NCBI GenBank assembly: GCA_017440965.1
Contig: JAFSGH010000010.1
Span: 1-52,315, forward strand
Direction of reading: 5' to 3'
Source: Clostridia bacterium
GTDB lineage: Bacteria > Bacillota > Clostridia > Oscillospirales > Acutalibacteraceae
Length of the DNA stretch: 52,315 nt
The notes under the pieces are model-generated. The model did no database searches. It had not been told where the DNA came from and saw nothing but the letters and a program-made list of their open reading frames with translations. The first letter of the stretch is position 1, and the number at the start of each line of letters is the position of its first letter. Below, one piece after another: positions 1-52,315 of this stretch. The position numbers and the translations under genes were made by a program.

Positions 1-340
1 GTTTTTCCGTTAAGAAAACAGTCCGGTGGACTGTTTTTAGGAAAAAGCGGCGCAGAAGCTATGCTTCAAGCCATGCGGAATTGAAAATTCCGCGGTCCCT
101 TAAAGCGCGCCAAGTGAGAGATGAACACTAAAGTTCGTCTCTTATTTTTTTTGTATATAAAAACTAAAAAGGGACTCGAACCCTGAGAGGGTTTTTCCGT
201 TAAGAAAACAGTCCGGTGGACTGTTTTTAGGAAAAAGCGGCGCAGAAGCTATGCTTCAAGCCATGCGGAATTGAAAATTCCGCGGTCCCTTGAAGCGCGC
301 CAAGTGAGAGATGAACACTAAAGTTCGTCTCTTATTTTTT
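1..340 (+). repeat. Tandem duplication of a structured element
   Basis: Bases 1-150 and 191-340 are the same sequence with one substitution (A at 102, G at 292) and a slightly different T-run length, giving a period of 190. The first copy is cut by the window start, so the array may extend further left. The near identity points to a recent duplication or to conservation by gene conversion. Each copy ends in a terminator-like hairpin. No protein reading frame of note lies inside. Confidence 0.9.
169..340 (+). ncRNA. Candidate structured RNA with intrinsic terminator (second copy)
   Basis: On the plus strand AAGGGAC (169-175) can pair with GTCCCTT (285-291) as a closing stem. Inside it are AACCCT/AGGGTT (179-193), a long arm TTTTTCC...GGAAAAA enclosing AACAGTCC/GGACTGTT (about 192-235), GGC..GAAGC/GCTTC..GCC (about 238-273), and GCGGAATT/AATTCCGC (about 276-283 side). 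After the closing stem comes AGAGATGAAC/GTTCGTCTCT (307-332) and a T-run, an intrinsic terminator. The first copy has its terminator at 117-152. I see no clear promoter just upstream. It could instead be a dispersed hairpin repeat rather than a functional RNA. Confidence 0.45.
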
Positions 341-376
341 GTAAAGCTTATTTTTATCTGATCAAAGTCATTTGTG

Positions 377-404
377 TTGATTTTTTTTGAATATATAGTA
401 TAGT
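377..404 (+). promoter_or_regulatory. Sigma-A promoter upstream of SGNH hydrolase
   Basis: TTGATT (377-382), 16-base spacer, TATAGT (399-404). It would start transcription near 411, just before the small frame at 416 and the hydrolase gene at 578. Confidence 0.5.
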
Positions 405-415
405 ATGTGACAAAT

Positions 416-568
416 ATGCAGATATATGAGTATGTAAATGCATATAACTCGCTTATATGGAGTGCTGACGGAAAAACAGTGTATAATCCTGCCTTGATTA
501 CTGTTTTCTTTGCTGTTAGGAATGAAAGGTATGCTGTTGAGTCGGGAAATACAGTGACTATTGAATGA
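416..568 (+). CDS. Possible 50-residue small protein
   Basis: This short open frame starts with ATG and ends with TGA nine bases before the next gene, so it would share that gene's transcript. It has no recognisable ribosome binding site, and its ATG lies only about five bases after the predicted transcription start. The product (begins MQIYEYVNAY, ends GNTVTIE) has no motif I recognise. It may be a true small gene, a leader peptide or the remnant of a larger gene; the gene call is weak. Confidence 0.25.
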   Translation: MQIYEYVNAYNSLIWSADGKTVYNPALITVFFAVRNERYAVESGNTVTIE

Positions 569-577
569 GGAGCAATT

Positions 578-1258
578 ATGAGAGTAAAGGATAAATTATT
601 TCTTGATTATAACGGTCTTGTTGAACACGGGCCTATAAATATAGTAGCTTTCGGAGACAGTGTTACACACGGTGCATTAGGCCCTGATGAGATAGACTAT
701 GAAACTGTTTACTGGAATCTTCTGAAAAAGAAGCTGAACGAGATAAGAAATTATGTTCCCGTTAATGTGATAAATGCAGGTATTGGCGGAATCACTGCCG
801 ATAAATCACTTGACCGTATGCAAAGGGATGTCTTTTCTCATTCTCCTGATCTTGTTATCGTCTGCTTCGGTCTTAATGATGTGAACGGTGAGCTTAAGGT
901 ATATTTATCAGCCTTGGAAAAAATATTCTCTGAATGTCAAAGCAGAAATATTGAAACGGTATTTATGACTCCTAATATGCTGAATACCTATGTTGCAGAG
1001 GACACCGTTGATGAATTGAAGTCCTATGCTGCAGTGACGGCAGATCTTCAGAATTCGGGAAAAATGGATCTTTATATGTCGTCTGTGGTAAAGCTCGCTG
1101 AGGAGAATGGAATAAAGGTATGCGATTGCTACAGTATATGGAAGAAGCTCAGCGAAACGCAGGATGTAACGATGCTTCTTGCAAACAGAATAAATCATCC
1201 CGTAAGGGAAATGCACGAGATCTTTGCCGGATGTATATTTGATACGATAATGCTTTAG
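578..1258 (+). CDS. SGNH/GDSL-family hydrolase
   Basis: This 226-residue protein has the blocks of the SGNH esterase/acetylesterase family. Block I is FGDSVTHG with nucleophile Ser28, block II is NAGIGG, block III is FGLNDVN with the oxyanion Asn, and block V is NHP with the catalytic His near the C-terminus. Such enzymes remove acyl or acetyl groups from sugars, peptidoglycan or lipids. There is no signal peptide, so it should act in the cytoplasm. The ATG start has a GAGGAGC ribosome site seven bases upstream. The gene stands alone and is followed by a bidirectional terminator. The substrate cannot be told from sequence. Confidence 0.85.
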   Translation: MRVKDKLFLDYNGLVEHGPINIVAFGDSVTHGALGPDEIDYETVYWNLLKKKLNEIRNYVPVNVINAGIGGITADKSLDRMQRDVFSHSPDLVIVCFGLNDVNGELKVYLSALEKIFSECQSRNIETVFMTPNMLNTYVAEDTVDELKSYAAVTADLQNSGKMDLYMSSVVKLAEENGIKVCDCYSIWKKLSETQDVTMLLANRINHPVREMHEIFAGCIFDTIML

Positions 1259-1325
1259 TAAATACCTATAAAGAGAGACAGCTTATTGTGGTCAAGTCGG
1301 AAAAACGGATAAAAGAAAAAAGAGA

Positions 1326-1368
1326 CCTCCTATGGTAGAATTAAGCATCTATCATAGGAGGAATTTTT
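1326..1368. terminator. Bidirectional intrinsic terminator
   Basis: CCTCCTATGGTAG (1326-1338) pairs with CTATCATAGGAGG (1349-1361). It is followed by TTTTT on the plus strand and by a T-rich run on the minus strand. It separates the converging SGNH hydrolase and the 494-residue protein gene, whose stop codon lies within the plus-strand T-run. Confidence 0.8.
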
Positions 1369-2851
1369 ATGCTGTTATTTCATTTAATTTTTTGAGGAGA
1401 AGTCCTACGAGAGTTTTTGCAATGGTTGTAAGTCCTTCCTTGCTTTGACCGACAGAAGAAACTATTGTGGATGCTTCCGGGGTTCCTTTCAGGGGAGTAA
1501 GGTTAAGCACACTTTCAATGATTTTTTCGTTTATCGCATACTCTATAAGGAAATCAATGGTTTTTTGTGGATCTGCAACATAATAAGTGCTTCCGTCTGA
1601 AAGAGCAGTTGCTGTACCGCAGGACATAAGCTTTGCCATATCCATATCGGGCATATCTGCTGCTTCGGATTTAGTGATAAGCTTCAGTAAGCCGTCAAGA
1701 AGTTGATTGAAGCTGCCTGAAATGTCAAGGCCGATTTTACCTATTATTTCAATAAGAGAATTTCCGAGATTATATATCTCTCCGTCCTCGAAGCCCATAA
1801 CTGCAGTTGCAAGCTCGTGGAAATCGCCGTCCATCTTAAGAGAACGCATACTTTCGCAAAGCTTTCCGTTTTCAATTATGGCTGCAAAGTTTATTAACAT
1901 ACTTGTAAGCGCATTTACGGGATCCTTTGCAGCCTTATCTATTGCAAGAAGAACAGGCTCAAGAATAGCCTTCCAGATATCGCCGAGATCGGTGTACGAA
2001 ATAACCTCTGATGCTGAAGGATATTCTCCTGCTCTTAGTCCCAAAGCACCGAAAAGTGTGAAAAGACAGGTCTCATAACCGCTTTTTTCAGATGAATTAT
2101 ATATCTTAGCCGCATCAAGGTTTATCGGGATCGCATCGGTATTAAGAAGAAAATCCACAACATTTATATTTACTGTTCTTTCCTTGCTCTGAACGCATAT
2201 TTCAAGAACACCTCTGAGCCCTGCTGACATATCCGCCATTGCCTTGTAAAAGCTTTCTTTATCGGAAACACCCCATTTGATCGAATTCCAGAGTGTAGTT
2301 GTAAGCTCTGTCCCGTCTGTATCGGTCCATGTTACCGTGCTGTCCATATATGTCCAGTCTGTTCCCACACTGTTCAGCACCTCTGTAAGAGGCTTTCTTG
2401 CTCCGTCCTTATCGCAGCAGGTATAAGATGTGCCGGCTATCTTTTCTGAATATAAGGGGCCTGTCGGATAAAGATCAATATTTGTCGCAAAATCCATCAT
2501 ATCGAGATTTGTAAGCACCTGAAACAGAAGGGGATATGCCATTGACATTATTGTGTTTACGATAAGATCCGAATAAACTACTTTTTTTACTATACCGGTA
2601 ATGTCCTCAGGCTTGATTCCGTTTTCAGTTATATTACCTGCAAGGTCGGTTACTATAGAGCCTATTTCGTTTCCTACGCCTTCAAAGCTGAGATTCAGCT
2701 CTATATCAGCCTCATGCTTTTCGCTTGAGGAAGGCTTGGATAAAAGTGATGTTGCTGCAAATGCAATACTTTCAAGAACTATTACTCCTGCCAGAATGAT
2801 TATTATTATATTTTTGATTTTTCCTGCTTGTCTCGGACGAAGTTTTTTCAT
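1367..2851 (-). CDS. Exported protein of unknown function
   Basis: The 494-residue product has a basic N-terminus (KKLRPRQAGK) followed by one hydrophobic segment at about residues 13-38. It is therefore secreted or anchored by its N-terminus, with the rest outside the membrane. The exterior part is mostly helical and rich in Leu, Ile and Ala, with a Cys pair near residue 145 (TCCDKDG). I recognise no catalytic motif and no known family. The ATG start at 2851 has a strong AAAGGAGG site. It is divergent from the lipase-like exported gene at 3059, and the shared 207-base region holds both promoters and a direct repeat, so the two may be co-regulated. Confidence 0.7.
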   Translation of the reverse strand: MKKLRPRQAGKIKNIIIIILAGVIVLESIAFAATSLLSKPSSSEKHEADIELNLSFEGVGNEIGSIVTDLAGNITENGIKPEDITGIVKKVVYSDLIVNTIMSMAYPLLFQVLTNLDMMDFATNIDLYPTGPLYSEKIAGTSYTCCDKDGARKPLTEVLNSVGTDWTYMDSTVTWTDTDGTELTTTLWNSIKWGVSDKESFYKAMADMSAGLRGVLEICVQSKERTVNINVVDFLLNTDAIPINLDAAKIYNSSEKSGYETCLFTLFGALGLRAGEYPSASEVISYTDLGDIWKAILEPVLLAIDKAAKDPVNALTSMLINFAAIIENGKLCESMRSLKMDGDFHELATAVMGFEDGEIYNLGNSLIEIIGKIGLDISGSFNQLLDGLLKLITKSEAADMPDMDMAKLMSCGTATALSDGSTYYVADPQKTIDFLIEYAINEKIIESVLNLTPLKGTPEASTIVSSVGQSKEGLTTIAKTLVGLLLKKLNEITA

Positions 2852-2876
2852 ATTTTGTGCCTCCTTTGTATAATTT

Positions 2877-2906
2877 ATATTTTAATTATTTTTTTTCTTA
2901 AGTCAA
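2877..2906 (-). promoter_or_regulatory. Sigma-A promoter for the minus-strand exported gene
   Basis: On the minus strand, TTGACT (2906-2901) is followed after 17-18 bases by the A/T-rich -10 AAAATA/AAATAT (about 2883-2877). The gene's AAAGGAGG ribosome site lies just downstream. Confidence 0.5.
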
Positions 2907-2922
2907 TATTTACATCGAGATT

Positions 2923-2976
2923 GCAACATTATGAACAATTTTGTCGGAGATATAACATAAGCAACATAATGAACAA
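2923..2976. repeat. Pair of 16-base direct repeats between divergent promoters
   Basis: GCAACATTATGAACAA (2923-2938) and GCAACATAATGAACAA (2961-2976) differ at one base and are spaced 38 bases apart. They lie between the two divergent promoters, where regulator-binding sites would be expected. Confidence 0.6.
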
Positions 2977-3001
2977 AAAATGTATAAATTATTAAAAAAA
3001 A

Positions 3002-3030
3002 TTGACGGATACAATATGTTGTGTTATAAT
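3002..3030 (+). promoter_or_regulatory. Strong sigma-A promoter for the lipase-like gene
   Basis: TTGACG (3002-3007), exactly 17 bases, TATAAT (3025-3030). Because this promoter overlaps the upstream in-frame codons, the gene must start downstream, at 3059. Confidence 0.8.
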
Positions 3031-3058
3031 GAAAAAAAATAAATATAGGGTGATCATT

Positions 3059-4699
3059 ATGAAAAATCTTGTTAAAAAGGCACTTTCACTGATTCTTGTC
3101 ACACTTTTAATTATTTCTGGCTGTTGCCTGACCTGCTTTGCTTCAGACGGAACGCCGAGCGCAGACAGAGCGACTGCAATTCCTACTGTTTATATTCAGG
3201 GATACGGTGCTGAAATTTTTGCAGATGCAAATGACCGTAATTCCGAAGTAATCGTCGGCGGGGCAGTTCCGTTTCTTACTGATGGTGTTCTCGGCGGTAT
3301 GCTTGAAAACATCATGGAGCCCTTGATGAAGGGTATTACAAGCGGTGATTATACGGAGTATAATGATCTTGTTGCCGAAACTCTTATTGCCGATCTCGGC
3401 AGATTTGGGCTTGATGAAAACGGTGAGCCGTCAGACGGTTCAGGTAATTTCTGCACCCGTGAGGTTAACCTTATAAATAAAAAATGGTACGGCGGTAAAT
3501 ATGATATTTATTCTTACAGTCTTATTTATGACTGGAGAGTGGATCCTTTTGTAACAGCTGCCGAGCTTAATGCATATATTCAGAAGGTTAAGGCTGTTAC
3601 GGGCAGTGACAAGGTAAATCTTGTCGGCAGATGTCTTGGTGCTAATATTGTATTGGCATATCTTTCCGAATACGGATATGATGATATTAATGCTGTTAAT
3701 TTTTATGTTGCAGGTCTTGACGGTTTTGAAATCGTAGGCGCACTGTTTTCCGGTCAGATAGTTGTTGATTCGGATGCGCTGAACAGATTCCTTCAGTCCT
3801 CCCTTGACAGTGAAGAGGATGAGCTTATTTCATTTGCAAAGTCATTTGTTGCAATACTTAATTTTATAAACGGTCTTGATCTTCCTATTGATGTAGTTTA
3901 CGGGATTTATGAGCAGGTCTACACTGATATTATTCCGAGAGTCCTTAAAGAATCCTTCGGTTCAATGCCCGCTTTCTGGTCATTTGTCGGTACGGATTAT
4001 TATGAAGCTGCAATGAAGCTTAATTTCCCGGATGCTGAGGAGCAGGCAAAATATGCAGGACTTATCGAGAAGATCGACAGATACCATAATGAGGTTGCTG
4101 TCAGAACAGAAGAAATAATTAATGCGGCTATAGATGCAGGTGTCGGAGTGTATTTTACTGCAAAATACGGTTTTACTGCAGTTCCTCTCAGCAAGGAATC
4201 CGATCTTCACAATGACGGCACAGTTTCTGTTACAAGTCAGACACTCGGAGCAACCTCAACATCATTCGGAGAAAAGTTCAGCAAGGAATATCTTGAAAAT
4301 GCAGAAAAGAACGGTACTGCAAAGTATATTTCTCCCGATAAGTGCATTGATGCTTCAACTGCTGTCCGTCCTGATAATACCTGGTTTATCCGTGGCAGTA
4401 AGCATGAATTTATGCCTGATTCAATAGACATTATGATTGCAAAGATCTTTGATGCTACTGTTAAGTCAGAAAAATATGTTACGGTAAATGATTTTGAGGA
4501 ATATCCCCAGTATCTTTATGTGGAAAGTCTTGACGAATATGCTCCCTTGAATATTATGACGGAAGAAAATGCAAATGACGGATTTGATTGGGATGTAAGT
4601 ATCTTTGCTCATCTTTCTAATTTCCTTGAAAAATTATTGAATTTTGTCTCCGAGCTTGTTAATAAAATTCTCAGCCTTATTGCAAATACCGAGATTTGA
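3059..4699 (+). CDS. Exported LCAT-like alpha/beta hydrolase with Cys nucleophile elbow
   Basis: The start is ATG 3059, with AGGGTGAT upstream and the promoter at 3002-3030. The 546-residue product has an N-terminal signal sequence; LIISGC within it could be a lipobox, otherwise cleavage is after CFA. The fold markers match the lecithin:cholesterol acyltransferase/lipase group: VYIQGYG, YDWR, nucleophile elbow GRCLG, NDGTV and a late GSKHEF. The implied triad is Cys192, Asp386, His449. Most relatives have Ser in GxSxG; here the codon is TGT (3632-3634), a one-base change from Ser. It may be a cysteine hydrolase/acyltransferase or an inactive relative. A terminator follows. Confidence 0.75.
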   Translation: MKNLVKKALSLILVTLLIISGCCLTCFASDGTPSADRATAIPTVYIQGYGAEIFADANDRNSEVIVGGAVPFLTDGVLGGMLENIMEPLMKGITSGDYTEYNDLVAETLIADLGRFGLDENGEPSDGSGNFCTREVNLINKKWYGGKYDIYSYSLIYDWRVDPFVTAAELNAYIQKVKAVTGSDKVNLVGRCLGANIVLAYLSEYGYDDINAVNFYVAGLDGFEIVGALFSGQIVVDSDALNRFLQSSLDSEEDELISFAKSFVAILNFINGLDLPIDVVYGIYEQVYTDIIPRVLKESFGSMPAFWSFVGTDYYEAAMKLNFPDAEEQAKYAGLIEKIDRYHNEVAVRTEEIINAAIDAGVGVYFTAKYGFTAVPLSKESDLHNDGTVSVTSQTLGATSTSFGEKFSKEYLENAEKNGTAKYISPDKCIDASTAVRPDNTWFIRGSKHEFMPDSIDIMIAKIFDATVKSEKYVTVNDFEEYPQYLYVESLDEYAPLNIMTEENANDGFDWDVSIFAHLSNFLEKLLNFVSELVNKILSLIANTEI

Positions 4700-4721
4700 T
4701 AAACAAAGACTGTTATACAAC

Positions 4722-4761
4722 AAAGCTCCTGTCCTTTTTCCGGGATGGGAGCTTTCTTTTG
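4722..4761 (+). terminator. Intrinsic terminator of the lipase-like gene
   Basis: AAAGCTCC (4722-4729) pairs with GGAGCTTT (4748-4755), followed by TCTTTTG. Confidence 0.7.
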
Positions 4762-4815
4762 TTCGCAAAAGACGAATGCATATTATTTTTATTGTGTTAA
4801 TACTGTATCTGTACA

Positions 4816-4854
4816 GAAAAAAAAACGGCCGCTGCAGATTCTGCAGTGACCGTT
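4816..4854 (-). terminator. Intrinsic terminator of the TetR operon
   Basis: The hairpin at 4824-4854 has the arms AACGGCCGCTGCAG and CTGCAGTGACCGTT, mostly paired. On the minus strand it is followed by eight T residues. It lies downstream of the minus-strand regulator gene. Confidence 0.8.
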
Positions 4855-4908
4855 TAAATAAACTCTGAAATTGTCGATGACCGCAAAGGATATTGCGGAT
4901 GAAACAAT

Positions 4909-5529
4909 TTACTGATTTTCGGAGCTGTATTTCTTGAGTATTATTTCACACAGCTTTTCTGATCTGTTTGCCAAATAGAATTTAGAGATAAGCTCTGCGC
5001 ACTGATCAACAGAAGTGCCGATGCTGTCCATAAACCAATGAATGACCATATTACGGATACCGCCGAGGGTGTAGTACATATGGCAGATATATTCGGTAGC
5101 TTCATCAGCAGGAGCAATGTTTATTATCTCATGAGAAAACTTCTCCTCTGCAAGAGAGATGATTCTCTGAATCAGGGGCTCTCCGTGAGAAGATGTAAGA
5201 AACAGCTTGTAATAGCCTTTGTTTTTATCAAGAAACTGTAATCCGAACTCTATGGCATCAGTCGGATCGAGGATTATATTTGAAATTCCTAATTTATCAA
5301 AAGTTTCGTCAATTGCTTCAACGATGTTTGACTGGATTGCAGAATAAAGATCATAAACATCAAGATAATGTGCGTAGAAGGTGCCTCTGGAAATGCTTGC
5401 TCTTTCTACAATATCAGTAACTGTGATCTTTGATATATCCTTCTCATTGAGAAGCTCAGCAAATGCCTGCTTGATAAGATGTCTTGATCTTGCGGCATTT
5501 TTATGTGTGGATCTCTTGCCGACTGCCAT
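4909..5529 (-). CDS. TetR/AcrR-family transcriptional regulator
   Basis: The 206-residue protein has a TetR-type N-terminal helix-turn-helix at about residues 12-58, with the hallmark ITVTDIVERASISRGTFYAHY. The rest is an all-helical ligand-binding domain. The start is ATG 5529 with GGAGG eight bases upstream; a longer in-frame ATG at 5598 would overlap the preceding gene and has no ribosome site. It is the last gene of an operon with an aminotransferase and an aldolase, only 17 bases after the aldolase. This suggests it senses a metabolite of that pathway and represses its own operon, or also the seven-gene operon nearby; both are inferences. No operator was recognised. Confidence 0.88.
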   Translation of the reverse strand: MAVGKRSTHKNAARSRHLIKQAFAELLNEKDISKITVTDIVERASISRGTFYAHYLDVYDLYSAIQSNIVEAIDETFDKLGISNIILDPTDAIEFGLQFLDKNKGYYKLFLTSSHGEPLIQRIISLAEEKFSHEIINIAPADEATEYICHMYYTLGGIRNMVIHWFMDSIGTSVDQCAELISKFYLANRSEKLCEIILKKYSSENQ

Positions 5530-5546
5530 TTTTTTCCTCCGGGATA

Positions 5547-6761
5547 TTATTTTTTCTTGGAATACTTTGTTTTGTAGATTATACGCATCAGGGTGCATTC
5601 AAGGGGATTGATATATTTATCCTCTCTGCCGTATGCGGATGCTGCAACATAGGCCTTACAGCCCTTTTCGGCAACAAGCTTTACAGCATTTGCCTCATCC
5701 ATGGATGAGCCTGCGCAGACTGCACCGTTGTGCTTTATCATAACAGCGTCGCGATGCTTCATTTTGCGTACAGCCTTTTTTGCTGATCTGAGACGGTCAT
5801 TGATGTCATAATCGGCAGTTTTCATTGTAACACCGACTATCTGAGCAAAATCATCAAGGAAGGGTCTTACCGTGATGCCTGTTTTTGAAAGCTCACTTGT
5901 AGCCTGCTCCTTTGAATGCGTGATAGCGTTTATGTCTTTTCTCTTTTTGTATATCTCAGCGTGAAGCTCAGCAAAAGCAGGGTAGTCTGCAGATGAATCA
6001 AGAGGCTTTCCGCTCTTGAGATCGATCATGATTGCATCGCCGCCGTCTACGGGAGTCATTTCAAAAACACCGTAGAGTCTTTCTGAATTGTAGGCGGGAA
6101 TCTCCTCCGCACAGGTCTCACTCATAAGAGTATTGGAAATATACTCACAAAGAGAGCCGAAGGTTTCTATTGTTCTTCCGGTAAGCTCTTTGTATCTCTG
6201 AAGGAAGATATTTTTACAAGCCTCTTCAAGCTCATTTGCAACAATAAAAGCATCATCAAGGTCAGTACCCATACATACAGCACCGTGGTGCTTCATAAGA
6301 ACAGCCTTTGATGAGGAACGCTCTATTGCTTCTTTTACGCCTTCGCGGAGAGTCTTTGTGCCGGGAAGACCGTAGGCAGCAAGAGGAACATGCTTACCGA
6401 TAATCTCAGCACTTTTTCCTTCAAGATGATTTATGTCATATCCCTTGAGGCCTGCAACGGATGCCATTGTCTGATGAGTATGAATAACAAAGTTGATATT
6501 CTTTCTGAGTGCATAACATGCTGCATGAACGCCTTTTTCCGATGAGGGCTTTACATCGCCCTCATAGGAAAGATCGCTTATGTTTACTATAACGATATCG
6601 TCGGGAGTAAGACCGAGATAATCTCTTCCGCTGGGTGTAATTGCAAATGAATTTTCATCGATACGGCAGCTTACATTGCCCCATGTGCGTTGAATAAGAC
6701 CTCTTTCACAAAGAAGCTTACCTGCTTTTATAACATCGAGTTTTGCCTGCATTATATCCAT
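5547..6761 (-). CDS. Tandem class II aldolase/adducin-domain protein
   Basis: The 404-residue protein contains two class II (fuculose-phosphate type) aldolase domains in a row. Domain 1 (about 5-190) keeps the metal site: Glu75, His94 and His96 in IHTHQ, and a third His in KHHGAVC (158-159). Domain 2 (about 205-395) repeats the fold, with ELHAEI and KHNGAVC, but the HxH pair is reduced to ITHSK, so it is probably a poor metal binder. Single-domain relatives are near 200-250 residues. The family cleaves or forms phosphorylated sugars using Zn, usually with DHAP or lactaldehyde products. The start has GAGGTGA nearby and lies 26 bases after the aminotransferase. Confidence 0.85.
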   Translation of the reverse strand: MDIMQAKLDVIKAGKLLCERGLIQRTWGNVSCRIDENSFAITPSGRDYLGLTPDDIVIVNISDLSYEGDVKPSSEKGVHAACYALRKNINFVIHTHQTMASVAGLKGYDINHLEGKSAEIIGKHVPLAAYGLPGTKTLREGVKEAIERSSSKAVLMKHHGAVCMGTDLDDAFIVANELEEACKNIFLQRYKELTGRTIETFGSLCEYISNTLMSETCAEEIPAYNSERLYGVFEMTPVDGGDAIMIDLKSGKPLDSSADYPAFAELHAEIYKKRKDINAITHSKEQATSELSKTGITVRPFLDDFAQIVGVTMKTADYDINDRLRSAKKAVRKMKHRDAVMIKHNGAVCAGSSMDEANAVKLVAEKGCKAYVAASAYGREDKYINPLECTLMRIIYKTKYSKKK

Positions 6762-6787
6762 TTAAGTCACCTCGTTGTCGGGGAATA

Positions 6788-8269
6788 TCAGTCGTTTTCT
6801 TTAACTGTGATGTTTGCAAAGACACGGTCGAAGCGTGCAAGTGCATAATCGATATCAGCTTCTGTATAAGCTGCACTTGTGTAAAGACGGCTGCCTGCAA
6901 GGGTAACGAGACCTTCTGCCATATAAGCAGCGCCCATGTGAGTCATTTCTTTCTTTCTGATATCTGTCTGCTTGAGAACGCCGGGGATAGTCCAGGGCTT
7001 ATTCCAATTGATGGAGAACTGAAGTGTACCTACTGTCTCAAGATGGCAGATTGAACCCTGGTTGAATGCTACGAAGGGAAGGTGGCGTCTTTCGATGATC
7101 TCCTGAAGTCCCTTTGTGATTCTGTCACCCAGCTCACCGGCTCTCTGGCAAGCATTGGTTCTGTCCATTTCTTCAAGTGTGAAGTAACCTGCTGCACAGG
7201 AAAGGGGATTTGCGGAAAGTGTACCGCCGCAGAAAGCCTTTTTAACCTTAACTGCACCGTCAAGACCTGCACCGAGATACTTCATATATTCTCTCTTACC
7301 GCCGACGCCGCCTGCACCGGGATATCCGCCGGCAATAACCTTACCGAAGATTGTAAGGTCAGGTGATACTCCGAAGTAGCCCTGAGCACCTGCCATGCCT
7401 ACTCGGAAGCCTGTAACAACCTCATCGAATACGAGAAGAGCACCGTACTTACGGCAGAGTCTTTCAACGCCCTTACAGAAATCCTTGTCAACGGGACGGG
7501 AGCCGCTTTCGGGGCCGAGGGGCTCAAGATAAACTGCAGCAGTGCCGCCTCTGAGAAGGTTCTTTCTGAGAACTCTTTCAAGAGAATCGAGGTCACCGGG
7601 GAAGAATTCCTGAGTATCTCTCATGATTCTGCCGGGAACGCCGTTAGCCTGAGTAGCCTTTGTTCCGGGAATACGGATGCCGTAGCCAAGCTGATCTGAC
7701 CAGCCGTGGTATGCACCACCCATTTTTACGATATTCTTGTTCTTTGTTGCAAGTCTTGCGATTCTTGCTGCAAGCATACAAGCCTCTGTTCCTGACTGAA
7801 GCATACGGAACATATCAACTGTTTCAATGCTGTCAGAGATCTTCTTTGCAAGCTTATATTCAAATTCATGGAAAAGACCTGTTGAAGGACCGCAGGTGTT
7901 AAGAAGGTCGATTACCTGCTCGCGGACTTCGGGAGGATTTGATCCGAGAACTGTGGGACCGCCTGCCTGAAGGAAGTCATAGTATTCATTTCCGTCTATA
8001 TCGTAGAGCTTACAGCCTGATGCTGCAGTGAATACGAGGGGGAAAGGATAGTTGAAAGCAAGGTTATGCTGAACACCGCCGGGAATGATCTTCTTTGCTT
8101 CGTCGATCATTTCTTTTGATTTAGCACACTTTTTCTCAAAATATTCTGCTTCGTACTGAGCGAGAGCCTCGGGAGAAATTGTGTAAACGGGCTTTTTAAT
8201 AAGTTCATCAAGCTGCTTGTTGACTGCAGCTGCGTCAGGGTACTGCGAGATAGCAAAACGAGTATCCAT
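6788..8269 (-). CDS. Class III aminotransferase (GSA aminomutase-like)
   Basis: This 493-residue PLP enzyme is related to glutamate-1-semialdehyde 2,1-aminomutase. Visible are the N-terminal GGVQHNLAF and YDIDGNEYYDFLQAGG, the SGTEA phosphate-binding loop, DEVVTGFR (Asp for the pyridine nitrogen) and the PLP lysine in IFGKVIAGGYPG. It is longer than hemL (about 430), with an N-terminal extension of about 50 residues. No other heme-synthesis gene is nearby, so a hemL role is unlikely. Being first in an operon with a double aldolase and a TetR regulator suggests it aminates a ketone or aldehyde from the aldolase branch (inference). A second, shorter paralogue is at 11145. Confidence 0.88.
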   Translation of the reverse strand: MDTRFAISQYPDAAAVNKQLDELIKKPVYTISPEALAQYEAEYFEKKCAKSKEMIDEAKKIIPGGVQHNLAFNYPFPLVFTAASGCKLYDIDGNEYYDFLQAGGPTVLGSNPPEVREQVIDLLNTCGPSTGLFHEFEYKLAKKISDSIETVDMFRMLQSGTEACMLAARIARLATKNKNIVKMGGAYHGWSDQLGYGIRIPGTKATQANGVPGRIMRDTQEFFPGDLDSLERVLRKNLLRGGTAAVYLEPLGPESGSRPVDKDFCKGVERLCRKYGALLVFDEVVTGFRVGMAGAQGYFGVSPDLTIFGKVIAGGYPGAGGVGGKREYMKYLGAGLDGAVKVKKAFCGGTLSANPLSCAAGYFTLEEMDRTNACQRAGELGDRITKGLQEIIERRHLPFVAFNQGSICHLETVGTLQFSINWNKPWTIPGVLKQTDIRKKEMTHMGAAYMAEGLVTLAGSRLYTSAAYTEADIDYALARFDRVFANITVKEND

Positions 8270-8309
8270 AGTGATTCAAATCCTTTCATTTATTTAATAT
8301 GTATTTTAT

Positions 8310-8338
8310 ATAATACTTTATCTTAAATGTTAACACAA
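8310..8338 (-). promoter_or_regulatory. Promoter of the aminotransferase-aldolase-tetR operon
   Basis: On the minus strand, TTGTGT (8338-8333), 17 bases, TATTAT (8315-8310). It lies about 40 bases upstream of the aminotransferase start. Confidence 0.6.
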
Positions 8339-8402
8339 AAGAACACCAAAAACAAGTACAATAAACAAACAATCTGTATTTATTTTTACTATTTTTGTTT
8401 TA

Positions 8403-8867
8403 TCAGACAATACGGCAATGTCTGAGACTGAAGCTTTTGCCTTCGGTCTCAAGTATTCCGTAGCTACCGTTGGAAATGCTTCCGGGATTAAAAACAGTTA
8501 CTCCGTCATATTCCTCTGTGAGCGGTATATGAGTGTGTCCGTAAAGTGCAAGGCTGCAGCCTTCTGATTTTGCGGCATAGTAAAGTGCAAGACGGTCTGT
8601 TTTTACATTGTGTGTATGTCCGTGACAGGCAAAGAATTTAACGCTGTCAAAGAAGGAGATTACCCGTAATGTAAAATCATAGCACTGCATATCGCAATTG
8701 CCTTTTATTTGATAAAAAGGCTTTGTGTTGATATATTCTCTCATTGCAAACATATCAGCGCCGCCGTCTCCCAGATGAATTACGGCATCGCAGCCTCTTT
8801 CTTTTTTTAAGACGGCTTCCAGCAGGGATGAAAAGCCGTGTGTATCTGAAATGATAAGTATTTTCAT
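8403..8867 (-). CDS. YfcE/MJ0936-type metallophosphoesterase
   Basis: The 154-residue calcineurin-like phosphoesterase carries the family's metal motifs in order: ISDTHG near the N-terminus, HLGDGGAD, GNCD, CHGHTH and YGHTH. These bind two metals; relatives cleave phosphodiesters such as bis-p-nitrophenyl phosphate or cyclic nucleotides, and the physiological substrate is usually unknown. The start is ATG 8867, with AAGGAAGG eight bases upstream; an in-frame ATG at 8891 is 24 bases further but lacks a site. The gene is divergent from the small-protein operon that begins at 8942. Confidence 0.9.
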   Translation of the reverse strand: MKILIISDTHGFSSLLEAVLKKERGCDAVIHLGDGGADMFAMREYINTKPFYQIKGNCDMQCYDFTLRVISFFDSVKFFACHGHTHNVKTDRLALYYAAKSEGCSLALYGHTHIPLTEEYDGVTVFNPGSISNGSYGILETEGKSFSLRHCRIV

Positions 8868-8941
8868 TAATAAACCTTCCTTTGTGTGCATATTATTTTA
8901 TTGAATCGTTCAGCTTGTGAACATAACTTAAGGAGGAAAAT

Positions 8942-9157
8942 ATGAGACCTGATGATCTTGAAAAGCTTTTTTCTGCCGCAGAAAAAGGAGATAAGATGAG
9001 TATTGAAAAGATTGGTAAGGATGCTGCCGCCACCTTGTCTGATGCGCAGAAAAAGAATATAGAACGGGCGATGAGTGATCCCGAGTATCTTCGGTCAGTG
9101 CTGTCATCTCCGAAGGCGCAGGAAATCATGAAAAAGCTTCAGGGAGGTAAAAAATAA
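8942..9157 (+). CDS. Small unknown protein, first of a three-gene operon
   Basis: The 71-residue protein is charged and helical, with no signal peptide or membrane segment. It ends in a short conserved-looking block (LSSPKAQEIMKKLQGG) of a kind I associate with small uncharacterised Clostridia proteins. ATG 8942 has an excellent AAGGAGG site seven bases upstream. Its stop overlaps the next start (TAATG at 9155-9159), so the two are translationally coupled. Function unknown. Confidence 0.75.
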   Translation: MRPDDLEKLFSAAEKGDKMSIEKIGKDAAATLSDAQKKNIERAMSDPEYLRSVLSSPKAQEIMKKLQGGKK

Positions 9158-9489
9158 TGGATATATCATCCCTTCTGTCATCATTGTCGCAGGAGGATAT
9201 TGAAAAGCTGAAGGCCACTGCTCAGCAGTTTTTCGGGCAGAATGAAGATTCTTCCGGGAGTGTAAAGGAAGAAAAGGAAAGCACGGGAATGCCTTTTTCT
9301 TTTGACCCGAAAATGCTGACAGGTGTTGCAAGGCTTTCAAAAATGATGAATGAAAATGACGAAAAGAGTAATTTTATTCTTGCTCTTAAACCGTTACTCA
9401 GCGACAGCAGAAGAAAAAAGGCAGATGATGCGGTAATGATTCTGAAGTTTATGAGGATAATGAACACATTGCAGGAGAATACCAAATGA
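9157..9489 (+). CDS. Small unknown protein, second of a three-gene operon
   Basis: The 110-residue cytoplasmic protein has an N-terminal helical SSLLSSLSQEDIEKLK segment, an acidic Ser/Glu-rich linker (about 30-50), and a helical C-terminal block with LKPLLSDSRRKKADDAV. The start overlaps the previous stop by one base, and its stop overlaps the next start by four bases (ATGA). This tight coupling implies equal production of three interacting small proteins. I recognise no enzyme motif. Function unknown. Confidence 0.75.
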   Translation: MDISSLLSSLSQEDIEKLKATAQQFFGQNEDSSGSVKEEKESTGMPFSFDPKMLTGVARLSKMMNENDEKSNFILALKPLLSDSRRKKADDAVMILKFMRIMNTLQENTK

Positions 9490-9902
9490 GCGATTATTCA
9501 TACAAGGATCTGATGCGTATGCAGGATGAGGCAAAGCAGCGTGTGATTGAAATGCAGAAGCGATCAAAATATGTGGCAGACAGCTTCAGAGGGGCGATAG
9601 CTCAACAGGATAAGTCTGAGGTAAAAGCCGAAGAAAAAAGAAGAGAAGAGGAACTTCCCCGTAAGCCGAAGGCAATAAGCTATCCTGCAGATCTGCGGGG
9701 TGCAACAGGAGTAAGAGCCTCATCAGGGCAGGCTGCTCGCAGAAAGGGACTGCCTGATCTCAGAAATACTCTTATGTCATTTTTTTCGGATATGTCATCC
9801 GATGATTGTGAACGAATGTTTCTTCTTTCGCTGTGTCTGCTCTTGTCAAAAGAAAAAGCAGATGACTCGCTGATAATCGCACTTATGTATCTTGCAACTT
9901 AA
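9486..9902 (+). CDS. Small unknown protein, third of a three-gene operon
   Basis: The 138-residue protein is highly charged and probably coiled-coil over the first 60 residues. A basic, Arg/Lys/Pro-rich middle follows, then a C-terminal amphipathic or hydrophobic helix (FLLSLCLLLSKEKADDSLIIALMYL) that could be membrane-associating. It overlaps the preceding gene by four bases. No strong terminator follows directly; a promoter for the next microprotein is at 10039. Function unknown, and no family was recognised with certainty. Confidence 0.75.
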   Translation: MSDYSYKDLMRMQDEAKQRVIEMQKRSKYVADSFRGAIAQQDKSEVKAEEKRREEELPRKPKAISYPADLRGATGVRASSGQAARRKGLPDLRNTLMSFFSDMSSDDCERMFLLSLCLLLSKEKADDSLIIALMYLAT

Positions 9903-10038
9903 TTATAATCTACAAATTGCCTATTTTCAATCATTAACTGCATAAAGTGTCGGTTGTGAATTTTTAATAAAAAGAATGTTAAAATTTTGTTGAATAAAAT
10001 TGCTGAAAATTAAACAATTCATGGGTAGAGTTCATAAT

Positions 10039-10067
10039 TTGTTAACAAATATGTGGTATTATTATAA
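10039..10067 (+). promoter_or_regulatory. Promoter of the microprotein gene
   Basis: TTGTTA (10039-10044), 17 bases, TTATAA (10062-10067). Confidence 0.6.
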
Positions 10068-10095
10068 AAAATACACTTTGAAAGAGAGTGCTTAT

Positions 10096-10209
10096 ATGTT
10101 TGAGGTTGTAATTAATTTCTTTATGGATCTTCTTGAATTGTTTAAGAGCTTTACTGCTATTTTTTCCGGTCTTACAGGCGGTAACGAAGGCGAGAATGAA
10201 GCTGAATAA
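10096..10209 (+). CDS. 37-residue hydrophobic microprotein
   Basis: The short gene has its own promoter (10039-10067), a GAGAGTG ribosome site and its own terminator (10231-10264), so it is a deliberate single-gene unit. A longer in-frame start at 10000 would precede the promoter and is unlikely. The product is one hydrophobic helix (VVINFFMDLLELFKSFTAIF) followed by a Gly-rich, very acidic tail (GGNEGENEAE). It could be a small membrane protein, a membrane-active peptide or a regulatory subunit. No family recognised. Confidence 0.6.
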   Translation: MFEVVINFFMDLLELFKSFTAIFSGLTGGNEGENEAE

Positions 10210-10230
10210 GACTGTATGAGAAATTATCTT

Positions 10231-10264
10231 CCGTCCGTCATTATGCGGACGGTTTCTTTTTTTA
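10231..10264 (+). terminator. Intrinsic terminator of the microprotein gene
   Basis: CCGTCCG (10231-10237) pairs with CGGACGG (10246-10252), followed by TTTCTTTTTTT. Confidence 0.85.
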
Positions 10265-10285
10265 TGTAATTTCAATAAATATAAG

Positions 10286-10314
10286 TTGACTTTATGTTAC
10301 GGTTTTGTTAAAAT
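10286..10314 (+). promoter_or_regulatory. Promoter of the SCP2/aminotransferase/transketolase operon
   Basis: TTGACT (10286-10291), 17 bases, TAAAAT (10309-10314). The leader then holds a short hairpin, TCGGGG/CCCCGGA (10330-10350), just before the GGAGGG ribosome site. Confidence 0.65.
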
Positions 10315-10369
10315 GTATTGTGTATAATATCGGGGAGTATAACCCCCGGAAAAAATGGAGGGAAATGTT

Positions 10370-11131
10370 TTGACAGATGCAAGAACATTGGCATACATAA
10401 ATATGTATGGTATTCTCGGAACCTTGGAGAATCTTTGTGAGCTTGACGAAAATGCAAGAGCACTTCTTACCAACAAAAAACCTGTATCTATCGGTTTTGA
10501 GGTAAAAAACGGTCCTGCAGCAACTATTACTTTTAAGAACGGCTATTGCCGTATGGAGGACGGCTGCCGTTCCGACTGTACGATAAAGCTTCCTTTTTCT
10601 TCATGCGAGAAGTTTAACGGTATGATCGACGGAACCGTAACACCTATTCCCAGTAAGGGCTTTTTGCATATTGGCTTCTTACTTAAGTCTTTTATCGGTC
10701 TTACGGATCTGCTTACAAAGTATATGCGTCCCGATCCTGAGGATCTCAAGGATGAAAAATTCTTTGAAATAAGCACTCATCTTATGTTTTATACCATTAC
10801 CGTTGCTCTGGCACAGATAGGCAATCAGGATGCTATAGGAAAGTTCAGTGCAGATCATATAGTTGACGGAGATATTCTTATGAGTATCGCAGGCGGTCCC
10901 AAGGCAACGCTTCGTGTTAAGAATCATCATATTATTACAATAAAGAAGGATATGGGTAATCCCCGTGCTCTTATGGAATTCCAGGGAACAAAGCTTGCCC
11001 GCGACCTCTTTGACGGTAATGTAAACTCTATCGCTTGCATCGGTGAAGGAAAGATCACTATGGGCGGTATGATATCAATGATAGACAATGTCAACAGAAT
11101 CCTTGACAGAGTTGCACTCTATCTTGCATAA
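10370..11131 (+). CDS. SCP2-like lipid-binding-fold protein
   Basis: The likely start is TTG 10370, seven bases after GGAGGG; an ATG at 10355 overlaps that site. The 253-residue protein resembles SCP2-type (sterol carrier) domains, which hold lipids or other hydrophobic ligands in a beta-sheet pocket. Signs are the strand pattern SIGFEVKNGPAATITF, and a C-terminal repeat of it ending in LFDGNVNSIACIGEGKITMGG, the position of the conserved SCP2 'G.l...G'-type turn. It seems to contain two such halves. As first gene of the operon it could carry or present a hydrophobic substrate to the enzymes downstream. The family assignment is by pattern only. Confidence 0.5.
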   Translation: MTDARTLAYINMYGILGTLENLCELDENARALLTNKKPVSIGFEVKNGPAATITFKNGYCRMEDGCRSDCTIKLPFSSCEKFNGMIDGTVTPIPSKGFLHIGFLLKSFIGLTDLLTKYMRPDPEDLKDEKFFEISTHLMFYTITVALAQIGNQDAIGKFSADHIVDGDILMSIAGGPKATLRVKNHHIITIKKDMGNPRALMEFQGTKLARDLFDGNVNSIACIGEGKITMGGMISMIDNVNRILDRVALYLA

Positions 11132-11144
11132 GGAGGAACAGAAA

Positions 11145-12395
11145 ATGGCAATTAAGATCAATAAATACGAAAAAAGCCGTGAGTGGTTTGACAGAGCCAC
11201 TAAGGTAGTTCCCTCAGGCGTGTACGGACATTTAGGTCCTGCAGAAGGAAACTTTATGCCTGTAACATCCTTCCCGCTTATGGGTGACAGAGCACAGGGC
11301 TCATATTTCTGGGATGTTGACGGAAACAGATTTATAGACTATATGTGTGCATACGGTCCCAATGTACTTGGCTACAACGATCCCGATGTTGATGCTGCAG
11401 CTGTTGAACAGCTTAAGAAAGGTAACTGTATGACTTCTCCCTCATATAAGATGGTAGAATTCGCAGAGCTGCTTGTTGACACAGTTGCCTGTGCAGACTG
11501 GGCTTTCTTTGCAAAGAACGGTAATGATGTTACAACTGCTGCTATTATGACAGCAAGAGCTGCTACTCATCGTAAGAAGATCGTCTTTATAAACGGTTAT
11601 TATCACGGTGTTTCACCCTGGACACAGAAGATCGACTATCCCGGTATCATTCCCGAGGATGTTGCAAATAACCTTTATATTGACTGGAATGATTTTGATC
11701 AGCTTCAGAAGGTATTTGATGATAATAAGGGTGAGATCGCAGCATTTATTTCAACACCTTATATGCACGGCAATTATCTTGATAACAGCCTTCCCGCAGA
11801 CGGCTATTGGAAGAAGGTAAGAGAGCTTTGTACAGCTAACGGCACAGTTCTTATCGTTGACGACGTTCGTTGCGGCTTCAGACTTGATCTTGCAGGCTCT
11901 GACCATTATTACGGCTTTGAAGCAGACCTTATCTGCTTCTGTAAGGCTCTTGCAAACGGATATAATGTATCTGCACTTTGCGGCAAGGATTCTCTTAAGA
12001 ATGCGGTAAGCTCACTTTCATATACAGGCTCATACTGGCTCAGTGCTATGCCCTTTGCAGCAGGTATCGCTTGTATCAACAAGATGAAGGAGCTTGATAC
12101 TCCTAAGATGTTCCGTGAGCTCGGTCTCAAGCTTACAGACGGACTTAAGGAGGTTGCGACTGCAAACGGCTTCAATATGGTCGTTTCCGGTGAACCCTCA
12201 CTGTTCTATCTCAGACTTGCTGATGACGATTCACTCTTTATTCACCAGGATTGGATCCAGGAATGCGTAAAGAGAGGTATCTTCTTTGCAGGTCACCACA
12301 ATCACTTTATCAATGCTTCTCTTACAGAAGAGGATATCAAGTATACTCTTGATGTTGCAGATGAAGCATTCAAGGCAATAAGAGCAAAATATTAA
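11145..12395 (+). CDS. Class III aminotransferase (GSA aminomutase-like)
   Basis: The 416-residue PLP enzyme is a second relative of glutamate-1-semialdehyde aminomutase. It has WDVDGNRFIDYMCAYGPNVLG, the NGNDVTTAA phosphate loop, VDDVRCGFR with the pyridine-binding Asp, and the PLP lysine in CFCKALANGYN. The start is ATG 11145 with AAGGAGG ten bases upstream, 13 bases after the previous stop. The SGTEA loop seen in its paralogue at 6788 is NGNDV here, so substrates probably differ. With a split transketolase downstream, it may aminate a ketose-like product, as in aminosugar or aminopolyol routes (inference). Confidence 0.88.
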   Translation: MAIKINKYEKSREWFDRATKVVPSGVYGHLGPAEGNFMPVTSFPLMGDRAQGSYFWDVDGNRFIDYMCAYGPNVLGYNDPDVDAAAVEQLKKGNCMTSPSYKMVEFAELLVDTVACADWAFFAKNGNDVTTAAIMTARAATHRKKIVFINGYYHGVSPWTQKIDYPGIIPEDVANNLYIDWNDFDQLQKVFDDNKGEIAAFISTPYMHGNYLDNSLPADGYWKKVRELCTANGTVLIVDDVRCGFRLDLAGSDHYYGFEADLICFCKALANGYNVSALCGKDSLKNAVSSLSYTGSYWLSAMPFAAGIACINKMKELDTPKMFRELGLKLTDGLKEVATANGFNMVVSGEPSLFYLRLADDDSLFIHQDWIQECVKRGIFFAGHHNHFINASLTEEDIKYTLDVADEAFKAIRAKY

Positions 12396-12445
12396 TTCGG
12401 AATAAAAGGTCCAGCCTTTTACCATAAATAAGGAGGAAATTTATT

Positions 12446-13318
12446 ATGCCTTTAACAAAACAAGAATGGCTCCAGCTTGAAAAAAAGGCCAATGATCTCC
12501 GTAACCTCACCCTTGATACAACATATTGGGCAGGTTCGGCTCACATCGGCGGCGGACTCAGTGTTCTTGATATTATGACAGTTCTCTATCATAAGTATAT
12601 GAACATTAAGGTTGATGATCCTAACTGGGAAGACAGAGACAGATTTATTCTTTCAAAGGGACATGCAGGTGTTTCCTATGCAGCAACTCTTTGTGATTAC
12701 GGCTTTAATGATGTTGAACTTCTTAAGACCTTCAATCTTTCAGGTTCAAAGATGGGTATGCATCTTGATTCAAATAAGGTTGTAGGCGTTGACGCATCAA
12801 CAGGCTCTCTCGGTCACGGTATGTCCTTAGCTGTAGGTACTGCACTTGCTGCACGTCTTCAGGGTAAGGACTATAAGACCTTCGTTGTTCTCGGTGATGG
12901 TGAATGCGATGAAGGCTCCAACTGGGAAGCAGCTATGAGTGCTGTTCACTATAAGACCACAAATATGATCAGCTTCGTTGACCGTAACAAGTGTATGATC
13001 GACGGAAGAACCGAAGATGTTATGAACCTTGAGCCCTTCTGTGCAAAGTGGGAGGCATTCGGATTTATCGTTAAGGAGATTGACGGTAATAACATCCGTG
13101 AGCTTTGCGAAGCTATTGATTTCGCATATGAAAATAAGACCGATAAGCCCGTTATGATCGTTGCTAATACCCTTAAGGGCTGCGGTATCGACTTTATTGA
13201 AGACGATTATCTCTGGCATTATGGTGCATTTGACGATGAAAAGTATGAAAGAGGCAAGAAGGCTCTTGAGGAATCATACAAGAAGAGAATCGCAAGAGTA
13301 GAAAAGGAGGCTAAATAA
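12446..13318 (+). CDS. Transketolase, N-terminal (thiamine-diphosphate binding) subunit
   Basis: The 290-residue protein corresponds to the first half of transketolase. It has HIGGGLSVLDIM, SKGHAG, and the ThDP/Mg motif GDGECDEGSNWEAA...DRNK. Full transketolases are about 650 residues; in split forms this half pairs with the next gene's product to form the active enzyme. These transfer two-carbon ketol units between sugars. Start ATG with AAGGAGG eight bases upstream. A Glu/Lys-rich helical C-terminus ends the protein just before the next gene. A role outside the pentose pathway is suggested by the operon partners. Confidence 0.92.
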   Translation: MPLTKQEWLQLEKKANDLRNLTLDTTYWAGSAHIGGGLSVLDIMTVLYHKYMNIKVDDPNWEDRDRFILSKGHAGVSYAATLCDYGFNDVELLKTFNLSGSKMGMHLDSNKVVGVDASTGSLGHGMSLAVGTALAARLQGKDYKTFVVLGDGECDEGSNWEAAMSAVHYKTTNMISFVDRNKCMIDGRTEDVMNLEPFCAKWEAFGFIVKEIDGNNIRELCEAIDFAYENKTDKPVMIVANTLKGCGIDFIEDDYLWHYGAFDDEKYERGKKALEESYKKRIARVEKEAK

Positions 13319-13320
13319 GT

Positions 13321-14331
13321 ATGGCAGGCGGAATGACTTATACAGCTGTTGACTCTACATCACTTTCAACTGCTGAAATCTACGGTAAGGCTCTCGTTGA
13401 ACTGGGCCGTGCTCATCCTGAGGTTGTAGCACTTACTGCGGACCTTGCAAAGTCCACAAAGATCGGTGATTTCCAGAAGGAATTTCCTGACAGATTTTTT
13501 AATGTAGGTATTGCTGAGCAGAACCTTTTCGGTGTTGCTGCAGGTATGGCTAAGGCGGGACTTGTTCCTTTTCTTTCCACATTCTCACAGTTTGCATCTC
13601 TTCGTGCTGCTGACCAGCTTTCCACTGACCTTTGCTATCAGAATATAAATGCTAAGGTTATTGCTACTCATTCAGGTACATCCTTCGGTCAGGCAGGCTC
13701 TACTCACCATGCTATCACTGACCTTGCTGTTACCCGTGCAATGCCCAATCTTACAGTTATCTGCCCCGCAGACGGTGTAGAAACATATAATGCTGTTATG
13801 GCAGCATACGAAACACCCGGTCCCTTCTATATCAGAATCAACCGCGGCTTTGACCGTGTTCTTTATAAGGATTCTGATTACGGCTTTGAAATCGGAAAGG
13901 CTGTAACGGTTAATGAGGGTACTGATCTTACAATTATCGCTTGCGGTTCCTGCGTATTCCAGGCTGTTCAGGCTGCTGACTTCCTTGAGAAGGCAGACGG
14001 ACTCAAGATCAGAGTTCTTGATATGCATACGATCAAGCCCATCGATAAGGAAGCTATCGTTAAGGCTGTTATGGATACACGCCGTATTATTACTGTTGAA
14101 GATCACAACGTTCTCGGCGGTCTCGGCTCTGCTGTTGCTGAGGTTGTTGTTGAATCCGGTAAGGGCTGTGCCTTCAAGAAGCTCGGTATTCAGGATAAGT
14201 TTGCTCCCATCGGTCTTCACGAGGATATTATGGCTGAGCTTGGTATCGATGCAAACGGTATCATTGCTGCTGTCCGTGAGGTTATGAAGGCTGACTTTGA
14301 GCTTGATGATGACTGGGACGACGAGGTTTAA
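13321..14331 (+). CDS. Transketolase, C-terminal subunit
   Basis: The 336-residue protein supplies the second half of transketolase: a pyrimidine-binding domain with the catalytic Glu in VGIAEQNLFGVAAGMA, and a C-terminal domain (from about 195). HSGTSFGQAGSTHHA is the usual substrate-channel segment. It starts two bases after the upstream stop, with AAGGAGG inside the end of the upstream gene, so translation is coupled. The acidic tail (DDDWDDEV) is unusual. Together with the preceding gene it forms one enzyme. Confidence 0.92.
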   Translation: MAGGMTYTAVDSTSLSTAEIYGKALVELGRAHPEVVALTADLAKSTKIGDFQKEFPDRFFNVGIAEQNLFGVAAGMAKAGLVPFLSTFSQFASLRAADQLSTDLCYQNINAKVIATHSGTSFGQAGSTHHAITDLAVTRAMPNLTVICPADGVETYNAVMAAYETPGPFYIRINRGFDRVLYKDSDYGFEIGKAVTVNEGTDLTIIACGSCVFQAVQAADFLEKADGLKIRVLDMHTIKPIDKEAIVKAVMDTRRIITVEDHNVLGGLGSAVAEVVVESGKGCAFKKLGIQDKFAPIGLHEDIMAELGIDANGIIAAVREVMKADFELDDDWDDEV

Positions 14332-14351
14332 TTCAGAAAGGGTTGAAAATA

Positions 14352-15164
14352 ATGGCATCAGAAGCTATTTATACAAATAAAATATTCCTTTGCGGTGCTC
14401 TTCCTCTTCTTAAAACTATCGTTAACGATGTTCCCTCTCTTAAGTCAAAGTTCAAGAAGGTTCACTGTGTATATCAGGTAAGCTGTCTTGATCCTGAAGC
14501 TCCCGACGGCAAGTGGGCAACTCATTTCGTTGTAAACGGTGATGAGTGGCTTGTTCACGCTGATAAGGTCGCTCACAGAGTAGGAAAGCAGAAGTATGTA
14601 GAGCTCGAATTCAAGAGCGTAGATGCAATGAACGCATTTTTTAAGGGTAAGATAGGTCCTGCCACTCTTCCTAAGATGATAGGTGTCAATTTTATCTATG
14701 AGTTCGGCGTATTTATGATGGCTCTTCTTAAAATGGCAAATCTTTTAGGTCTTGAGACACCTCCCGAGGATGAAGAAACAAAAAGACTTCTTGTTAAGTG
14801 CTATTTCTATCTTCTTTCCGTAGGTATTTCAACACTTAATAAGCTCGGTCACGAGAAGATCCATGACTGGACTCTCAAGAGCCCTGACAGAGTTTATGCA
14901 TGGAAGGTTAACGGAGAGGATTCAGTTTCTGCATATATCCGTATCAAAGCGGGTAAATCAAAGGCAGGTAAGGGCGAGTACAAGAGAGCAATGCCTTTCT
15001 TTACAATGCGTTTCGACTGTCTTGATTCCGCACTCGGTATTCTTATGTCCATTGATGATATGCTTGCTTCCGTAAGAGAAGGAAAGCTTATCATGGACGG
15101 TGCTCCCGAATTCGGTGCACAGATCGGTGAATATATGTTACTTGTCGGTGCACTTGCAAAATAA
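14352..15164 (+). CDS. Second SCP2-like lipid-binding-fold protein
   Basis: The chosen start is ATG 14352, nine bases after AAAGGG; an in-frame TTG at 14343 is possible. The 270-residue protein again has two halves of SCP2-like strand pattern. The C-terminal half, with FFTMRFDCLDSALGILMSIDDM and GKLIMDGAPEFG, matches the usual SCP2 ending. The N-terminal half has THFVVNGDEWLVHAD. A hydrophobic helix lies around 110-150. It is distinct in sequence from the first SCP2-like protein, and the two bracket the aminotransferase and transketolase genes. This suggests the pathway works on, or delivers, a hydrophobic compound. Assignment is by pattern only. Confidence 0.5.
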   Translation: MASEAIYTNKIFLCGALPLLKTIVNDVPSLKSKFKKVHCVYQVSCLDPEAPDGKWATHFVVNGDEWLVHADKVAHRVGKQKYVELEFKSVDAMNAFFKGKIGPATLPKMIGVNFIYEFGVFMMALLKMANLLGLETPPEDEETKRLLVKCYFYLLSVGISTLNKLGHEKIHDWTLKSPDRVYAWKVNGEDSVSAYIRIKAGKSKAGKGEYKRAMPFFTMRFDCLDSALGILMSIDDMLASVREGKLIMDGAPEFGAQIGEYMLLVGALAK

Positions 15165-15179
15165 AATCTGATCAGATTG

Positions 15180-15209
15180 CCGCCGATCGGCTGAATATCC
15201 GATCGGCGG
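15180..15209 (+). promoter_or_regulatory. Perfect 11-bp stem-loop at a start site
   Basis: CCGCCGATCGG (15180-15190) and CCGATCGGCGG (15199-15209) form a perfect stem with an 8-base loop. It ends four bases before the first ATG (15213) of the acyltransferase and has no T-run, so it is not a normal terminator. The only purine-rich stretch near the start (GGCGGA) lies inside the stem, so folding would hide the ribosome site. Confidence 0.7.
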
Positions 15210-15212
15210 ATT

Positions 15213-16505
15213 ATGATGTGTATGAAAAAAAATAACGGTGAAAAAAAAGGTTTCTGGCTGAAACTTGATAATGCGGCGAAGATATTTCCCGGTCAGAATT
15301 CCAAAACCTGGTCTAATTCCTTCAGAGTTTGCTATGAGCTTAAGGAAAAGATCGACCCTGCCGTTCTCAGCAGGGCGTTAGAAGATATTATGCCGCGTTT
15401 TTCCTGCTATGATGTCCGGATCCGTCATGGCTTTTTTTGGTTTTATCTTGAAAAGAATGAGAACACCCCTGTTATTATGCCGGATATTAAAAATCCCTGC
15501 CACAGAATAAAATTCAAGGAAAACGGACGCTTCCTGTTTAAGGTCTATTATCACGGCAATCGCGTTGCTGTTGATGTATATCATGTTCTTACGGACGGTC
15601 ACGGCGGAGCTGTATTTCTTTCAACATTGGTCGCCCGTTATCTTCAGCTGAAGGGGATAAGTATTCCCTGTGAGGGCTTTGTGTTATCCTTACAGGATAA
15701 GAATTCTGAGGAAGAGCTTGAGGATGCATTCGTAAAGAATGCTACTTCAAAGGCAAAATATAAAAGAGCTGATAAGTTTGTTTATCACGCAAAAGGAACA
15801 AGAATGCCGTATCATACGGTAAATATTACATCGGGTATTATTCCCTTTGATAAGCTTCACGAATTGTCAAAGGCTAAAAATGTTACCGTTACGGAGTTTT
15901 TGGCAGCCGTAATGCTCGATGTTTTATGTAAAAAGCAGAGAGCTGAAAAAAGGAAGCAGAAGGAAGTCAGCATTCAGATACCTATTGACCTGCGTAGGGT
16001 ATACGGCTCTCAGACGCTCAGGAATTTTACTATCTGTCTTCGTGTAAAGGTGGATCCGAATAAGGGTGAATATACCTTTGATGAGCTTCTCAAACAGGTA
16101 AAATATCAGCTGAGACTTCAGAAAAATGAAAAAGAATTAAATATGATGATTACCGCAAATATGGGAATAGAGCGTAATATCCTTGTCCGTGCATTGCCGC
16201 TTTTTGTGAAAAATCTCGGAGTGGGAATTTCCTTTGCATTTACTGCAGAACAGACCACATCCTCACTTATCACAAATCTCGGCTATATTGACATTCCCGA
16301 AGAAATGCGTGAACATATAGAAAAAGTTGTTTTTATGCCGGCCCCCGGAAAGGTAAATGCCGCCAGATGCGGTGTTTCCACTGTAAATAATAATCTGTGT
16401 ATCACTTTTGCAAATGTCTATGAGGAAAGCGATGTAGAAAGAGAATTTTTTACATCCTTCGTAAAAATGGGACTTCATGTTAAAATAGAAAGCAACAGAG
16501 AATAA
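15213..16505 (+). CDS. Condensation/acetyltransferase-fold acyltransferase
   Basis: The 430-residue protein has the fold marks of CoA-dependent acyltransferases and NRPS condensation domains. The catalytic HxxxD is in YHVLTDGHGG (His124, Asp128), and an N-terminal 'KTWSNSFRVCYELKEKID' strand and a DLR motif (IPIDLRRVYG) follow the family pattern. Relatives (alcohol acetyltransferase, PapA, wax ester synthases) esterify alcohols or amines with acyl-CoA. Three close in-frame ATGs (15213, 15216, 15222) are possible starts. It follows the second SCP2-like gene in the same direction, so it may acylate the pathway product. A hairpin may control its translation. Confidence 0.75.
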   Translation: MMCMKKNNGEKKGFWLKLDNAAKIFPGQNSKTWSNSFRVCYELKEKIDPAVLSRALEDIMPRFSCYDVRIRHGFFWFYLEKNENTPVIMPDIKNPCHRIKFKENGRFLFKVYYHGNRVAVDVYHVLTDGHGGAVFLSTLVARYLQLKGISIPCEGFVLSLQDKNSEEELEDAFVKNATSKAKYKRADKFVYHAKGTRMPYHTVNITSGIIPFDKLHELSKAKNVTVTEFLAAVMLDVLCKKQRAEKRKQKEVSIQIPIDLRRVYGSQTLRNFTICLRVKVDPNKGEYTFDELLKQVKYQLRLQKNEKELNMMITANMGIERNILVRALPLFVKNLGVGISFAFTAEQTTSSLITNLGYIDIPEEMREHIEKVVFMPAPGKVNAARCGVSTVNNNLCITFANVYEESDVEREFFTSFVKMGLHVKIESNRE

Positions 16506-16517
16506 GGAGCTGAGATC

Positions 16518-17222
16518 TTGTCTTATTGTGTTAATTGCGGTGTTGAGCTTGATGCCAGTGCAAAAAAATGTGCCTTGTGCTCCACGCCTGTTATAAATCC
16601 GAATGTTCATACTGCTGTAACGGAAGAAAAACCGTTTTCTGAAGAGCTGCAGATGCCCGAAGGTATAAAGAAGCGTTTTATTGCTTTTTTGTTGACATCT
16701 GCAATGCTTGTTGCAAGTATAGTTATGTTTTTTCTAAATGTTTTTTTTATCAGAGGGAATTTCTGGTCTGTTTATGTTTTATGTGCAGTTATTCTTGTCT
16801 GGGTGCTTTTCGTTTTTCCCCTTTTCGGCAAGAAGATAAATCCCTTTTTGCTATGGGCTTTTGACACCCTTGCCGTTTCAGGCTTTTTTGGTATGCTGTT
16901 CGGAATGCTGAAGCCGAACCTTTCTGTCTTGAAATGTGTTTTAGCTGTTATTGTCCTTGTTTCACTTTCTGTGTTGATACTTATGATATGGCTTAAGCAG
17001 AAAAAGCGACACTGGACAAGTATTACCGTGATACTTCTTCTTGAGTCAGCAATAACTTCGGTTCTTTCGGGAATTGCTGTTACATTCTTTGTCGATAATT
17101 ATAATTTCTTTGTCGTAGGTATAGTAATCGGCATATGTGCATTTGTTATGATGCTGTTTTTTATATATTGCAATAGGAGCAAGCATATACGCGCCTGGCT
17201 TAACAAAGCTTTTTATATATAA
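16518..17222 (+). CDS. Zinc-ribbon, six-helix membrane protein (DUF6320-like)
   Basis: The likely start is TTG 16518, with AAGGAG nine bases upstream. Of 234 residues, the first 30 form a zinc ribbon with two CxxC pairs (YCVNCG and CALC). From about residue 50 there are six hydrophobic segments. This matches the layout of DUF6320-like proteins, which I recall next to alcohol-acetyltransferase-like genes. Its place 12 bases after the acyltransferase suggests a membrane partner that could hold the enzyme at the membrane or move the product. No known catalytic motif. Confidence 0.75.
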   Translation: MSYCVNCGVELDASAKKCALCSTPVINPNVHTAVTEEKPFSEELQMPEGIKKRFIAFLLTSAMLVASIVMFFLNVFFIRGNFWSVYVLCAVILVWVLFVFPLFGKKINPFLLWAFDTLAVSGFFGMLFGMLKPNLSVLKCVLAVIVLVSLSVLILMIWLKQKKRHWTSITVILLLESAITSVLSGIAVTFFVDNYNFFVVGIVIGICAFVMMLFFIYCNRSKHIRAWLNKAFYI

Positions 17223-17275
17223 TGAAGTTTTTTTGACGGAAATATTTTTTTTAAGTAAATTTTTGCAGATTTCTA

Positions 17276-17304
17276 TTGATTAAAAGCTTTTTGTCGGTTA
17301 TTAT
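17276..17304 (+). promoter_or_regulatory. Promoter of the lipoprotein gene
   Basis: TTGATT (17276-17281), 17 bases, TATTAT (17299-17304). Confidence 0.6.
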
Positions 17305-17335
17305 ATATATTGTATTTTTTTAGGAGGATCATTTT

Positions 17336-18307
17336 ATGAAAAAGATCAAAACGGCGGTAGCGCTAATCCTCGCAATTATAACACTTCTTTCATTTAGCGG
17401 TTGTCTCAGATATACGAGCAACATTCTTGAGGTTACAACAAGACCTAATCAAGGCGGTCAGATTGTAAATCCCGGTGCTGAAAACACCACCACTATTTAT
17501 ATTACAGAGAATACAACGGCTCAGAATCCCGTTCAGATACCTAACGAGCAGACGACTGCTCCTCAGATCATTATTCCTGAGATCACAACACAGGCTCCTG
17601 GACAGCCGCCTGAAGTTACTACACAGGCGCCCGTTCAGCCGCCTGAAGCTACTACAGAGTCTGCTGAAAAGGACCCCTCAGCATGGACTACTGCAGAAAT
17701 TCTTAAATTTACCACTGATGCCGTAACAAAGACAAAGGCGTATACAAACACGGTTACTGTTGACCATGAAGAGGCTTTTGATGTTAAAGTCACAAAGGCT
17801 CCCGGCGGACAGCTTATTATGAATGTTGCTGACGGAATTATTGCAAGCGTAGCAAAGCCTTCTCAGGAAACTCTTACCTTCAACGGCGGAAGAACAACAA
17901 ATGCTGAAGGCGAAAATGTTCCTCTTCTTCTGCCTAAGCGCGGAGCGTTTACTCTTACTCAGGACGGTATTGCAAAAGCCACAGCAAAGAAGAGCGGAAA
18001 TGATGTAGTCGTGCATATCCAGCTTGTAAAGGAAGTCGGTACTCTTACCGATCATCCCAAGCATCATGCAGCAAGCGTCGGCTATCTTGATGCATCAGAC
18101 GTTGATCTTGGATCTGTAACACTTAATTATCTTGATATATCATATACAGGCAGTACAATGGATTTCGTTATCAATTCAGACGGCTATGTAACTGCTGTTG
18201 ATTATAAGATTCCCATTCACATTTCTGTTGAAGCAAAGGTATTTGGCATTACAGCTGCAGGTGAATGTGTAGGCTCTCAGAGTGAGACTTGGAAAATTAA
18301 CTGGTAA
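17336..18307 (+). CDS. Lipoprotein with Thr/Pro/Gln-rich linker
   Basis: The 323-residue protein begins with a lipoprotein signal (LLSFSGC; lipidated Cys at about 23) and so should be anchored to the outer face of the membrane. A low-complexity linker (about 30-115) holds TTQAPGQPPE-type repeats and a run of Thr, Pro and Gln, typical of wall-spanning stalks. The C-terminal domain (about 120-323) is beta-rich with no catalytic motif that I recognise, perhaps a ligand-binding or LppX/LolA-like lipoprotein fold. Start ATG has TAGGAGG. It has its own promoter and terminator. Confidence 0.8.
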   Translation: MKKIKTAVALILAIITLLSFSGCLRYTSNILEVTTRPNQGGQIVNPGAENTTTIYITENTTAQNPVQIPNEQTTAPQIIIPEITTQAPGQPPEVTTQAPVQPPEATTESAEKDPSAWTTAEILKFTTDAVTKTKAYTNTVTVDHEEAFDVKVTKAPGGQLIMNVADGIIASVAKPSQETLTFNGGRTTNAEGENVPLLLPKRGAFTLTQDGIAKATAKKSGNDVVVHIQLVKEVGTLTDHPKHHAASVGYLDASDVDLGSVTLNYLDISYTGSTMDFVINSDGYVTAVDYKIPIHISVEAKVFGITAAGECVGSQSETWKINW

Positions 18308-18315
18308 AACTGAAA

Positions 18316-18354
18316 AGCAGACTTTGTACTGATGTGCAGAGTCTGTTTTTTTTT
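18316..18354 (+). terminator. Intrinsic terminator of the lipoprotein gene
   Basis: AGCAGACT and AGTCTGTT pair around a short inner stem (GTAC/GTGC), followed by eight T residues (to 18354). Confidence 0.8.
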
Positions 18355-18445
18355 GTATATGATTGTGAGTAATTTTCTGTATCAGGAAAAACCTGCAGTT
18401 TCCGGGAATGTGGAGTTTAAGATTTTTTTTCTTGTATTACTCTTA

Positions 18446-18474
18446 TTGATTTAGATATGAGCTTATGCTATAAT
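18446..18474 (+). promoter_or_regulatory. Promoter of the ABC exporter operon
   Basis: TTGATT (18446-18451), 17 bases, TATAAT (18469-18474). The gene's ribosome site follows within ten bases. Confidence 0.75.
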
Positions 18475-18491
18475 TTTTTAGGGTGATGAAA

Positions 18492-19205
18492 ATGCTGAAA
18501 ATTGAAAATCTGACAAAAACCTTTGGTGAAAAAAAGGCAGTTGATGATCTTTCCCTGCATATTGAAAAAGGGGAGATTTACGGCTTTATAGGTCATAACG
18601 GAGCAGGGAAGACCACAACGATAAAGTCTTGTTGCGGTATTCTCGGATTTGACAGCGGTGATATCTATATTGACGGAATGTCAGTAAAGGAAAAGCCGCT
18701 TGAGTGTAAATCTGTGCTTGCGTATATTCCGGATAATCCTGAAATATACAGCTTTATGTCAGGAATTCAGTATCTGAATTTTATCGGAGATATTTTTAAT
18801 GTAAGCGCAGAGGACAGACAGCAGAGAATAAAGAAATACGGTGATATGTTTGAACTTACGGAGGAGCTTGCTCAACCGGTGAGAGCATATTCTCACGGTA
18901 TGAAGCAGAAGCTTGCCGTTATAGCCGCTCTTATTCACGCTCCGAAACTTATTATTATGGATGAACCTTTTGTGGGGCTTGATCCTAAATCATCTCATAT
19001 CTTAAAAGGAATAATGAGAGATATCTGTGATAACGGCGGTGCCATATTCTTTTCAACTCATGTGCTTGAGGTAGCGGAAAAGCTTTGCGATAAGGTTGCA
19101 ATCATAAAAGAGGGCAGACTCGTTGTCAGCGGAAAAACTGAAGAGGTAAGAGGTAATGCTTCACTTGAAGAAGTATTCCTTGAATTAGGTGATGCCGATG
19201 CTTAA
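18492..19205 (+). CDS. ABC transporter ATP-binding protein
   Basis: The 237-residue ATPase has Walker A GHNGAGKTT, the signature SHGMKQKLA, Walker B LIIMDEPFVGLDP and a switch His in STHVLE. It is an exporter-type (CcmA/DrrA-like) subunit. ATG 18492 is eight bases after TAGGG; GTG 18483 and ATG 18486 overlap this site. It overlaps the permease gene that follows by 8 bases. Substrate unknown. Confidence 0.93.
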   Translation: MLKIENLTKTFGEKKAVDDLSLHIEKGEIYGFIGHNGAGKTTTIKSCCGILGFDSGDIYIDGMSVKEKPLECKSVLAYIPDNPEIYSFMSGIQYLNFIGDIFNVSAEDRQQRIKKYGDMFELTEELAQPVRAYSHGMKQKLAVIAALIHAPKLIIMDEPFVGLDPKSSHILKGIMRDICDNGGAIFFSTHVLEVAEKLCDKVAIIKEGRLVVSGKTEEVRGNASLEEVFLELGDADA

Positions 19206-20787
19206 GGCTCTTATCAAAAAACAGCTTTTAGAGTTTTTTTCCGGAATCAGCTTAAAGAATAAAAATGAAGGCAAAAAAAGCGGGATGCAGAAGCCTCTTG
19301 CCGTTATCTTGCTCGCAGTAGCATTTTTGTCATTTTTCTTTATGTTTTTTTCTATGGCATATATGTTATCACCGGTAATTGAGAACGGATATGCCTGGCT
19401 GTATTTTTCTATCTTCGGTATTCTTTCGGTTCTTATGGGAGTGTCGGGCAGTGTTTTTCTGACATATAACACTGTCTATGAGGCAAAGGATAATGATCTT
19501 CTTTTGTCGATGCCCATACCTCCGGCAATGATTCTTTTTGCCAGAATTACAGGGCTTTATGTTACAGCGTTGTGCTTTGAAGCATTGGTATTTATTCCTG
19601 CGGTCGTTGTTTTTCAGATGGTTGCCGGTCTCAGTGTGTTTTCTCTGATCTTCGGTATTCTGTCTCTTTTTGTGCTTCCGTTCTTTGCATTATCTATTTC
19701 AAGCATTCTCGGATGGGTAATTGCATTGTTCTCATCAAGACTCCGTAATAAAAGCATTATCTCTGTCATTTTTTCCGTTGTATTCTTTGCACTGTATTAT
19801 TATGCTGCAACAAAGCTTAATACTATAATAAATATGATAATATATTATGCAGAGGAAACGGGAGAGATAATAAGAAAATTCCTTTATCCTTTCTATTGCC
19901 TCGGAAAAGGAATCGACGGTGATGCCGTTTCTTATCTTGCGTTTTTCTTTATTACGGCAGTGCTGTTCCTTGCAATATATAAGCTTATAGCAAGGTCCTT
20001 TTTGAAGCTTGCAACAGCAGAGCGAGGAAGAAAAAAGATCATATACAAGGAAAAAAGAGCAAAACAGAGATCTTCTGTGGCGGCAGTTTATAAAAAAGAG
20101 CTTCTTCTGCTAAAGAACACTCCTGTTTATATGCTTAACAGTGCATTAGGCTCCTTGCTGTTGATTATTTTTGCCGTGTTTTTTACCGTGAAGCAGAATG
20201 ATTTTATGTTTATCCTTGAGGAAGCGGGACTGTCTTCTCAAGGGGCGCCCTTGCTTTTATGTATGGCAATTTGTTTTATCGCATCTACAAATAATATGTC
20301 ATCCGCATCGGTTTCTCTTGAAGGAAAAAATCTTTGGATACTGAGAACGGCACCGTGCAGAACAGAGAATATTCTGATGGGAAAGCTGCTTCTTCATCTG
20401 AGTGTTACGGGAATTCCTCTTATTATTGCTGATGCTATTGTACTTATTTGTCTTAAAACAGATTTTGTTACTGCTGCAGGCTTTATAATCTTTACGTTGC
20501 TTTTTACGCTGATGTGTGCCGAAACAGGACTTGTTGCCAATCTTTTGTTTCCTAAGCTTGAATGGATAAACGAAGCTGTTCCGATAAAGCAGAGCCTTCC
20601 TGCATTGATAGGGATGGTTGCAGGTTTGTTGTTTACTATCGCATTTATTGTTATATTTATGACATTAATGCCTGTTGTGAGTGTTTTTGTGTTGCTTTTT
20701 TCAGGTGATATTCTGCTGGTGCTTGTTGCATGCATTATGTGGATTTGGCTCAGACGAAAAGGAACTGAAAGGTTTAATTGCCTTTAA
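19198..20787 (+). CDS. ABC exporter permease
   Basis: The 529-residue integral membrane protein has about 12 hydrophobic segments in two halves, with a charged cytoplasmic stretch at about 275-295 (RGRKKIIYKEKRAKQR). It resembles the large putative ABC exporter permeases of Gram-positive bacteria. The chosen ATG at 19198 is seven bases after AGGTG; an ATG at 19192 has no spacing for that site. It overlaps the ATPase gene, so the two proteins form one transporter. Substrate not predictable; drug, peptide or lipid export are options. Confidence 0.85.
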   Translation: MLKALIKKQLLEFFSGISLKNKNEGKKSGMQKPLAVILLAVAFLSFFFMFFSMAYMLSPVIENGYAWLYFSIFGILSVLMGVSGSVFLTYNTVYEAKDNDLLLSMPIPPAMILFARITGLYVTALCFEALVFIPAVVVFQMVAGLSVFSLIFGILSLFVLPFFALSISSILGWVIALFSSRLRNKSIISVIFSVVFFALYYYAATKLNTIINMIIYYAEETGEIIRKFLYPFYCLGKGIDGDAVSYLAFFFITAVLFLAIYKLIARSFLKLATAERGRKKIIYKEKRAKQRSSVAAVYKKELLLLKNTPVYMLNSALGSLLLIIFAVFFTVKQNDFMFILEEAGLSSQGAPLLLCMAICFIASTNNMSSASVSLEGKNLWILRTAPCRTENILMGKLLLHLSVTGIPLIIADAIVLICLKTDFVTAAGFIIFTLLFTLMCAETGLVANLLFPKLEWINEAVPIKQSLPALIGMVAGLLFTIAFIVIFMTLMPVVSVFVLLFSGDILLVLVACIMWIWLRRKGTERFNCL

Positions 20788-20826
20788 GGCAAAGCTTATT
20801 TTGAGAAGTTTACGATTATTAACAAG

Positions 20827-20864
20827 AAAACGCTTTGCTGTAATATCTGCGGTGAAGCGTTTTT
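20827..20864 (+). terminator. Probable terminator after the ABC exporter
   Basis: AAAACGCTT (20827-20835) pairs with AAGCGTTTT (20855-20863). The T-run is short, so this call is moderate. No gene is visible between 20788 and 21092. Confidence 0.5.
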
Positions 20865-20992
20865 ATATGTTTTGTCGGTGTGGTGAGCTGAGTGCTGTTC
20901 GTCGGATGATGAATTACTATACATTTTAGAATATTTTATAATGTAAAACAAACGGATTTGTTAAGGTTGTGCTTTTTTAATTCAAATAGCAA

Positions 20993-21021
20993 TTGACTTT
21001 ATATATTGTTTATGCTATTAT
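20993..21021 (+). promoter_or_regulatory. Promoter of the sodium-pump beta subunit gene
   Basis: TTGACT (20993-20998), 17 bases, TATTAT (21016-21021). It overlaps upstream in-frame codons of the next gene, which fixes that gene's start at 21093. Confidence 0.7.
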
Positions 21022-21092
21022 TAATAGGATTTTTGTTTTTCGGCAGGAGCTTTTTTTGTCGGAAAAAGGCGATACAGAAAGGAAAATTTACA

Positions 21093-22211
21093 ATGGGTTT
21101 TATGTTTGAGCATTTGCAGTTTTTTGACTGGAAAATGATTGTAATGTGGCTTATAGGCGGTACTCTTATCTTTCTTGCAATCAAGAAAGAAATGGAGCCC
21201 ACACTTCTCCTGCCTATGGGCTTTGGTACGATAATGGTAAATCTGCCAATGTCAGGTGCGGTTAATCAGCTGATAGACGATGTGTTATCGGAAGGTCCGT
21301 TGAGTACACTTTATGATATGGGTATTTCCAATGAGCTGTTTCCGTTGATACTGTTTATAGGTATCGGTGCGATGATAGATTTCGGTCCGATACTGTCGAA
21401 TCCGAAGCTTATGATATTCGGTGCCGCCGCACAGTTCGGTATCTTCTTTACCCTTTGTGTTGCTTCACTTTTCTTCGAGCCCAAGGATGCTGCATCAATT
21501 GCGATCATCGGTGCTGCGGACGGTCCTACTGCTATTGTTGTTGCTATGAAGCTGGCTTCTAATTATCTCGGACCGATAATGGTTGCAGCCTACTCTTATA
21601 TGGCTCTTGTTCCCATTATTCAGCCTCCTATCATCAAGCTTCTTACCACAAGAAAAGAGCGTCTTATCAGAATGCCTTATCAGCCTAAATCCGTTTCAAA
21701 GCTCACAAGAATTCTTTTCCCGATAATCATCACGGTTATTGCAGGTCTTGTTGCTCCCTCTTCTCTTGCTCTTATCGGCTTCCTTATGTTCGGTAATCTT
21801 ATAAGAGAATGCGGTGTTCTTGAATCTCTTTCAGAGACAGCTCAGAAGGTTCTTGCTAATCTTATTACAATATTCCTCGGAATTACTATCGCTTCACAGA
21901 TGCAGGCAGAGCAGTTCCTTAAGAAAGAAACTCTCCTTATCCTCGGTCTCGGACTTATTGCATTTATTTTCGATACTGCAGGCGGTGTTATCTTTGCAAA
22001 GGTTCTTAATCTCTTCCTTAAGACAAAGATCAATCCTATGATCGGTGCAGCAGGTATATCTGCATTCCCCATGTCAGGCCGTATCGTCCACAAACTCGGT
22101 CTTCAGGAGGATCCCCAGAATCATCTTCTTATGCAGTCCATCGGTGTTAATGTTTCAGGTCAGATAGCATCTGTTATCGCAGGCGGCGTTATACTTAATA
22201 TGTTCCAGTAA
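21093..22211 (+). CDS. oadB: Sodium-ion-translocating decarboxylase beta subunit
   Basis: The 372-residue membrane protein has the hallmarks of OadB/GcdB/MmdB: LLLPMGFGTIMVNLP, FIGIGAMIDFGPILSNP, GAADGPTAIVVAMKLA, and a late NPMIGAAGISAFPMSGRI. It carries Na+ across the membrane, driven by decarboxylation of a biotin-bound acid. ATG 21093 has AAAGGAAAA upstream. The usual partners (alpha carboxyltransferase, biotin carrier, gamma) are not next to it; here it stands alone with its own promoter and terminator. It may serve a decarboxylase encoded elsewhere. Confidence 0.93.
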   Translation: MGFMFEHLQFFDWKMIVMWLIGGTLIFLAIKKEMEPTLLLPMGFGTIMVNLPMSGAVNQLIDDVLSEGPLSTLYDMGISNELFPLILFIGIGAMIDFGPILSNPKLMIFGAAAQFGIFFTLCVASLFFEPKDAASIAIIGAADGPTAIVVAMKLASNYLGPIMVAAYSYMALVPIIQPPIIKLLTTRKERLIRMPYQPKSVSKLTRILFPIIITVIAGLVAPSSLALIGFLMFGNLIRECGVLESLSETAQKVLANLITIFLGITIASQMQAEQFLKKETLLILGLGLIAFIFDTAGGVIFAKVLNLFLKTKINPMIGAAGISAFPMSGRIVHKLGLQEDPQNHLLMQSIGVNVSGQIASVIAGGVILNMFQ

Positions 22212-22218
22212 AAGCTTT

Positions 22219-22257
22219 TGTGCCCGAAGTGTCTTCGGGTACATTTTAGTTTTTTTA
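22219..22257 (+). terminator. Intrinsic terminator of the sodium-pump gene
   Basis: TGTGCCCGAAG (22219-22229) pairs with CTTCGGGTACA (22233-22243), followed by TTTTAGTTTTTTT. Confidence 0.85.
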
Positions 22258-22301
22258 ATATTGGCAATTGTATTTTTTAATAAAAAAATTAATTAAAAAT
22301 G

Positions 22302-22330
22302 TTGACAATAGTATAAATCAGGTGTATTAT
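22302..22330 (+). promoter_or_regulatory. Promoter of the amino-acid ABC importer
   Basis: TTGACA (22302-22307), 17 bases, TATTAT (22325-22330). The leader is about 57 bases and holds no T-box or riboswitch that I can see. Confidence 0.8.
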
Positions 22331-22394
22331 TCAGGCATATCGATTTAAGTATTTAAAGCGATAAAGAATAAAAGTTCTCAAAGGAGACAGCGTT

Positions 22395-23423
22395 ATGAAA
22401 AACACAGTAAAAAAGATTATTGCACTTGTAATGGCAATTGCTATGATCACAGTTGCTTTTGCTGCTTGCGGCGGCAATGGCACAGAGACAACAACAGCAG
22501 CAAATGACACCACAGCTGCTGATACAACTGCAGCTGACGGCAAGGTGTATACTGTTGGTATTTGTCAGCTTGTTCAGCATGATGCTCTTGATGCTGCAAC
22601 AGACGGCTTCAAGAAGGCTCTTACCGATAAGCTCGGTGAAAATGTAAAGTTTGATGAACAGAATGCATCAAATGAAGCTACTAACTGCACAACTATCTGC
22701 GGTACATTCGTTTCAAATAAGGTTGACCTTATTATGGCAAATGCTACTCCCGCTCTTACAGCTGCTGCAACAGCTACAGCTGATATTCCGATCGTTGCAA
22801 CATCAGTTACTGACTTTGCAACTGCACTTGATATCAAGGATTGGAAGGGTGCTACCGGTATTAATGTCACAGGTACTGCTGACCTTGCTCCTCTCGATGA
22901 GCAGGCAAATATGATCAAGGAGCTTTGCCCCGATGCAAAAACAGTAGGTATTCTTTACTGTTCTGCAGAGCCCAACTCAAAGTATCAGTCTGATGTTATC
23001 ACAGGCCATCTCAAGGATCTCGGTTTTGAGGTTAAGGAGTATACATTCACAGACTCAAACGATATCTCCTCCGTTACAACTACAGCTGCTGAAAACTGCG
23101 ATGTTCTCTTCGCTCCCACAGATAACACTGTAGCAAACAACGCAGAGGCTATTGCAAACGTTCTTGAGCCCGCAGGTGTTCCTCTTGTAGCAGGTGAGTC
23201 AGGTATCTGTAAGGGTTGCGGTATTGCTACTCTTTCCATCAGCTACTATGATATCGGCTATAAGGCCGGCGAAATGGCATACGATATCCTTGTAAACGGT
23301 ACTGATCCCGCAACAATGGATGTAGCATATGCTGCAAATCCTGTTAAGATGTATATGGCTGACCGTTGTACAGCTCTCAACATCACAGTTCCCGATACTT
23401 ATGAAGCAATTGCTGCTGAATAA
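22395..23423 (+). CDS. TrpX-type ABC substrate-binding lipoprotein
   Basis: The 342-residue protein begins with a lipoprotein signal (FAACGG, lipidated Cys at about 26) and a Thr/Ala-rich linker. The mature domain has the two-lobe pattern of the ABC_sub_bind family: VGICQLVQHDALD, ANATPALTAA, VGILYCSAEPNS, LFAPTDNTV, GGYGIA-like CKGCGIATLSISYYDIGYKAG. Relatives bind tryptophan or tyrosine. ATG 22395 has AAAGGAG. A permease and ATPase follow in the same operon. Confidence 0.9.
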   Translation: MKNTVKKIIALVMAIAMITVAFAACGGNGTETTTAANDTTAADTTAADGKVYTVGICQLVQHDALDAATDGFKKALTDKLGENVKFDEQNASNEATNCTTICGTFVSNKVDLIMANATPALTAAATATADIPIVATSVTDFATALDIKDWKGATGINVTGTADLAPLDEQANMIKELCPDAKTVGILYCSAEPNSKYQSDVITGHLKDLGFEVKEYTFTDSNDISSVTTTAAENCDVLFAPTDNTVANNAEAIANVLEPAGVPLVAGESGICKGCGIATLSISYYDIGYKAGEMAYDILVNGTDPATMDVAYAANPVKMYMADRCTALNITVPDTYEAIAAE

Positions 23424-23445
23424 TTATTAAGAGTTCAATAAAAAT

Positions 23446-23481
23446 CCGAAAAAGCGGTAAGGTATCTTATCGCTTTTTCGG
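23446..23481 (+). promoter_or_regulatory. Stable intergenic stem-loop
   Basis: CCGAAAAAGCGGTAAG (23446-23461) pairs with CTTATCGCTTTTTCGG (about 23466-23481), a stem near 16 bp. It sits between the binding-protein and permease genes, a usual place for partial termination or mRNA protection that raises binding-protein output. It has no separate T-run. Confidence 0.7.
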
Positions 23482-23533
23482 TGTAATATCTGAAAGGATG
23501 CAGTACTTATAAGTGCTGCAAATTTGTGGTTTT

Positions 23534-24448
23534 ATGATTAATTTTCTTTCTTCTCTCCCGACTCCCGTTGCTCAGGGTATGATATGGGGTGTAATGGCAA
23601 TCGGTGTGTTTGTCACATTCAAGGTGCTTGAATTATCTGATCTTACCGTTGATGGCTCTTTTGCAACCGGCGGTGCTGTTTTTGTTGTTCTGACGACCGG
23701 TGGAATGAATATTTATCTTTCAATGCTGATTTCTTTTGTTGCAGGCTGTGTTGCAGGTTTTGTAACAGGCATCTTCCACACAAAATTCGGTATTCCTGCA
23801 ATTTTGTCCGGTATTCTTACTCAGCTTGCTCTTTATTCCGTAAACCTGAGAATTATGGGAGGAAAAGCAAATACTGCTATCAGCTGGAGAAATTTTGATC
23901 TGCTTGTTTCTTCAAGAACTGATGTTATTTATGAGACAATTCTTGTCTGTGTTATTTTCATTGCTGTACTTATTGCTGTTTTATATTGGTTCTTCGGAAC
24001 AGAGCTCGGTCATTCCATCCGTTCTACAGGCTGTAACGCCGCCATGTCAAGAGCTAACGGTATCAATACCAATACCTGCAAGGTTTTAGGTCTTGTTCTT
24101 TCAAACGGAATAGTTGCTCTTGCCGGTGCGCTTCTTTCACAGTTCCAGGGATTTGCCGATGTTAATATGGGCAGAGGTGCTATTGTCATAGGTCTTGCTG
24201 CTGTTATTATCGGTGAGGTTGCTTTCGGAAAGATTTTCAGAAATTTTGCCTTAAAGCTTGTATCTGTTGTATTAGGTGCAATAATATACTATATAGTTAT
24301 TACAATAGTTCTGAAGTTAGGCCTGCGCACAGATGACCTTAAGCTCTTCTCCGCACTTGTGGTCGGTCTTTTCCTCGGAATTCCTTATTGGAAATCAAAG
24401 GTACACTTTAATAAAAAAGAAAAGAAGGAGGTAAAAGCCGATGCTTGA
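23534..24448 (+). CDS. TrpY-type ABC importer permease
   Basis: The roughly 304-residue membrane protein belongs to the branched-chain-type (BPD_transp_2) permeases: about eight to nine hydrophobic helices, the segment LELSDLTVDGSFATGGAV, and the coupling-helix region SIRSTGCNAAMSRANG. It imports the ligand delivered by the upstream lipoprotein. ATG 23534 is the chosen start; a GTG at 23513 is possible, and neither has a strong ribosome site. The gene overlaps the ATPase by eight bases. Confidence 0.88.
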   Translation: MINFLSSLPTPVAQGMIWGVMAIGVFVTFKVLELSDLTVDGSFATGGAVFVVLTTGGMNIYLSMLISFVAGCVAGFVTGIFHTKFGIPAILSGILTQLALYSVNLRIMGGKANTAISWRNFDLLVSSRTDVIYETILVCVIFIAVLIAVLYWFFGTELGHSIRSTGCNAAMSRANGINTNTCKVLGLVLSNGIVALAGALLSQFQGFADVNMGRGAIVIGLAAVIIGEVAFGKIFRNFALKLVSVVLGAIIYYIVITIVLKLGLRTDDLKLFSALVVGLFLGIPYWKSKVHFNKKEKKEVKADA

Positions 24449-25235
24449 AATCAGAGATGTTCATAAGACATTTAATGCAGGAACAATAAATGAAAAAAAA
24501 GCATTGACAGGTGTAAACCTCACTCTTAATGACGGTGATTTTGTTACGGTTATCGGAGGTAACGGTGCAGGTAAATCTACACTTCTCAATATGATAACAG
24601 GTGTTTATCCCGTTGATAAGGGAAGCATCATTCTTGACGGAACAGATATAACAAAGCTTCCCGAGCATAAAAGAGCAAAGTTTCTCGGAAGAGTTTTCCA
24701 GGATCCTATGACGGGTACCTCGGGCGGTATGCAGATAGATGAAAATCTCGCTATTGCCGCAAGAAGAGGAAAATTCAGAAGTCTTCTTCCCGGAGTTACA
24801 AAAAAGGAGAGAGAAGAGTTTAAGACACTTCTGAAAAAGCTTGATCTCGGACTTGAAAACCGCCTTTCATCAAAGGTAGGTCTTTTGTCGGGCGGTCAGC
24901 GTCAGGCAGTAACTCTTCTTATGGCTTCAATGCAGAATCCTAAGCTTTTGCTTCTTGATGAGCACACAGCTGCTCTTGATCCTCAGACTGCCGCAAAAGT
25001 TCTTGCTCTCACAGAGGAAATTGTCAGCGAATCAAAGATCACCACCCTTATGATAACTCACAATATGAAGGATGCCATAAGACTCGGTAACCGTCTTATT
25101 ATGATGAATAACGGACAGATCATATATGATATTTCCGGAGAAGAGAAGAAAAACCTTAAGGTATCTGATCTTATGGAGCTTTTTGCAAAGGCAAGCTCAG
25201 GAGAATTTGCAAACGACAGAATGCTTCTCAGCTGA
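24441..25235 (+). CDS. TrpZ-type ABC importer ATP-binding protein
   Basis: The 264-residue ATPase has Walker A GGNGAGKST, signature LLSGGQRQAV, Walker B LLLLDEHTAALDP and the switch His of THNMKDA. ATG 24441 has AAGGAGG and overlaps the permease end by eight bases. It completes the three-gene importer, which is followed by a hairpin terminator at 25268-25299. Confidence 0.93.
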   Translation: MLEIRDVHKTFNAGTINEKKALTGVNLTLNDGDFVTVIGGNGAGKSTLLNMITGVYPVDKGSIILDGTDITKLPEHKRAKFLGRVFQDPMTGTSGGMQIDENLAIAARRGKFRSLLPGVTKKEREEFKTLLKKLDLGLENRLSSKVGLLSGGQRQAVTLLMASMQNPKLLLLDEHTAALDPQTAAKVLALTEEIVSESKITTLMITHNMKDAIRLGNRLIMMNNGQIIYDISGEEKKNLKVSDLMELFAKASSGEFANDRMLLS

Positions 25236-25267
25236 TATTTTGTTTTTCTGACTGCTTGCAGTAATAT

Positions 25268-25299
25268 AAAAGCGGCTCACCGTAAGGTGAAGCCGCTTT
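25268..25299. terminator. Shared hairpin terminator
   Basis: AAAGCGGCTCACC (25268-25280) pairs with GGTGAAGCCGCTTT (25286-25299). It lies between the converging importer operon and the cyclophilin gene. The T-runs are short on both strands. Confidence 0.65.
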
Positions 25300-25306
25300 G
25301 CTATTG

Positions 25307-25780
25307 TCAGATTATTGACATTTTCTTGATTACAACGGGAACTACAGGTCTGTCAAAGCGTCCTGTGGGAGTTGCTGCGATCTCATCTACAGCATCGATT
25401 CCGTCAACTACCTTGCCGAATGCCGCATAGCTGCCGTCAAGGTGGGGTGCATCCTCGTGCATAATAAAGAACTGAGAGCTTGCAGAATTGGGCTCCTGAG
25501 TTCTTGCCATTGATATAACTCCCTTAGTGTGCTTGAGGTCATTCTGTGGGAAGCCGTTAATAGCAAATTCTCCATAGATGCTGTCCTTTGAGCCGCCCAT
25601 ACCTGTTCCTTCGGGATCGCCGCCCTGAATCATAAAGCCTCTGATTATTCTGTGAAAGGTGAGACCGTCATAAAAGCCTTCCTTAACTAATTTTTCAAAG
25701 TTTGCAACGGTTTTCGGTGCCTTGTCAGGATAAAGCTCGATATCGATAATTGCACCGTTATCCATTTCAATTCTTACCAT
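25307..25780 (-). CDS. Cyclophilin-type peptidyl-prolyl isomerase
   Basis: The 157-residue protein is a compact single-domain cyclophilin. It has the active-site motifs FHRIIRGFMIQGGD, MARTQEPNSASSQFFI and LDGSYAAFGKVVDG. It catalyses proline cis/trans isomerisation in protein folding. With no signal peptide it should be cytoplasmic. ATG 25780 has an AGGAGG site nine bases upstream. It is a single gene, divergent from the yabP group. Confidence 0.95.
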   Translation of the reverse strand: MVRIEMDNGAIIDIELYPDKAPKTVANFEKLVKEGFYDGLTFHRIIRGFMIQGGDPEGTGMGGSKDSIYGEFAINGFPQNDLKHTKGVISMARTQEPNSASSQFFIMHEDAPHLDGSYAAFGKVVDGIDAVDEIAATPTGRFDRPVVPVVIKKMSII

Positions 25781-25883
25781 TATATATTCCTCCTGAAAAA
25801 ATATTCATTTAATTTTATCATAACTGAAGCATTATTGCACTATACAATTTTAACGAATCCATTATAAGTTTTTATTGAAAACG

Positions 25884-25911
25884 GATATATTATGAACGCT
25901 CTTCATATAAT
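25884..25911 (+). promoter_or_regulatory. Possible sigma-E-type sporulation promoter before yabP
   Basis: GATATATT (25884-25891), 12 bases, CATATAAT (25904-25911). The pair resembles the sigma-E consensus (-35 with ATA, -10 CATA...T). In Bacillus, yabP and yabQ are mother-cell genes, which fits. The spacer is on the short side. Confidence 0.4.
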
Positions 25912-25941
25912 TTACAGAATCAATAAAAAGGAGAGCTTGAA

Positions 25942-26217
25942 ATGGATGAACTTAAAAAACATATGTACCATTCGGTCGTTCTTGAGAACAGAAACAAGCT
26001 TACTGTCAGCGGTATAACAGATGTCGGAAGCTTTAACGAGGAATGTATGATACTGTATTCTGATGAAGGCGAGATAACAATTAAGGGTGAAGAGCTGCAG
26101 GTAAGCGTGCTTAATGTAGATACGGGAGAATTCAGCGCACAGGGAAAAATAACGTCAATAAGCTATTCGGATAAGAAAATGAAGAATCCGGGATTTTTTG
26201 CAAGGGTGTTCAGATGA
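25942..26217 (+). CDS. yabP: Sporulation protein YabP
   Basis: The 91-residue protein fits the YabP/YqfC family: HSVVLENRNKLTVSGITDVGSFNE near the N-terminus, then a beta-rich core (EITIKGEELQVSVLNVDTGE). In Bacillus YabP is a mother-cell protein needed, with YabQ, for normal spore coat and cortex. ATG 25942 has AAGGAGAG. It overlaps yabQ by four bases (ATGA), the conserved order in spore formers. Confidence 0.9.
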   Translation: MDELKKHMYHSVVLENRNKLTVSGITDVGSFNEECMILYSDEGEITIKGEELQVSVLNVDTGEFSAQGKITSISYSDKKMKNPGFFARVFR

Positions 26218-26729
26218 TAACGGGATTTGTGCATTATGTGCAGCTGTCTGTTCTTGTGAAAGCCATTGGCACCGGATATTTTCTCGGTTTGCTTTTTAGT
26301 ATTTTTATGCTGTTGAATTCGGTTCACGGAAAAAGCACTGCTGTAGTTTTTATAAGAGATATCATATTCTTTCTGCTGGCAGCAGTCATCAGCTTTTTTT
26401 TCACTCTCAAGTATAATGCCGGACAGATACGGTTTTATATTCTTGCAGGTGAATTGGCGGGCTTTTGTCTTTTTTATATTTTTCCGGGAGCTTCCTTCGG
26501 AAATCTTTGCAGAAAAGCTGTCCGACGGATATCGCTGCTGTTAAAACGGATTGTCTGCTTTTTCTCTCTGATTTGCTTAAGGCTTACCTTTGCAGTGACG
26601 GAATTCAAAAAAAAGCATCCGAAAAAGCAAAGAGATGGTCGGCAGAAAAAACTCAGGCGGAAGGCTCAGAAAACACGAAAACAGAAAGCAGGATTTTACA
26701 AGAAATCTGATTTAAAAAGTAAACGATAA
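26214..26729 (+). CDS. yabQ: Spore cortex protein YabQ
   Basis: The 171-residue membrane protein has about four hydrophobic helices in the first 105 residues and a strongly basic tail (KKHPKKQRDGRQKKLRRK). This matches YabQ, a mother-cell membrane protein of the forespore outer membrane needed for cortex formation. It overlaps yabP by four bases, so the two are made together. A promoter for divIC lies after it. Confidence 0.85.
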   Translation: MITGFVHYVQLSVLVKAIGTGYFLGLLFSIFMLLNSVHGKSTAVVFIRDIIFFLLAAVISFFFTLKYNAGQIRFYILAGELAGFCLFYIFPGASFGNLCRKAVRRISLLLKRIVCFFSLICLRLTFAVTEFKKKHPKKQRDGRQKKLRRKAQKTRKQKAGFYKKSDLKSKR

Positions 26730-26779
26730 AGCTTTATTTAAAATAAACAATATTTTAAGGAAAAATTTTATAAAAATAC

Positions 26780-26808
26780 TTGATATTGCATTTTTAGTAG
26801 TATATAAT
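26780..26808 (+). promoter_or_regulatory. Promoter of divIC
   Basis: TTGATA (26780-26785), 17 bases, TATAAT (26803-26808). This gives the division gene vegetative expression separate from yabPQ. Confidence 0.8.
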
Positions 26809-26861
26809 TACTATATTAAATTGAAATTAATTAGAAATTATATATGAAAGATGGTGTGATT

Positions 26862-27149
26862 ATGACTGAGACCAGAGGTCGTCGCAGTATAATATTGATA
26901 CTTAGTGTTATTGCCATTCTTTGTTTTTCTCTTGTGATTTTTTCTTGGATAACGATAGATTCAAATGAAAAGCAGATACAGCTTGATTCTCTTAATGCTC
27001 AGCTTCAGCAGCTTCAGCAGGAGAATCAGGAGATAGATCATCTTATCAATGATGCCGATGAGGCTGAGCTTTATGAGCATCTTGCAAGGGAAAGAGGATA
27101 TGCTTATCCTGATGAGAAGGTCTATTATGATGTAACACCCGGTAAATAA
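26862..27149 (+). CDS. divIC: Septum formation initiator DivIC (FtsB-like)
   Basis: The 95-residue protein has a short basic N-terminus, one transmembrane helix (IILILSVIAILCFSLVIFSW) and an outside coiled coil (LDSLNAQLQQLQQENQEI) ending in ARERGYAYPDEKVYYD, the usual DivIC/FtsB tail. It is part of the divisome, with DivIB and FtsL. ATG 26862 is chosen; ATG 26844 is in frame but lacks a ribosome site. The gene order yabP-yabQ-divIC-yabR is conserved in Firmicutes. Confidence 0.92.
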   Translation: MTETRGRRSIILILSVIAILCFSLVIFSWITIDSNEKQIQLDSLNAQLQQLQQENQEIDHLINDADEAELYEHLARERGYAYPDEKVYYDVTPGK

Positions 27150-27213
27150 TTGATAACAGCCGAGTTTTCAGCGGTTATATAAATCTCTAAGTTTTAGGAG
27201 GACCCGTCAATTT

Positions 27214-27690
27214 ATGCAGTCACTGGTTGGTGAAATTTATGAAGGCAAGGTAACAGGCCTTACTTCATTCGGCGCATTTGTAAAAATGTCCAACGGCGAA
27301 ACGGGAATGGTACATATTTCCGAAGTCGCACCTACTTATGTCAAGGACATAACAGAACACCTTTCTGAGGGTCAGGAGGTAAAGGTCAAAGTATTACAGA
27401 TAAACGAGAATAACAAGATCAGTTTATCTATCAAGCAGGCTATGCCGCCCGCGCCCAGACAGGAGCAGCAGAGCAGAAAGCCCCAAACGGGGAATAACGG
27501 TCAGCGCAGTTCCGTCAGAGCTAATCAGCAGACCTCCTCAAAGCCTTCAAATGCACCTGCAGCGCCTATGTCATTTGAGGACATGATGGCAAAGTTTAAG
27601 CAGGAAAGTGACGAAAAAATGTCCGTTCTTAAAAAAAGCGGTGATTTCAAGACAGGTTCCCGCCGAGGTTACGGTAACGGCAACAGGTAA
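27214..27690 (+). CDS. yabR: S1 RNA-binding domain protein YabR
   Basis: The 158-residue protein begins with one S1 domain (about 1-72; GEIYEGKVTGLTSFGAFVKM, GMVHISEV). The C-terminal half is low-complexity, rich in Gln, Pro, Ser and Arg, and likely unstructured. S1 proteins bind RNA, often at the ribosome. AGGAGG is 12 bases upstream of ATG, and the gene follows divIC, the normal place of yabR. Confidence 0.9.
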   Translation: MQSLVGEIYEGKVTGLTSFGAFVKMSNGETGMVHISEVAPTYVKDITEHLSEGQEVKVKVLQINENNKISLSIKQAMPPAPRQEQQSRKPQTGNNGQRSSVRANQQTSSKPSNAPAAPMSFEDMMAKFKQESDEKMSVLKKSGDFKTGSRRGYGNGNR

Positions 27691-27708
27691 TCATTTTTTT
27701 ACATATTT

Positions 27709-27755
27709 AACCGCTGATGTTTCTTTAGGTTTTATCCGGAAATACAGCGGTTTTT
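27709..27755 (+). terminator. Intrinsic terminator after yabR
   Basis: ACCGCTG (27710-27716) pairs with CAGCGGT (27745-27751), followed by TTTTT. Confidence 0.65.
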
Positions 27756-27791
27756 GCTTTCGGTATTACATAGTTGGTTATTCTAAAGGAG

Positions 27792-27815
27792 ATGAAATAT
27801 TATTTCGGACGGTAA
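27792..27815 (+). other. Possible 7-codon leader frame before the fumarase gene
   Basis: ATG AAA TAT TAT TTC GGA CGG TAA has a good AAAGGAG site just before it and ends 25 bases before the fumarase start, which has its own GGAGG. It could be a leader peptide or chance. Confidence 0.25.
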
Positions 27816-27840
27816 TGCAGATTTTCCGGAGGAAATTATT

Positions 27841-28683
27841 ATGAGAGAAATTAATGTTAAGGATATTACGGCTGCTGTAAGAGATGCTGTAATAAAGGCA
27901 AATTTAGTGCTTCCGACTGACCTTGAGGAGCTTATAAATGATTTTGCAGAAAAGGAGACAGTTCCTGTTGCAAAGCAGATTTTCGGTGATATGAAGAAAA
28001 ACCTTGATATCGCGCGGGAAAACAGGATACCCATTTGTCAGGACTGCGGTATGGCAGTTATTTTTGCTGAAATAGGTCAGGATGTGCATATAGTCGGCGG
28101 CGGCTTTGAGGCTGCTGTAAATGCAGGTGTCAGTGAAGGCTACACGGAGGGCTTTCTCAGAAAGTCCGTTGTTTCGGATCCTCTTATCAGAGAAAACACA
28201 GGAGATAATACTCCTGCGGTCATCCATACGAAAATAGTAACAGGGGATAGGCTTAATATCACCGTTGCTCCTAAGGGATTTGGCAGTGAAAATATGAGTA
28301 AGATAAAAATGTTCAATCCCACCGCCTCAAGAGAGGATATAATAGATTTTGTTGTTTCCGTTATCAAGGAAGCAGATGCAAGACCTTGTCCGCCCGTCGT
28401 TATCGGAGTGGGTATCGGCGGTGATTTTGAGTATGCAGCCTATCTTTCAAAAAAGGCTCTTTGCTCTTCCGTGAATAAGTCGAATGAAAGTCTGTATTAT
28501 GCTGAAATGGAGAAGGATATTCTTTCTGCCGTTAATGCGTGCAATATAGGTCCTCAGGGCTTTTCAGGTGATTGCACGGCGCTTGCGTGCAGGATATGCA
28601 CTTATCCTACTCATATAGCGGGACTTCCCGTGGCGGTAAATGTCGGCTGCCATGTGACGCGTCATATTGAGTTAAATCTGTAA
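27841..28683 (+). CDS. Fumarate hydratase alpha-subunit-type protein
   Basis: The 280-residue protein matches the N-terminal (alpha) half of class I iron-sulfur fumarase/tartrate dehydratase. It has CQDCGMAVIF, the conserved GGGFEAAVN and RENTGDNTPA, GIGGDFEYAA, SGDCTALA and VGCHVTRH, with Cys residues that bind the [4Fe-4S] cluster. It converts fumarate and malate, or a similar hydroxyacid pair. The beta subunit normally follows directly; here the next gene is hpf, so the partner is elsewhere or absent. ATG 27841 has GGAGG. Confidence 0.9.
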   Translation: MREINVKDITAAVRDAVIKANLVLPTDLEELINDFAEKETVPVAKQIFGDMKKNLDIARENRIPICQDCGMAVIFAEIGQDVHIVGGGFEAAVNAGVSEGYTEGFLRKSVVSDPLIRENTGDNTPAVIHTKIVTGDRLNITVAPKGFGSENMSKIKMFNPTASREDIIDFVVSVIKEADARPCPPVVIGVGIGGDFEYAAYLSKKALCSSVNKSNESLYYAEMEKDILSAVNACNIGPQGFSGDCTALACRICTYPTHIAGLPVAVNVGCHVTRHIELNL

Positions 28684-28760
28684 AAATTTGTTGAATCATA
28701 CAAAGTTTATAAATTTTTTTATAAAACTGTAAAAAAAGTAGTAAAAATTAATAAAATATC

Positions 28761-28789
28761 TTTACAAATCATCTTTGGAATGCTATAAT
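28761..28789 (+). promoter_or_regulatory. Promoter of hpf
   Basis: TTTACA (28761-28766), 17 bases, TATAAT (28784-28789). Confidence 0.8.
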
Positions 28790-28808
28790 ACAATTGAAAC
28801 AGAAAGAA

Positions 28809-28859
28809 GGGCGGTGTTTGAAGGAAAGTTGTTTTCTTCGGCATTCGCCCGCTTTTTTG
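28809..28859 (+). terminator. Intrinsic terminator inside the hpf leader
   Basis: GGGCG (28809-28813) pairs with CGCCC (28846-28850) and GAAGGAAA (28820-28827) with TTTTCTTC (28832-28839), followed by GCTTTTTTG. It lies between the promoter at 28761 and the gene at 28888. Transcripts must pass it, so it may be an attenuator; it also ends read-through from the fumarase gene. Confidence 0.7.
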
Positions 28860-28887
28860 TTAATTTATTCCAAAAGGGGATGTAGTT

Positions 28888-29415
28888 ATGAAAATTACAG
28901 TTATAGGCAGAAAGTGTACTCCGAGAGATTCTTTTAAAGAGCATGCAGAAAAGAAGCTTCAGAAAATTGATCGCTTTTTCGGAGACTCAGCCACCGCAAA
29001 AGTAACTGCAACCGTGGAGAAAACTACTCAGACTGTGGAAATCACTGTTATCAATGAAGGAATGATCTTCAGAGCTCAGGCAAAGGCTGACAATATGAAT
29101 GAAGCACTTGATGATTGCGTAGATCTTCTTATCCGTCAGATCCGCAAGAACAAGACAAAGCTTGAAAAGCGTCTTCGCTCAGGTGCGTTTGATGATTATG
29201 CAGGTGCAGAGATTGAGGAAGAGCCTGAATTTGAACTTGTCAGAACCAAGACTATTCCCGTAAAACCTCAGTCGGTAGATGAGGCTATTCTTCAGATGAA
29301 TTTGCTTGGACATCAATTTTATATGTTCCGCAATGCGGCAAATGAATCAGTTGCAGTTGTTTACAGAAGAGAGGACGGAGGCTACGGTCTCATTGAGCCT
29401 GAAACAGAGGAATAA
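28888..29415 (+). CDS. hpf: Long-form ribosome hibernation promoting factor
   Basis: The 175-residue protein has the N-terminal HPF/RaiA domain (about 1-98; MKITVIGRKCTPRD, RQIRKNKTKLEKR) and the C-terminal dimerisation domain (about 115-170; VRTKTIPVKPQSVDEAILQM, GHQFYMFRNA). The long form pairs two 70S ribosomes into inactive 100S dimers under stress or slow growth. ATG has AAGGGG. The leader holds its own promoter and a terminator, so output probably depends on conditions. Confidence 0.95.
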   Translation: MKITVIGRKCTPRDSFKEHAEKKLQKIDRFFGDSATAKVTATVEKTTQTVEITVINEGMIFRAQAKADNMNEALDDCVDLLIRQIRKNKTKLEKRLRSGAFDDYAGAEIEEEPEFELVRTKTIPVKPQSVDEAILQMNLLGHQFYMFRNAANESVAVVYRREDGGYGLIEPETEE

Positions 29416-29445
29416 TTACGGATTGCGAAAAATTTATTAAAACAC

Positions 29446-29474
29446 TTGACAAACAATCCGTATTGCGATAAAAT
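29446..29474 (+). promoter_or_regulatory. Promoter of glnN, with inverted repeat
   Basis: TTGACA (29446-29451), 17 bases, TAAAAT (29469-29474). A 9-base inverted repeat, TACGGATTG (29417-29425) and CAATCCGTA (29454-29462), brackets the -35 and enters the spacer, so it could be an operator. Confidence 0.7.
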
Positions 29475-29489
29475 TACCACATCAGCAAT

Positions 29490-29523
29490 GGGGCTGCAGA
29501 GTTTCTGCGGCCTCTTTATTTTT
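29490..29523 (+). terminator. Intrinsic terminator inside the glnN leader
   Basis: GGGGCTGCAGA (29490-29500) pairs fully, with two wobbles, to TCTGCGGCCTC (29504-29514), followed by TTTATTTTT. It lies about ten bases after the expected transcription start and before the glnN ribosome site. Confidence 0.7.
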
Positions 29524-29540
29524 AAGAGAGAGGTATTACT

Positions 29541-31634
29541 ATGGCAAAGGTAAGTGAATATTTCGGCTCCAATGTATTTAATGACAATGTGATGAAGGAG
29601 AAGCTTCCTCACGAGACATATAAGCAGCTTCAGAGAACGATAAAGCTGGGAAAGCATCTTGAACTGGGACTTGCAAATGTAGTTGCAAATGCAATGAAGG
29701 ATTGGGCAATAGAAAAAGGGGCTACACATTATACTCATTGGTTCCAGCCTATGACGGGCATTACTGCAGAAAAGCACGACAGCTTCATTTCTCCCGTTGA
29801 CGGAAATAAGGTCATTATGGAGTTTTCCGGCAAGGAGCTTATTCAGGGTGAGCCTGATGCTTCTTCCTTCCCCTCAGGCGGACTGAGAGCCACCTTTGAG
29901 GCAAGAGGATATACCGCGTGGGATGCCACATCTTATGCATTTATCAAAGACGGTGTTTTATGTATTCCTACAGCGTTCTGCTCCTTCGGCGGACATGCTC
30001 TTGACGCAAAAACTCCGCTTCTCCGTTCAATGGAGGCTATCAACCGTCAGGCAATGAGAGTTATAAAGCTTTTCGGTAATGAAAATGTTACAAGAATAAA
30101 TACCACAGTCGGTGCCGAGCAGGAATACTTCCTCATTGATAAGGATATGTTTGAAAAGCGTAAGGATCTTGTCTTTACGGGAAGAACTCTTTTCGGTGCA
30201 AAGCCTCCTAAGGGACAGGAGCTTGACGATCATTATTTCGGAGCTATAAAGCCCAGGATCAAGGCATTTATGACTGAGCTTGATGAAGAGCTCTGGAAGC
30301 TTGGTATTCTTGCAAAGACTGAGCATAACGAAGCCGCTCCCGCACAGCATGAGCTTGCACCGGTATTTACAACGACCAATATTGCGGCCGATCATAATCA
30401 GCTTACTATGGAGCTTATGCAGAAGATCGCCCGCCGTCACGGAATGGTCTGCCTTCTTCACGAAAAGCCCTTTGCAGGTGTTAACGGAAGCGGTAAGCAT
30501 AATAACTGGTCTATTTCTACCGATACAGGTGTTAATCTTCTTAATCCCGGTGATACACCTGCTGAGAATGCACAGTTCCTGTTATTCCTTTGTGCAGTTA
30601 TCAAGGCAGTTGACGATTACCAGGATCTTCTCAGAGTATCTGTTGCTTCGGCAGGAAATGACCACCGCCTTGGTGCACTTGAAGCACCTCCTGCAGTTGT
30701 TTCCATGTTCCTCGGTGATGACCTGACAGAGATACTTGAATCTATAGAAGCAGACAGACCTTGCGGAACAAAGGAAAAGGAACTGCTTAGGATAGGTGTT
30801 CATACGCTTCCCAAATTCCCGAAGGATACAACCGACAGAAACAGAACATCTCCCTTTGCATTTACGGGCAATAAGTTTGAATTCAGAATGCTCGGCTCAT
30901 CGAATACCATTTCAAATGCAAATGTTGTTCTTAATACCGCAGTTGCAGAGGTATTAAGACAGTTTGCTGATACACTTGAGGGCGCAGATGATCTTGACAG
31001 TGCTCTTCATACTCTTATCAAAAAGACGATTTCCGATCATAAGAGAATCATCTTCAACGGTAACGGATATGATGATGCATGGCTGTTTGAAGCAGAAAAG
31101 AGAGGACTTCTCAACAACAAGACAACTCCCGATGCATTGCCTTGTCTTATTGCAGAAAAGAATATCCGTCTTTTTACAACTCATAAGGTTTATTCTCTTG
31201 AGGAGCTTAAGGCAAGATATGAGATCATGTCGGAAAATTATTGTAAGGTTATCAATATTGAAGCACTTACAATGCTCGATATGGTAAATAAGGATATTCT
31301 TCCTGCTGTTTCAGGCTTTACTCATGCTCTCAGTGATGCTGCTCTTTCCAAAAAGGCACTTTGCGGCGATATTTCCTGTGAATACGAAACAGAGCTCGTT
31401 AAGGACCTTTCCTCGTTGTTAAGTGCTGTTTATGCAAAGAAAAAAGAGCTTGAAGAATATATGATAGAGGCGCTTGAATGTACGGATAATACTCAGCTTG
31501 CATTGTTCAGCAAGGAAAAGCTTGTCAGCTGTATGACAGAGCTCAGAATTCTTGCAGATGAGCTTGAGACCAAGACAGATTCCGATTACTGGCCTTATCC
31601 CTCTTACGGCGAGATTCTTTTCAGTATTAAATAA
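29541..31634 (+). CDS. glnN: Glutamine synthetase type III
   Basis: The 697-residue protein has the length of GSIII (about 700; GSI is about 470). Family marks are [11 protein letters not shown] at the start, [51 protein letters not shown] (metal site) and [10 protein letters not shown]. It joins ammonia to glutamate using ATP, and is a main nitrogen-assimilation enzyme in many gut anaerobes. ATG 29541 has GAGAGAGG. A promoter, a flanking inverted repeat and a leader terminator suggest nitrogen-dependent control. Confidence 0.97.
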
Positions 31635-31643
31635 TTTATGTGG

Positions 31644-31679
31644 CCGAAGCAATTATTTTTTGCTTCGGTCTGCTTTTTT
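31644..31679 (+). terminator. Intrinsic terminator of glnN
   Basis: CCGAAGCAA (31644-31652) pairs with TTGCTTCGG (31660-31668), followed by TCTGCTTTTTT. Confidence 0.9.
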
Positions 31680-31680
31680 G

Positions 31681-31709
31681 TTGCCTATTCAATATTAATA
31701 TGATAAAAT
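31681..31709 (+). promoter_or_regulatory. Promoter of the nucleoside-salvage operon
   Basis: TTGCCT (31681-31686), 17 bases, TAAAAT (31704-31709), directly after the glnN terminator. Confidence 0.65.
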
Positions 31710-31727
31710 CAACTCTGAGGTGTTTTT

Positions 31728-32552
31728 ATGCAGAAAATGGATTATGCTTATTTCAGGTCTGTTGCAGACTTTGTGAAAAATGTAATAAAGGATGAGCCGG
31801 ATGTAGGTATCATATTAGGTTCAGGATTAAAAAAGCTTGCTTCAAGAATAACGGAAAAAATAGTTGTCGATTATAAGGATATCCCCGGTTTTCTTGAATC
31901 AACGGTGGAATCTCACGAGGGAAAGCTGGTATTCGGCAGGCTCGGGAATAAAAAGGTCATTTGTATGTCGGGAAGATTTCATCATTATGAGGGATATCCC
32001 TTTGAAATGCTTACCCTTCCTATCAGATTATTCAAGCTTTTAGGTGTCAGAAAAACCATTGTTACCAATGCGGCAGGTGCGGTAAATACATCGTATAATG
32101 TGGGAGATATAATGATAATCAAGGATCATCTGAAACTGACGGGAGCAAGCCCCCTGCAGGGAGACAATATTGACGAATTCGGTCCACGCTTTTTTGATAC
32201 CACCGATATGTATACCGCAGAGCTCAGAAAAACAGCACTCGAATGCACAAAGGATGTTCCTCTTAAATTCCATGAGGGTGTATATATGTATTTTACGGGA
32301 CCGCAGTTTGAAACGCCGGCAGAAATAAGAGCCGCAAGGATACTCGGAGCGGATGCTGTAGGTATGTCAACGGTAACAGAGGCACTTACGGCTGCTCATT
32401 GCTCAATGCCGCTTCTCGGTCTCTCCGTAATGACCAATATGGCAGCAGGAGTTCTTGATAAAAAGCTTACCGACGAAGAGGTAGGCGAAACGGCAGACAG
32501 AATAAGCGAGCCCTTCTGTGATTATGTGGAGAAAGTTATAAGCAGGTTTTAA
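31728..32552 (+). CDS. punA: Trimeric purine nucleoside phosphorylase
   Basis: The 274-residue enzyme has the trimeric PNP motifs: GIILGSGLKKL (phosphate loop), SGRFHHYEGY, NAAGAVN, GPQFETPAEI (base-binding Glu), VGMSTVTEA and TNMAAG (Asn selects 6-oxopurines). It splits inosine or guanosine type nucleosides with phosphate to base and sugar-1-phosphate. It is first in an operon with an MTA/SAH deaminase and an MtnA-like isomerase. It would therefore act on deaminated 5'-methylthio- or 5'-deoxy-inosine. Start ATG has GAGGTG. The next gene starts two bases after its stop. Confidence 0.92.
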   Translation: MQKMDYAYFRSVADFVKNVIKDEPDVGIILGSGLKKLASRITEKIVVDYKDIPGFLESTVESHEGKLVFGRLGNKKVICMSGRFHHYEGYPFEMLTLPIRLFKLLGVRKTIVTNAAGAVNTSYNVGDIMIIKDHLKLTGASPLQGDNIDEFGPRFFDTTDMYTAELRKTALECTKDVPLKFHEGVYMYFTGPQFETPAEIRAARILGADAVGMSTVTEALTAAHCSMPLLGLSVMTNMAAGVLDKKLTDEEVGETADRISEPFCDYVEKVISRF

Positions 32553-32554
32553 TT

Positions 32555-33850
32555 ATGAAAACATTACTGAAGAATGCACAGATAATCAATTTTACAGACA
32601 ATAAGATAAATGTTATAAAAAACGGCTGCGTCGCAATAAATAATGAATATATCACTTATGTGGGTATCTCAGCGCCTGCAGGAGAATTTGATACAGTCAA
32701 GGATATGAGGGGAAGCATCCTTATTCCCGGTCTTTATAACTGCCATACCCATTCACCTATGACTCTTTTAAGAGGAATAGGCAGTGATCTTCCTTTGGAT
32801 AAATGGCTGTTTGATACTGTTTTTCCTGTAGAGGACAAGCTTACTGCAGATGATATTGAAGCAGGTACTTATCTTGCACTTATGGAGATGGTAGCCTCAG
32901 GTACTGTCAGCTTTTCCGATATGTACTTTGAGCCTGAAAGAACCTGCGAGGCTGTCGGAAAAGCAGGTCTTAAGGCTAATATTTCCCGCCCCGTTCAGTG
33001 CTTTGATCCTCAGGAAAGGCCTGAGGATTCATACAGGATCAGACAGTCTCTGGAGCTTTTTGATAAATATCACAATTCCTTTGGCGGAAGAGTTCTTGTG
33101 GATTTTTGTATTCATGCAGAATATACCTGCGACGAGAAAACAACACGTTATTACAGCGACAGGTGCAGAGAAAGAAAAGGAAATATGCATATACATATTT
33201 CAGAGACAGAAAAGGAACACAGGCAGTGTATTGAAAAATACGGTAAGACGCCCACTCAATGGTTTGATTCTCTCGGTGCATTTGATTCACGGGCCTTTGC
33301 TGCACATTGCGTCGAGCTTACTGAAAACGATATGGACATTATGAAGGCAAGAGGCGTCAGCATAGTTCACAACCCCTCGAGCAATATGAAGCTTGGCTCA
33401 GGCTTTGCTCCCGTTGAGCGTTTTATTGAAAAGGGTATCAATGTTGCTCTCGGTACAGACGGTGCCGCAAGCAATAATAATCTTGATATGCTTGAAGAAA
33501 TGCATCTTGCTTCTGTTATTCATAACGGCTATCACAGAGATGCCACCGTTATGAGTGCAGATAAAATAATAAAGCTTGCAACCGTAAACGGGGCCTTGCT
33601 TCAGGGCAGAGAAAGCTGCGGAAATATAAAGGAAGGCTATAGGGCTGATATTGTAGCCCTTTCAGTTGATAATCCGAATATGATGCCCTGTCTTGATCCT
33701 GTCGCCCTTACTGTTTATTCAGCAGGCAGAGGCGATGTTTTAATGACAATGTGTGACGGTAAAATACTTTATGAAAACGGAGAATTCCTTACAATAGACA
33801 AGGAAAAGGTTTTCTATGATGTAAGAAAAGCAATAGAAAGACTTTACTGA
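32555..33850 (+). CDS. mtaD: 5'-methylthioadenosine/S-adenosylhomocysteine deaminase
   Basis: The 431-residue amidohydrolase has the metal motif HTH (His64, His66), then HAEYTC, HIHISETEKEH, AAHCVELT and GTDGAASNNNLDM. NCHTHSPMTLLRG and PVEDKLTADD are typical of MTA/SAH (also 5'-deoxyadenosine) deaminases, which turn the adenine moiety into hypoxanthine. The start is two bases after the phosphorylase stop, and the MtnA-like gene follows after 13 bases. Guanine deaminase-like function is less likely in this context. Confidence 0.9.
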   Translation: MKTLLKNAQIINFTDNKINVIKNGCVAINNEYITYVGISAPAGEFDTVKDMRGSILIPGLYNCHTHSPMTLLRGIGSDLPLDKWLFDTVFPVEDKLTADDIEAGTYLALMEMVASGTVSFSDMYFEPERTCEAVGKAGLKANISRPVQCFDPQERPEDSYRIRQSLELFDKYHNSFGGRVLVDFCIHAEYTCDEKTTRYYSDRCRERKGNMHIHISETEKEHRQCIEKYGKTPTQWFDSLGAFDSRAFAAHCVELTENDMDIMKARGVSIVHNPSSNMKLGSGFAPVERFIEKGINVALGTDGAASNNNLDMLEEMHLASVIHNGYHRDATVMSADKIIKLATVNGALLQGRESCGNIKEGYRADIVALSVDNPNMMPCLDPVALTVYSAGRGDVLMTMCDGKILYENGEFLTIDKEKVFYDVRKAIERLY

Positions 33851-33863
33851 TAAGGAGAAGAAT

Positions 33864-34931
33864 ATGGAAAGAGCAGATAAAGATCTTGCATTTATGCTTC
33901 AGTATGAAAATATAGCTTGGTATGAAAACGGTGCAGTGAAAATTCTTGACCGCCGTGTATATCCCCGCAAGATAGAATTCGTTACCTGCCATGATCATAT
34001 TGAGGTAACAAAAGCACTTAAGGATATGGTGACTCAGAGTGCGGGGCCTTACACCGCGGCTGCCGTCGGAATGGCACTTGCGGCATACGAATGTAAAAAT
34101 ATGGGGAAGGCAGAGCAGACGGAATATCTGAAGAAAGCCGCCTATACCATTGCTCACGCAAGACCTACGACGGCAAACCGTATGAGCCTTATTACTAACG
34201 GCTGTCTTGATGCGGCATTCAAGGCACTTGAGGAAGGAAAAAATGCTTCCGATGCAATTATGGAATATACCGTAAAGGCAAATAATATGAGATATAACAA
34301 GGTGTATAAAATGGCACAGTACCTTGCTGATATGATACCTGCTCACGGTGCTGTTATGACACAGTGCTTCGGTGAAACGATAGTCGGACAGATGTGCCGT
34401 GTGCTTAAAGAGCAGGGCAAGAACGATGTAAGGATATTCTGCCCCGAAACAAGACCTTATTTTCAGGGCGCCCGTCTTACCTCTACCGTTTGTCACGATA
34501 TGGGAATGGATGTTACCGTTATTACCGATAATATGCCTGCCTTTGTTATGAAAAACGAAAATATCGATGTGTTTACCTCTGCCGCAGATGCAATATGTAT
34601 GGACGGCTATGTGGTAAATAAGGTAGGAACATTTCAGATAGCGATCGCGGCAAAATATAATAAGATTCCTTATTTTGTAACAGGGGCTCCCGATCATGTG
34701 CATCCTACTGTCGATACCGTAAAGATTGAAATGAGAGATCCCGATTTCACTCTTCAGGCAATGGGTGTTAAAACTGCGGCTGACGGTGTCAAGGGATATT
34801 ATCCCGCCTTTGATATTACTCCGCCGGAGCTTGTGAGCGGAGTGGTTACCGATACAGGAATATATGCTCCCTATGACCTGAAGCGTTATTTTGAAAACGG
34901 CAATATGGGCGAATACGAAATGGTAATATAA
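33864..34931 (+). CDS. mtnA: MtnA/eIF2B-like sugar-1-phosphate isomerase
   Basis: The 355-residue protein belongs to the eIF2B/MtnA family. It has the ARPTTANRMSL motif (usual in MtnA as the helical-domain phosphate segment), Cys168 in MTQCFGE (usual THCN; here His is Gln), PETRPYFQGARLTS and Asp222 in ITDNMPAF. MtnA converts 5-methylthioribose-1-phosphate to the ribulose form. The changed Cys motif suggests a broader or different substrate, such as 5-deoxyribose-1-phosphate. AAGGAGAAG precedes ATG. Confidence 0.82.
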   Translation: MERADKDLAFMLQYENIAWYENGAVKILDRRVYPRKIEFVTCHDHIEVTKALKDMVTQSAGPYTAAAVGMALAAYECKNMGKAEQTEYLKKAAYTIAHARPTTANRMSLITNGCLDAAFKALEEGKNASDAIMEYTVKANNMRYNKVYKMAQYLADMIPAHGAVMTQCFGETIVGQMCRVLKEQGKNDVRIFCPETRPYFQGARLTSTVCHDMGMDVTVITDNMPAFVMKNENIDVFTSAADAICMDGYVVNKVGTFQIAIAAKYNKIPYFVTGAPDHVHPTVDTVKIEMRDPDFTLQAMGVKTAADGVKGYYPAFDITPPELVSGVVTDTGIYAPYDLKRYFENGNMGEYEMVI

Positions 34932-34943
34932 AGAGGTGTTTAT

Positions 34944-36338
34944 ATGCGTCTGATTCCTCAACCCTTATCCTCAGAACTGCTCGGCGGCTTTTCTTCTGTA
35001 AAGGATATAACTGAAAGAATAACCGTTGACGGTATGAATGAAGAGGAATATGAACTGACAGTTTCGGCAGAAAATATAACAGTAAAAGCATCCTCCGATA
35101 AAGGATTTTACTATGCGACGGTTACTTTGAAGCAGATGAAGCTTCTCTATGACAGGCTTCCTTGTGTCAGAATAAATGACAGGCCAAGATATCCTTACAG
35201 AGGCTTTATGATAGACTGTGCAAGGCATATGTTTTCTCTCGATGAGCTTAAAAAAATGATATCGACAGCCGCAGATCTGAAATTCAATAAGCTTCATTGG
35301 CATCTTTCGGATGATCAGGGCTTTCGTATCGAGCTTGATAATTTCCCTGAGCTTACAGAAAAGGGAAGCGTAAGAGACTGCGATAATTTCCGCAATCTGA
35401 AGAATCCTTCGCCCTATTCGGGATATTATAAAAAGTCTGAAATCAGAGAAATAATTGATTTCTGCGCAAAAAAATATATTGATGTTATTCCTGAATTTGA
35501 TATGCCGGGACATCAGAGTGCCTTTCTTCACACTTATCCGCAGTTTTCCTGTAAGGGTACTGCAGTAGAGATCAAGACAAAGGAAGGAATATTCAAGGAT
35601 ATAGTGTGTGCCGGAAACGAAGAGGCAAAGAGCACATTAAAGGCGATCCTTGATGAGATATGTGAGCTGTTTTACTATGATACGGTTCATATAGGCGGTG
35701 ACGAAGCACCTAAAAATAATTGGAAGAGCTGTGAAAAATGCCAAAGAGCAATGCGTGAAAACGGCATTAATAATGAGCAGGATCTTCAATGTCACTTTAT
35801 AAATGAAATGGCTGAATATCTTGCAAATAAGGGCAAAAAGTGTATTGTGTGGAATGACTGTCTTAAGGGTGACGGGCTTTCCCGTGATATAACCGTTCAG
35901 TATTGGATGGGCAATAAATGTAAGACTGCCAAGGCAGTAAATTCAGGAGCAGAGGTCATAATGTCATCCTTTATGCCTATGTATGTTGATTATCCCTACG
36001 GAATGCATCCGCTTAAGGCTGTATATTCTTATGAGCCTGAGGATTTTTCGGGACTTACGCAGGAGGGAAAGAAAAACATCCTGGGGGTAGAGTCTCCCAT
36101 ATGGACCGAGTATATCGATACCGATGAGAGACTTGAATATATGTGCTTTCCAAGATGGTTTGCCGTTGCGGAAACAGCCTGGAGTAAAAAAGAGAATAAG
36201 GATTATAAGAAGTTTTGCTTTGTTCTTGATAATCTTGCTGAAAAATACAGGAGAGAAGGACTTACTGTTGCTGATAAAGCTGAATGGGATCCTGAGCCTA
36301 TGCAGAGATTAAAAAGAACTCTCGGATTTTTTATCTGA
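34944..36338 (+). CDS. GH20 beta-N-acetylhexosaminidase
   Basis: The 464-residue enzyme has a small N-terminal domain (about 1-80) and the GH20 barrel: YRGFMIDCARHMFS, LHWHLSDDQGFRIE, PEFDMPGH and the catalytic Asp253-Glu254 pair in HIGGDEAPK. It removes terminal GlcNAc or GalNAc by substrate-assisted catalysis. There is no signal peptide, so it should act in the cytoplasm on imported oligosaccharides or muropeptide sugars. It starts 12 bases after the isomerase, so it is in the same operon, though the functional link is unclear. Confidence 0.92.
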   Translation: MRLIPQPLSSELLGGFSSVKDITERITVDGMNEEEYELTVSAENITVKASSDKGFYYATVTLKQMKLLYDRLPCVRINDRPRYPYRGFMIDCARHMFSLDELKKMISTAADLKFNKLHWHLSDDQGFRIELDNFPELTEKGSVRDCDNFRNLKNPSPYSGYYKKSEIREIIDFCAKKYIDVIPEFDMPGHQSAFLHTYPQFSCKGTAVEIKTKEGIFKDIVCAGNEEAKSTLKAILDEICELFYYDTVHIGGDEAPKNNWKSCEKCQRAMRENGINNEQDLQCHFINEMAEYLANKGKKCIVWNDCLKGDGLSRDITVQYWMGNKCKTAKAVNSGAEVIMSSFMPMYVDYPYGMHPLKAVYSYEPEDFSGLTQEGKKNILGVESPIWTEYIDTDERLEYMCFPRWFAVAETAWSKKENKDYKKFCFVLDNLAEKYRREGLTVADKAEWDPEPMQRLKRTLGFFI

Positions 36339-36397
36339 TGTGATAAAGACCGCGGATATATAAAGCAACAGCAGTGAGCAATTTCCAATATAATTAA

Positions 36398-36436
36398 AAA
36401 TCCGTCTGTACCACTTTGGGTACAGGCGGATTTCTT
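36398..36436. terminator. Hairpin terminator between converging genes
   Basis: AAATCCGTCTGTACC (36398-36412) pairs with GGTACAGGCGGATTT (36419-36433), followed by CTTT. It can serve both strands, for the salvage operon and the dockerin/MBL gene. Confidence 0.8.
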
Positions 36437-36483
36437 TACCTTTCAGAAAGCTCGTGAAGCCGTAAAGCTTGCTGAAGGCTCAT

Positions 36484-37803
36484 TTACGGATCGCATCTTT
36501 TGCAGGGAGAGTATCCGTTTGCTATGGCGGCATCTCTTGTGGCAAAGTATACTCTGTTTTCTTCCTTCGGAAGGGAAGAGCAGTCAGGTAAATGGAATTT
36601 CATTGAGGAAGGATTTGAATTTCCTATATAATGAGAAGGTGCAGAGGTTTCGGATTCCGGCTCGGTAGCTTCCGGCTCAGTAGTCTCAGCTTCTGTCGGC
36701 TTTGTTGTGCTTTCAGCATCAGGCAGAATTTCGGAGCCGTTGTTCTTTTCGGTTTCAAACTCTATATTTTCGCCGTCACTTTTAACGATTATATGTCCCA
36801 GAATATCCGTTCTGAGTACAGTAGCACCGCATTGCGTAAGCCGTGAAAGTACCTCTTCGGTAGGATGACTGTAGCTGTTGTTTGCTCCTACGCTGATTAC
36901 TGCATATTCGGGCATAACCTCTCTTAAAAACGGATAAGTGGAAGAATTCTCACTGCCGTGATGTCCTACCTTAAGAACATCTGCAGATATGTCATAGCCT
37001 GCTTCAAGAATATCTGCTTCAGCCTCTCTTTCAGCATCCCCCGTAAATAAAAATGATGTTTCGCCGTAGGTTATTTTTGATACAACAGATGTGTCATTGA
37101 TATCCTCGTGATCCTCTGTTATCGGACCTAATATTTCAACGGTACTGCTTCCGAGAGAAAATGTATATCCTGCATCGGGGACAAAAACAGTCTTTCCCTG
37201 TTTCTGAACTGCATCAAGAAAATCCTGATAGCATTTTGAATCGGCACCTGTTGCAGGAGCGATTATCTCGTTTGTTACCGTGAACTTGTTTAACGGGCCG
37301 TTAAGTCCGCCTACATGATCCTCATGGGCATGGGTACATATAACATAATCGAGCTCGGTTATATTTTCTGAAAGCAGATAAGAGACAACGAGACTGCTGT
37401 CTGCTACATTTCCTCCGTCAATAAGCATTGCAGAGTCATCGCAGATTATAAGCGAGCAATCGGCCTGACCGACATCTATGAAATGAACCTCAAAATATGA
37501 TTCATCAGTATCATCTGCATTAATATATTTCAGCTCTTCGAGTCCGACTGCCATACGCAGAGCAATTCTTGCATCTCCCGAGGTTATTCCGTCTTCTCCG
37601 TCGGTATTTGCAATTATCTTCGTTTCGGGAGTTATTTCATCGAGACCGACTGCCATACGAAGTATGGTTCTTGCGTCATCTGAATTGACGCTTCCGTCAG
37701 AATTTACATCGCCTGCTAAAATGCTTTCGGATGAGACGGAAAAGCAAAGAGATGTAAGCATAACAGCAATAATAAGGATCAGTGAAAAAGATTTTTTCAG
37801 CAT
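36484..37803 (-). CDS. Secreted dockerin-metallo-beta-lactamase protein
   Basis: The 439-residue protein has a signal peptide (1-25), then a type I dockerin-like pair (about 30-92; GDVNSDGSVNSDDARTILRM and NTDGEDGITSGDARIALRM). Next is a ComEC/Rec2-like metallo-beta-lactamase domain (about 103-335; HAHEDH at 158-163, TGDAE, VGHHGS) and a Thr/Glu/Pro linker. It ends in a cysteine-rich tail (FHLPDCSSLP...YSPCKRCDP) like those of secreted nucleases. It may process DNA or phosphodiesters at the cell surface. The dockerin suggests docking to a cohesin scaffold. ATG 37803 has GGAGG. Confidence 0.85.
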   Translation of the reverse strand: MLKKSFSLILIIAVMLTSLCFSVSSESILAGDVNSDGSVNSDDARTILRMAVGLDEITPETKIIANTDGEDGITSGDARIALRMAVGLEELKYINADDTDESYFEVHFIDVGQADCSLIICDDSAMLIDGGNVADSSLVVSYLLSENITELDYVICTHAHEDHVGGLNGPLNKFTVTNEIIAPATGADSKCYQDFLDAVQKQGKTVFVPDAGYTFSLGSSTVEILGPITEDHEDINDTSVVSKITYGETSFLFTGDAEREAEADILEAGYDISADVLKVGHHGSENSSTYPFLREVMPEYAVISVGANNSYSHPTEEVLSRLTQCGATVLRTDILGHIIVKSDGENIEFETEKNNGSEILPDAESTTKPTEAETTEPEATEPESETSAPSHYIGNSNPSSMKFHLPDCSSLPKEENRVYFATRDAAIANGYSPCKRCDP

Positions 37804-37935
37804 AGGTATTACCTCCGTTTGTTTGATTTTATCATATATGGCGTTGAAAGTCCACAGTGGAATTTCTGCACATAATTTGTCCTGTTGAATAATATGAAAT
37901 CGGGAGCTCCCTTAATAAATGAAAGGAGAGATGAT

Positions 37936-38127
37936 ATGAAAAACGATTGCGGTAAGGACTTTGACAGCTTTAAGCTGCTCAGTGCCTTGCCTGATGATAC
38001 GGTAACTGCAATGGCATATGTTCCGTTTCAGACCGATAAAACCATGTTCGATACAGAAATTGCACTTTCAAAAGGTACATTGTTTACAGATCTTTATAAG
38101 CCCTTTCTCAGAGGTGCATTGAAATGA
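37936..38127 (+). CDS. cotJA: Spore coat protein CotJA
   Basis: The 63-residue protein matches CotJA: MAYVPFQ, then ALSKGTLFTDLYKPF. It helps bring CotJC into the coat. The start is ATG 37936 with AAAGGAGAG; an earlier in-frame ATG (37885) has no site. It overlaps cotJB by four bases. In Bacillus the cotJ operon is mother-cell specific. Confidence 0.93.
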   Translation: MKNDCGKDFDSFKLLSALPDDTVTAMAYVPFQTDKTMFDTEIALSKGTLFTDLYKPFLRGALK

Positions 38128-38375
38128 CTAACAGAGAAAAGCTTCTGAGGAATCTTTCTTCAGTACAGTTTGCTTTATGGGAACTGCATTTGTATCTTAA
38201 TACCCATCCGAATGATATGACAGCACTTTCTATGCACGAAAAATATGACCTTAAATTCCGTAAGCTCAAAGAAGAATATGAGGAGAATTACGGTCCCTTA
38301 TCACCGAGAAACGGAGAGGGTATAGAATGGCTGAAAAATCCCTGGCCCTGGGATGTAGGAGGTTGTGACGGCTAA
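38124..38375 (+). CDS. cotJB: Spore coat protein CotJB
   Basis: The 83-residue protein fits CotJB: LLRNLSSVQFALWELHLYLNTHP and the C-terminal WPWD. It is a small coat component made with CotJA and CotJC. It overlaps both neighbours (four bases with cotJA, one base with cotJC), which shows intact operon structure up to this point. Confidence 0.93.
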   Translation: MTNREKLLRNLSSVQFALWELHLYLNTHPNDMTALSMHEKYDLKFRKLKEEYEENYGPLSPRNGEGIEWLKNPWPWDVGGCDG

Positions 38376-38839
38376 TGTGGATATATGAGAAAAAATTACA
38401 ATACCCCGTTAAAATAACAAGGTGCAATCCTAAACTTGCACAGATCATAATAAGCCAGTACGGCGGACCTGACGGTGAATTGGCGGCTTCGCTCAGATAC
38501 TTATCTCAACGTTATGCGATGCCGTATCCGGAGCTTAAGGGGTTGCTTACGGATATAGGAACCGAGGAGCTCGCGCACCTCGAAATGATAGGTGCTATTG
38601 TTTATCAGCTGACAAAGAATCTGTCCCGTCAGGAGATAGAAGCTTCGGGCTTTGATAAATACTTTGTTGATCACACTACGGGAGTTTATCCCGTAGCAGC
38701 CTCGGGAGCACCTTTTACTGCCGCGTATATACAGTCAAAGGGCGATGTTATAACAGATCTTCACGAAAATCTTGCCGCAGATGCCACGACCGCCAAAGAA
38801 CAACAAACATTTACAAGAGCCCGAAAACCCTTGATATGA
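38375..38839 (+). pseudogene. cotJC: cotJC, interrupted after about residue 137
   Basis: The frame reads as a normal manganese-catalase-like CotJC up to about residue 136 (GPDGELAASLRYLSQRY, EELAHLEMIG, DHTTGVYPVAASGAPFTAAYIQSKGD, HENLAAD). Near base 38783 it changes to an unrelated tail (TTAKEQQTFTRARKPLI) and stops. CotJC is normally about 190 residues; the lost end carries the last helix pair, including the REREVxHxxRF-type metal ligands. The break coincides with the start of island DNA carrying a large serine recombinase. It may be inactivated, or restored by excision in the mother cell. Confidence 0.85.
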
Positions 38840-38979
38840 CTGGCTTTTCGCCACTTTGAACCTTTTCGCAAAAACAGCATACCTGCACCATATAAGAACA
38901 ACTTGACCCCATTTTACACTAATTTTTACAAAATTCACAATAGGACAAGTTGTTTCTGAAGAAAAGAATACATAAAATC

Positions 38980-39007
38980 AGGCACGAGAAAGTCAAATCT
39001 CGTGCCT
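38980..39007. terminator. Terminator downstream of hsdR
   Basis: AGGCACGAGA (38980-38989) pairs with TCTCGTGCCT (38998-39007). On the minus strand GATTTTATG follows, and on the plus strand GGTTTGATTTTT. It ends the hsd operon and may also end transcription from cotJC. The stretch 38840-38979 shows no gene. Confidence 0.75.
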
Positions 39008-39037
39008 GGTTTGATTTTTGGGTTTTAATATTAGATC

Positions 39038-42000
39038 CTAGTTATCGGCAGTAATCAACCCAAAATATTTTTCAAAGAATGCTTTCAGTTTTTCAATGAC
39101 TTTCTGCTTCTTTTTATTACGGGAACCACCGCTACCGAAGCGAGATGTGGGCGGCATTAAATCGTTTATCTCTGTTCCGGATGTTTTCAATGTACCATCA
39201 CGGAACGCATTGGCAACGAATTTTCTGGTTTCTTCCGATTTGAGTTTTTCGGTGGTGATGATTTCCGTCAAATCGTTTTCTTCCTGCTCCAGAACAAATC
39301 TGCGCCAATCGGTAGTAACCTGTGTGTCAACATTGACATGGCTGATAAATGCTTCGATAAGCTCTTTCTTACTGCGAAGCTGCATACTTGCATCAACCGC
39401 TTTGCGGATAGAAGCAAGGATTTCTTTATCCTCGCAGTTGCCCTCGTGGTACTTCTCAACCAACATCAGTATGTAGTCGATATTGATTTCCACTTGCTTG
39501 ATAAGCTCGATTTCAAATTCAATATCGTCCGTAATATCTTCCTTTTCGCCGTCGCCTTTTTTGCGGTATTTATCATAGAGGTCAAGATAGATGCTCTGAT
39601 AATTCTGCAAATCTCTTGCGGCGATGCTGTCCATTTCTTCAAACTGGTCAAAGGACGAGAGAATATTTCTCATACTGAGGATAGTGCCGAACAGTCTGAT
39701 AAAGTCTTTTTCTGCCTGTTCACCAATAATTTCGCTGCCCAAAGGATATTCTGCTTCCAGTTTTTCAAGCAGTTCAATATAGCCGGGGTGGTATTTTCCG
39801 TTTGCATCCTCGTAGCCGTTCCAGTAATCATTGAAGCTCTTGAGAAGAACAATACCGCTTGCGTTCTTATCGCCAAAGAGAGCGATTGCATCATCTGTGG
39901 CTTTCTGCAAATCACGGAAGCAAACAATATTGCCGTAGGTCTTAACGGAGTTCAGAATACGGTTGGTTCTGGAATATGCTTGAATGAGTCCGTGCATTTT
40001 CAGATTCTTATCAACCCACAGGGTGTTAAGGGTAGTGGCATCAAAGCCCGTGAGGAACATATTCACGACAATCAGAAGATCTACTTCACGGTTCTTCACT
40101 CGCATGGACAAATCCTTGTAATAGTTCTGGAACTTATCAGAAGAAGTGTCAAAGTTGGTGTTGAAGGCGGCGTTATAATCTTGGATGGCACTTTCAAGGA
40201 AGTCACGGGAGGTCTGGTCAAGAGCATCGGTGTTGAAGCCTTCTTCTTGCAGAACGTCCTCGGGGTCATCCTCGTTTGCGGCATAGCTGAAAATCGTAGC
40301 AATAGTAAATTGACGGTGGCTCTCCGCAATCTGTCTCTGGAACTCCTTGTAATACTTCATTGCCATAGGAATGGAGCTTACAGCGAACATAGCGTTAAAG
40401 CCCGCCATGCGTTTGCCCTTCAAGGAGTAGTAACTGTTACGCTTAGTCTTCTGGTCGAAATGCTCCAGCGTGTATTTGACAATTTCACGAATACGCTCCG
40501 GCGCACCCATCGCCTTTTCAACGTCAATGGCAGAAACATTCTTGTCCTTGATGTTCTCTTTTTCCTTGACCGTATTCACATAGTCGATACGGAACGGGAG
40601 AACGTTGCCGTCATTGATAGCGTCCACGATTGTGTAAGTGTGGAGCTGATCGCCAAAGGTCTGCGGCGTGGTCAGCATCGTCAAATGCTTGCCCTTGCCT
40701 GCGTTGGCAGCGAAGATCGGCGTGCCTGTAAAACCGAACAGATGATATTTCTTGAACGCCTTTACGATTTTAGCGTGCATATCTCCGAACTGGCTGCGGT
40801 GGCACTCGTCGAAGATGATAACGCAATGCTTATTGAATACCTCATGTCCCTTGTTCTTGGTCACGAAGTTATCCAACTTCTGAATAGTCGTGATGATGAT
40901 CTTGTATTCGTGAAATCCGCCTTTTTCGTCTTTGTCCTCAAGCTGTCTCTGCAAAATTCTTGTAGAGGCGTTGCTGTTGGCAGAGCCTTTTTCAAAGCGG
41001 TCGTATTCCTTCATGGTCTGATAGTCAAGGTCTTTTCTATCGACCACGAACAGAACCTTGTCCACATAGGGGAGCGCAGATGCGAGCTGTGCGGTTTTGA
41101 AAGAGGTCAGCGTTTTGCCGCTTCCCGTGGTGTGCCAGATGTAACCGCCTGCATCCACCGTGCCCATCTTCTTGTAATTGGTCGAAACTTCGATGCGGTT
41201 GAGAATACGCTCGGTTGCCGCAATCTGATAGGGGCGCATAACCATCAGAATTTCTTCCGAGGTAAATACGCAATACTTGGTCAGCACGTTCAGAATGGTG
41301 TGCTTGGCAAGGAACGTCTTTGTAAAGTCAATAAGGTCTGCAATTACCTTGTTGTTGCCGTCTGCCCAGAAGGAAGTGAACTCAAAGCTGTTGCTTGTTT
41401 TCTTCGATTTCTGTTTTGCGGATTCGCCCATTTCCTTGATGTGGCTGTTTCTGGTGGTGTTGGAATAATACTTGGTATGCGTACCGTTGGAAATAATGAA
41501 AATCTGAACGTACTCATATAGTCCGCTTGCCGCCCAAAAGCTATCCCGCTGATAGCGTTTGATCTGATTAAAGGCTTCACGGATGGCAACGCCACGGCGT
41601 TTCAGTTCCACATGGACAAGGGGCAGACCGTTGACGAGAATGGTCACGTCATAGCGGGTGTCGTGGTTGCCCTCGGTCTCCACATACTGATTGATGACCT
41701 GCAAACGGTTGTTGTGAATGTTCTTTTTGTCGATGAGCTGAATATTCTTGGAAGTTCCGTCATCTCGGCGCAATACCTTTACATGGTCGGTCTGGATGGT
41801 GCGGCTTTTCTCAACAATACCCTCGTTAGCGTTGGCAAGCGTTTCTGTGAAGAAGCGTTTCCATTCGCTGTCGGTAAAGGTGTAGCCGTTCAAAAGCGTG
41901 AGCTGCCGTCTGAGGTTAGCTATCAGACCGTTTTTGTCATGGATGGTAAGGTATTCATATCCCTGTGTGGTCAGCAGACGGATAAATTCCTTTTCAAGAG

Positions 42001-42100
42001 CCGCTTCACTCTGGAAACTGTCAGAGCGTGAGCTTTCCGGCGTATATTCAGCTACAACGGTGCTTTCGTTGGTTTCTGCGATGATATTGAAATAGCTCAA
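39038..42100 (-). CDS. hsdR: Type I restriction enzyme R subunit (HsdR)
   Basis: The 1020-residue protein has the N-terminal PD-(D/E)xK nuclease (Asp151, then Glu165-Leu-Lys167 in VELKRRG), a DEAD-box translocase with Walker A TTGSGKT (324-330), DECH (431-434) and FTGTP, and a C-terminal helical domain that binds HsdM. It pulls and cuts unmodified DNA. The start is TTG 42100, eight bases after GGAGGTG, overlapping the preceding HEPN gene by four bases. It is last in the operon. Confidence 0.97.
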   Translation of the reverse strand: MSYFNIIAETNESTVVAEYTPESSRSDSFQSEAALEKEFIRLLTTQGYEYLTIHDKNGLIANLRRQLTLLNGYTFTDSEWKRFFTETLANANEGIVEKSRTIQTDHVKVLRRDDGTSKNIQLIDKKNIHNNRLQVINQYVETEGNHDTRYDVTILVNGLPLVHVELKRRGVAIREAFNQIKRYQRDSFWAASGLYEYVQIFIISNGTHTKYYSNTTRNSHIKEMGESAKQKSKKTSNSFEFTSFWADGNNKVIADLIDFTKTFLAKHTILNVLTKYCVFTSEEILMVMRPYQIAATERILNRIEVSTNYKKMGTVDAGGYIWHTTGSGKTLTSFKTAQLASALPYVDKVLFVVDRKDLDYQTMKEYDRFEKGSANSNASTRILQRQLEDKDEKGGFHEYKIIITTIQKLDNFVTKNKGHEVFNKHCVIIFDECHRSQFGDMHAKIVKAFKKYHLFGFTGTPIFAANAGKGKHLTMLTTPQTFGDQLHTYTIVDAINDGNVLPFRIDYVNTVKEKENIKDKNVSAIDVEKAMGAPERIREIVKYTLEHFDQKTKRNSYYSLKGKRMAGFNAMFAVSSIPMAMKYYKEFQRQIAESHRQFTIATIFSYAANEDDPEDVLQEEGFNTDALDQTSRDFLESAIQDYNAAFNTNFDTSSDKFQNYYKDLSMRVKNREVDLLIVVNMFLTGFDATTLNTLWVDKNLKMHGLIQAYSRTNRILNSVKTYGNIVCFRDLQKATDDAIALFGDKNASGIVLLKSFNDYWNGYEDANGKYHPGYIELLEKLEAEYPLGSEIIGEQAEKDFIRLFGTILSMRNILSSFDQFEEMDSIAARDLQNYQSIYLDLYDKYRKKGDGEKEDITDDIEFEIELIKQVEINIDYILMLVEKYHEGNCEDKEILASIRKAVDASMQLRSKKELIEAFISHVNVDTQVTTDWRRFVLEQEENDLTEIITTEKLKSEETRKFVANAFRDGTLKTSGTEINDLMPPTSRFGSGGSRNKKKQKVIEKLKAFFEKYFGLITADN

Positions 42101-43290
42101 GATGACACCTCCTCAGAGTTTTCTTGTAAATGCTTAATAATTAAAATACGTATAGTAGTGTATAGTACCTCAGCATATTGCTCATTTTCATCGTCTTTTA
42201 GATATTTCCCGTCCTTTTTTACATGAGAAAAACAGACACGATGTTCTCTAATTCTTCCAGAAAAATCTGTTATGCTTTTTGAAGTGGGCAAATATTCGCT
42301 AATATAATCATTGCGATATAGTGAACGTTCAATGGCAACTCGGAAAGAATCATGTCCGGGACGAGTGTCTGCAATATCTAAATAGTTAGCTAAACCTTCC
42401 ATCGTTTGTGATAATCTCAAAGGATAATCTTCCCGGAAAGAATTGCTGTATGCTGTAGTTCTAAACACATCAAAGATGATTCCACTATCTTCTCTAAAAG
42501 TCATAAAACTGATAAAATTTTTGCTATTAAGTGCCTTGATGCAAAAAACTTTACTTTTTGTGTTTGTACTTTTTGTATACAAACTTTTTTTCCGTGATTC
42601 TCCATTGTTCGCACGATTAAAGCACTTTAGAACGTATGAATTTTCCCCGACATAAACAATCAATCTATCATAGAAAAACATATTTTCATAGCATAAAAAA
42701 GCAAATTCGGATAGTCTCCATATGATTTTTTCGAGTTTTTCAAATGACTGTTTCCCCGTCAAAGTAAATTTAATTCTTTTCGTGAATATTCCCTCAAAAT
42801 TCGCACCCATCCATTCGAGAATCTCGGGTGTTAATTCATACTGCGGTTCGGAGATTATATGAACATTATTGTAAGTAAAATCAAGTTGAATGGCTTTTGA
42901 ATATTCCGCTTCAAATTCGGCTTGTTCTACGGTCAGATTTTTTAAGTTCTCAAAGTGTTCGTAGAATAGCAATACATTAAAAGAAAAATCAATATAAAAT
43001 TCAAAGTGGTAATATTTTAAAACATATGAAAAACCATACAATGTGTATTTGTTGCCGTGTTCATCGACAACAAATAAATATTCGCATTTATATTTTTCAT
43101 ACGGCTTTATTTTTTTATGTTTAACTAATTCCCGGATTACTTCACTATTTTCAATGTTTTTGCCGAAAATTCGATGAGCATTTGTATTATTGTCAAATTC
43201 AAATGATATATCAACATCGGCAACTTCATCATCTTCAATAGGAAGATTTAGAATTTTAACTATATTTAGTTTTCTATCATCAGAATTCAT
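42097..43290 (-). CDS. HEPN-domain protein embedded in the type I RM operon
   Basis: The 397-residue protein has a mixed N-terminal domain (about 1-300) and a helical C-terminal domain with RVCFSH (351-356). This fits the Rx4-6H motif of HEPN ribonucleases; the Asn usual after Arg is Val here. The layout resembles ApeA-type abortive-infection proteins. It overlaps hsdS (43287-43290) and hsdR (42097-42100) by four bases each, so it is translated with them. By analogy with PrrC, the anticodon nuclease encoded inside a type I locus, it could be a backup toxin set off when restriction fails (inference). Confidence 0.6.
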   Translation of the reverse strand: MNSDDRKLNIVKILNLPIEDDEVADVDISFEFDNNTNAHRIFGKNIENSEVIRELVKHKKIKPYEKYKCEYLFVVDEHGNKYTLYGFSYVLKYYHFEFYIDFSFNVLLFYEHFENLKNLTVEQAEFEAEYSKAIQLDFTYNNVHIISEPQYELTPEILEWMGANFEGIFTKRIKFTLTGKQSFEKLEKIIWRLSEFAFLCYENMFFYDRLIVYVGENSYVLKCFNRANNGESRKKSLYTKSTNTKSKVFCIKALNSKNFISFMTFREDSGIIFDVFRTTAYSNSFREDYPLRLSQTMEGLANYLDIADTRPGHDSFRVAIERSLYRNDYISEYLPTSKSITDFSGRIREHRVCFSHVKKDGKYLKDDENEQYAEVLYTTIRILIIKHLQENSEEVSS

Positions 43291-44489
43291 GTGTTCAACT
43301 CCTTAAATGTAAGCAACTTGTCCCGATAATACTCATACTGCTTTTGCCTTGCTTCAATCTCTGCAGGAAGTCCTTCAGAAAAATCATTGCATAGGGTATC
43401 GAATTTATTAAGAATAGCTACAATTCTTTTCTGTTCGGAGAAAGGAGGAAGAGGAACCTCCAAGCTGTAGAACTTTTTATGCGGTAAATCTGGAACACTT
43501 CCGCCCGAAGCTGCATCTAACATTTTTCTATACATCAATTTGCTTCTTAACAGACATAACATATATTTTTTATCTACTTTTTCATTACAATTCACCTTAA
43601 AAAAGTTATTGTGAAAACACCCTTCAACACCGGAAATAATTACCCCTGTACTTCCTGTTCTTGTAACCAAAATATCATCCTTATGGCATATCACTTGCTC
43701 ATCAGGATTTTCAATATAATATTGATTATCCTCTTTGTTTTTCAAGAATTGAACCGTAATGTACATATACCTATTGGGGGCTGGACTCTTGAATCTATTG
43801 CTGATAGCAACTTGCAATCCTTGATTAACGGTACATAATTCTTGTAATTTTACCCTTTCGTAGTCATTGTCAAAAAGAAGATGGTGTTCAAAATATTCGT
43901 ACTGCTTCTTTCTTGCAGAGAGCTCCGCTGTAAGCTCCGCTGTAAGCTCCGTGAAATTGTCCAGAATACGGACAATTTCACTCTGCACAGGCAGAGGGGG
44001 CACGGGAATAGGAATATCTAAAACCTTCGACATATCTGGATGTTTTATCCCCGAACCTCTATAATATGACGATATATCTGGCAACATTTTTAACAAATAA
44101 TAATACAAATATTTTGTGTTTAATTGGTTGCTATCTAAAACAATCGCGATTCTATTATCGCCTGTAATAAACTTGCCTTTATAATATTGAACAATAGGAT
44201 TGCCGCCCCAAGGGATACATACAATTTCTGCATTTGACAATCTTTCTTCTACATCCTCTTCGTTTGCCCACAAATCTGTTATACTCGTTGTAAGTATTTT
44301 TACATTACCATTTTCGCGTTCAAGATTTTTAAGATCTGCGGCTAAATAGTAATTATATTTTAATATCTTTTTTTGCTTGTCTTTTTCAACGGCATTGAAT
44401 CTTTTATCCCATGCTGTCAAGGACCACAACGGAAGATATTCCACTCCATTTGGGCAAAGTTCCTCTATAAGTTGTTCAAGTTTTGTCAT
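43287..44489 (-). CDS. hsdS: Type I restriction-modification specificity subunit (HsdS)
   Basis: The 400-residue protein has two target-recognition domains (about 15-175 and 215-370), each followed by a conserved helix (VPPLPVQSEIVRILDNF and LPPFSEQKRIVAILNKF). Between them is the TAEL-type repeat (ELTAELTAELSARKKQYEY). It decides which split DNA sequence is recognised. ATG 44489 has AAAGGGAT upstream. The gene follows the small coiled-coil gene by 11 bases and overlaps the HEPN gene. Confidence 0.95.
   Translation of the reverse strand: MTKLEQLIEELCPNGVEYLPLWSLTAWDKRFNAVEKDKQKKILKYNYYLAADLKNLERENGNVKILTTSITDLWANEEDVEERLSNAEIVCIPWGGNPIVQYYKGKFITGDNRIAIVLDSNQLNTKYLYYYLLKMLPDISSYYRGSGIKHPDMSKVLDIPIPVPPLPVQSEIVRILDNFTELTAELTAELSARKKQYEYFEHHLLFDNDYERVKLQELCTVNQGLQVAISNRFKSPAPNRYMYITVQFLKNKEDNQYYIENPDEQVICHKDDILVTRTGSTGVIISGVEGCFHNNFFKVNCNEKVDKKYMLCLLRSKLMYRKMLDAASGGSVPDLPHKKFYSLEVPLPPFSEQKRIVAILNKFDTLCNDFSEGLPAEIEARQKQYEYYRDKLLTFKELNT
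43921..43951 (-). repeat. 12-bp tandem repeat in hsdS encoding TAEL
   Basis: AGCTCCGCTGTA occurs exactly twice (43921-43932, 43933-43944) and partly again (43945-43951). On the coding strand it gives the amino acid repeat TAEL. It lies between the two recognition domains, where copy number sets the distance between them. Confidence 0.9.
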
Positions 44490-44500
44490 TTTTTATCCCT

Positions 44501-44800
44501 TTATTTCACCAACAACGGCATTAAAATAGTAGCAACTAATGTAAGAAACGCAATTGTTGCCATTAAGTAATTCAAGCATTTACTTATCTTCAATTCCTTA
44601 TTGCTTGAGTCATTAGCTTCTTTTAATGCTTGGTTTTGTTCTTTCAACAATTCGTTTTGTTCTCTCAACAAAGCTATCTGTTGTTCTTCTCGTTCAACCT
44701 CTTTGTCGTGCCACTCTTGTTCTCTCATTTTTTCATAAACAATATTGGGCAATGGTGGGTTAGTAACCATTTTAGGAAGTTTAAAATTATTCAAATTCAT
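44501..44800 (-). CDS. Coiled-coil, C-tail-anchored small protein in the hsd operon
   Basis: The 99-residue protein has a long coiled coil (about 25-70; KEVEREEQQIALLREQNELL) and one C-terminal membrane helix (about 76-98; YLMATIAFLTLVATILMPLL). ATG 44800 has TAAGGTGA. It lies between hsdM and hsdS with 11-base spacing on both sides, so it belongs to the operon. I recognise no family. It could tether the complex to the membrane or sense phage entry; this is speculation. Confidence 0.7.
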   Translation of the reverse strand: MNLNNFKLPKMVTNPPLPNIVYEKMREQEWHDKEVEREEQQIALLREQNELLKEQNQALKEANDSSNKELKISKCLNYLMATIAFLTLVATILMPLLVK

Positions 44801-44811
44801 ATCGTGTCACC

Positions 44812-46380
44812 TTAAAATTTATTTTCAATCTCTGCAATTATCTTGTCAATCTCATCACGGAGAAGCTGTTCACGGGCAACGATTTCCGCAATCTCGGCAT
44901 TGAGCTTCACAATGTCGATTTTCTCTCGGGTATCCTCCGCTTCAACATAGGTGGAAACAGAAAGGTTGTAGTCATTCTCTGCGATTTCCTCATAGCTTGC
45001 CAGATGGGAGAAGTGTGCTTCCTCTGCACGCTTGGCAAAGGTCTCCACAATTCTGTCCATGTTTGCCTGTGTCAGCTTATTGTTGTTCGTAACCTTGATG
45101 CACTCGCCTGTAGCATCAATAAACAGGGTCTTGTTGTCGGACTTTCCTTTCTTCAAAACCATGATGCAGGTTGCAATGGAAGTACCGAAAAACAGATTGC
45201 TCGGCAACTGGATGATGCAGTCGATAAAGTTATTGTCGATCAGATACTTTCTGATTTTCTGCTCTGCGCCGCCACGGTACATAATACCGGGGAAGCAAAC
45301 GATCGCCGCCGTTCCGCCTGTTGCAAGCCAGGAAAGAGAGTGCATGATAAACGCAAGGTCAGCCTTGGATTTCGGCGCAAGAACACCCGCAGGAGAAAAA
45401 CGAGGGTCGTTGATCAGCAGAGGATTATCGTCGCCAGCCCACTTGATGGAGTAAGGGGGATTGGAAACGATCAGTTCAAACGGCTCGTCATCCCAATGCT
45501 GCGGTGCGGTCAATGTGTCCTCGCAGGCAATATCGAACTTATCAAAGCCCACGTCATGCAGGAACATATTGATGCGGCAGAGGTTATATGTAGTGATATT
45601 GATTTCCTGGCCGTAAAAGCCGTTTCTGACGGCATCCTTACCGAGAATCTTTTCTGCTTTCAGAAGCAGAGAGCCAGATCCACACGCAGGGTCATAGACT
45701 TTATTGATTTCAGTCTTACCCACCGTGCCGAGTCTGGTGAGCAATTCGGAAACATCAGCAGGAGTAAAGAACTCACCGCCGGATTTGCCTGCACCCGACG
45801 CGTACATGGTCATCAGATATTCATAGGCGTCGCCAAAGGCATCAATATCGTGATCTTTCATGTCGCCGAGGTTCATATTGGCTACGCCGTGCAACAGCTT
45901 GGCAAGGCGTTCGTTTCTCTTTGCTACGGTAGAGCCGAGCTTGTTGCTGTTTACGTCAAAATCGGCAAACAAGCCGTCAAAGCTACTTTCGGAAGTAGAA
46001 CCCTTTGCGGATGCTTCGATATGGTTGAACACACGCTCCAAGGTTTCATTCAGATTTTCGTCATTATCGGCTCTACCGTTGACGTTGCAGAACAGTTCGG
46101 ACGGAGGAATGAAAAAGCCTTTTTCTTCAACCAAGCCCTCACGAGCTTCCTCTGCATCGGCATCGGACATCTTTGCATAATCAAAATCGGTATTACCGGC
46201 ATCCTGTTCACCGGCGTTGATGTAGTTGGTCAGATTTTCGGAGATATATCTGTAAAACATTGTGCCGAGGACGTAATTTTTGAAATCCCATCCGTCCACA
46301 GCACCACGAAGCTCGTCTGCAATCGCCCATATCGCACGGTGCAGCTCATCTCTTTTTTGAATGTTTCTTATATCGGACAT
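44812..46380 (-). CDS. hsdM: Type I DNA methyltransferase subunit (HsdM)
   Basis: The 522-residue protein has the N-terminal helical HsdM domain and the adenine-methylase motifs DPACGSG (230-236) and NPPY (307-310). It transfers a methyl group from S-adenosylmethionine to adenine in the HsdS target and is part of the restriction complex. ATG 46380 has a GAGGTAATT upstream. It is third in the operon, after the regulator and the Fic stub. Confidence 0.97.
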   Translation of the reverse strand: MSDIRNIQKRDELHRAIWAIADELRGAVDGWDFKNYVLGTMFYRYISENLTNYINAGEQDAGNTDFDYAKMSDADAEEAREGLVEEKGFFIPPSELFCNVNGRADNDENLNETLERVFNHIEASAKGSTSESSFDGLFADFDVNSNKLGSTVAKRNERLAKLLHGVANMNLGDMKDHDIDAFGDAYEYLMTMYASGAGKSGGEFFTPADVSELLTRLGTVGKTEINKVYDPACGSGSLLLKAEKILGKDAVRNGFYGQEINITTYNLCRINMFLHDVGFDKFDIACEDTLTAPQHWDDEPFELIVSNPPYSIKWAGDDNPLLINDPRFSPAGVLAPKSKADLAFIMHSLSWLATGGTAAIVCFPGIMYRGGAEQKIRKYLIDNNFIDCIIQLPSNLFFGTSIATCIMVLKKGKSDNKTLFIDATGECIKVTNNNKLTQANMDRIVETFAKRAEEAHFSHLASYEEIAENDYNLSVSTYVEAEDTREKIDIVKLNAEIAEIVAREQLLRDEIDKIIAEIENKF

Positions 46381-46390
46381 ATTAATTACC

Positions 46391-46561
46391 TCATAATTCT
46401 TCTGTCTTGAAGGTTGTATAACCCTCGTAGTAGTAGCCGGCCTCCAGGCTGTCCAGTACGCCGTTTTTAAAAAGCTCTACCGCTTTTTTCTTGCTGATGC
46501 GTTCCTCTGCTTCTGCAAGCGTAGGGGAGCTTGTGATGCCAAGTTTATTTTCCAGTGCCAT
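46391..46561 (-). CDS. Fic N-terminal stub (truncated Fic/Fido protein)
   Basis: The 56-residue product (MALENKLGITSSPTLAEAEE...) closely matches the first 35-40 residues of Fic-family cell filamentation proteins, including ERISKKKAVELF. The rest, with the HPFREGNGR catalytic motif, is absent, and a short foreign tail (YYYEGYTTFKTEEL) follows. The start has GGAGGAC seven bases upstream and lies one base after the regulator's stop. So it is translated, not just debris. It could be an antitoxin-like fragment or a remnant of a fic gene. Confidence 0.65.
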   Translation of the reverse strand: MALENKLGITSSPTLAEAEERISKKKAVELFKNGVLDSLEAGYYYEGYTTFKTEEL

Positions 46562-46562
46562 T

Positions 46563-46784
46563 TTATTTGTCCTCCTTCGCTTCATCGGGGACAAACTCCA
46601 TAATGTCATCCACATTGCAACCAAGGGCAGCACAGACCTTGCCCAGGGTGTCCACCTGAACAGATTCATTCCTGCCCATCTTCGCCATAGCGTTGGAAGT
46701 GATGCCCGATAGCTTTACAAGCTCGGTCTTTTTAAGTCCTCTGTCAATAAGTAATTTCCACAATTTATTGTAACTGATAGCCAT
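46563..46784 (-). CDS. XRE-family helix-turn-helix regulator
   Basis: The 73-residue protein has a HTH of the XRE/Cro type (LVKLSGITSNAMAKMGRNES) and a C-terminal VDTLGKVCAALGCNVDDIMEF block of the HTH_26/YozG kind. The start is ATG 46784, with CGGAGG upstream, placed after the promoter at 46816-46844. As first gene it probably controls the RM operon, as many control proteins do, to delay restriction in a new host. A palindrome overlaps the -10. Confidence 0.9.
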   Translation of the reverse strand: MAISYNKLWKLLIDRGLKKTELVKLSGITSNAMAKMGRNESVQVDTLGKVCAALGCNVDDIMEFVPDEAKEDK

Positions 46785-46803
46785 AGGAAACCTCCGAAGG
46801 TTA

Positions 46804-46844
46804 GTATATACAGATATTATACCACAATTTGCGGATATTTTCAA
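46804..46844 (-). promoter_or_regulatory. Promoter and candidate operator of the RM operon
   Basis: On the minus strand TTGAAA (46844-46839), 17 bases, TATAAT (46821-46816). The imperfect palindrome GTATA...TATAC (46804-46822) covers the -10, as expected for self-repression by the XRE protein. Confidence 0.75.
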
Positions 46845-46914
46845 TAATTTTTAGGTGTTTTTCAAAATAAAATTGAGTTTTTCAAGTTTTCGGCACATTA
46901 ATAACGTTCCCCTA

Positions 46915-46950
46915 AAAAAGCAAAAGACGCTGCAACGAAGCAACGTCTTT
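46915..46950 (-). terminator. Terminator of the ACT/MBL-MATE-FeMo-co operon
   Basis: On the minus strand AAAGACG (46950-46944) pairs with CGTCTTT (46929-46923), followed by TGCTTTTTT. Confidence 0.8.
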
Positions 46951-46956
46951 GTTGAT

Positions 46957-47367
46957 TTAATGACAACCGTGAGAACCGCAGTTACTGCCGCAGCCGTGGT
47001 CGCCACAGGTATGTCCCTCACCGTGGTGATGGTCGTGGTGGTCACACTTGGCTTCGGGAGCATAGTTCAAACTGTTTACAAGGAAGGCTTCCACTGCTTC
47101 GTCCGCATTACCGTTGACACCGCCGAAAAGTTTGATGCCTGCCTGTGCCAGAGCCATCTGCGCACCGCCGCCGATGCCGCCGCAAATGAGTACGTCTGCA
47201 TTCAGCGAAGAAAGAAGTCCTGCCAATGCACCGTGGCCGCTACCGTTGGTATCTACTACTTCTGCATTTACGATCTTACCGTCCTCTACCTCGTAGAGCT
47301 TAAACTGTGCGGTATGACCGAAGTGCTGAAAAACTTCACCGTTTTCGTAGGTTACTGCAATTTTCAT
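46957..47367 (-). CDS. Dinitrogenase FeMo-cofactor-like (NifX/NifB C-terminal) protein
   Basis: The 136-residue protein has a Nitro_FeMo-Co domain (about 1-105; MKIAVTYENGEVFQHFGHTAQF, ICGGIGGGAQMAL). The tail is His/Cys-rich (DHHDHHHGEGHTCGDHGCGSNCG). Relatives bind iron-sulfur or molybdenum clusters. No nitrogenase genes are near, so a metal-binding or storage role is more likely. It overlaps the MATE gene by four bases. ATG has a GGAGAAG site. Confidence 0.88.
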   Translation of the reverse strand: MKIAVTYENGEVFQHFGHTAQFKLYEVEDGKIVNAEVVDTNGSGHGALAGLLSSLNADVLICGGIGGGAQMALAQAGIKLFGGVNGNADEAVEAFLVNSLNYAPEAKCDHHDHHHGEGHTCGDHGCGSNCGSHGCH

Positions 47368-48737
47368 TGTATCTTCTCCATTTCTACTTTTTTAAGTGAT
47401 TTTTTAAATTGAACGGCAAAAAGGATTGCCGTAAAGCTTACTGCAATAATATCAGCCGCCGGCTCGGCGAGGTAAACGCCCATTGTCTTATCCTGCACAA
47501 GATTGGGAATCAAATAAATAAACGGGAGAAGCAGGACGAATTTACGCACTATGGCAACGATGATAGAGCAAGGTGCGTTACCGGTGGAAACAAAGGTCAT
47601 CTGGCAAGCGATCTGAATACCGAAAATACACATCACGCCGCAGTATATTCGCAGGGCGTTTGCGGTAAATTCGATCAACTCTTTGTCGGGTGTAAATATG
47701 CCCGCAAATACTTGGGGGAACAGCATAATAGCACCCCAGATAACAAAGGAATATCCAACACAGGTTATCAATAAAAGCTTGAAGGTCTTTTTTACACGGT
47801 CGGTATTTTTCGCACCGTAATTATAGCTGGAAATGGGCTGTGCACCCTGAGCAATGCCCTGCATGGGAAGCATAGCGAACTGCATCACGCTGGTGAGGAT
47901 GGTCATTGCACCCACGGCAATGTCGCCGCCGTATTTGAGAAGCGAGGAATTAAAGCAGACCGAGATCACACTTTCACTGCTTTGCATAATGAATGCAGAA
48001 AGCCCTAACGCAACGCACGGGAAAACGAGCTTTCCGTCAATACGCATATTCTTTCTTTGAAGCTTTAAGTAGGTCTTCTTCCCGCTGAGGAAGCTGAGCA
48101 CCCAAACACAAGATATCGCCTGCGAAATGATCGTAGCCAGTGCCGCACCCTTAACGCCGAGATTACAGGCGAAAATGAAAATGGGGTCAAGAATAATATT
48201 GCTGACCGCACCGATGAGCACTGTCATCATACCAACCTTTGCAAAGCCCTGGGCGGTGATGAATGCACCCATACCGAGGGTAAGCTGAACGAAGATCGTT
48301 CCGATGGCGTAGATGTCCATATAGTCCGTGGCATAACCGATAGTATTCTTGCTTGCGCCGAACATCAACAGCAGATCCTCATTCCAGATCATTAGTACGA
48401 CAGTCAGAATTGCAGAGAGAAAGAGCTGAAGCGTAAAGCAGCCGCCCAAGATCTTTTCGGCAGATTCGTTATCGCCTTTGCCCATATAGATGGATGCCCT
48501 TGGTGCACCGCCGAAGCTGATAAGAGCCGCAAAAGCGGATATGATCATAATGATAGGCATACATACGCCCACGCCCGTCAGCGCCAGACTGCCTTCCCCG
48601 GGTATATGACCGATATAAATGCGGTCAACGATGTTGTAAAGCATATTAATAAGCTGAGCCACCACCGTGGGAAGTGCAAGCTTAAACAGCAGCTTTCCGA
48701 TGGGTGCCGTACCCAGCATCTCTTTGTTGTCGTTCAT
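47364..48737 (-). CDS. MATE-family efflux transporter
   Basis: The 457-residue membrane protein has twelve hydrophobic helices and MATE motifs (GTAPIGKLLFKLALP, MLYNIVDRIYIG, GGAPRASIYMGKGD). It exports cationic compounds, using Na+ or H+. ATG 48737 has AAGGAATG; an earlier in-frame start at 48833 would run into the preceding gene. It is coupled to the FeMo-co-like gene downstream by a four-base overlap, and lies 34 bases after the ACT/MBL gene. Confidence 0.92.
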   Translation of the reverse strand: MNDNKEMLGTAPIGKLLFKLALPTVVAQLINMLYNIVDRIYIGHIPGEGSLALTGVGVCMPIIMIISAFAALISFGGAPRASIYMGKGDNESAEKILGGCFTLQLFLSAILTVVLMIWNEDLLLMFGASKNTIGYATDYMDIYAIGTIFVQLTLGMGAFITAQGFAKVGMMTVLIGAVSNIILDPIFIFACNLGVKGAALATIISQAISCVWVLSFLSGKKTYLKLQRKNMRIDGKLVFPCVALGLSAFIMQSSESVISVCFNSSLLKYGGDIAVGAMTILTSVMQFAMLPMQGIAQGAQPISSYNYGAKNTDRVKKTFKLLLITCVGYSFVIWGAIMLFPQVFAGIFTPDKELIEFTANALRIYCGVMCIFGIQIACQMTFVSTGNAPCSIIVAIVRKFVLLLPFIYLIPNLVQDKTMGVYLAEPAADIIAVSFTAILFAVQFKKSLKKVEMEKIQ

Positions 48738-48771
48738 AGTATCATTCCTTGCCGTTTGTGTTTCATAATCA

Positions 48772-50208
48772 TTAAGAATTAACCGAGTAATCCTTTTTGA
48801 AGCCGTGTGCTCCGAAAATTTGCCATTGTCCAACTCCGAGACGTTGCATCACTGCCTTGCGTTCCTCGGCGCACAGCTTGGGATCGGTATCTACGGATGT
48901 CATCAAAATCGGAGCATACTGATTATATTCCGCTTGCTCTTTCGTTAAACCGTGAACATTGATATAAATATCTCCCGTCAAAGCAATATGATGGGTATAA
49001 TCGATCAGAACGATCTCTCCGGGTAAATGACCGCCTCTACCTTCATACACTTCAAAATGCATTTCACCGAAATCAAAGAAACCAATTTGAGTAAGCGGTT
49101 CGGACAAATTTTCATAATCAGTCCAAGGAGCTGTGATCTTTTCGGGGGTGACCGCTTTGTAAGACGTAAGGATCTTACAGATATTGATATACGGTTTGTG
49201 AAGCGGATTTTCTTCGCGGTATCCATCCTTTTCCAAAAATTCATTTTTTAAACAAAGCGCAGTTTTGACACTTGCAATGACTTGATCAAACAATGACAGC
49301 AGACCGCAATGATCAACGTCGGCATGGGTAACAAGAATGGTTTTCTTTACGTTATCAAAATCGGGGATAACCTTTCTGAAAACTTCCAGCATTTCATCCT
49401 GATAACAAGCATAACCGCTGTCTACAAACAGATAATTGTCCTCACTTTTTATGATGATGGTGTTGCTTCCGCAGGGAGGTTCAATTAAGGTGATCTCGGT
49501 GCTTTCGGTTACCTTATGGGTGCTGATTCTCGGCATAAATGCTCTACCTTTAGAAGCACCCAGTAATTCTGCAAATTTACTTATACTATCAAACGTTCTG
49601 TAGGGTGATAACCCTTGCTCGTCCAGCGTCTGCATAGCAAGATTAACATGAACCAAAAGTTCCTGACTGACATCCTGCGAAAGTCCCATTGTCTTGGAAA
49701 GGCCCATCACGTAATTGCTGTAAAAAATACTGTTATCATAAACCTTTTCGGAACTGTTATAATCGATCACACGCACACGGCAGAGTTTTTCCGCCTCCTT
49801 GAGAAAAGCAGATATCTTATCAATATCTTCAACATACAATCCCATCTTAAAATATTGATGATCGCTGCCGTTTTCTTGCGAGCTGATATAAGAAATATTA
49901 AAATTAAAATCATTGATAAGCGTTAGAACATTTGTGACGCTTCCGGGAACATCTTCAAGGCAAAACTCAATTAAGACAACACTTGTTTTGCCCGCATTGT
50001 TTTGCAAATACCCGATTTTTTTAAGTTCTACATCGGCTTTTTTCAATTGTTCCCCAGTACCTTCGGCATCAATAAACAGCGTGTGAGAATCAACAGCTTT
50101 ATTATAGCTTACACGGGTAATATTGATTCCCAAAGCAGAAAAGCATTTGCTTGCTTTCAGAAAGGCACCGATGTGATTCGGCATGGAAGTAACATACGTC
50201 TTTTTCAT
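48772..50208 (-). CDS. ACT-ACT-metallo-beta-lactamase fusion protein
   Basis: The 478-residue protein begins with two ACT ligand-binding domains (about 1-68 and 74-148; LEDVPGSVTNVLTLINDFNFN). The linker (about 150-235) is helical, and a metallo-beta-lactamase domain follows (about 236-460) with the metal motif THADVDH (294-300), GGHLPGE and LTGDI. ACT domains usually bind amino acids, so activity may be controlled by one. ATG 50208 has a CAGGTGAT upstream. It is first in the operon. No enzyme activity can be named. Confidence 0.85.
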   Translation of the reverse strand: MKKTYVTSMPNHIGAFLKASKCFSALGINITRVSYNKAVDSHTLFIDAEGTGEQLKKADVELKKIGYLQNNAGKTSVVLIEFCLEDVPGSVTNVLTLINDFNFNISYISSQENGSDHQYFKMGLYVEDIDKISAFLKEAEKLCRVRVIDYNSSEKVYDNSIFYSNYVMGLSKTMGLSQDVSQELLVHVNLAMQTLDEQGLSPYRTFDSISKFAELLGASKGRAFMPRISTHKVTESTEITLIEPPCGSNTIIIKSEDNYLFVDSGYACYQDEMLEVFRKVIPDFDNVKKTILVTHADVDHCGLLSLFDQVIASVKTALCLKNEFLEKDGYREENPLHKPYINICKILTSYKAVTPEKITAPWTDYENLSEPLTQIGFFDFGEMHFEVYEGRGGHLPGEIVLIDYTHHIALTGDIYINVHGLTKEQAEYNQYAPILMTSVDTDPKLCAEERKAVMQRLGVGQWQIFGAHGFKKDYSVNS

Positions 50209-50454
50209 TGTATCACCTGAATTGACAAAACATTGCTATTTGATAAAATTCACAAATCCTTTTATTTTTCAAAATTATACTACTCTTTTTTTTCAAAATC
50301 AATATAGAAACACACGAAAACTCGCAGGTTGCGTGGCATTTGGCTTTTTACTTGCCAAAATGAATCTCTCTTTTCATCTTATGGATACGCACTCTCGGAA
50401 TAGCGGACTTGCCGTTTTTCATATAGTGTAGTATCAACTTTTGGGAGGTTTTAT

Positions 50455-50607
50455 ATGGCAGAAAACAACGAGCCTAAAACCGTTTGCGTTAGTGTTTTTA
50501 AAAGCGGCGAAAGCACTACCACCGAGCGCGAATTCACTGACAAGTGGATCGAACTTATCAATACGATAGAGAAAGGCAAAAGTGCAAACTTTTGCGAAAA
50601 AGCGTGA
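50455..50607 (+). CDS. Small protein gene before the serine recombinase
   Basis: The 50-residue protein (MAENNEPKTV...) has GGGAGG eight bases before ATG and a normal TGA stop, 68 bases before the recombinase start. It is hydrophilic with no membrane segment. Small genes beside serine recombinases can encode directionality factors that permit excision, but nothing in this sequence proves that. The stretch 50209-50454 between the two operons has only promoter-like AT-rich DNA and no gene. Confidence 0.6.
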   Translation: MAENNEPKTVCVSVFKSGESTTTEREFTDKWIELINTIEKGKSANFCEKA

Positions 50608-50675
50608 CTAAAGGAACCATTTATGGTATAACGGATGTGGAAACAGCTTGTTCTGTCTCAAAAGGAGATGGAAAA

Positions 50676-52229
50676 TTGAAAGTAGCTATTTATTGCCGCT
50701 TATCCGAAGAAGACAGAAACAAGCAACTTGTTACCGACGACTCAGGCAGCATTCAGAACCAAAAAGCGATGCTGGTGCAATACTCTCTCGAACAGGGGTG
50801 GGAGATTTTCCGTATTTACAGCGACGATGACTACGCCGGTGCGGACAGACGCCGACCGGAGTTTAACCGCCTACTGCAGGACGCAGAAGCGAGAAAATTT
50901 GATATTATCCTCTGCAAGACACAATCCCGTTTCACCCGTGAGCTGGAGCTGGTGGAAAAGTACATCCACGGTTTATTCCCCATCTGGGGCATTCGCTTTA
51001 TCAGCATCGTGGACAATGCCGACACCGACAACAAGGGTAACAAAAAGTCCCGCCAGATCAACGGACTTGTAAACGAATGGTACTTAGAGGATATGTCCGA
51101 CAACATCCGCAGTGTTCTGAAAAACAGACGGGAAAACGGATTCCATATCGGTGCCTTTGCCCTTTACGGGTACAAAAAAGACCCCGATCAAAAGGGGCGT
51201 CTGATCATCGACGAGGAAGCCGCCGCTGTGGTTCGTGAGGTATTCACCCTCTTTTCCCAGGGCTACGGAAAGACCGCGATCGCCCGTATGCTCAATGACA
51301 GAGGCATCCCCAATCCAACCGAATACAAGCGTCTTAAAGGATTGCGTTACAAGCAACCTACCGCCAAAAACAGCACACTTTGGAAATACTTTGCGATTTC
51401 CGATATGCTGGTCAATGAGATCTACATCGGCAATATGGTACAGGGCAAATACGGCAGTATTTCCTACAAGACGAAGCAAAACAAGCCGCGCCCCAAAAGC
51501 CAGTGGTACATCGTTGAGGGAACACACGACCCCATCATCGACCGTGAGCTTTGGGACAGGGTACAAAAGATGATAAAGGAACGGGCAAAGCCTTTTGATG
51601 TTGGCACTATCGGTCTGTTTGCAAGAAAGGCTCGCTGTGCCAACTGCGGATATGTGATGCGTTCCTCTAAAAATCGAGGCAAGCACTATCTGCAGTGCTC
51701 CAACCGTCACGTGGCAAAGGATGCCTGTATCGGCTCCTTTATCTCGGTTGATAAATTGGAACAGATGGTAATCGACGAGCTGAGCCGCCTTTCCGAGGAC
51801 TATTTGAACAAGGACGATTTGGAAAGAAAGATCGAATTCTGTAATGATCTGCAAGCGCAGAAAGCCAGTATCCTTAAAAACATCGCCACCTACGAAAAGC
51901 GTGTTGGGGAACTGTCTAAAGGTATTCGGGAACTGTACATGGATAAGGCCAAAGGACTCATCAGCGGTGCAGACTATACAGAGATGTCCAAAGACTTTAT
52001 TGCAGACCGTGACCGCCTTGAAAAACTCATTTCAGACGGTCGTAAACAGATCGAAGAAATCGATGTAAAAATCGAAGTCGGCGACAACCGCAGAGAGATC
52101 ATCGAGCGTTACACAAACCTCAAACACCTGAATCGTGAGATGGTTGATATCCTTATTGACTACATTTCCGTAGACAAGAGAATCCCCAAAACTAAGGACG
52201 TTCCGATAACAATACATTGGAGTTTTTAG
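50676..52229 (+). CDS. Large serine recombinase
   Basis: The 517-residue enzyme has a resolvase domain (about 1-150) with catalytic Ser10 in YCRLSEEDR, a recombinase domain (about 160-310), a zinc ribbon (Cys321, Cys324, Cys341, Cys351) and a C-terminal coiled coil (about 375-470). It catalyses site-specific recombination between attachment sites for integration or excision of an element. The start is TTG 50676, eight bases after AAAGGAG. It stands at the far end of the island that breaks cotJC. Confidence 0.95.
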   Translation: MKVAIYCRLSEEDRNKQLVTDDSGSIQNQKAMLVQYSLEQGWEIFRIYSDDDYAGADRRRPEFNRLLQDAEARKFDIILCKTQSRFTRELELVEKYIHGLFPIWGIRFISIVDNADTDNKGNKKSRQINGLVNEWYLEDMSDNIRSVLKNRRENGFHIGAFALYGYKKDPDQKGRLIIDEEAAAVVREVFTLFSQGYGKTAIARMLNDRGIPNPTEYKRLKGLRYKQPTAKNSTLWKYFAISDMLVNEIYIGNMVQGKYGSISYKTKQNKPRPKSQWYIVEGTHDPIIDRELWDRVQKMIKERAKPFDVGTIGLFARKARCANCGYVMRSSKNRGKHYLQCSNRHVAKDACIGSFISVDKLEQMVIDELSRLSEDYLNKDDLERKIEFCNDLQAQKASILKNIATYEKRVGELSKGIRELYMDKAKGLISGADYTEMSKDFIADRDRLEKLISDGRKQIEEIDVKIEVGDNRREIIERYTNLKHLNREMVDILIDYISVDKRIPKTKDVPITIHWSF

Positions 52230-52313
52230 TGATATATTTTGCCAAAGGCAAAATGTGATATAATTTTCTTGCGAAAATTGTGATATATTCCGTTTTTAAC
52301 GGAATGTGATATA
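52229..52313 (+). repeat. Hairpin array with constant TGTGATATA linkers
   Basis: Three different hairpins, TTTTGCC/GGCAAAA (52237-52253), AATTTTC/GAAAATT (52262-52279) and TTCCGTT/AACGGAA (52288-52304), are separated by linkers GTGATATA/TGTGATATA at 52229, 52254, 52279 and 52305, a period of 25-26 bases. The stems change while pairing is kept. The array starts at the recombinase stop codon and runs past the window end. Confidence 0.85.
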
Positions 52314-52315
52314 AA

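Follow-up and report, generated by a model that had tools for sequence, protein, structure and literature searches.

Intervening elements are already known in the sporulation genes sigK, spsM, spoVFB, spoVR, gerE, and yabG, as described in the available portions of the reports cited here. The skin element of sigK in Clostridioides difficile and Bacillus subtilis resembles the locus considered below in that a sporulation gene is split by an element, which in the case of skin is removed by a large serine recombinase (LSR) (PMC5025042); the directionality factor of the C. difficile skin, CD1234, is a 72 aa protein produced under the control of sigma-E and SpoIIID (PMC5025042). SP-beta in spsM, vfbin in spoVFB, the spoVR elements, and yin in yabG likewise place excisable elements within sporulation genes (PMC10747680, PMC5025042, PMC4191935). 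The gin element in gerE of Bacillus cereus is not a prophage, which may also hold for the island described here, and it combines an LSR with a tiny factor, GirX (42 aa) (PMC5595907). A literature search, with most subscription journals and preprints outside its coverage, found nothing that ties cotJC to an intervening element; the C. difficile paper in which cotJC and a serine recombinase occur together concerns, in its available portion, a prophage beside a CotJC-like gene (PMC11222575).

In the present work, we have analysed a stretch of 52,315 nucleotides (hereafter the window), which is the entire contig C83 of a draft genome (2.28 Mb, 86 contigs, 86% complete) from the order Oscillospirales. 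A preliminary description of this DNA had proposed that cotJA and cotJB are intact, that cotJC loses its 3' end where the DNA of an island begins, and that the island bears a restriction system and an LSR in the manner of skin. Our analyses agree with each of these observations. The frames of cotJA and cotJB are open and precede the start of cotJC (38375) in this order on the + strand (Table 1), the name cotJA being taken from its position and from the preliminary description (NCBIfam and PADLOC assigned it to no family). Native cotJC sequence extends through codon 135 and ends in codon 136 (38780-38782); what follows is foreign. The coding sequence of a sporulation gene is interrupted at this place, its frame being left in codon 136 and reaching a stop at 38839 after 154 codons, compared with 201 aa for the intact CotJC of the same-genus genome G006, which its first 136 residues closely match (Table 1). 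The window protein lacks the region from Glu136 onward, including the His170 motif. The draft genome to which the window belongs (86% complete) yielded no further intact cotJC, and neither the N-terminal part of CotJC nor PF05067 gave any other match in it.

The LSR gene ends ~13.4 kb past the cotJC break and 86 bp before the contig edge, and its product unites resolvase, recombinase, and zinc-ribbon domains (PF00239, PF07508, and PF13408, all over cut-off) in one chain of about 500 aa. The restriction system is represented by hsdR, hsdS, and hsdM, recognized by both Pfam and PADLOC. The array of GTGATATA copies that follows the LSR gene reaches the contig edge (52315) and is the sole such place in this genome by pattern search, and the only repeats detected within 38375-52315 were weak ones unrelated to the junction. 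Ten window proteins were scanned with Pfam and six with PHROGs; apart from the integrase, these scans revealed no phage structural genes, the right end of the element lying out of view. The same genome carries a second LSR, on contig C55, which is distant from that of the window (29% identity) and around which no sporulation gene was recognized on inspection by eye.

Table 1. Features of the split cotJC locus and of the island in the window.
Feature	Position	Strand	Basis
cotJA	37936..38127	+	Open frame adjoining cotJB; ATG at 37936 inside ORF 37885-38127
cotJB, intact	38124..38375	+	83-aa open frame; near-identical ORF ahead of cotJC in G015
cotJC 5' part, residues 1-136	38375..38782	+	PF05067, E 3.6e-42; 95% identity to CotJC of G006
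GA, putative crossover core inside Glu136 codon (attL side)	38780..38781	+	Common to both junctions in 18/18 relatives' pairs
Element left end, non-coding, three AGRACAAS copies	38782..39015	+	84-87% identical to left ends in G013, G236, G113; repeat positions
Cargo: type I restriction system	39038..46380	-	Pfam and PADLOC
hsdR	39038-42100	-	Pfam and PADLOC
397-aa ORF, no family	42097-43290	-	
hsdS	43287-44489	-	Pfam and PADLOC
99-aa ORF	44501-44800	-	
hsdM	44812-46380	-	Pfam and PADLOC
Further cargo block, including small HTH protein	46391..50208	-	Pfam
NifX-type domain protein	46957-47367	-	Pfam
MATE transporter	47364-48833	-	Pfam
ACT/metallo-beta-lactamase protein	48772-50208	-	Pfam
Promoter-like block GGAATAGCGGACTTGCCG..TTCATATAGTGTA	50397..50430	+	Common to G013, G148, G072, G151, G236
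50-aa protein, candidate recombination directionality factor	50455..50607	+	Relatives beside LSR in 13/16 S3 elements, window counted
LSR, 517 aa from TTG at 50676	50676..52229	+	PF00239, PF07508, PF13408 over cut-off; PHROG 95 integrase
Four GTGATATA copies, three hairpins between; expected place of attR and cotJC 3' part	52230..52313	+	Pattern search

The island is best explained, with a probability that we put at about 0.8, as a gene-intervening element that was integrated into cotJC by its own LSR and whose excision would restore the gene, likely in the mother cell. Site-specific integration into cotJC is well supported by the sequence comparisons presented below; excision that restores the gene is the best reading of the same comparisons, and the right junction of the window genome is presumed from those of its relatives. 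According to the mechanism that we propose, the LSR would integrate the island into an attB site within cotJC, at the GA of the Glu136 codon, leaving the left junction as attL and the LSR gene at the far end beside attR. The same LSR, probably with its 50-aa neighbour as the directionality factor, would also excise the island, whereupon cotJC would be rebuilt in frame and a circle released; with excision in the mother cell, the coat gene would work there and the spore chromosome would keep the island. Because the mother cell produces CotJC, a protein of the spore coat, it is the likeliest place of excision. Mother-cell timing is, in addition, what the elements skin (PMC5025042), yin (PMC10747680), and gin (PMC5595907) would lead one to expect, as far as the available portions of those reports describe them. 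The skin-type reading of the preliminary description is upheld as far as the sequence reaches, excision and its confinement to the mother cell being the predicted part of it.

The C-terminal 66 aa of CotJC gave no match in the 86%-complete draft, in which the right junction is not seen; this lack of the 3' part, which may reflect incompleteness rather than true absence, counts against our preferred explanation. SpoIVA was also not found in this 86%-complete draft. The protein was detected in 40 of 41 relatives of good quality and in 21 of 25 other genomes of the same genus, the four genomes without it being 58-86% complete. Its occurrence in the relatives speaks for our preferred explanation, and its non-detection in the draft, although we take it as a matter of incompleteness, still speaks against it.

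The preliminary description had also anticipated a 3' part of cotJC past the recombinase and a short repeat near 38780-38800. Both are found in relatives: in G236 the CotJC match begins 94 bp after the LSR stop, a distance just short of which the window contig ends, and the repeat is a core 2 to 11 bp long in which GA is invariably present. The gene is cut at the window's codon in G015, whose two halves share a contig and an orientation at a distance of 11.7 kb, and in G013, whose halves are on two contigs. The first 190-240 bp of the island resemble the left ends of those elements in G013, G236, and G113 that interrupt the same codon (Table 1), as well as that of G122 (79% identity over 127 bp), and hence the break at codon 136 is not due to chance.

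We have compared 49 junction pairs, of which 18 are at the site of the window (S3), 17 at S2, 11 at S1, and three at S4. Each of the 18 S3 pairs has at both junctions the GA with which codon 136 begins; the GG of a conserved glycine codon is present on both sides in 17/17 pairs at S2 and 11/11 at S1, and the three S4 pairs share a run at residues 172-177. The best join for two of the S2 pairs (G266 and G250b) is at the next glutamate codons. When the halves were joined with the core rule (joining without it gave poor joins), every one of the 37 single-site pairs, drawn from three sites, gave an open frame of at least 175 codons, with G282 and G217 shortened by the contig end or by the match. 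The frame is also open across the join in 11 of 12 pairs from multiply cut genes, the remaining one (G158b) meeting an immediate stop as reading started in DNA ahead of the true junction. Neither a joined cotJC nor a circle was seen in viral contigs searched with two attP patterns. Mixed forms might show as contig ends that overlap at the junction; no such overlap occurred in seven genomes (G242, G212, G197, G113, G236, G111, and G148), among which only G242 has both contigs ending at the core (that of S2).

A search with CotJC of G006 (E 1e-6) against 257 genomes of the order, for which completeness of at least 90% was required with the window's own genome excepted, gave matches in 216 genomes. 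The match spans the protein in 103 of these; in 16 it ends at residues 175-186, where the gene may be cut at S4 or have a diverged end, and in 97 it is fragmentary or distant. All but one (G036) of these 97 genomes were searched again, in batches of 69 and 27, and classed by eye. Complementary pieces of cotJC were found in 62 genomes of the first batch and a single piece in seven, including the window's own genome, and the 27 non-intact genomes of the second batch comprised 10 with complementary pieces, 10 with one piece or doubtful, and 7 with only a distant paralog (34-37% identity). Complementary pieces are accordingly present in 72 of the 209 genomes with a CotJC ortholog (fragmentary in 90/209); among the 72, the classing is least secure for G136, whose pieces overlap, and for G212, where a piece lies at the end of a contig, and the middle is missing in G209. 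In 34 of the 36 genomes in which successive pieces share a contig, they follow one another in the proper sequence on a single strand. In the other two, simple excision would not restore cotJC, as the pieces are on opposite strands in G189 and out of order, 675 kb apart, in G129. Among wider named contigs, the best 80 loci matching CotJC of G006 cover nearly the whole protein and come mostly from ruminant and gut metagenome genomes. As judged from these comparisons, cotJC is a hotspot for interruption in this order and is cut at four places.

In 42 of 48 elements from relatives that are represented in the LSR tree described below, the LSR gene has its 3' end overlapping a cotJC piece or no more than about 160 bp away from one, and these LSRs are either co-directional with cotJC before the 3' part or opposed to it after the 5' part; such adjacency is lacking for six (G143, G223, G217, G048, G266, and G250b). 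A tree of 49 LSRs including that of the window, chosen for adjoining cotJC, and one distant LSR of the window's own genome splits by site into S1 (11), S2a (15), S2b (2), S3 (19), and S4 (2), each with starred support. The site label requires 3 changes on this tree, the minimum for four labels, and orientation requires 14. By its branching the LSR lineage follows the site that is cut; the tree says nothing on the occurrence of such LSRs elsewhere. When the window LSR was sought in the 257 genomes, 25 matches of at least 60% identity were obtained in 24 genomes, the window among them, and 23 of the 24 other matches have a cotJC piece at S3 no more than about 220 bp away, G209:C39 being the one left unplaced; the CotJC searches gave a full-length ortholog in none of the 24 genomes. 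Fourteen matches had less than 50% identity, of which six adjoin cotJC (G244, G226, G142, G177, G131, and G108), another five belong to genomes whose cotJC is full length (G061, G172, G104, G169, and G105), two are far from the cut in their genome (G179 and G176), and one was not placed (G281). The four cuts are all at, or within about six codons of, the positions of Glu35, Glu65, His68, Glu136, and His170 of CotJC, which, in alignments read by eye, face the ligand positions of manganese catalase. The LSRs have likely settled on the DNA that is least free to vary, which would account for the places of the cuts.

Some genomes carry cotJC in many pieces, viz. four in G158, G079, G068, G204, and G142, and five in G216, where they are arranged in order on one contig over 83 kb. 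Seven LSRs around the pieces of G216 (S1, S2a, S2b, S3, and S4) and G068 (S3 and S4), none of them in the tree set, all have their best hit in the class of their own cut. As an LSR of type S2a and one of type S2b are both situated between the second and third pieces of G216, at least one stretch of this genome may hold two elements. On balance we lean toward the view that cotJC is a standing dock for five LSR lineages, each for one metal-ligand motif, and that where the gene is in three to five pieces CotJC would need several excisions in one mother cell, amounting to multi-step DNA splicing of a single bacterial gene.

The last 2 kb of the element (50-aa ORF and LSR) are 76-89% identical to other S3 elements but 70% in G111. 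The cargo differs among S3 elements, although one 357-bp stretch of the window cargo is 92% identical to G013. The CotJC proteins of the window and G236 share 90/134 residues, compared with 96% identity of their LSRs, which indicates that the element moves between families. Elsewhere the cargo consists of polysaccharide genes (G032), an ABC transporter (G292), sugar-uptake genes (G095), conjugation-type and phage-integrase genes (G015), or, in the 3 kb element of G223, a pyrimidine nucleoside phosphorylase. Six of ten IMG/VR contigs with a related LSR also hold cotJC pieces, in five cases within about 300 bp of the LSR and in the sixth (L260) 3.3 kb away.

A family of 50-aa proteins is encoded ahead of the LSR in 13 of the 16 S3 elements examined, including the window, with none in G095, G131, and G226. 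Its members vary in charge (pI 5.0 in the window and 9.1 in G072), the protein has no PHROGs match, and its conserved place makes it a candidate directionality factor. The promoter-like block ahead of its gene, common to six elements (that of the window and the five in Table 1), may resemble mother-cell promoters. The window holds no match to a strict sigma-E promoter pattern, a point against our preferred explanation, nor does a looser pattern occur upstream of cotJC in the window or in G006. The left arms of the window, G013, G236, and G113 have AGRACAAS near +17, +115, and +162, and other arms have it at some of these positions; its 30 copies in 23 arms compare with 0.57 expected from mononucleotide shuffles, the related arms not being independent and 9 of the 23 being without a copy. 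The shared block suggests regulation, which argues against excision that is random, or set off by stress or phage-like induction, outside sporulation, with cotJC restored in a minority of cells only. We regard such excision as unlikely, yet worth keeping in mind, given that excised circles of the yin element of yabG occur at all time points in the available portion of that report (PMC10747680) and that the two contigs of G242 ending at the S2 core could stem from a mixed population.

Somewhat less likely again is that cotJC is merely a tolerated integration site for islands and prophages, which would use it on account of the conserved DNA of its ligand codons, and that the gene is dead, with no programmed excision. 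The 3' pieces, each lacking its own start, speak against this through dN/dS, which was computable in five pairs (the remaining compared pairs being saturated): 0.014 for G013-G015, 0.067, 0.029, and 0.049 for three S3 pairs of one genus, and 0.026 for one S2 pair. Because the elements move or change often, these low values may partly reflect the time before insertion, and selection on the pieces may be old; among the same-genus pairs looked at, none has a vertically inherited element, their LSRs differing in orientation or clade. The absence of broken pieces among the 37 joins is a better argument than dN/dS, for with so many genomes in pieces the decay of a dead gene should show, whereas all single-site pairs are open, with the proviso that strongly decayed pieces are hard to find and would escape the searches. 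Genes in four or five open pieces would, moreover, demand repeated hits on a dead gene. A dead gene would agree with the fact that excision was not observed, with the presence of some elements in viral collections, and with the pieces of G189 and G129 that excision would not rejoin. The CotJC homologues of C. difficile are, according to the available portion of the report, dispensable for the coat (PMC11222575), so that a dead cotJC could be tolerated. The result in C. difficile and the genes of G189 and G129 lower the odds of the programmed-excision explanation a little. A false join in a draft, metagenome-type assembly of 86 contigs is very improbable as the origin of the break, in view of the other genomes with the same codon cut and a similar left end and of the single-contig genomes G032, G223, and G176, in which cotJC is split, with its pieces in order, at other sites.

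If the excision of these elements from cotJC is indeed programmed, then DNA removal in sporulation would be common in a large order of gut bacteria (72/209 genomes) and not confined to a few strains. The gene would offer a harmless berth for mobile islands, including restriction systems, in that the island would stay in growing cells and in spores and be lost from the dying mother cell alone. Attachment sites, the recombinases dedicated to them, and candidate directionality factors would be available as a natural set, and one could ask whether a single mother cell is able to perform several excisions on one gene.

Compared with skin, the cotJC element is known here from sequence alone and lies in another gene, its candidate factor is unrelated in name and directly precedes the LSR, and cotJC can hold several elements. 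It differs from SP-beta, vfbin, the spoVR elements, and yin in that cotJC is not among the genes named in the available portions of those reports and in that its cargo is without a phage structural gene among the proteins scanned. The gin element, in the available account, has three serine recombinases and a length of 28.6 kb (PMC5595907), whereas the window element shows one LSR. The interruption elements of heterocyst-forming cyanobacteria likewise occur several to a gene, as fixed-position variants with their own recombinases, and the nifD of Rivularia holds four of them; they differ in belonging to another phylum and another kind of development, and about half of their recombinases are, in the portion of the report available, of the tyrosine type (PMC4874684).

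Our analyses have identified a relative of the same order (genome G216) in which the spore-coat gene cotJC is present as five pieces that retain their order and span 83 kb (contig C1, 205516-288984; loci L252-L256), and all five of the large serine recombinase (LSR) lineages of the cotJC cut sites are represented around these pieces. The pieces are displaced in two other relatives, lying on opposite strands in G189 (contig C3) and 675 kb apart with their order broken in G129 (contig C1), and these are dead or rearranged copies of the gene. Two contigs of G242, C26 (L238) and C30 (L239), both end at base 1 at the core of S2, one of the cut sites, and their ends have only the sequence GAA in common, a pattern that a mixture of split and joined forms might give on assembly.

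Recombinase genes, the second of a different type (9887-11605), are found on either side of a cotJC piece comprising residues 63-136 in an IMG/VR viral contig (L261, 9635-11605). A stop-free LSR frame in G150 (L212, 764-2947) continues into the cotJC 3' piece, giving a total of 728 codons.

Three features of the window's own island and its edge are summarized in the table below.

Features of the cargo and of the contig edge in the window
Feature	Position	Remarks
397-aa ORF	42097-43290	between the type I restriction genes hsdR and hsdS
92-aa ORF	46391-46669	partial match to PDC-S04
four copies of GTGATATA with three hairpins	52229-52313	after the LSR gene, reaching the contig edge

Searches of Pfam, PADLOC, NCBIfam and PHROGs gave no match for the 397-aa ORF. 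The 92-aa ORF, whose partial match is to a candidate defence family, overlaps an HTH gene (46563-46844). The hairpins between the repeat copies differ from one another, and a pattern search found this array to be the sole one of its kind in the draft genome.

A small natural test case is provided by the single-contig genome G223, where a 3-kb element containing an LSR gene and a pyrimidine nucleoside phosphorylase gene lies within cotJC (L177).
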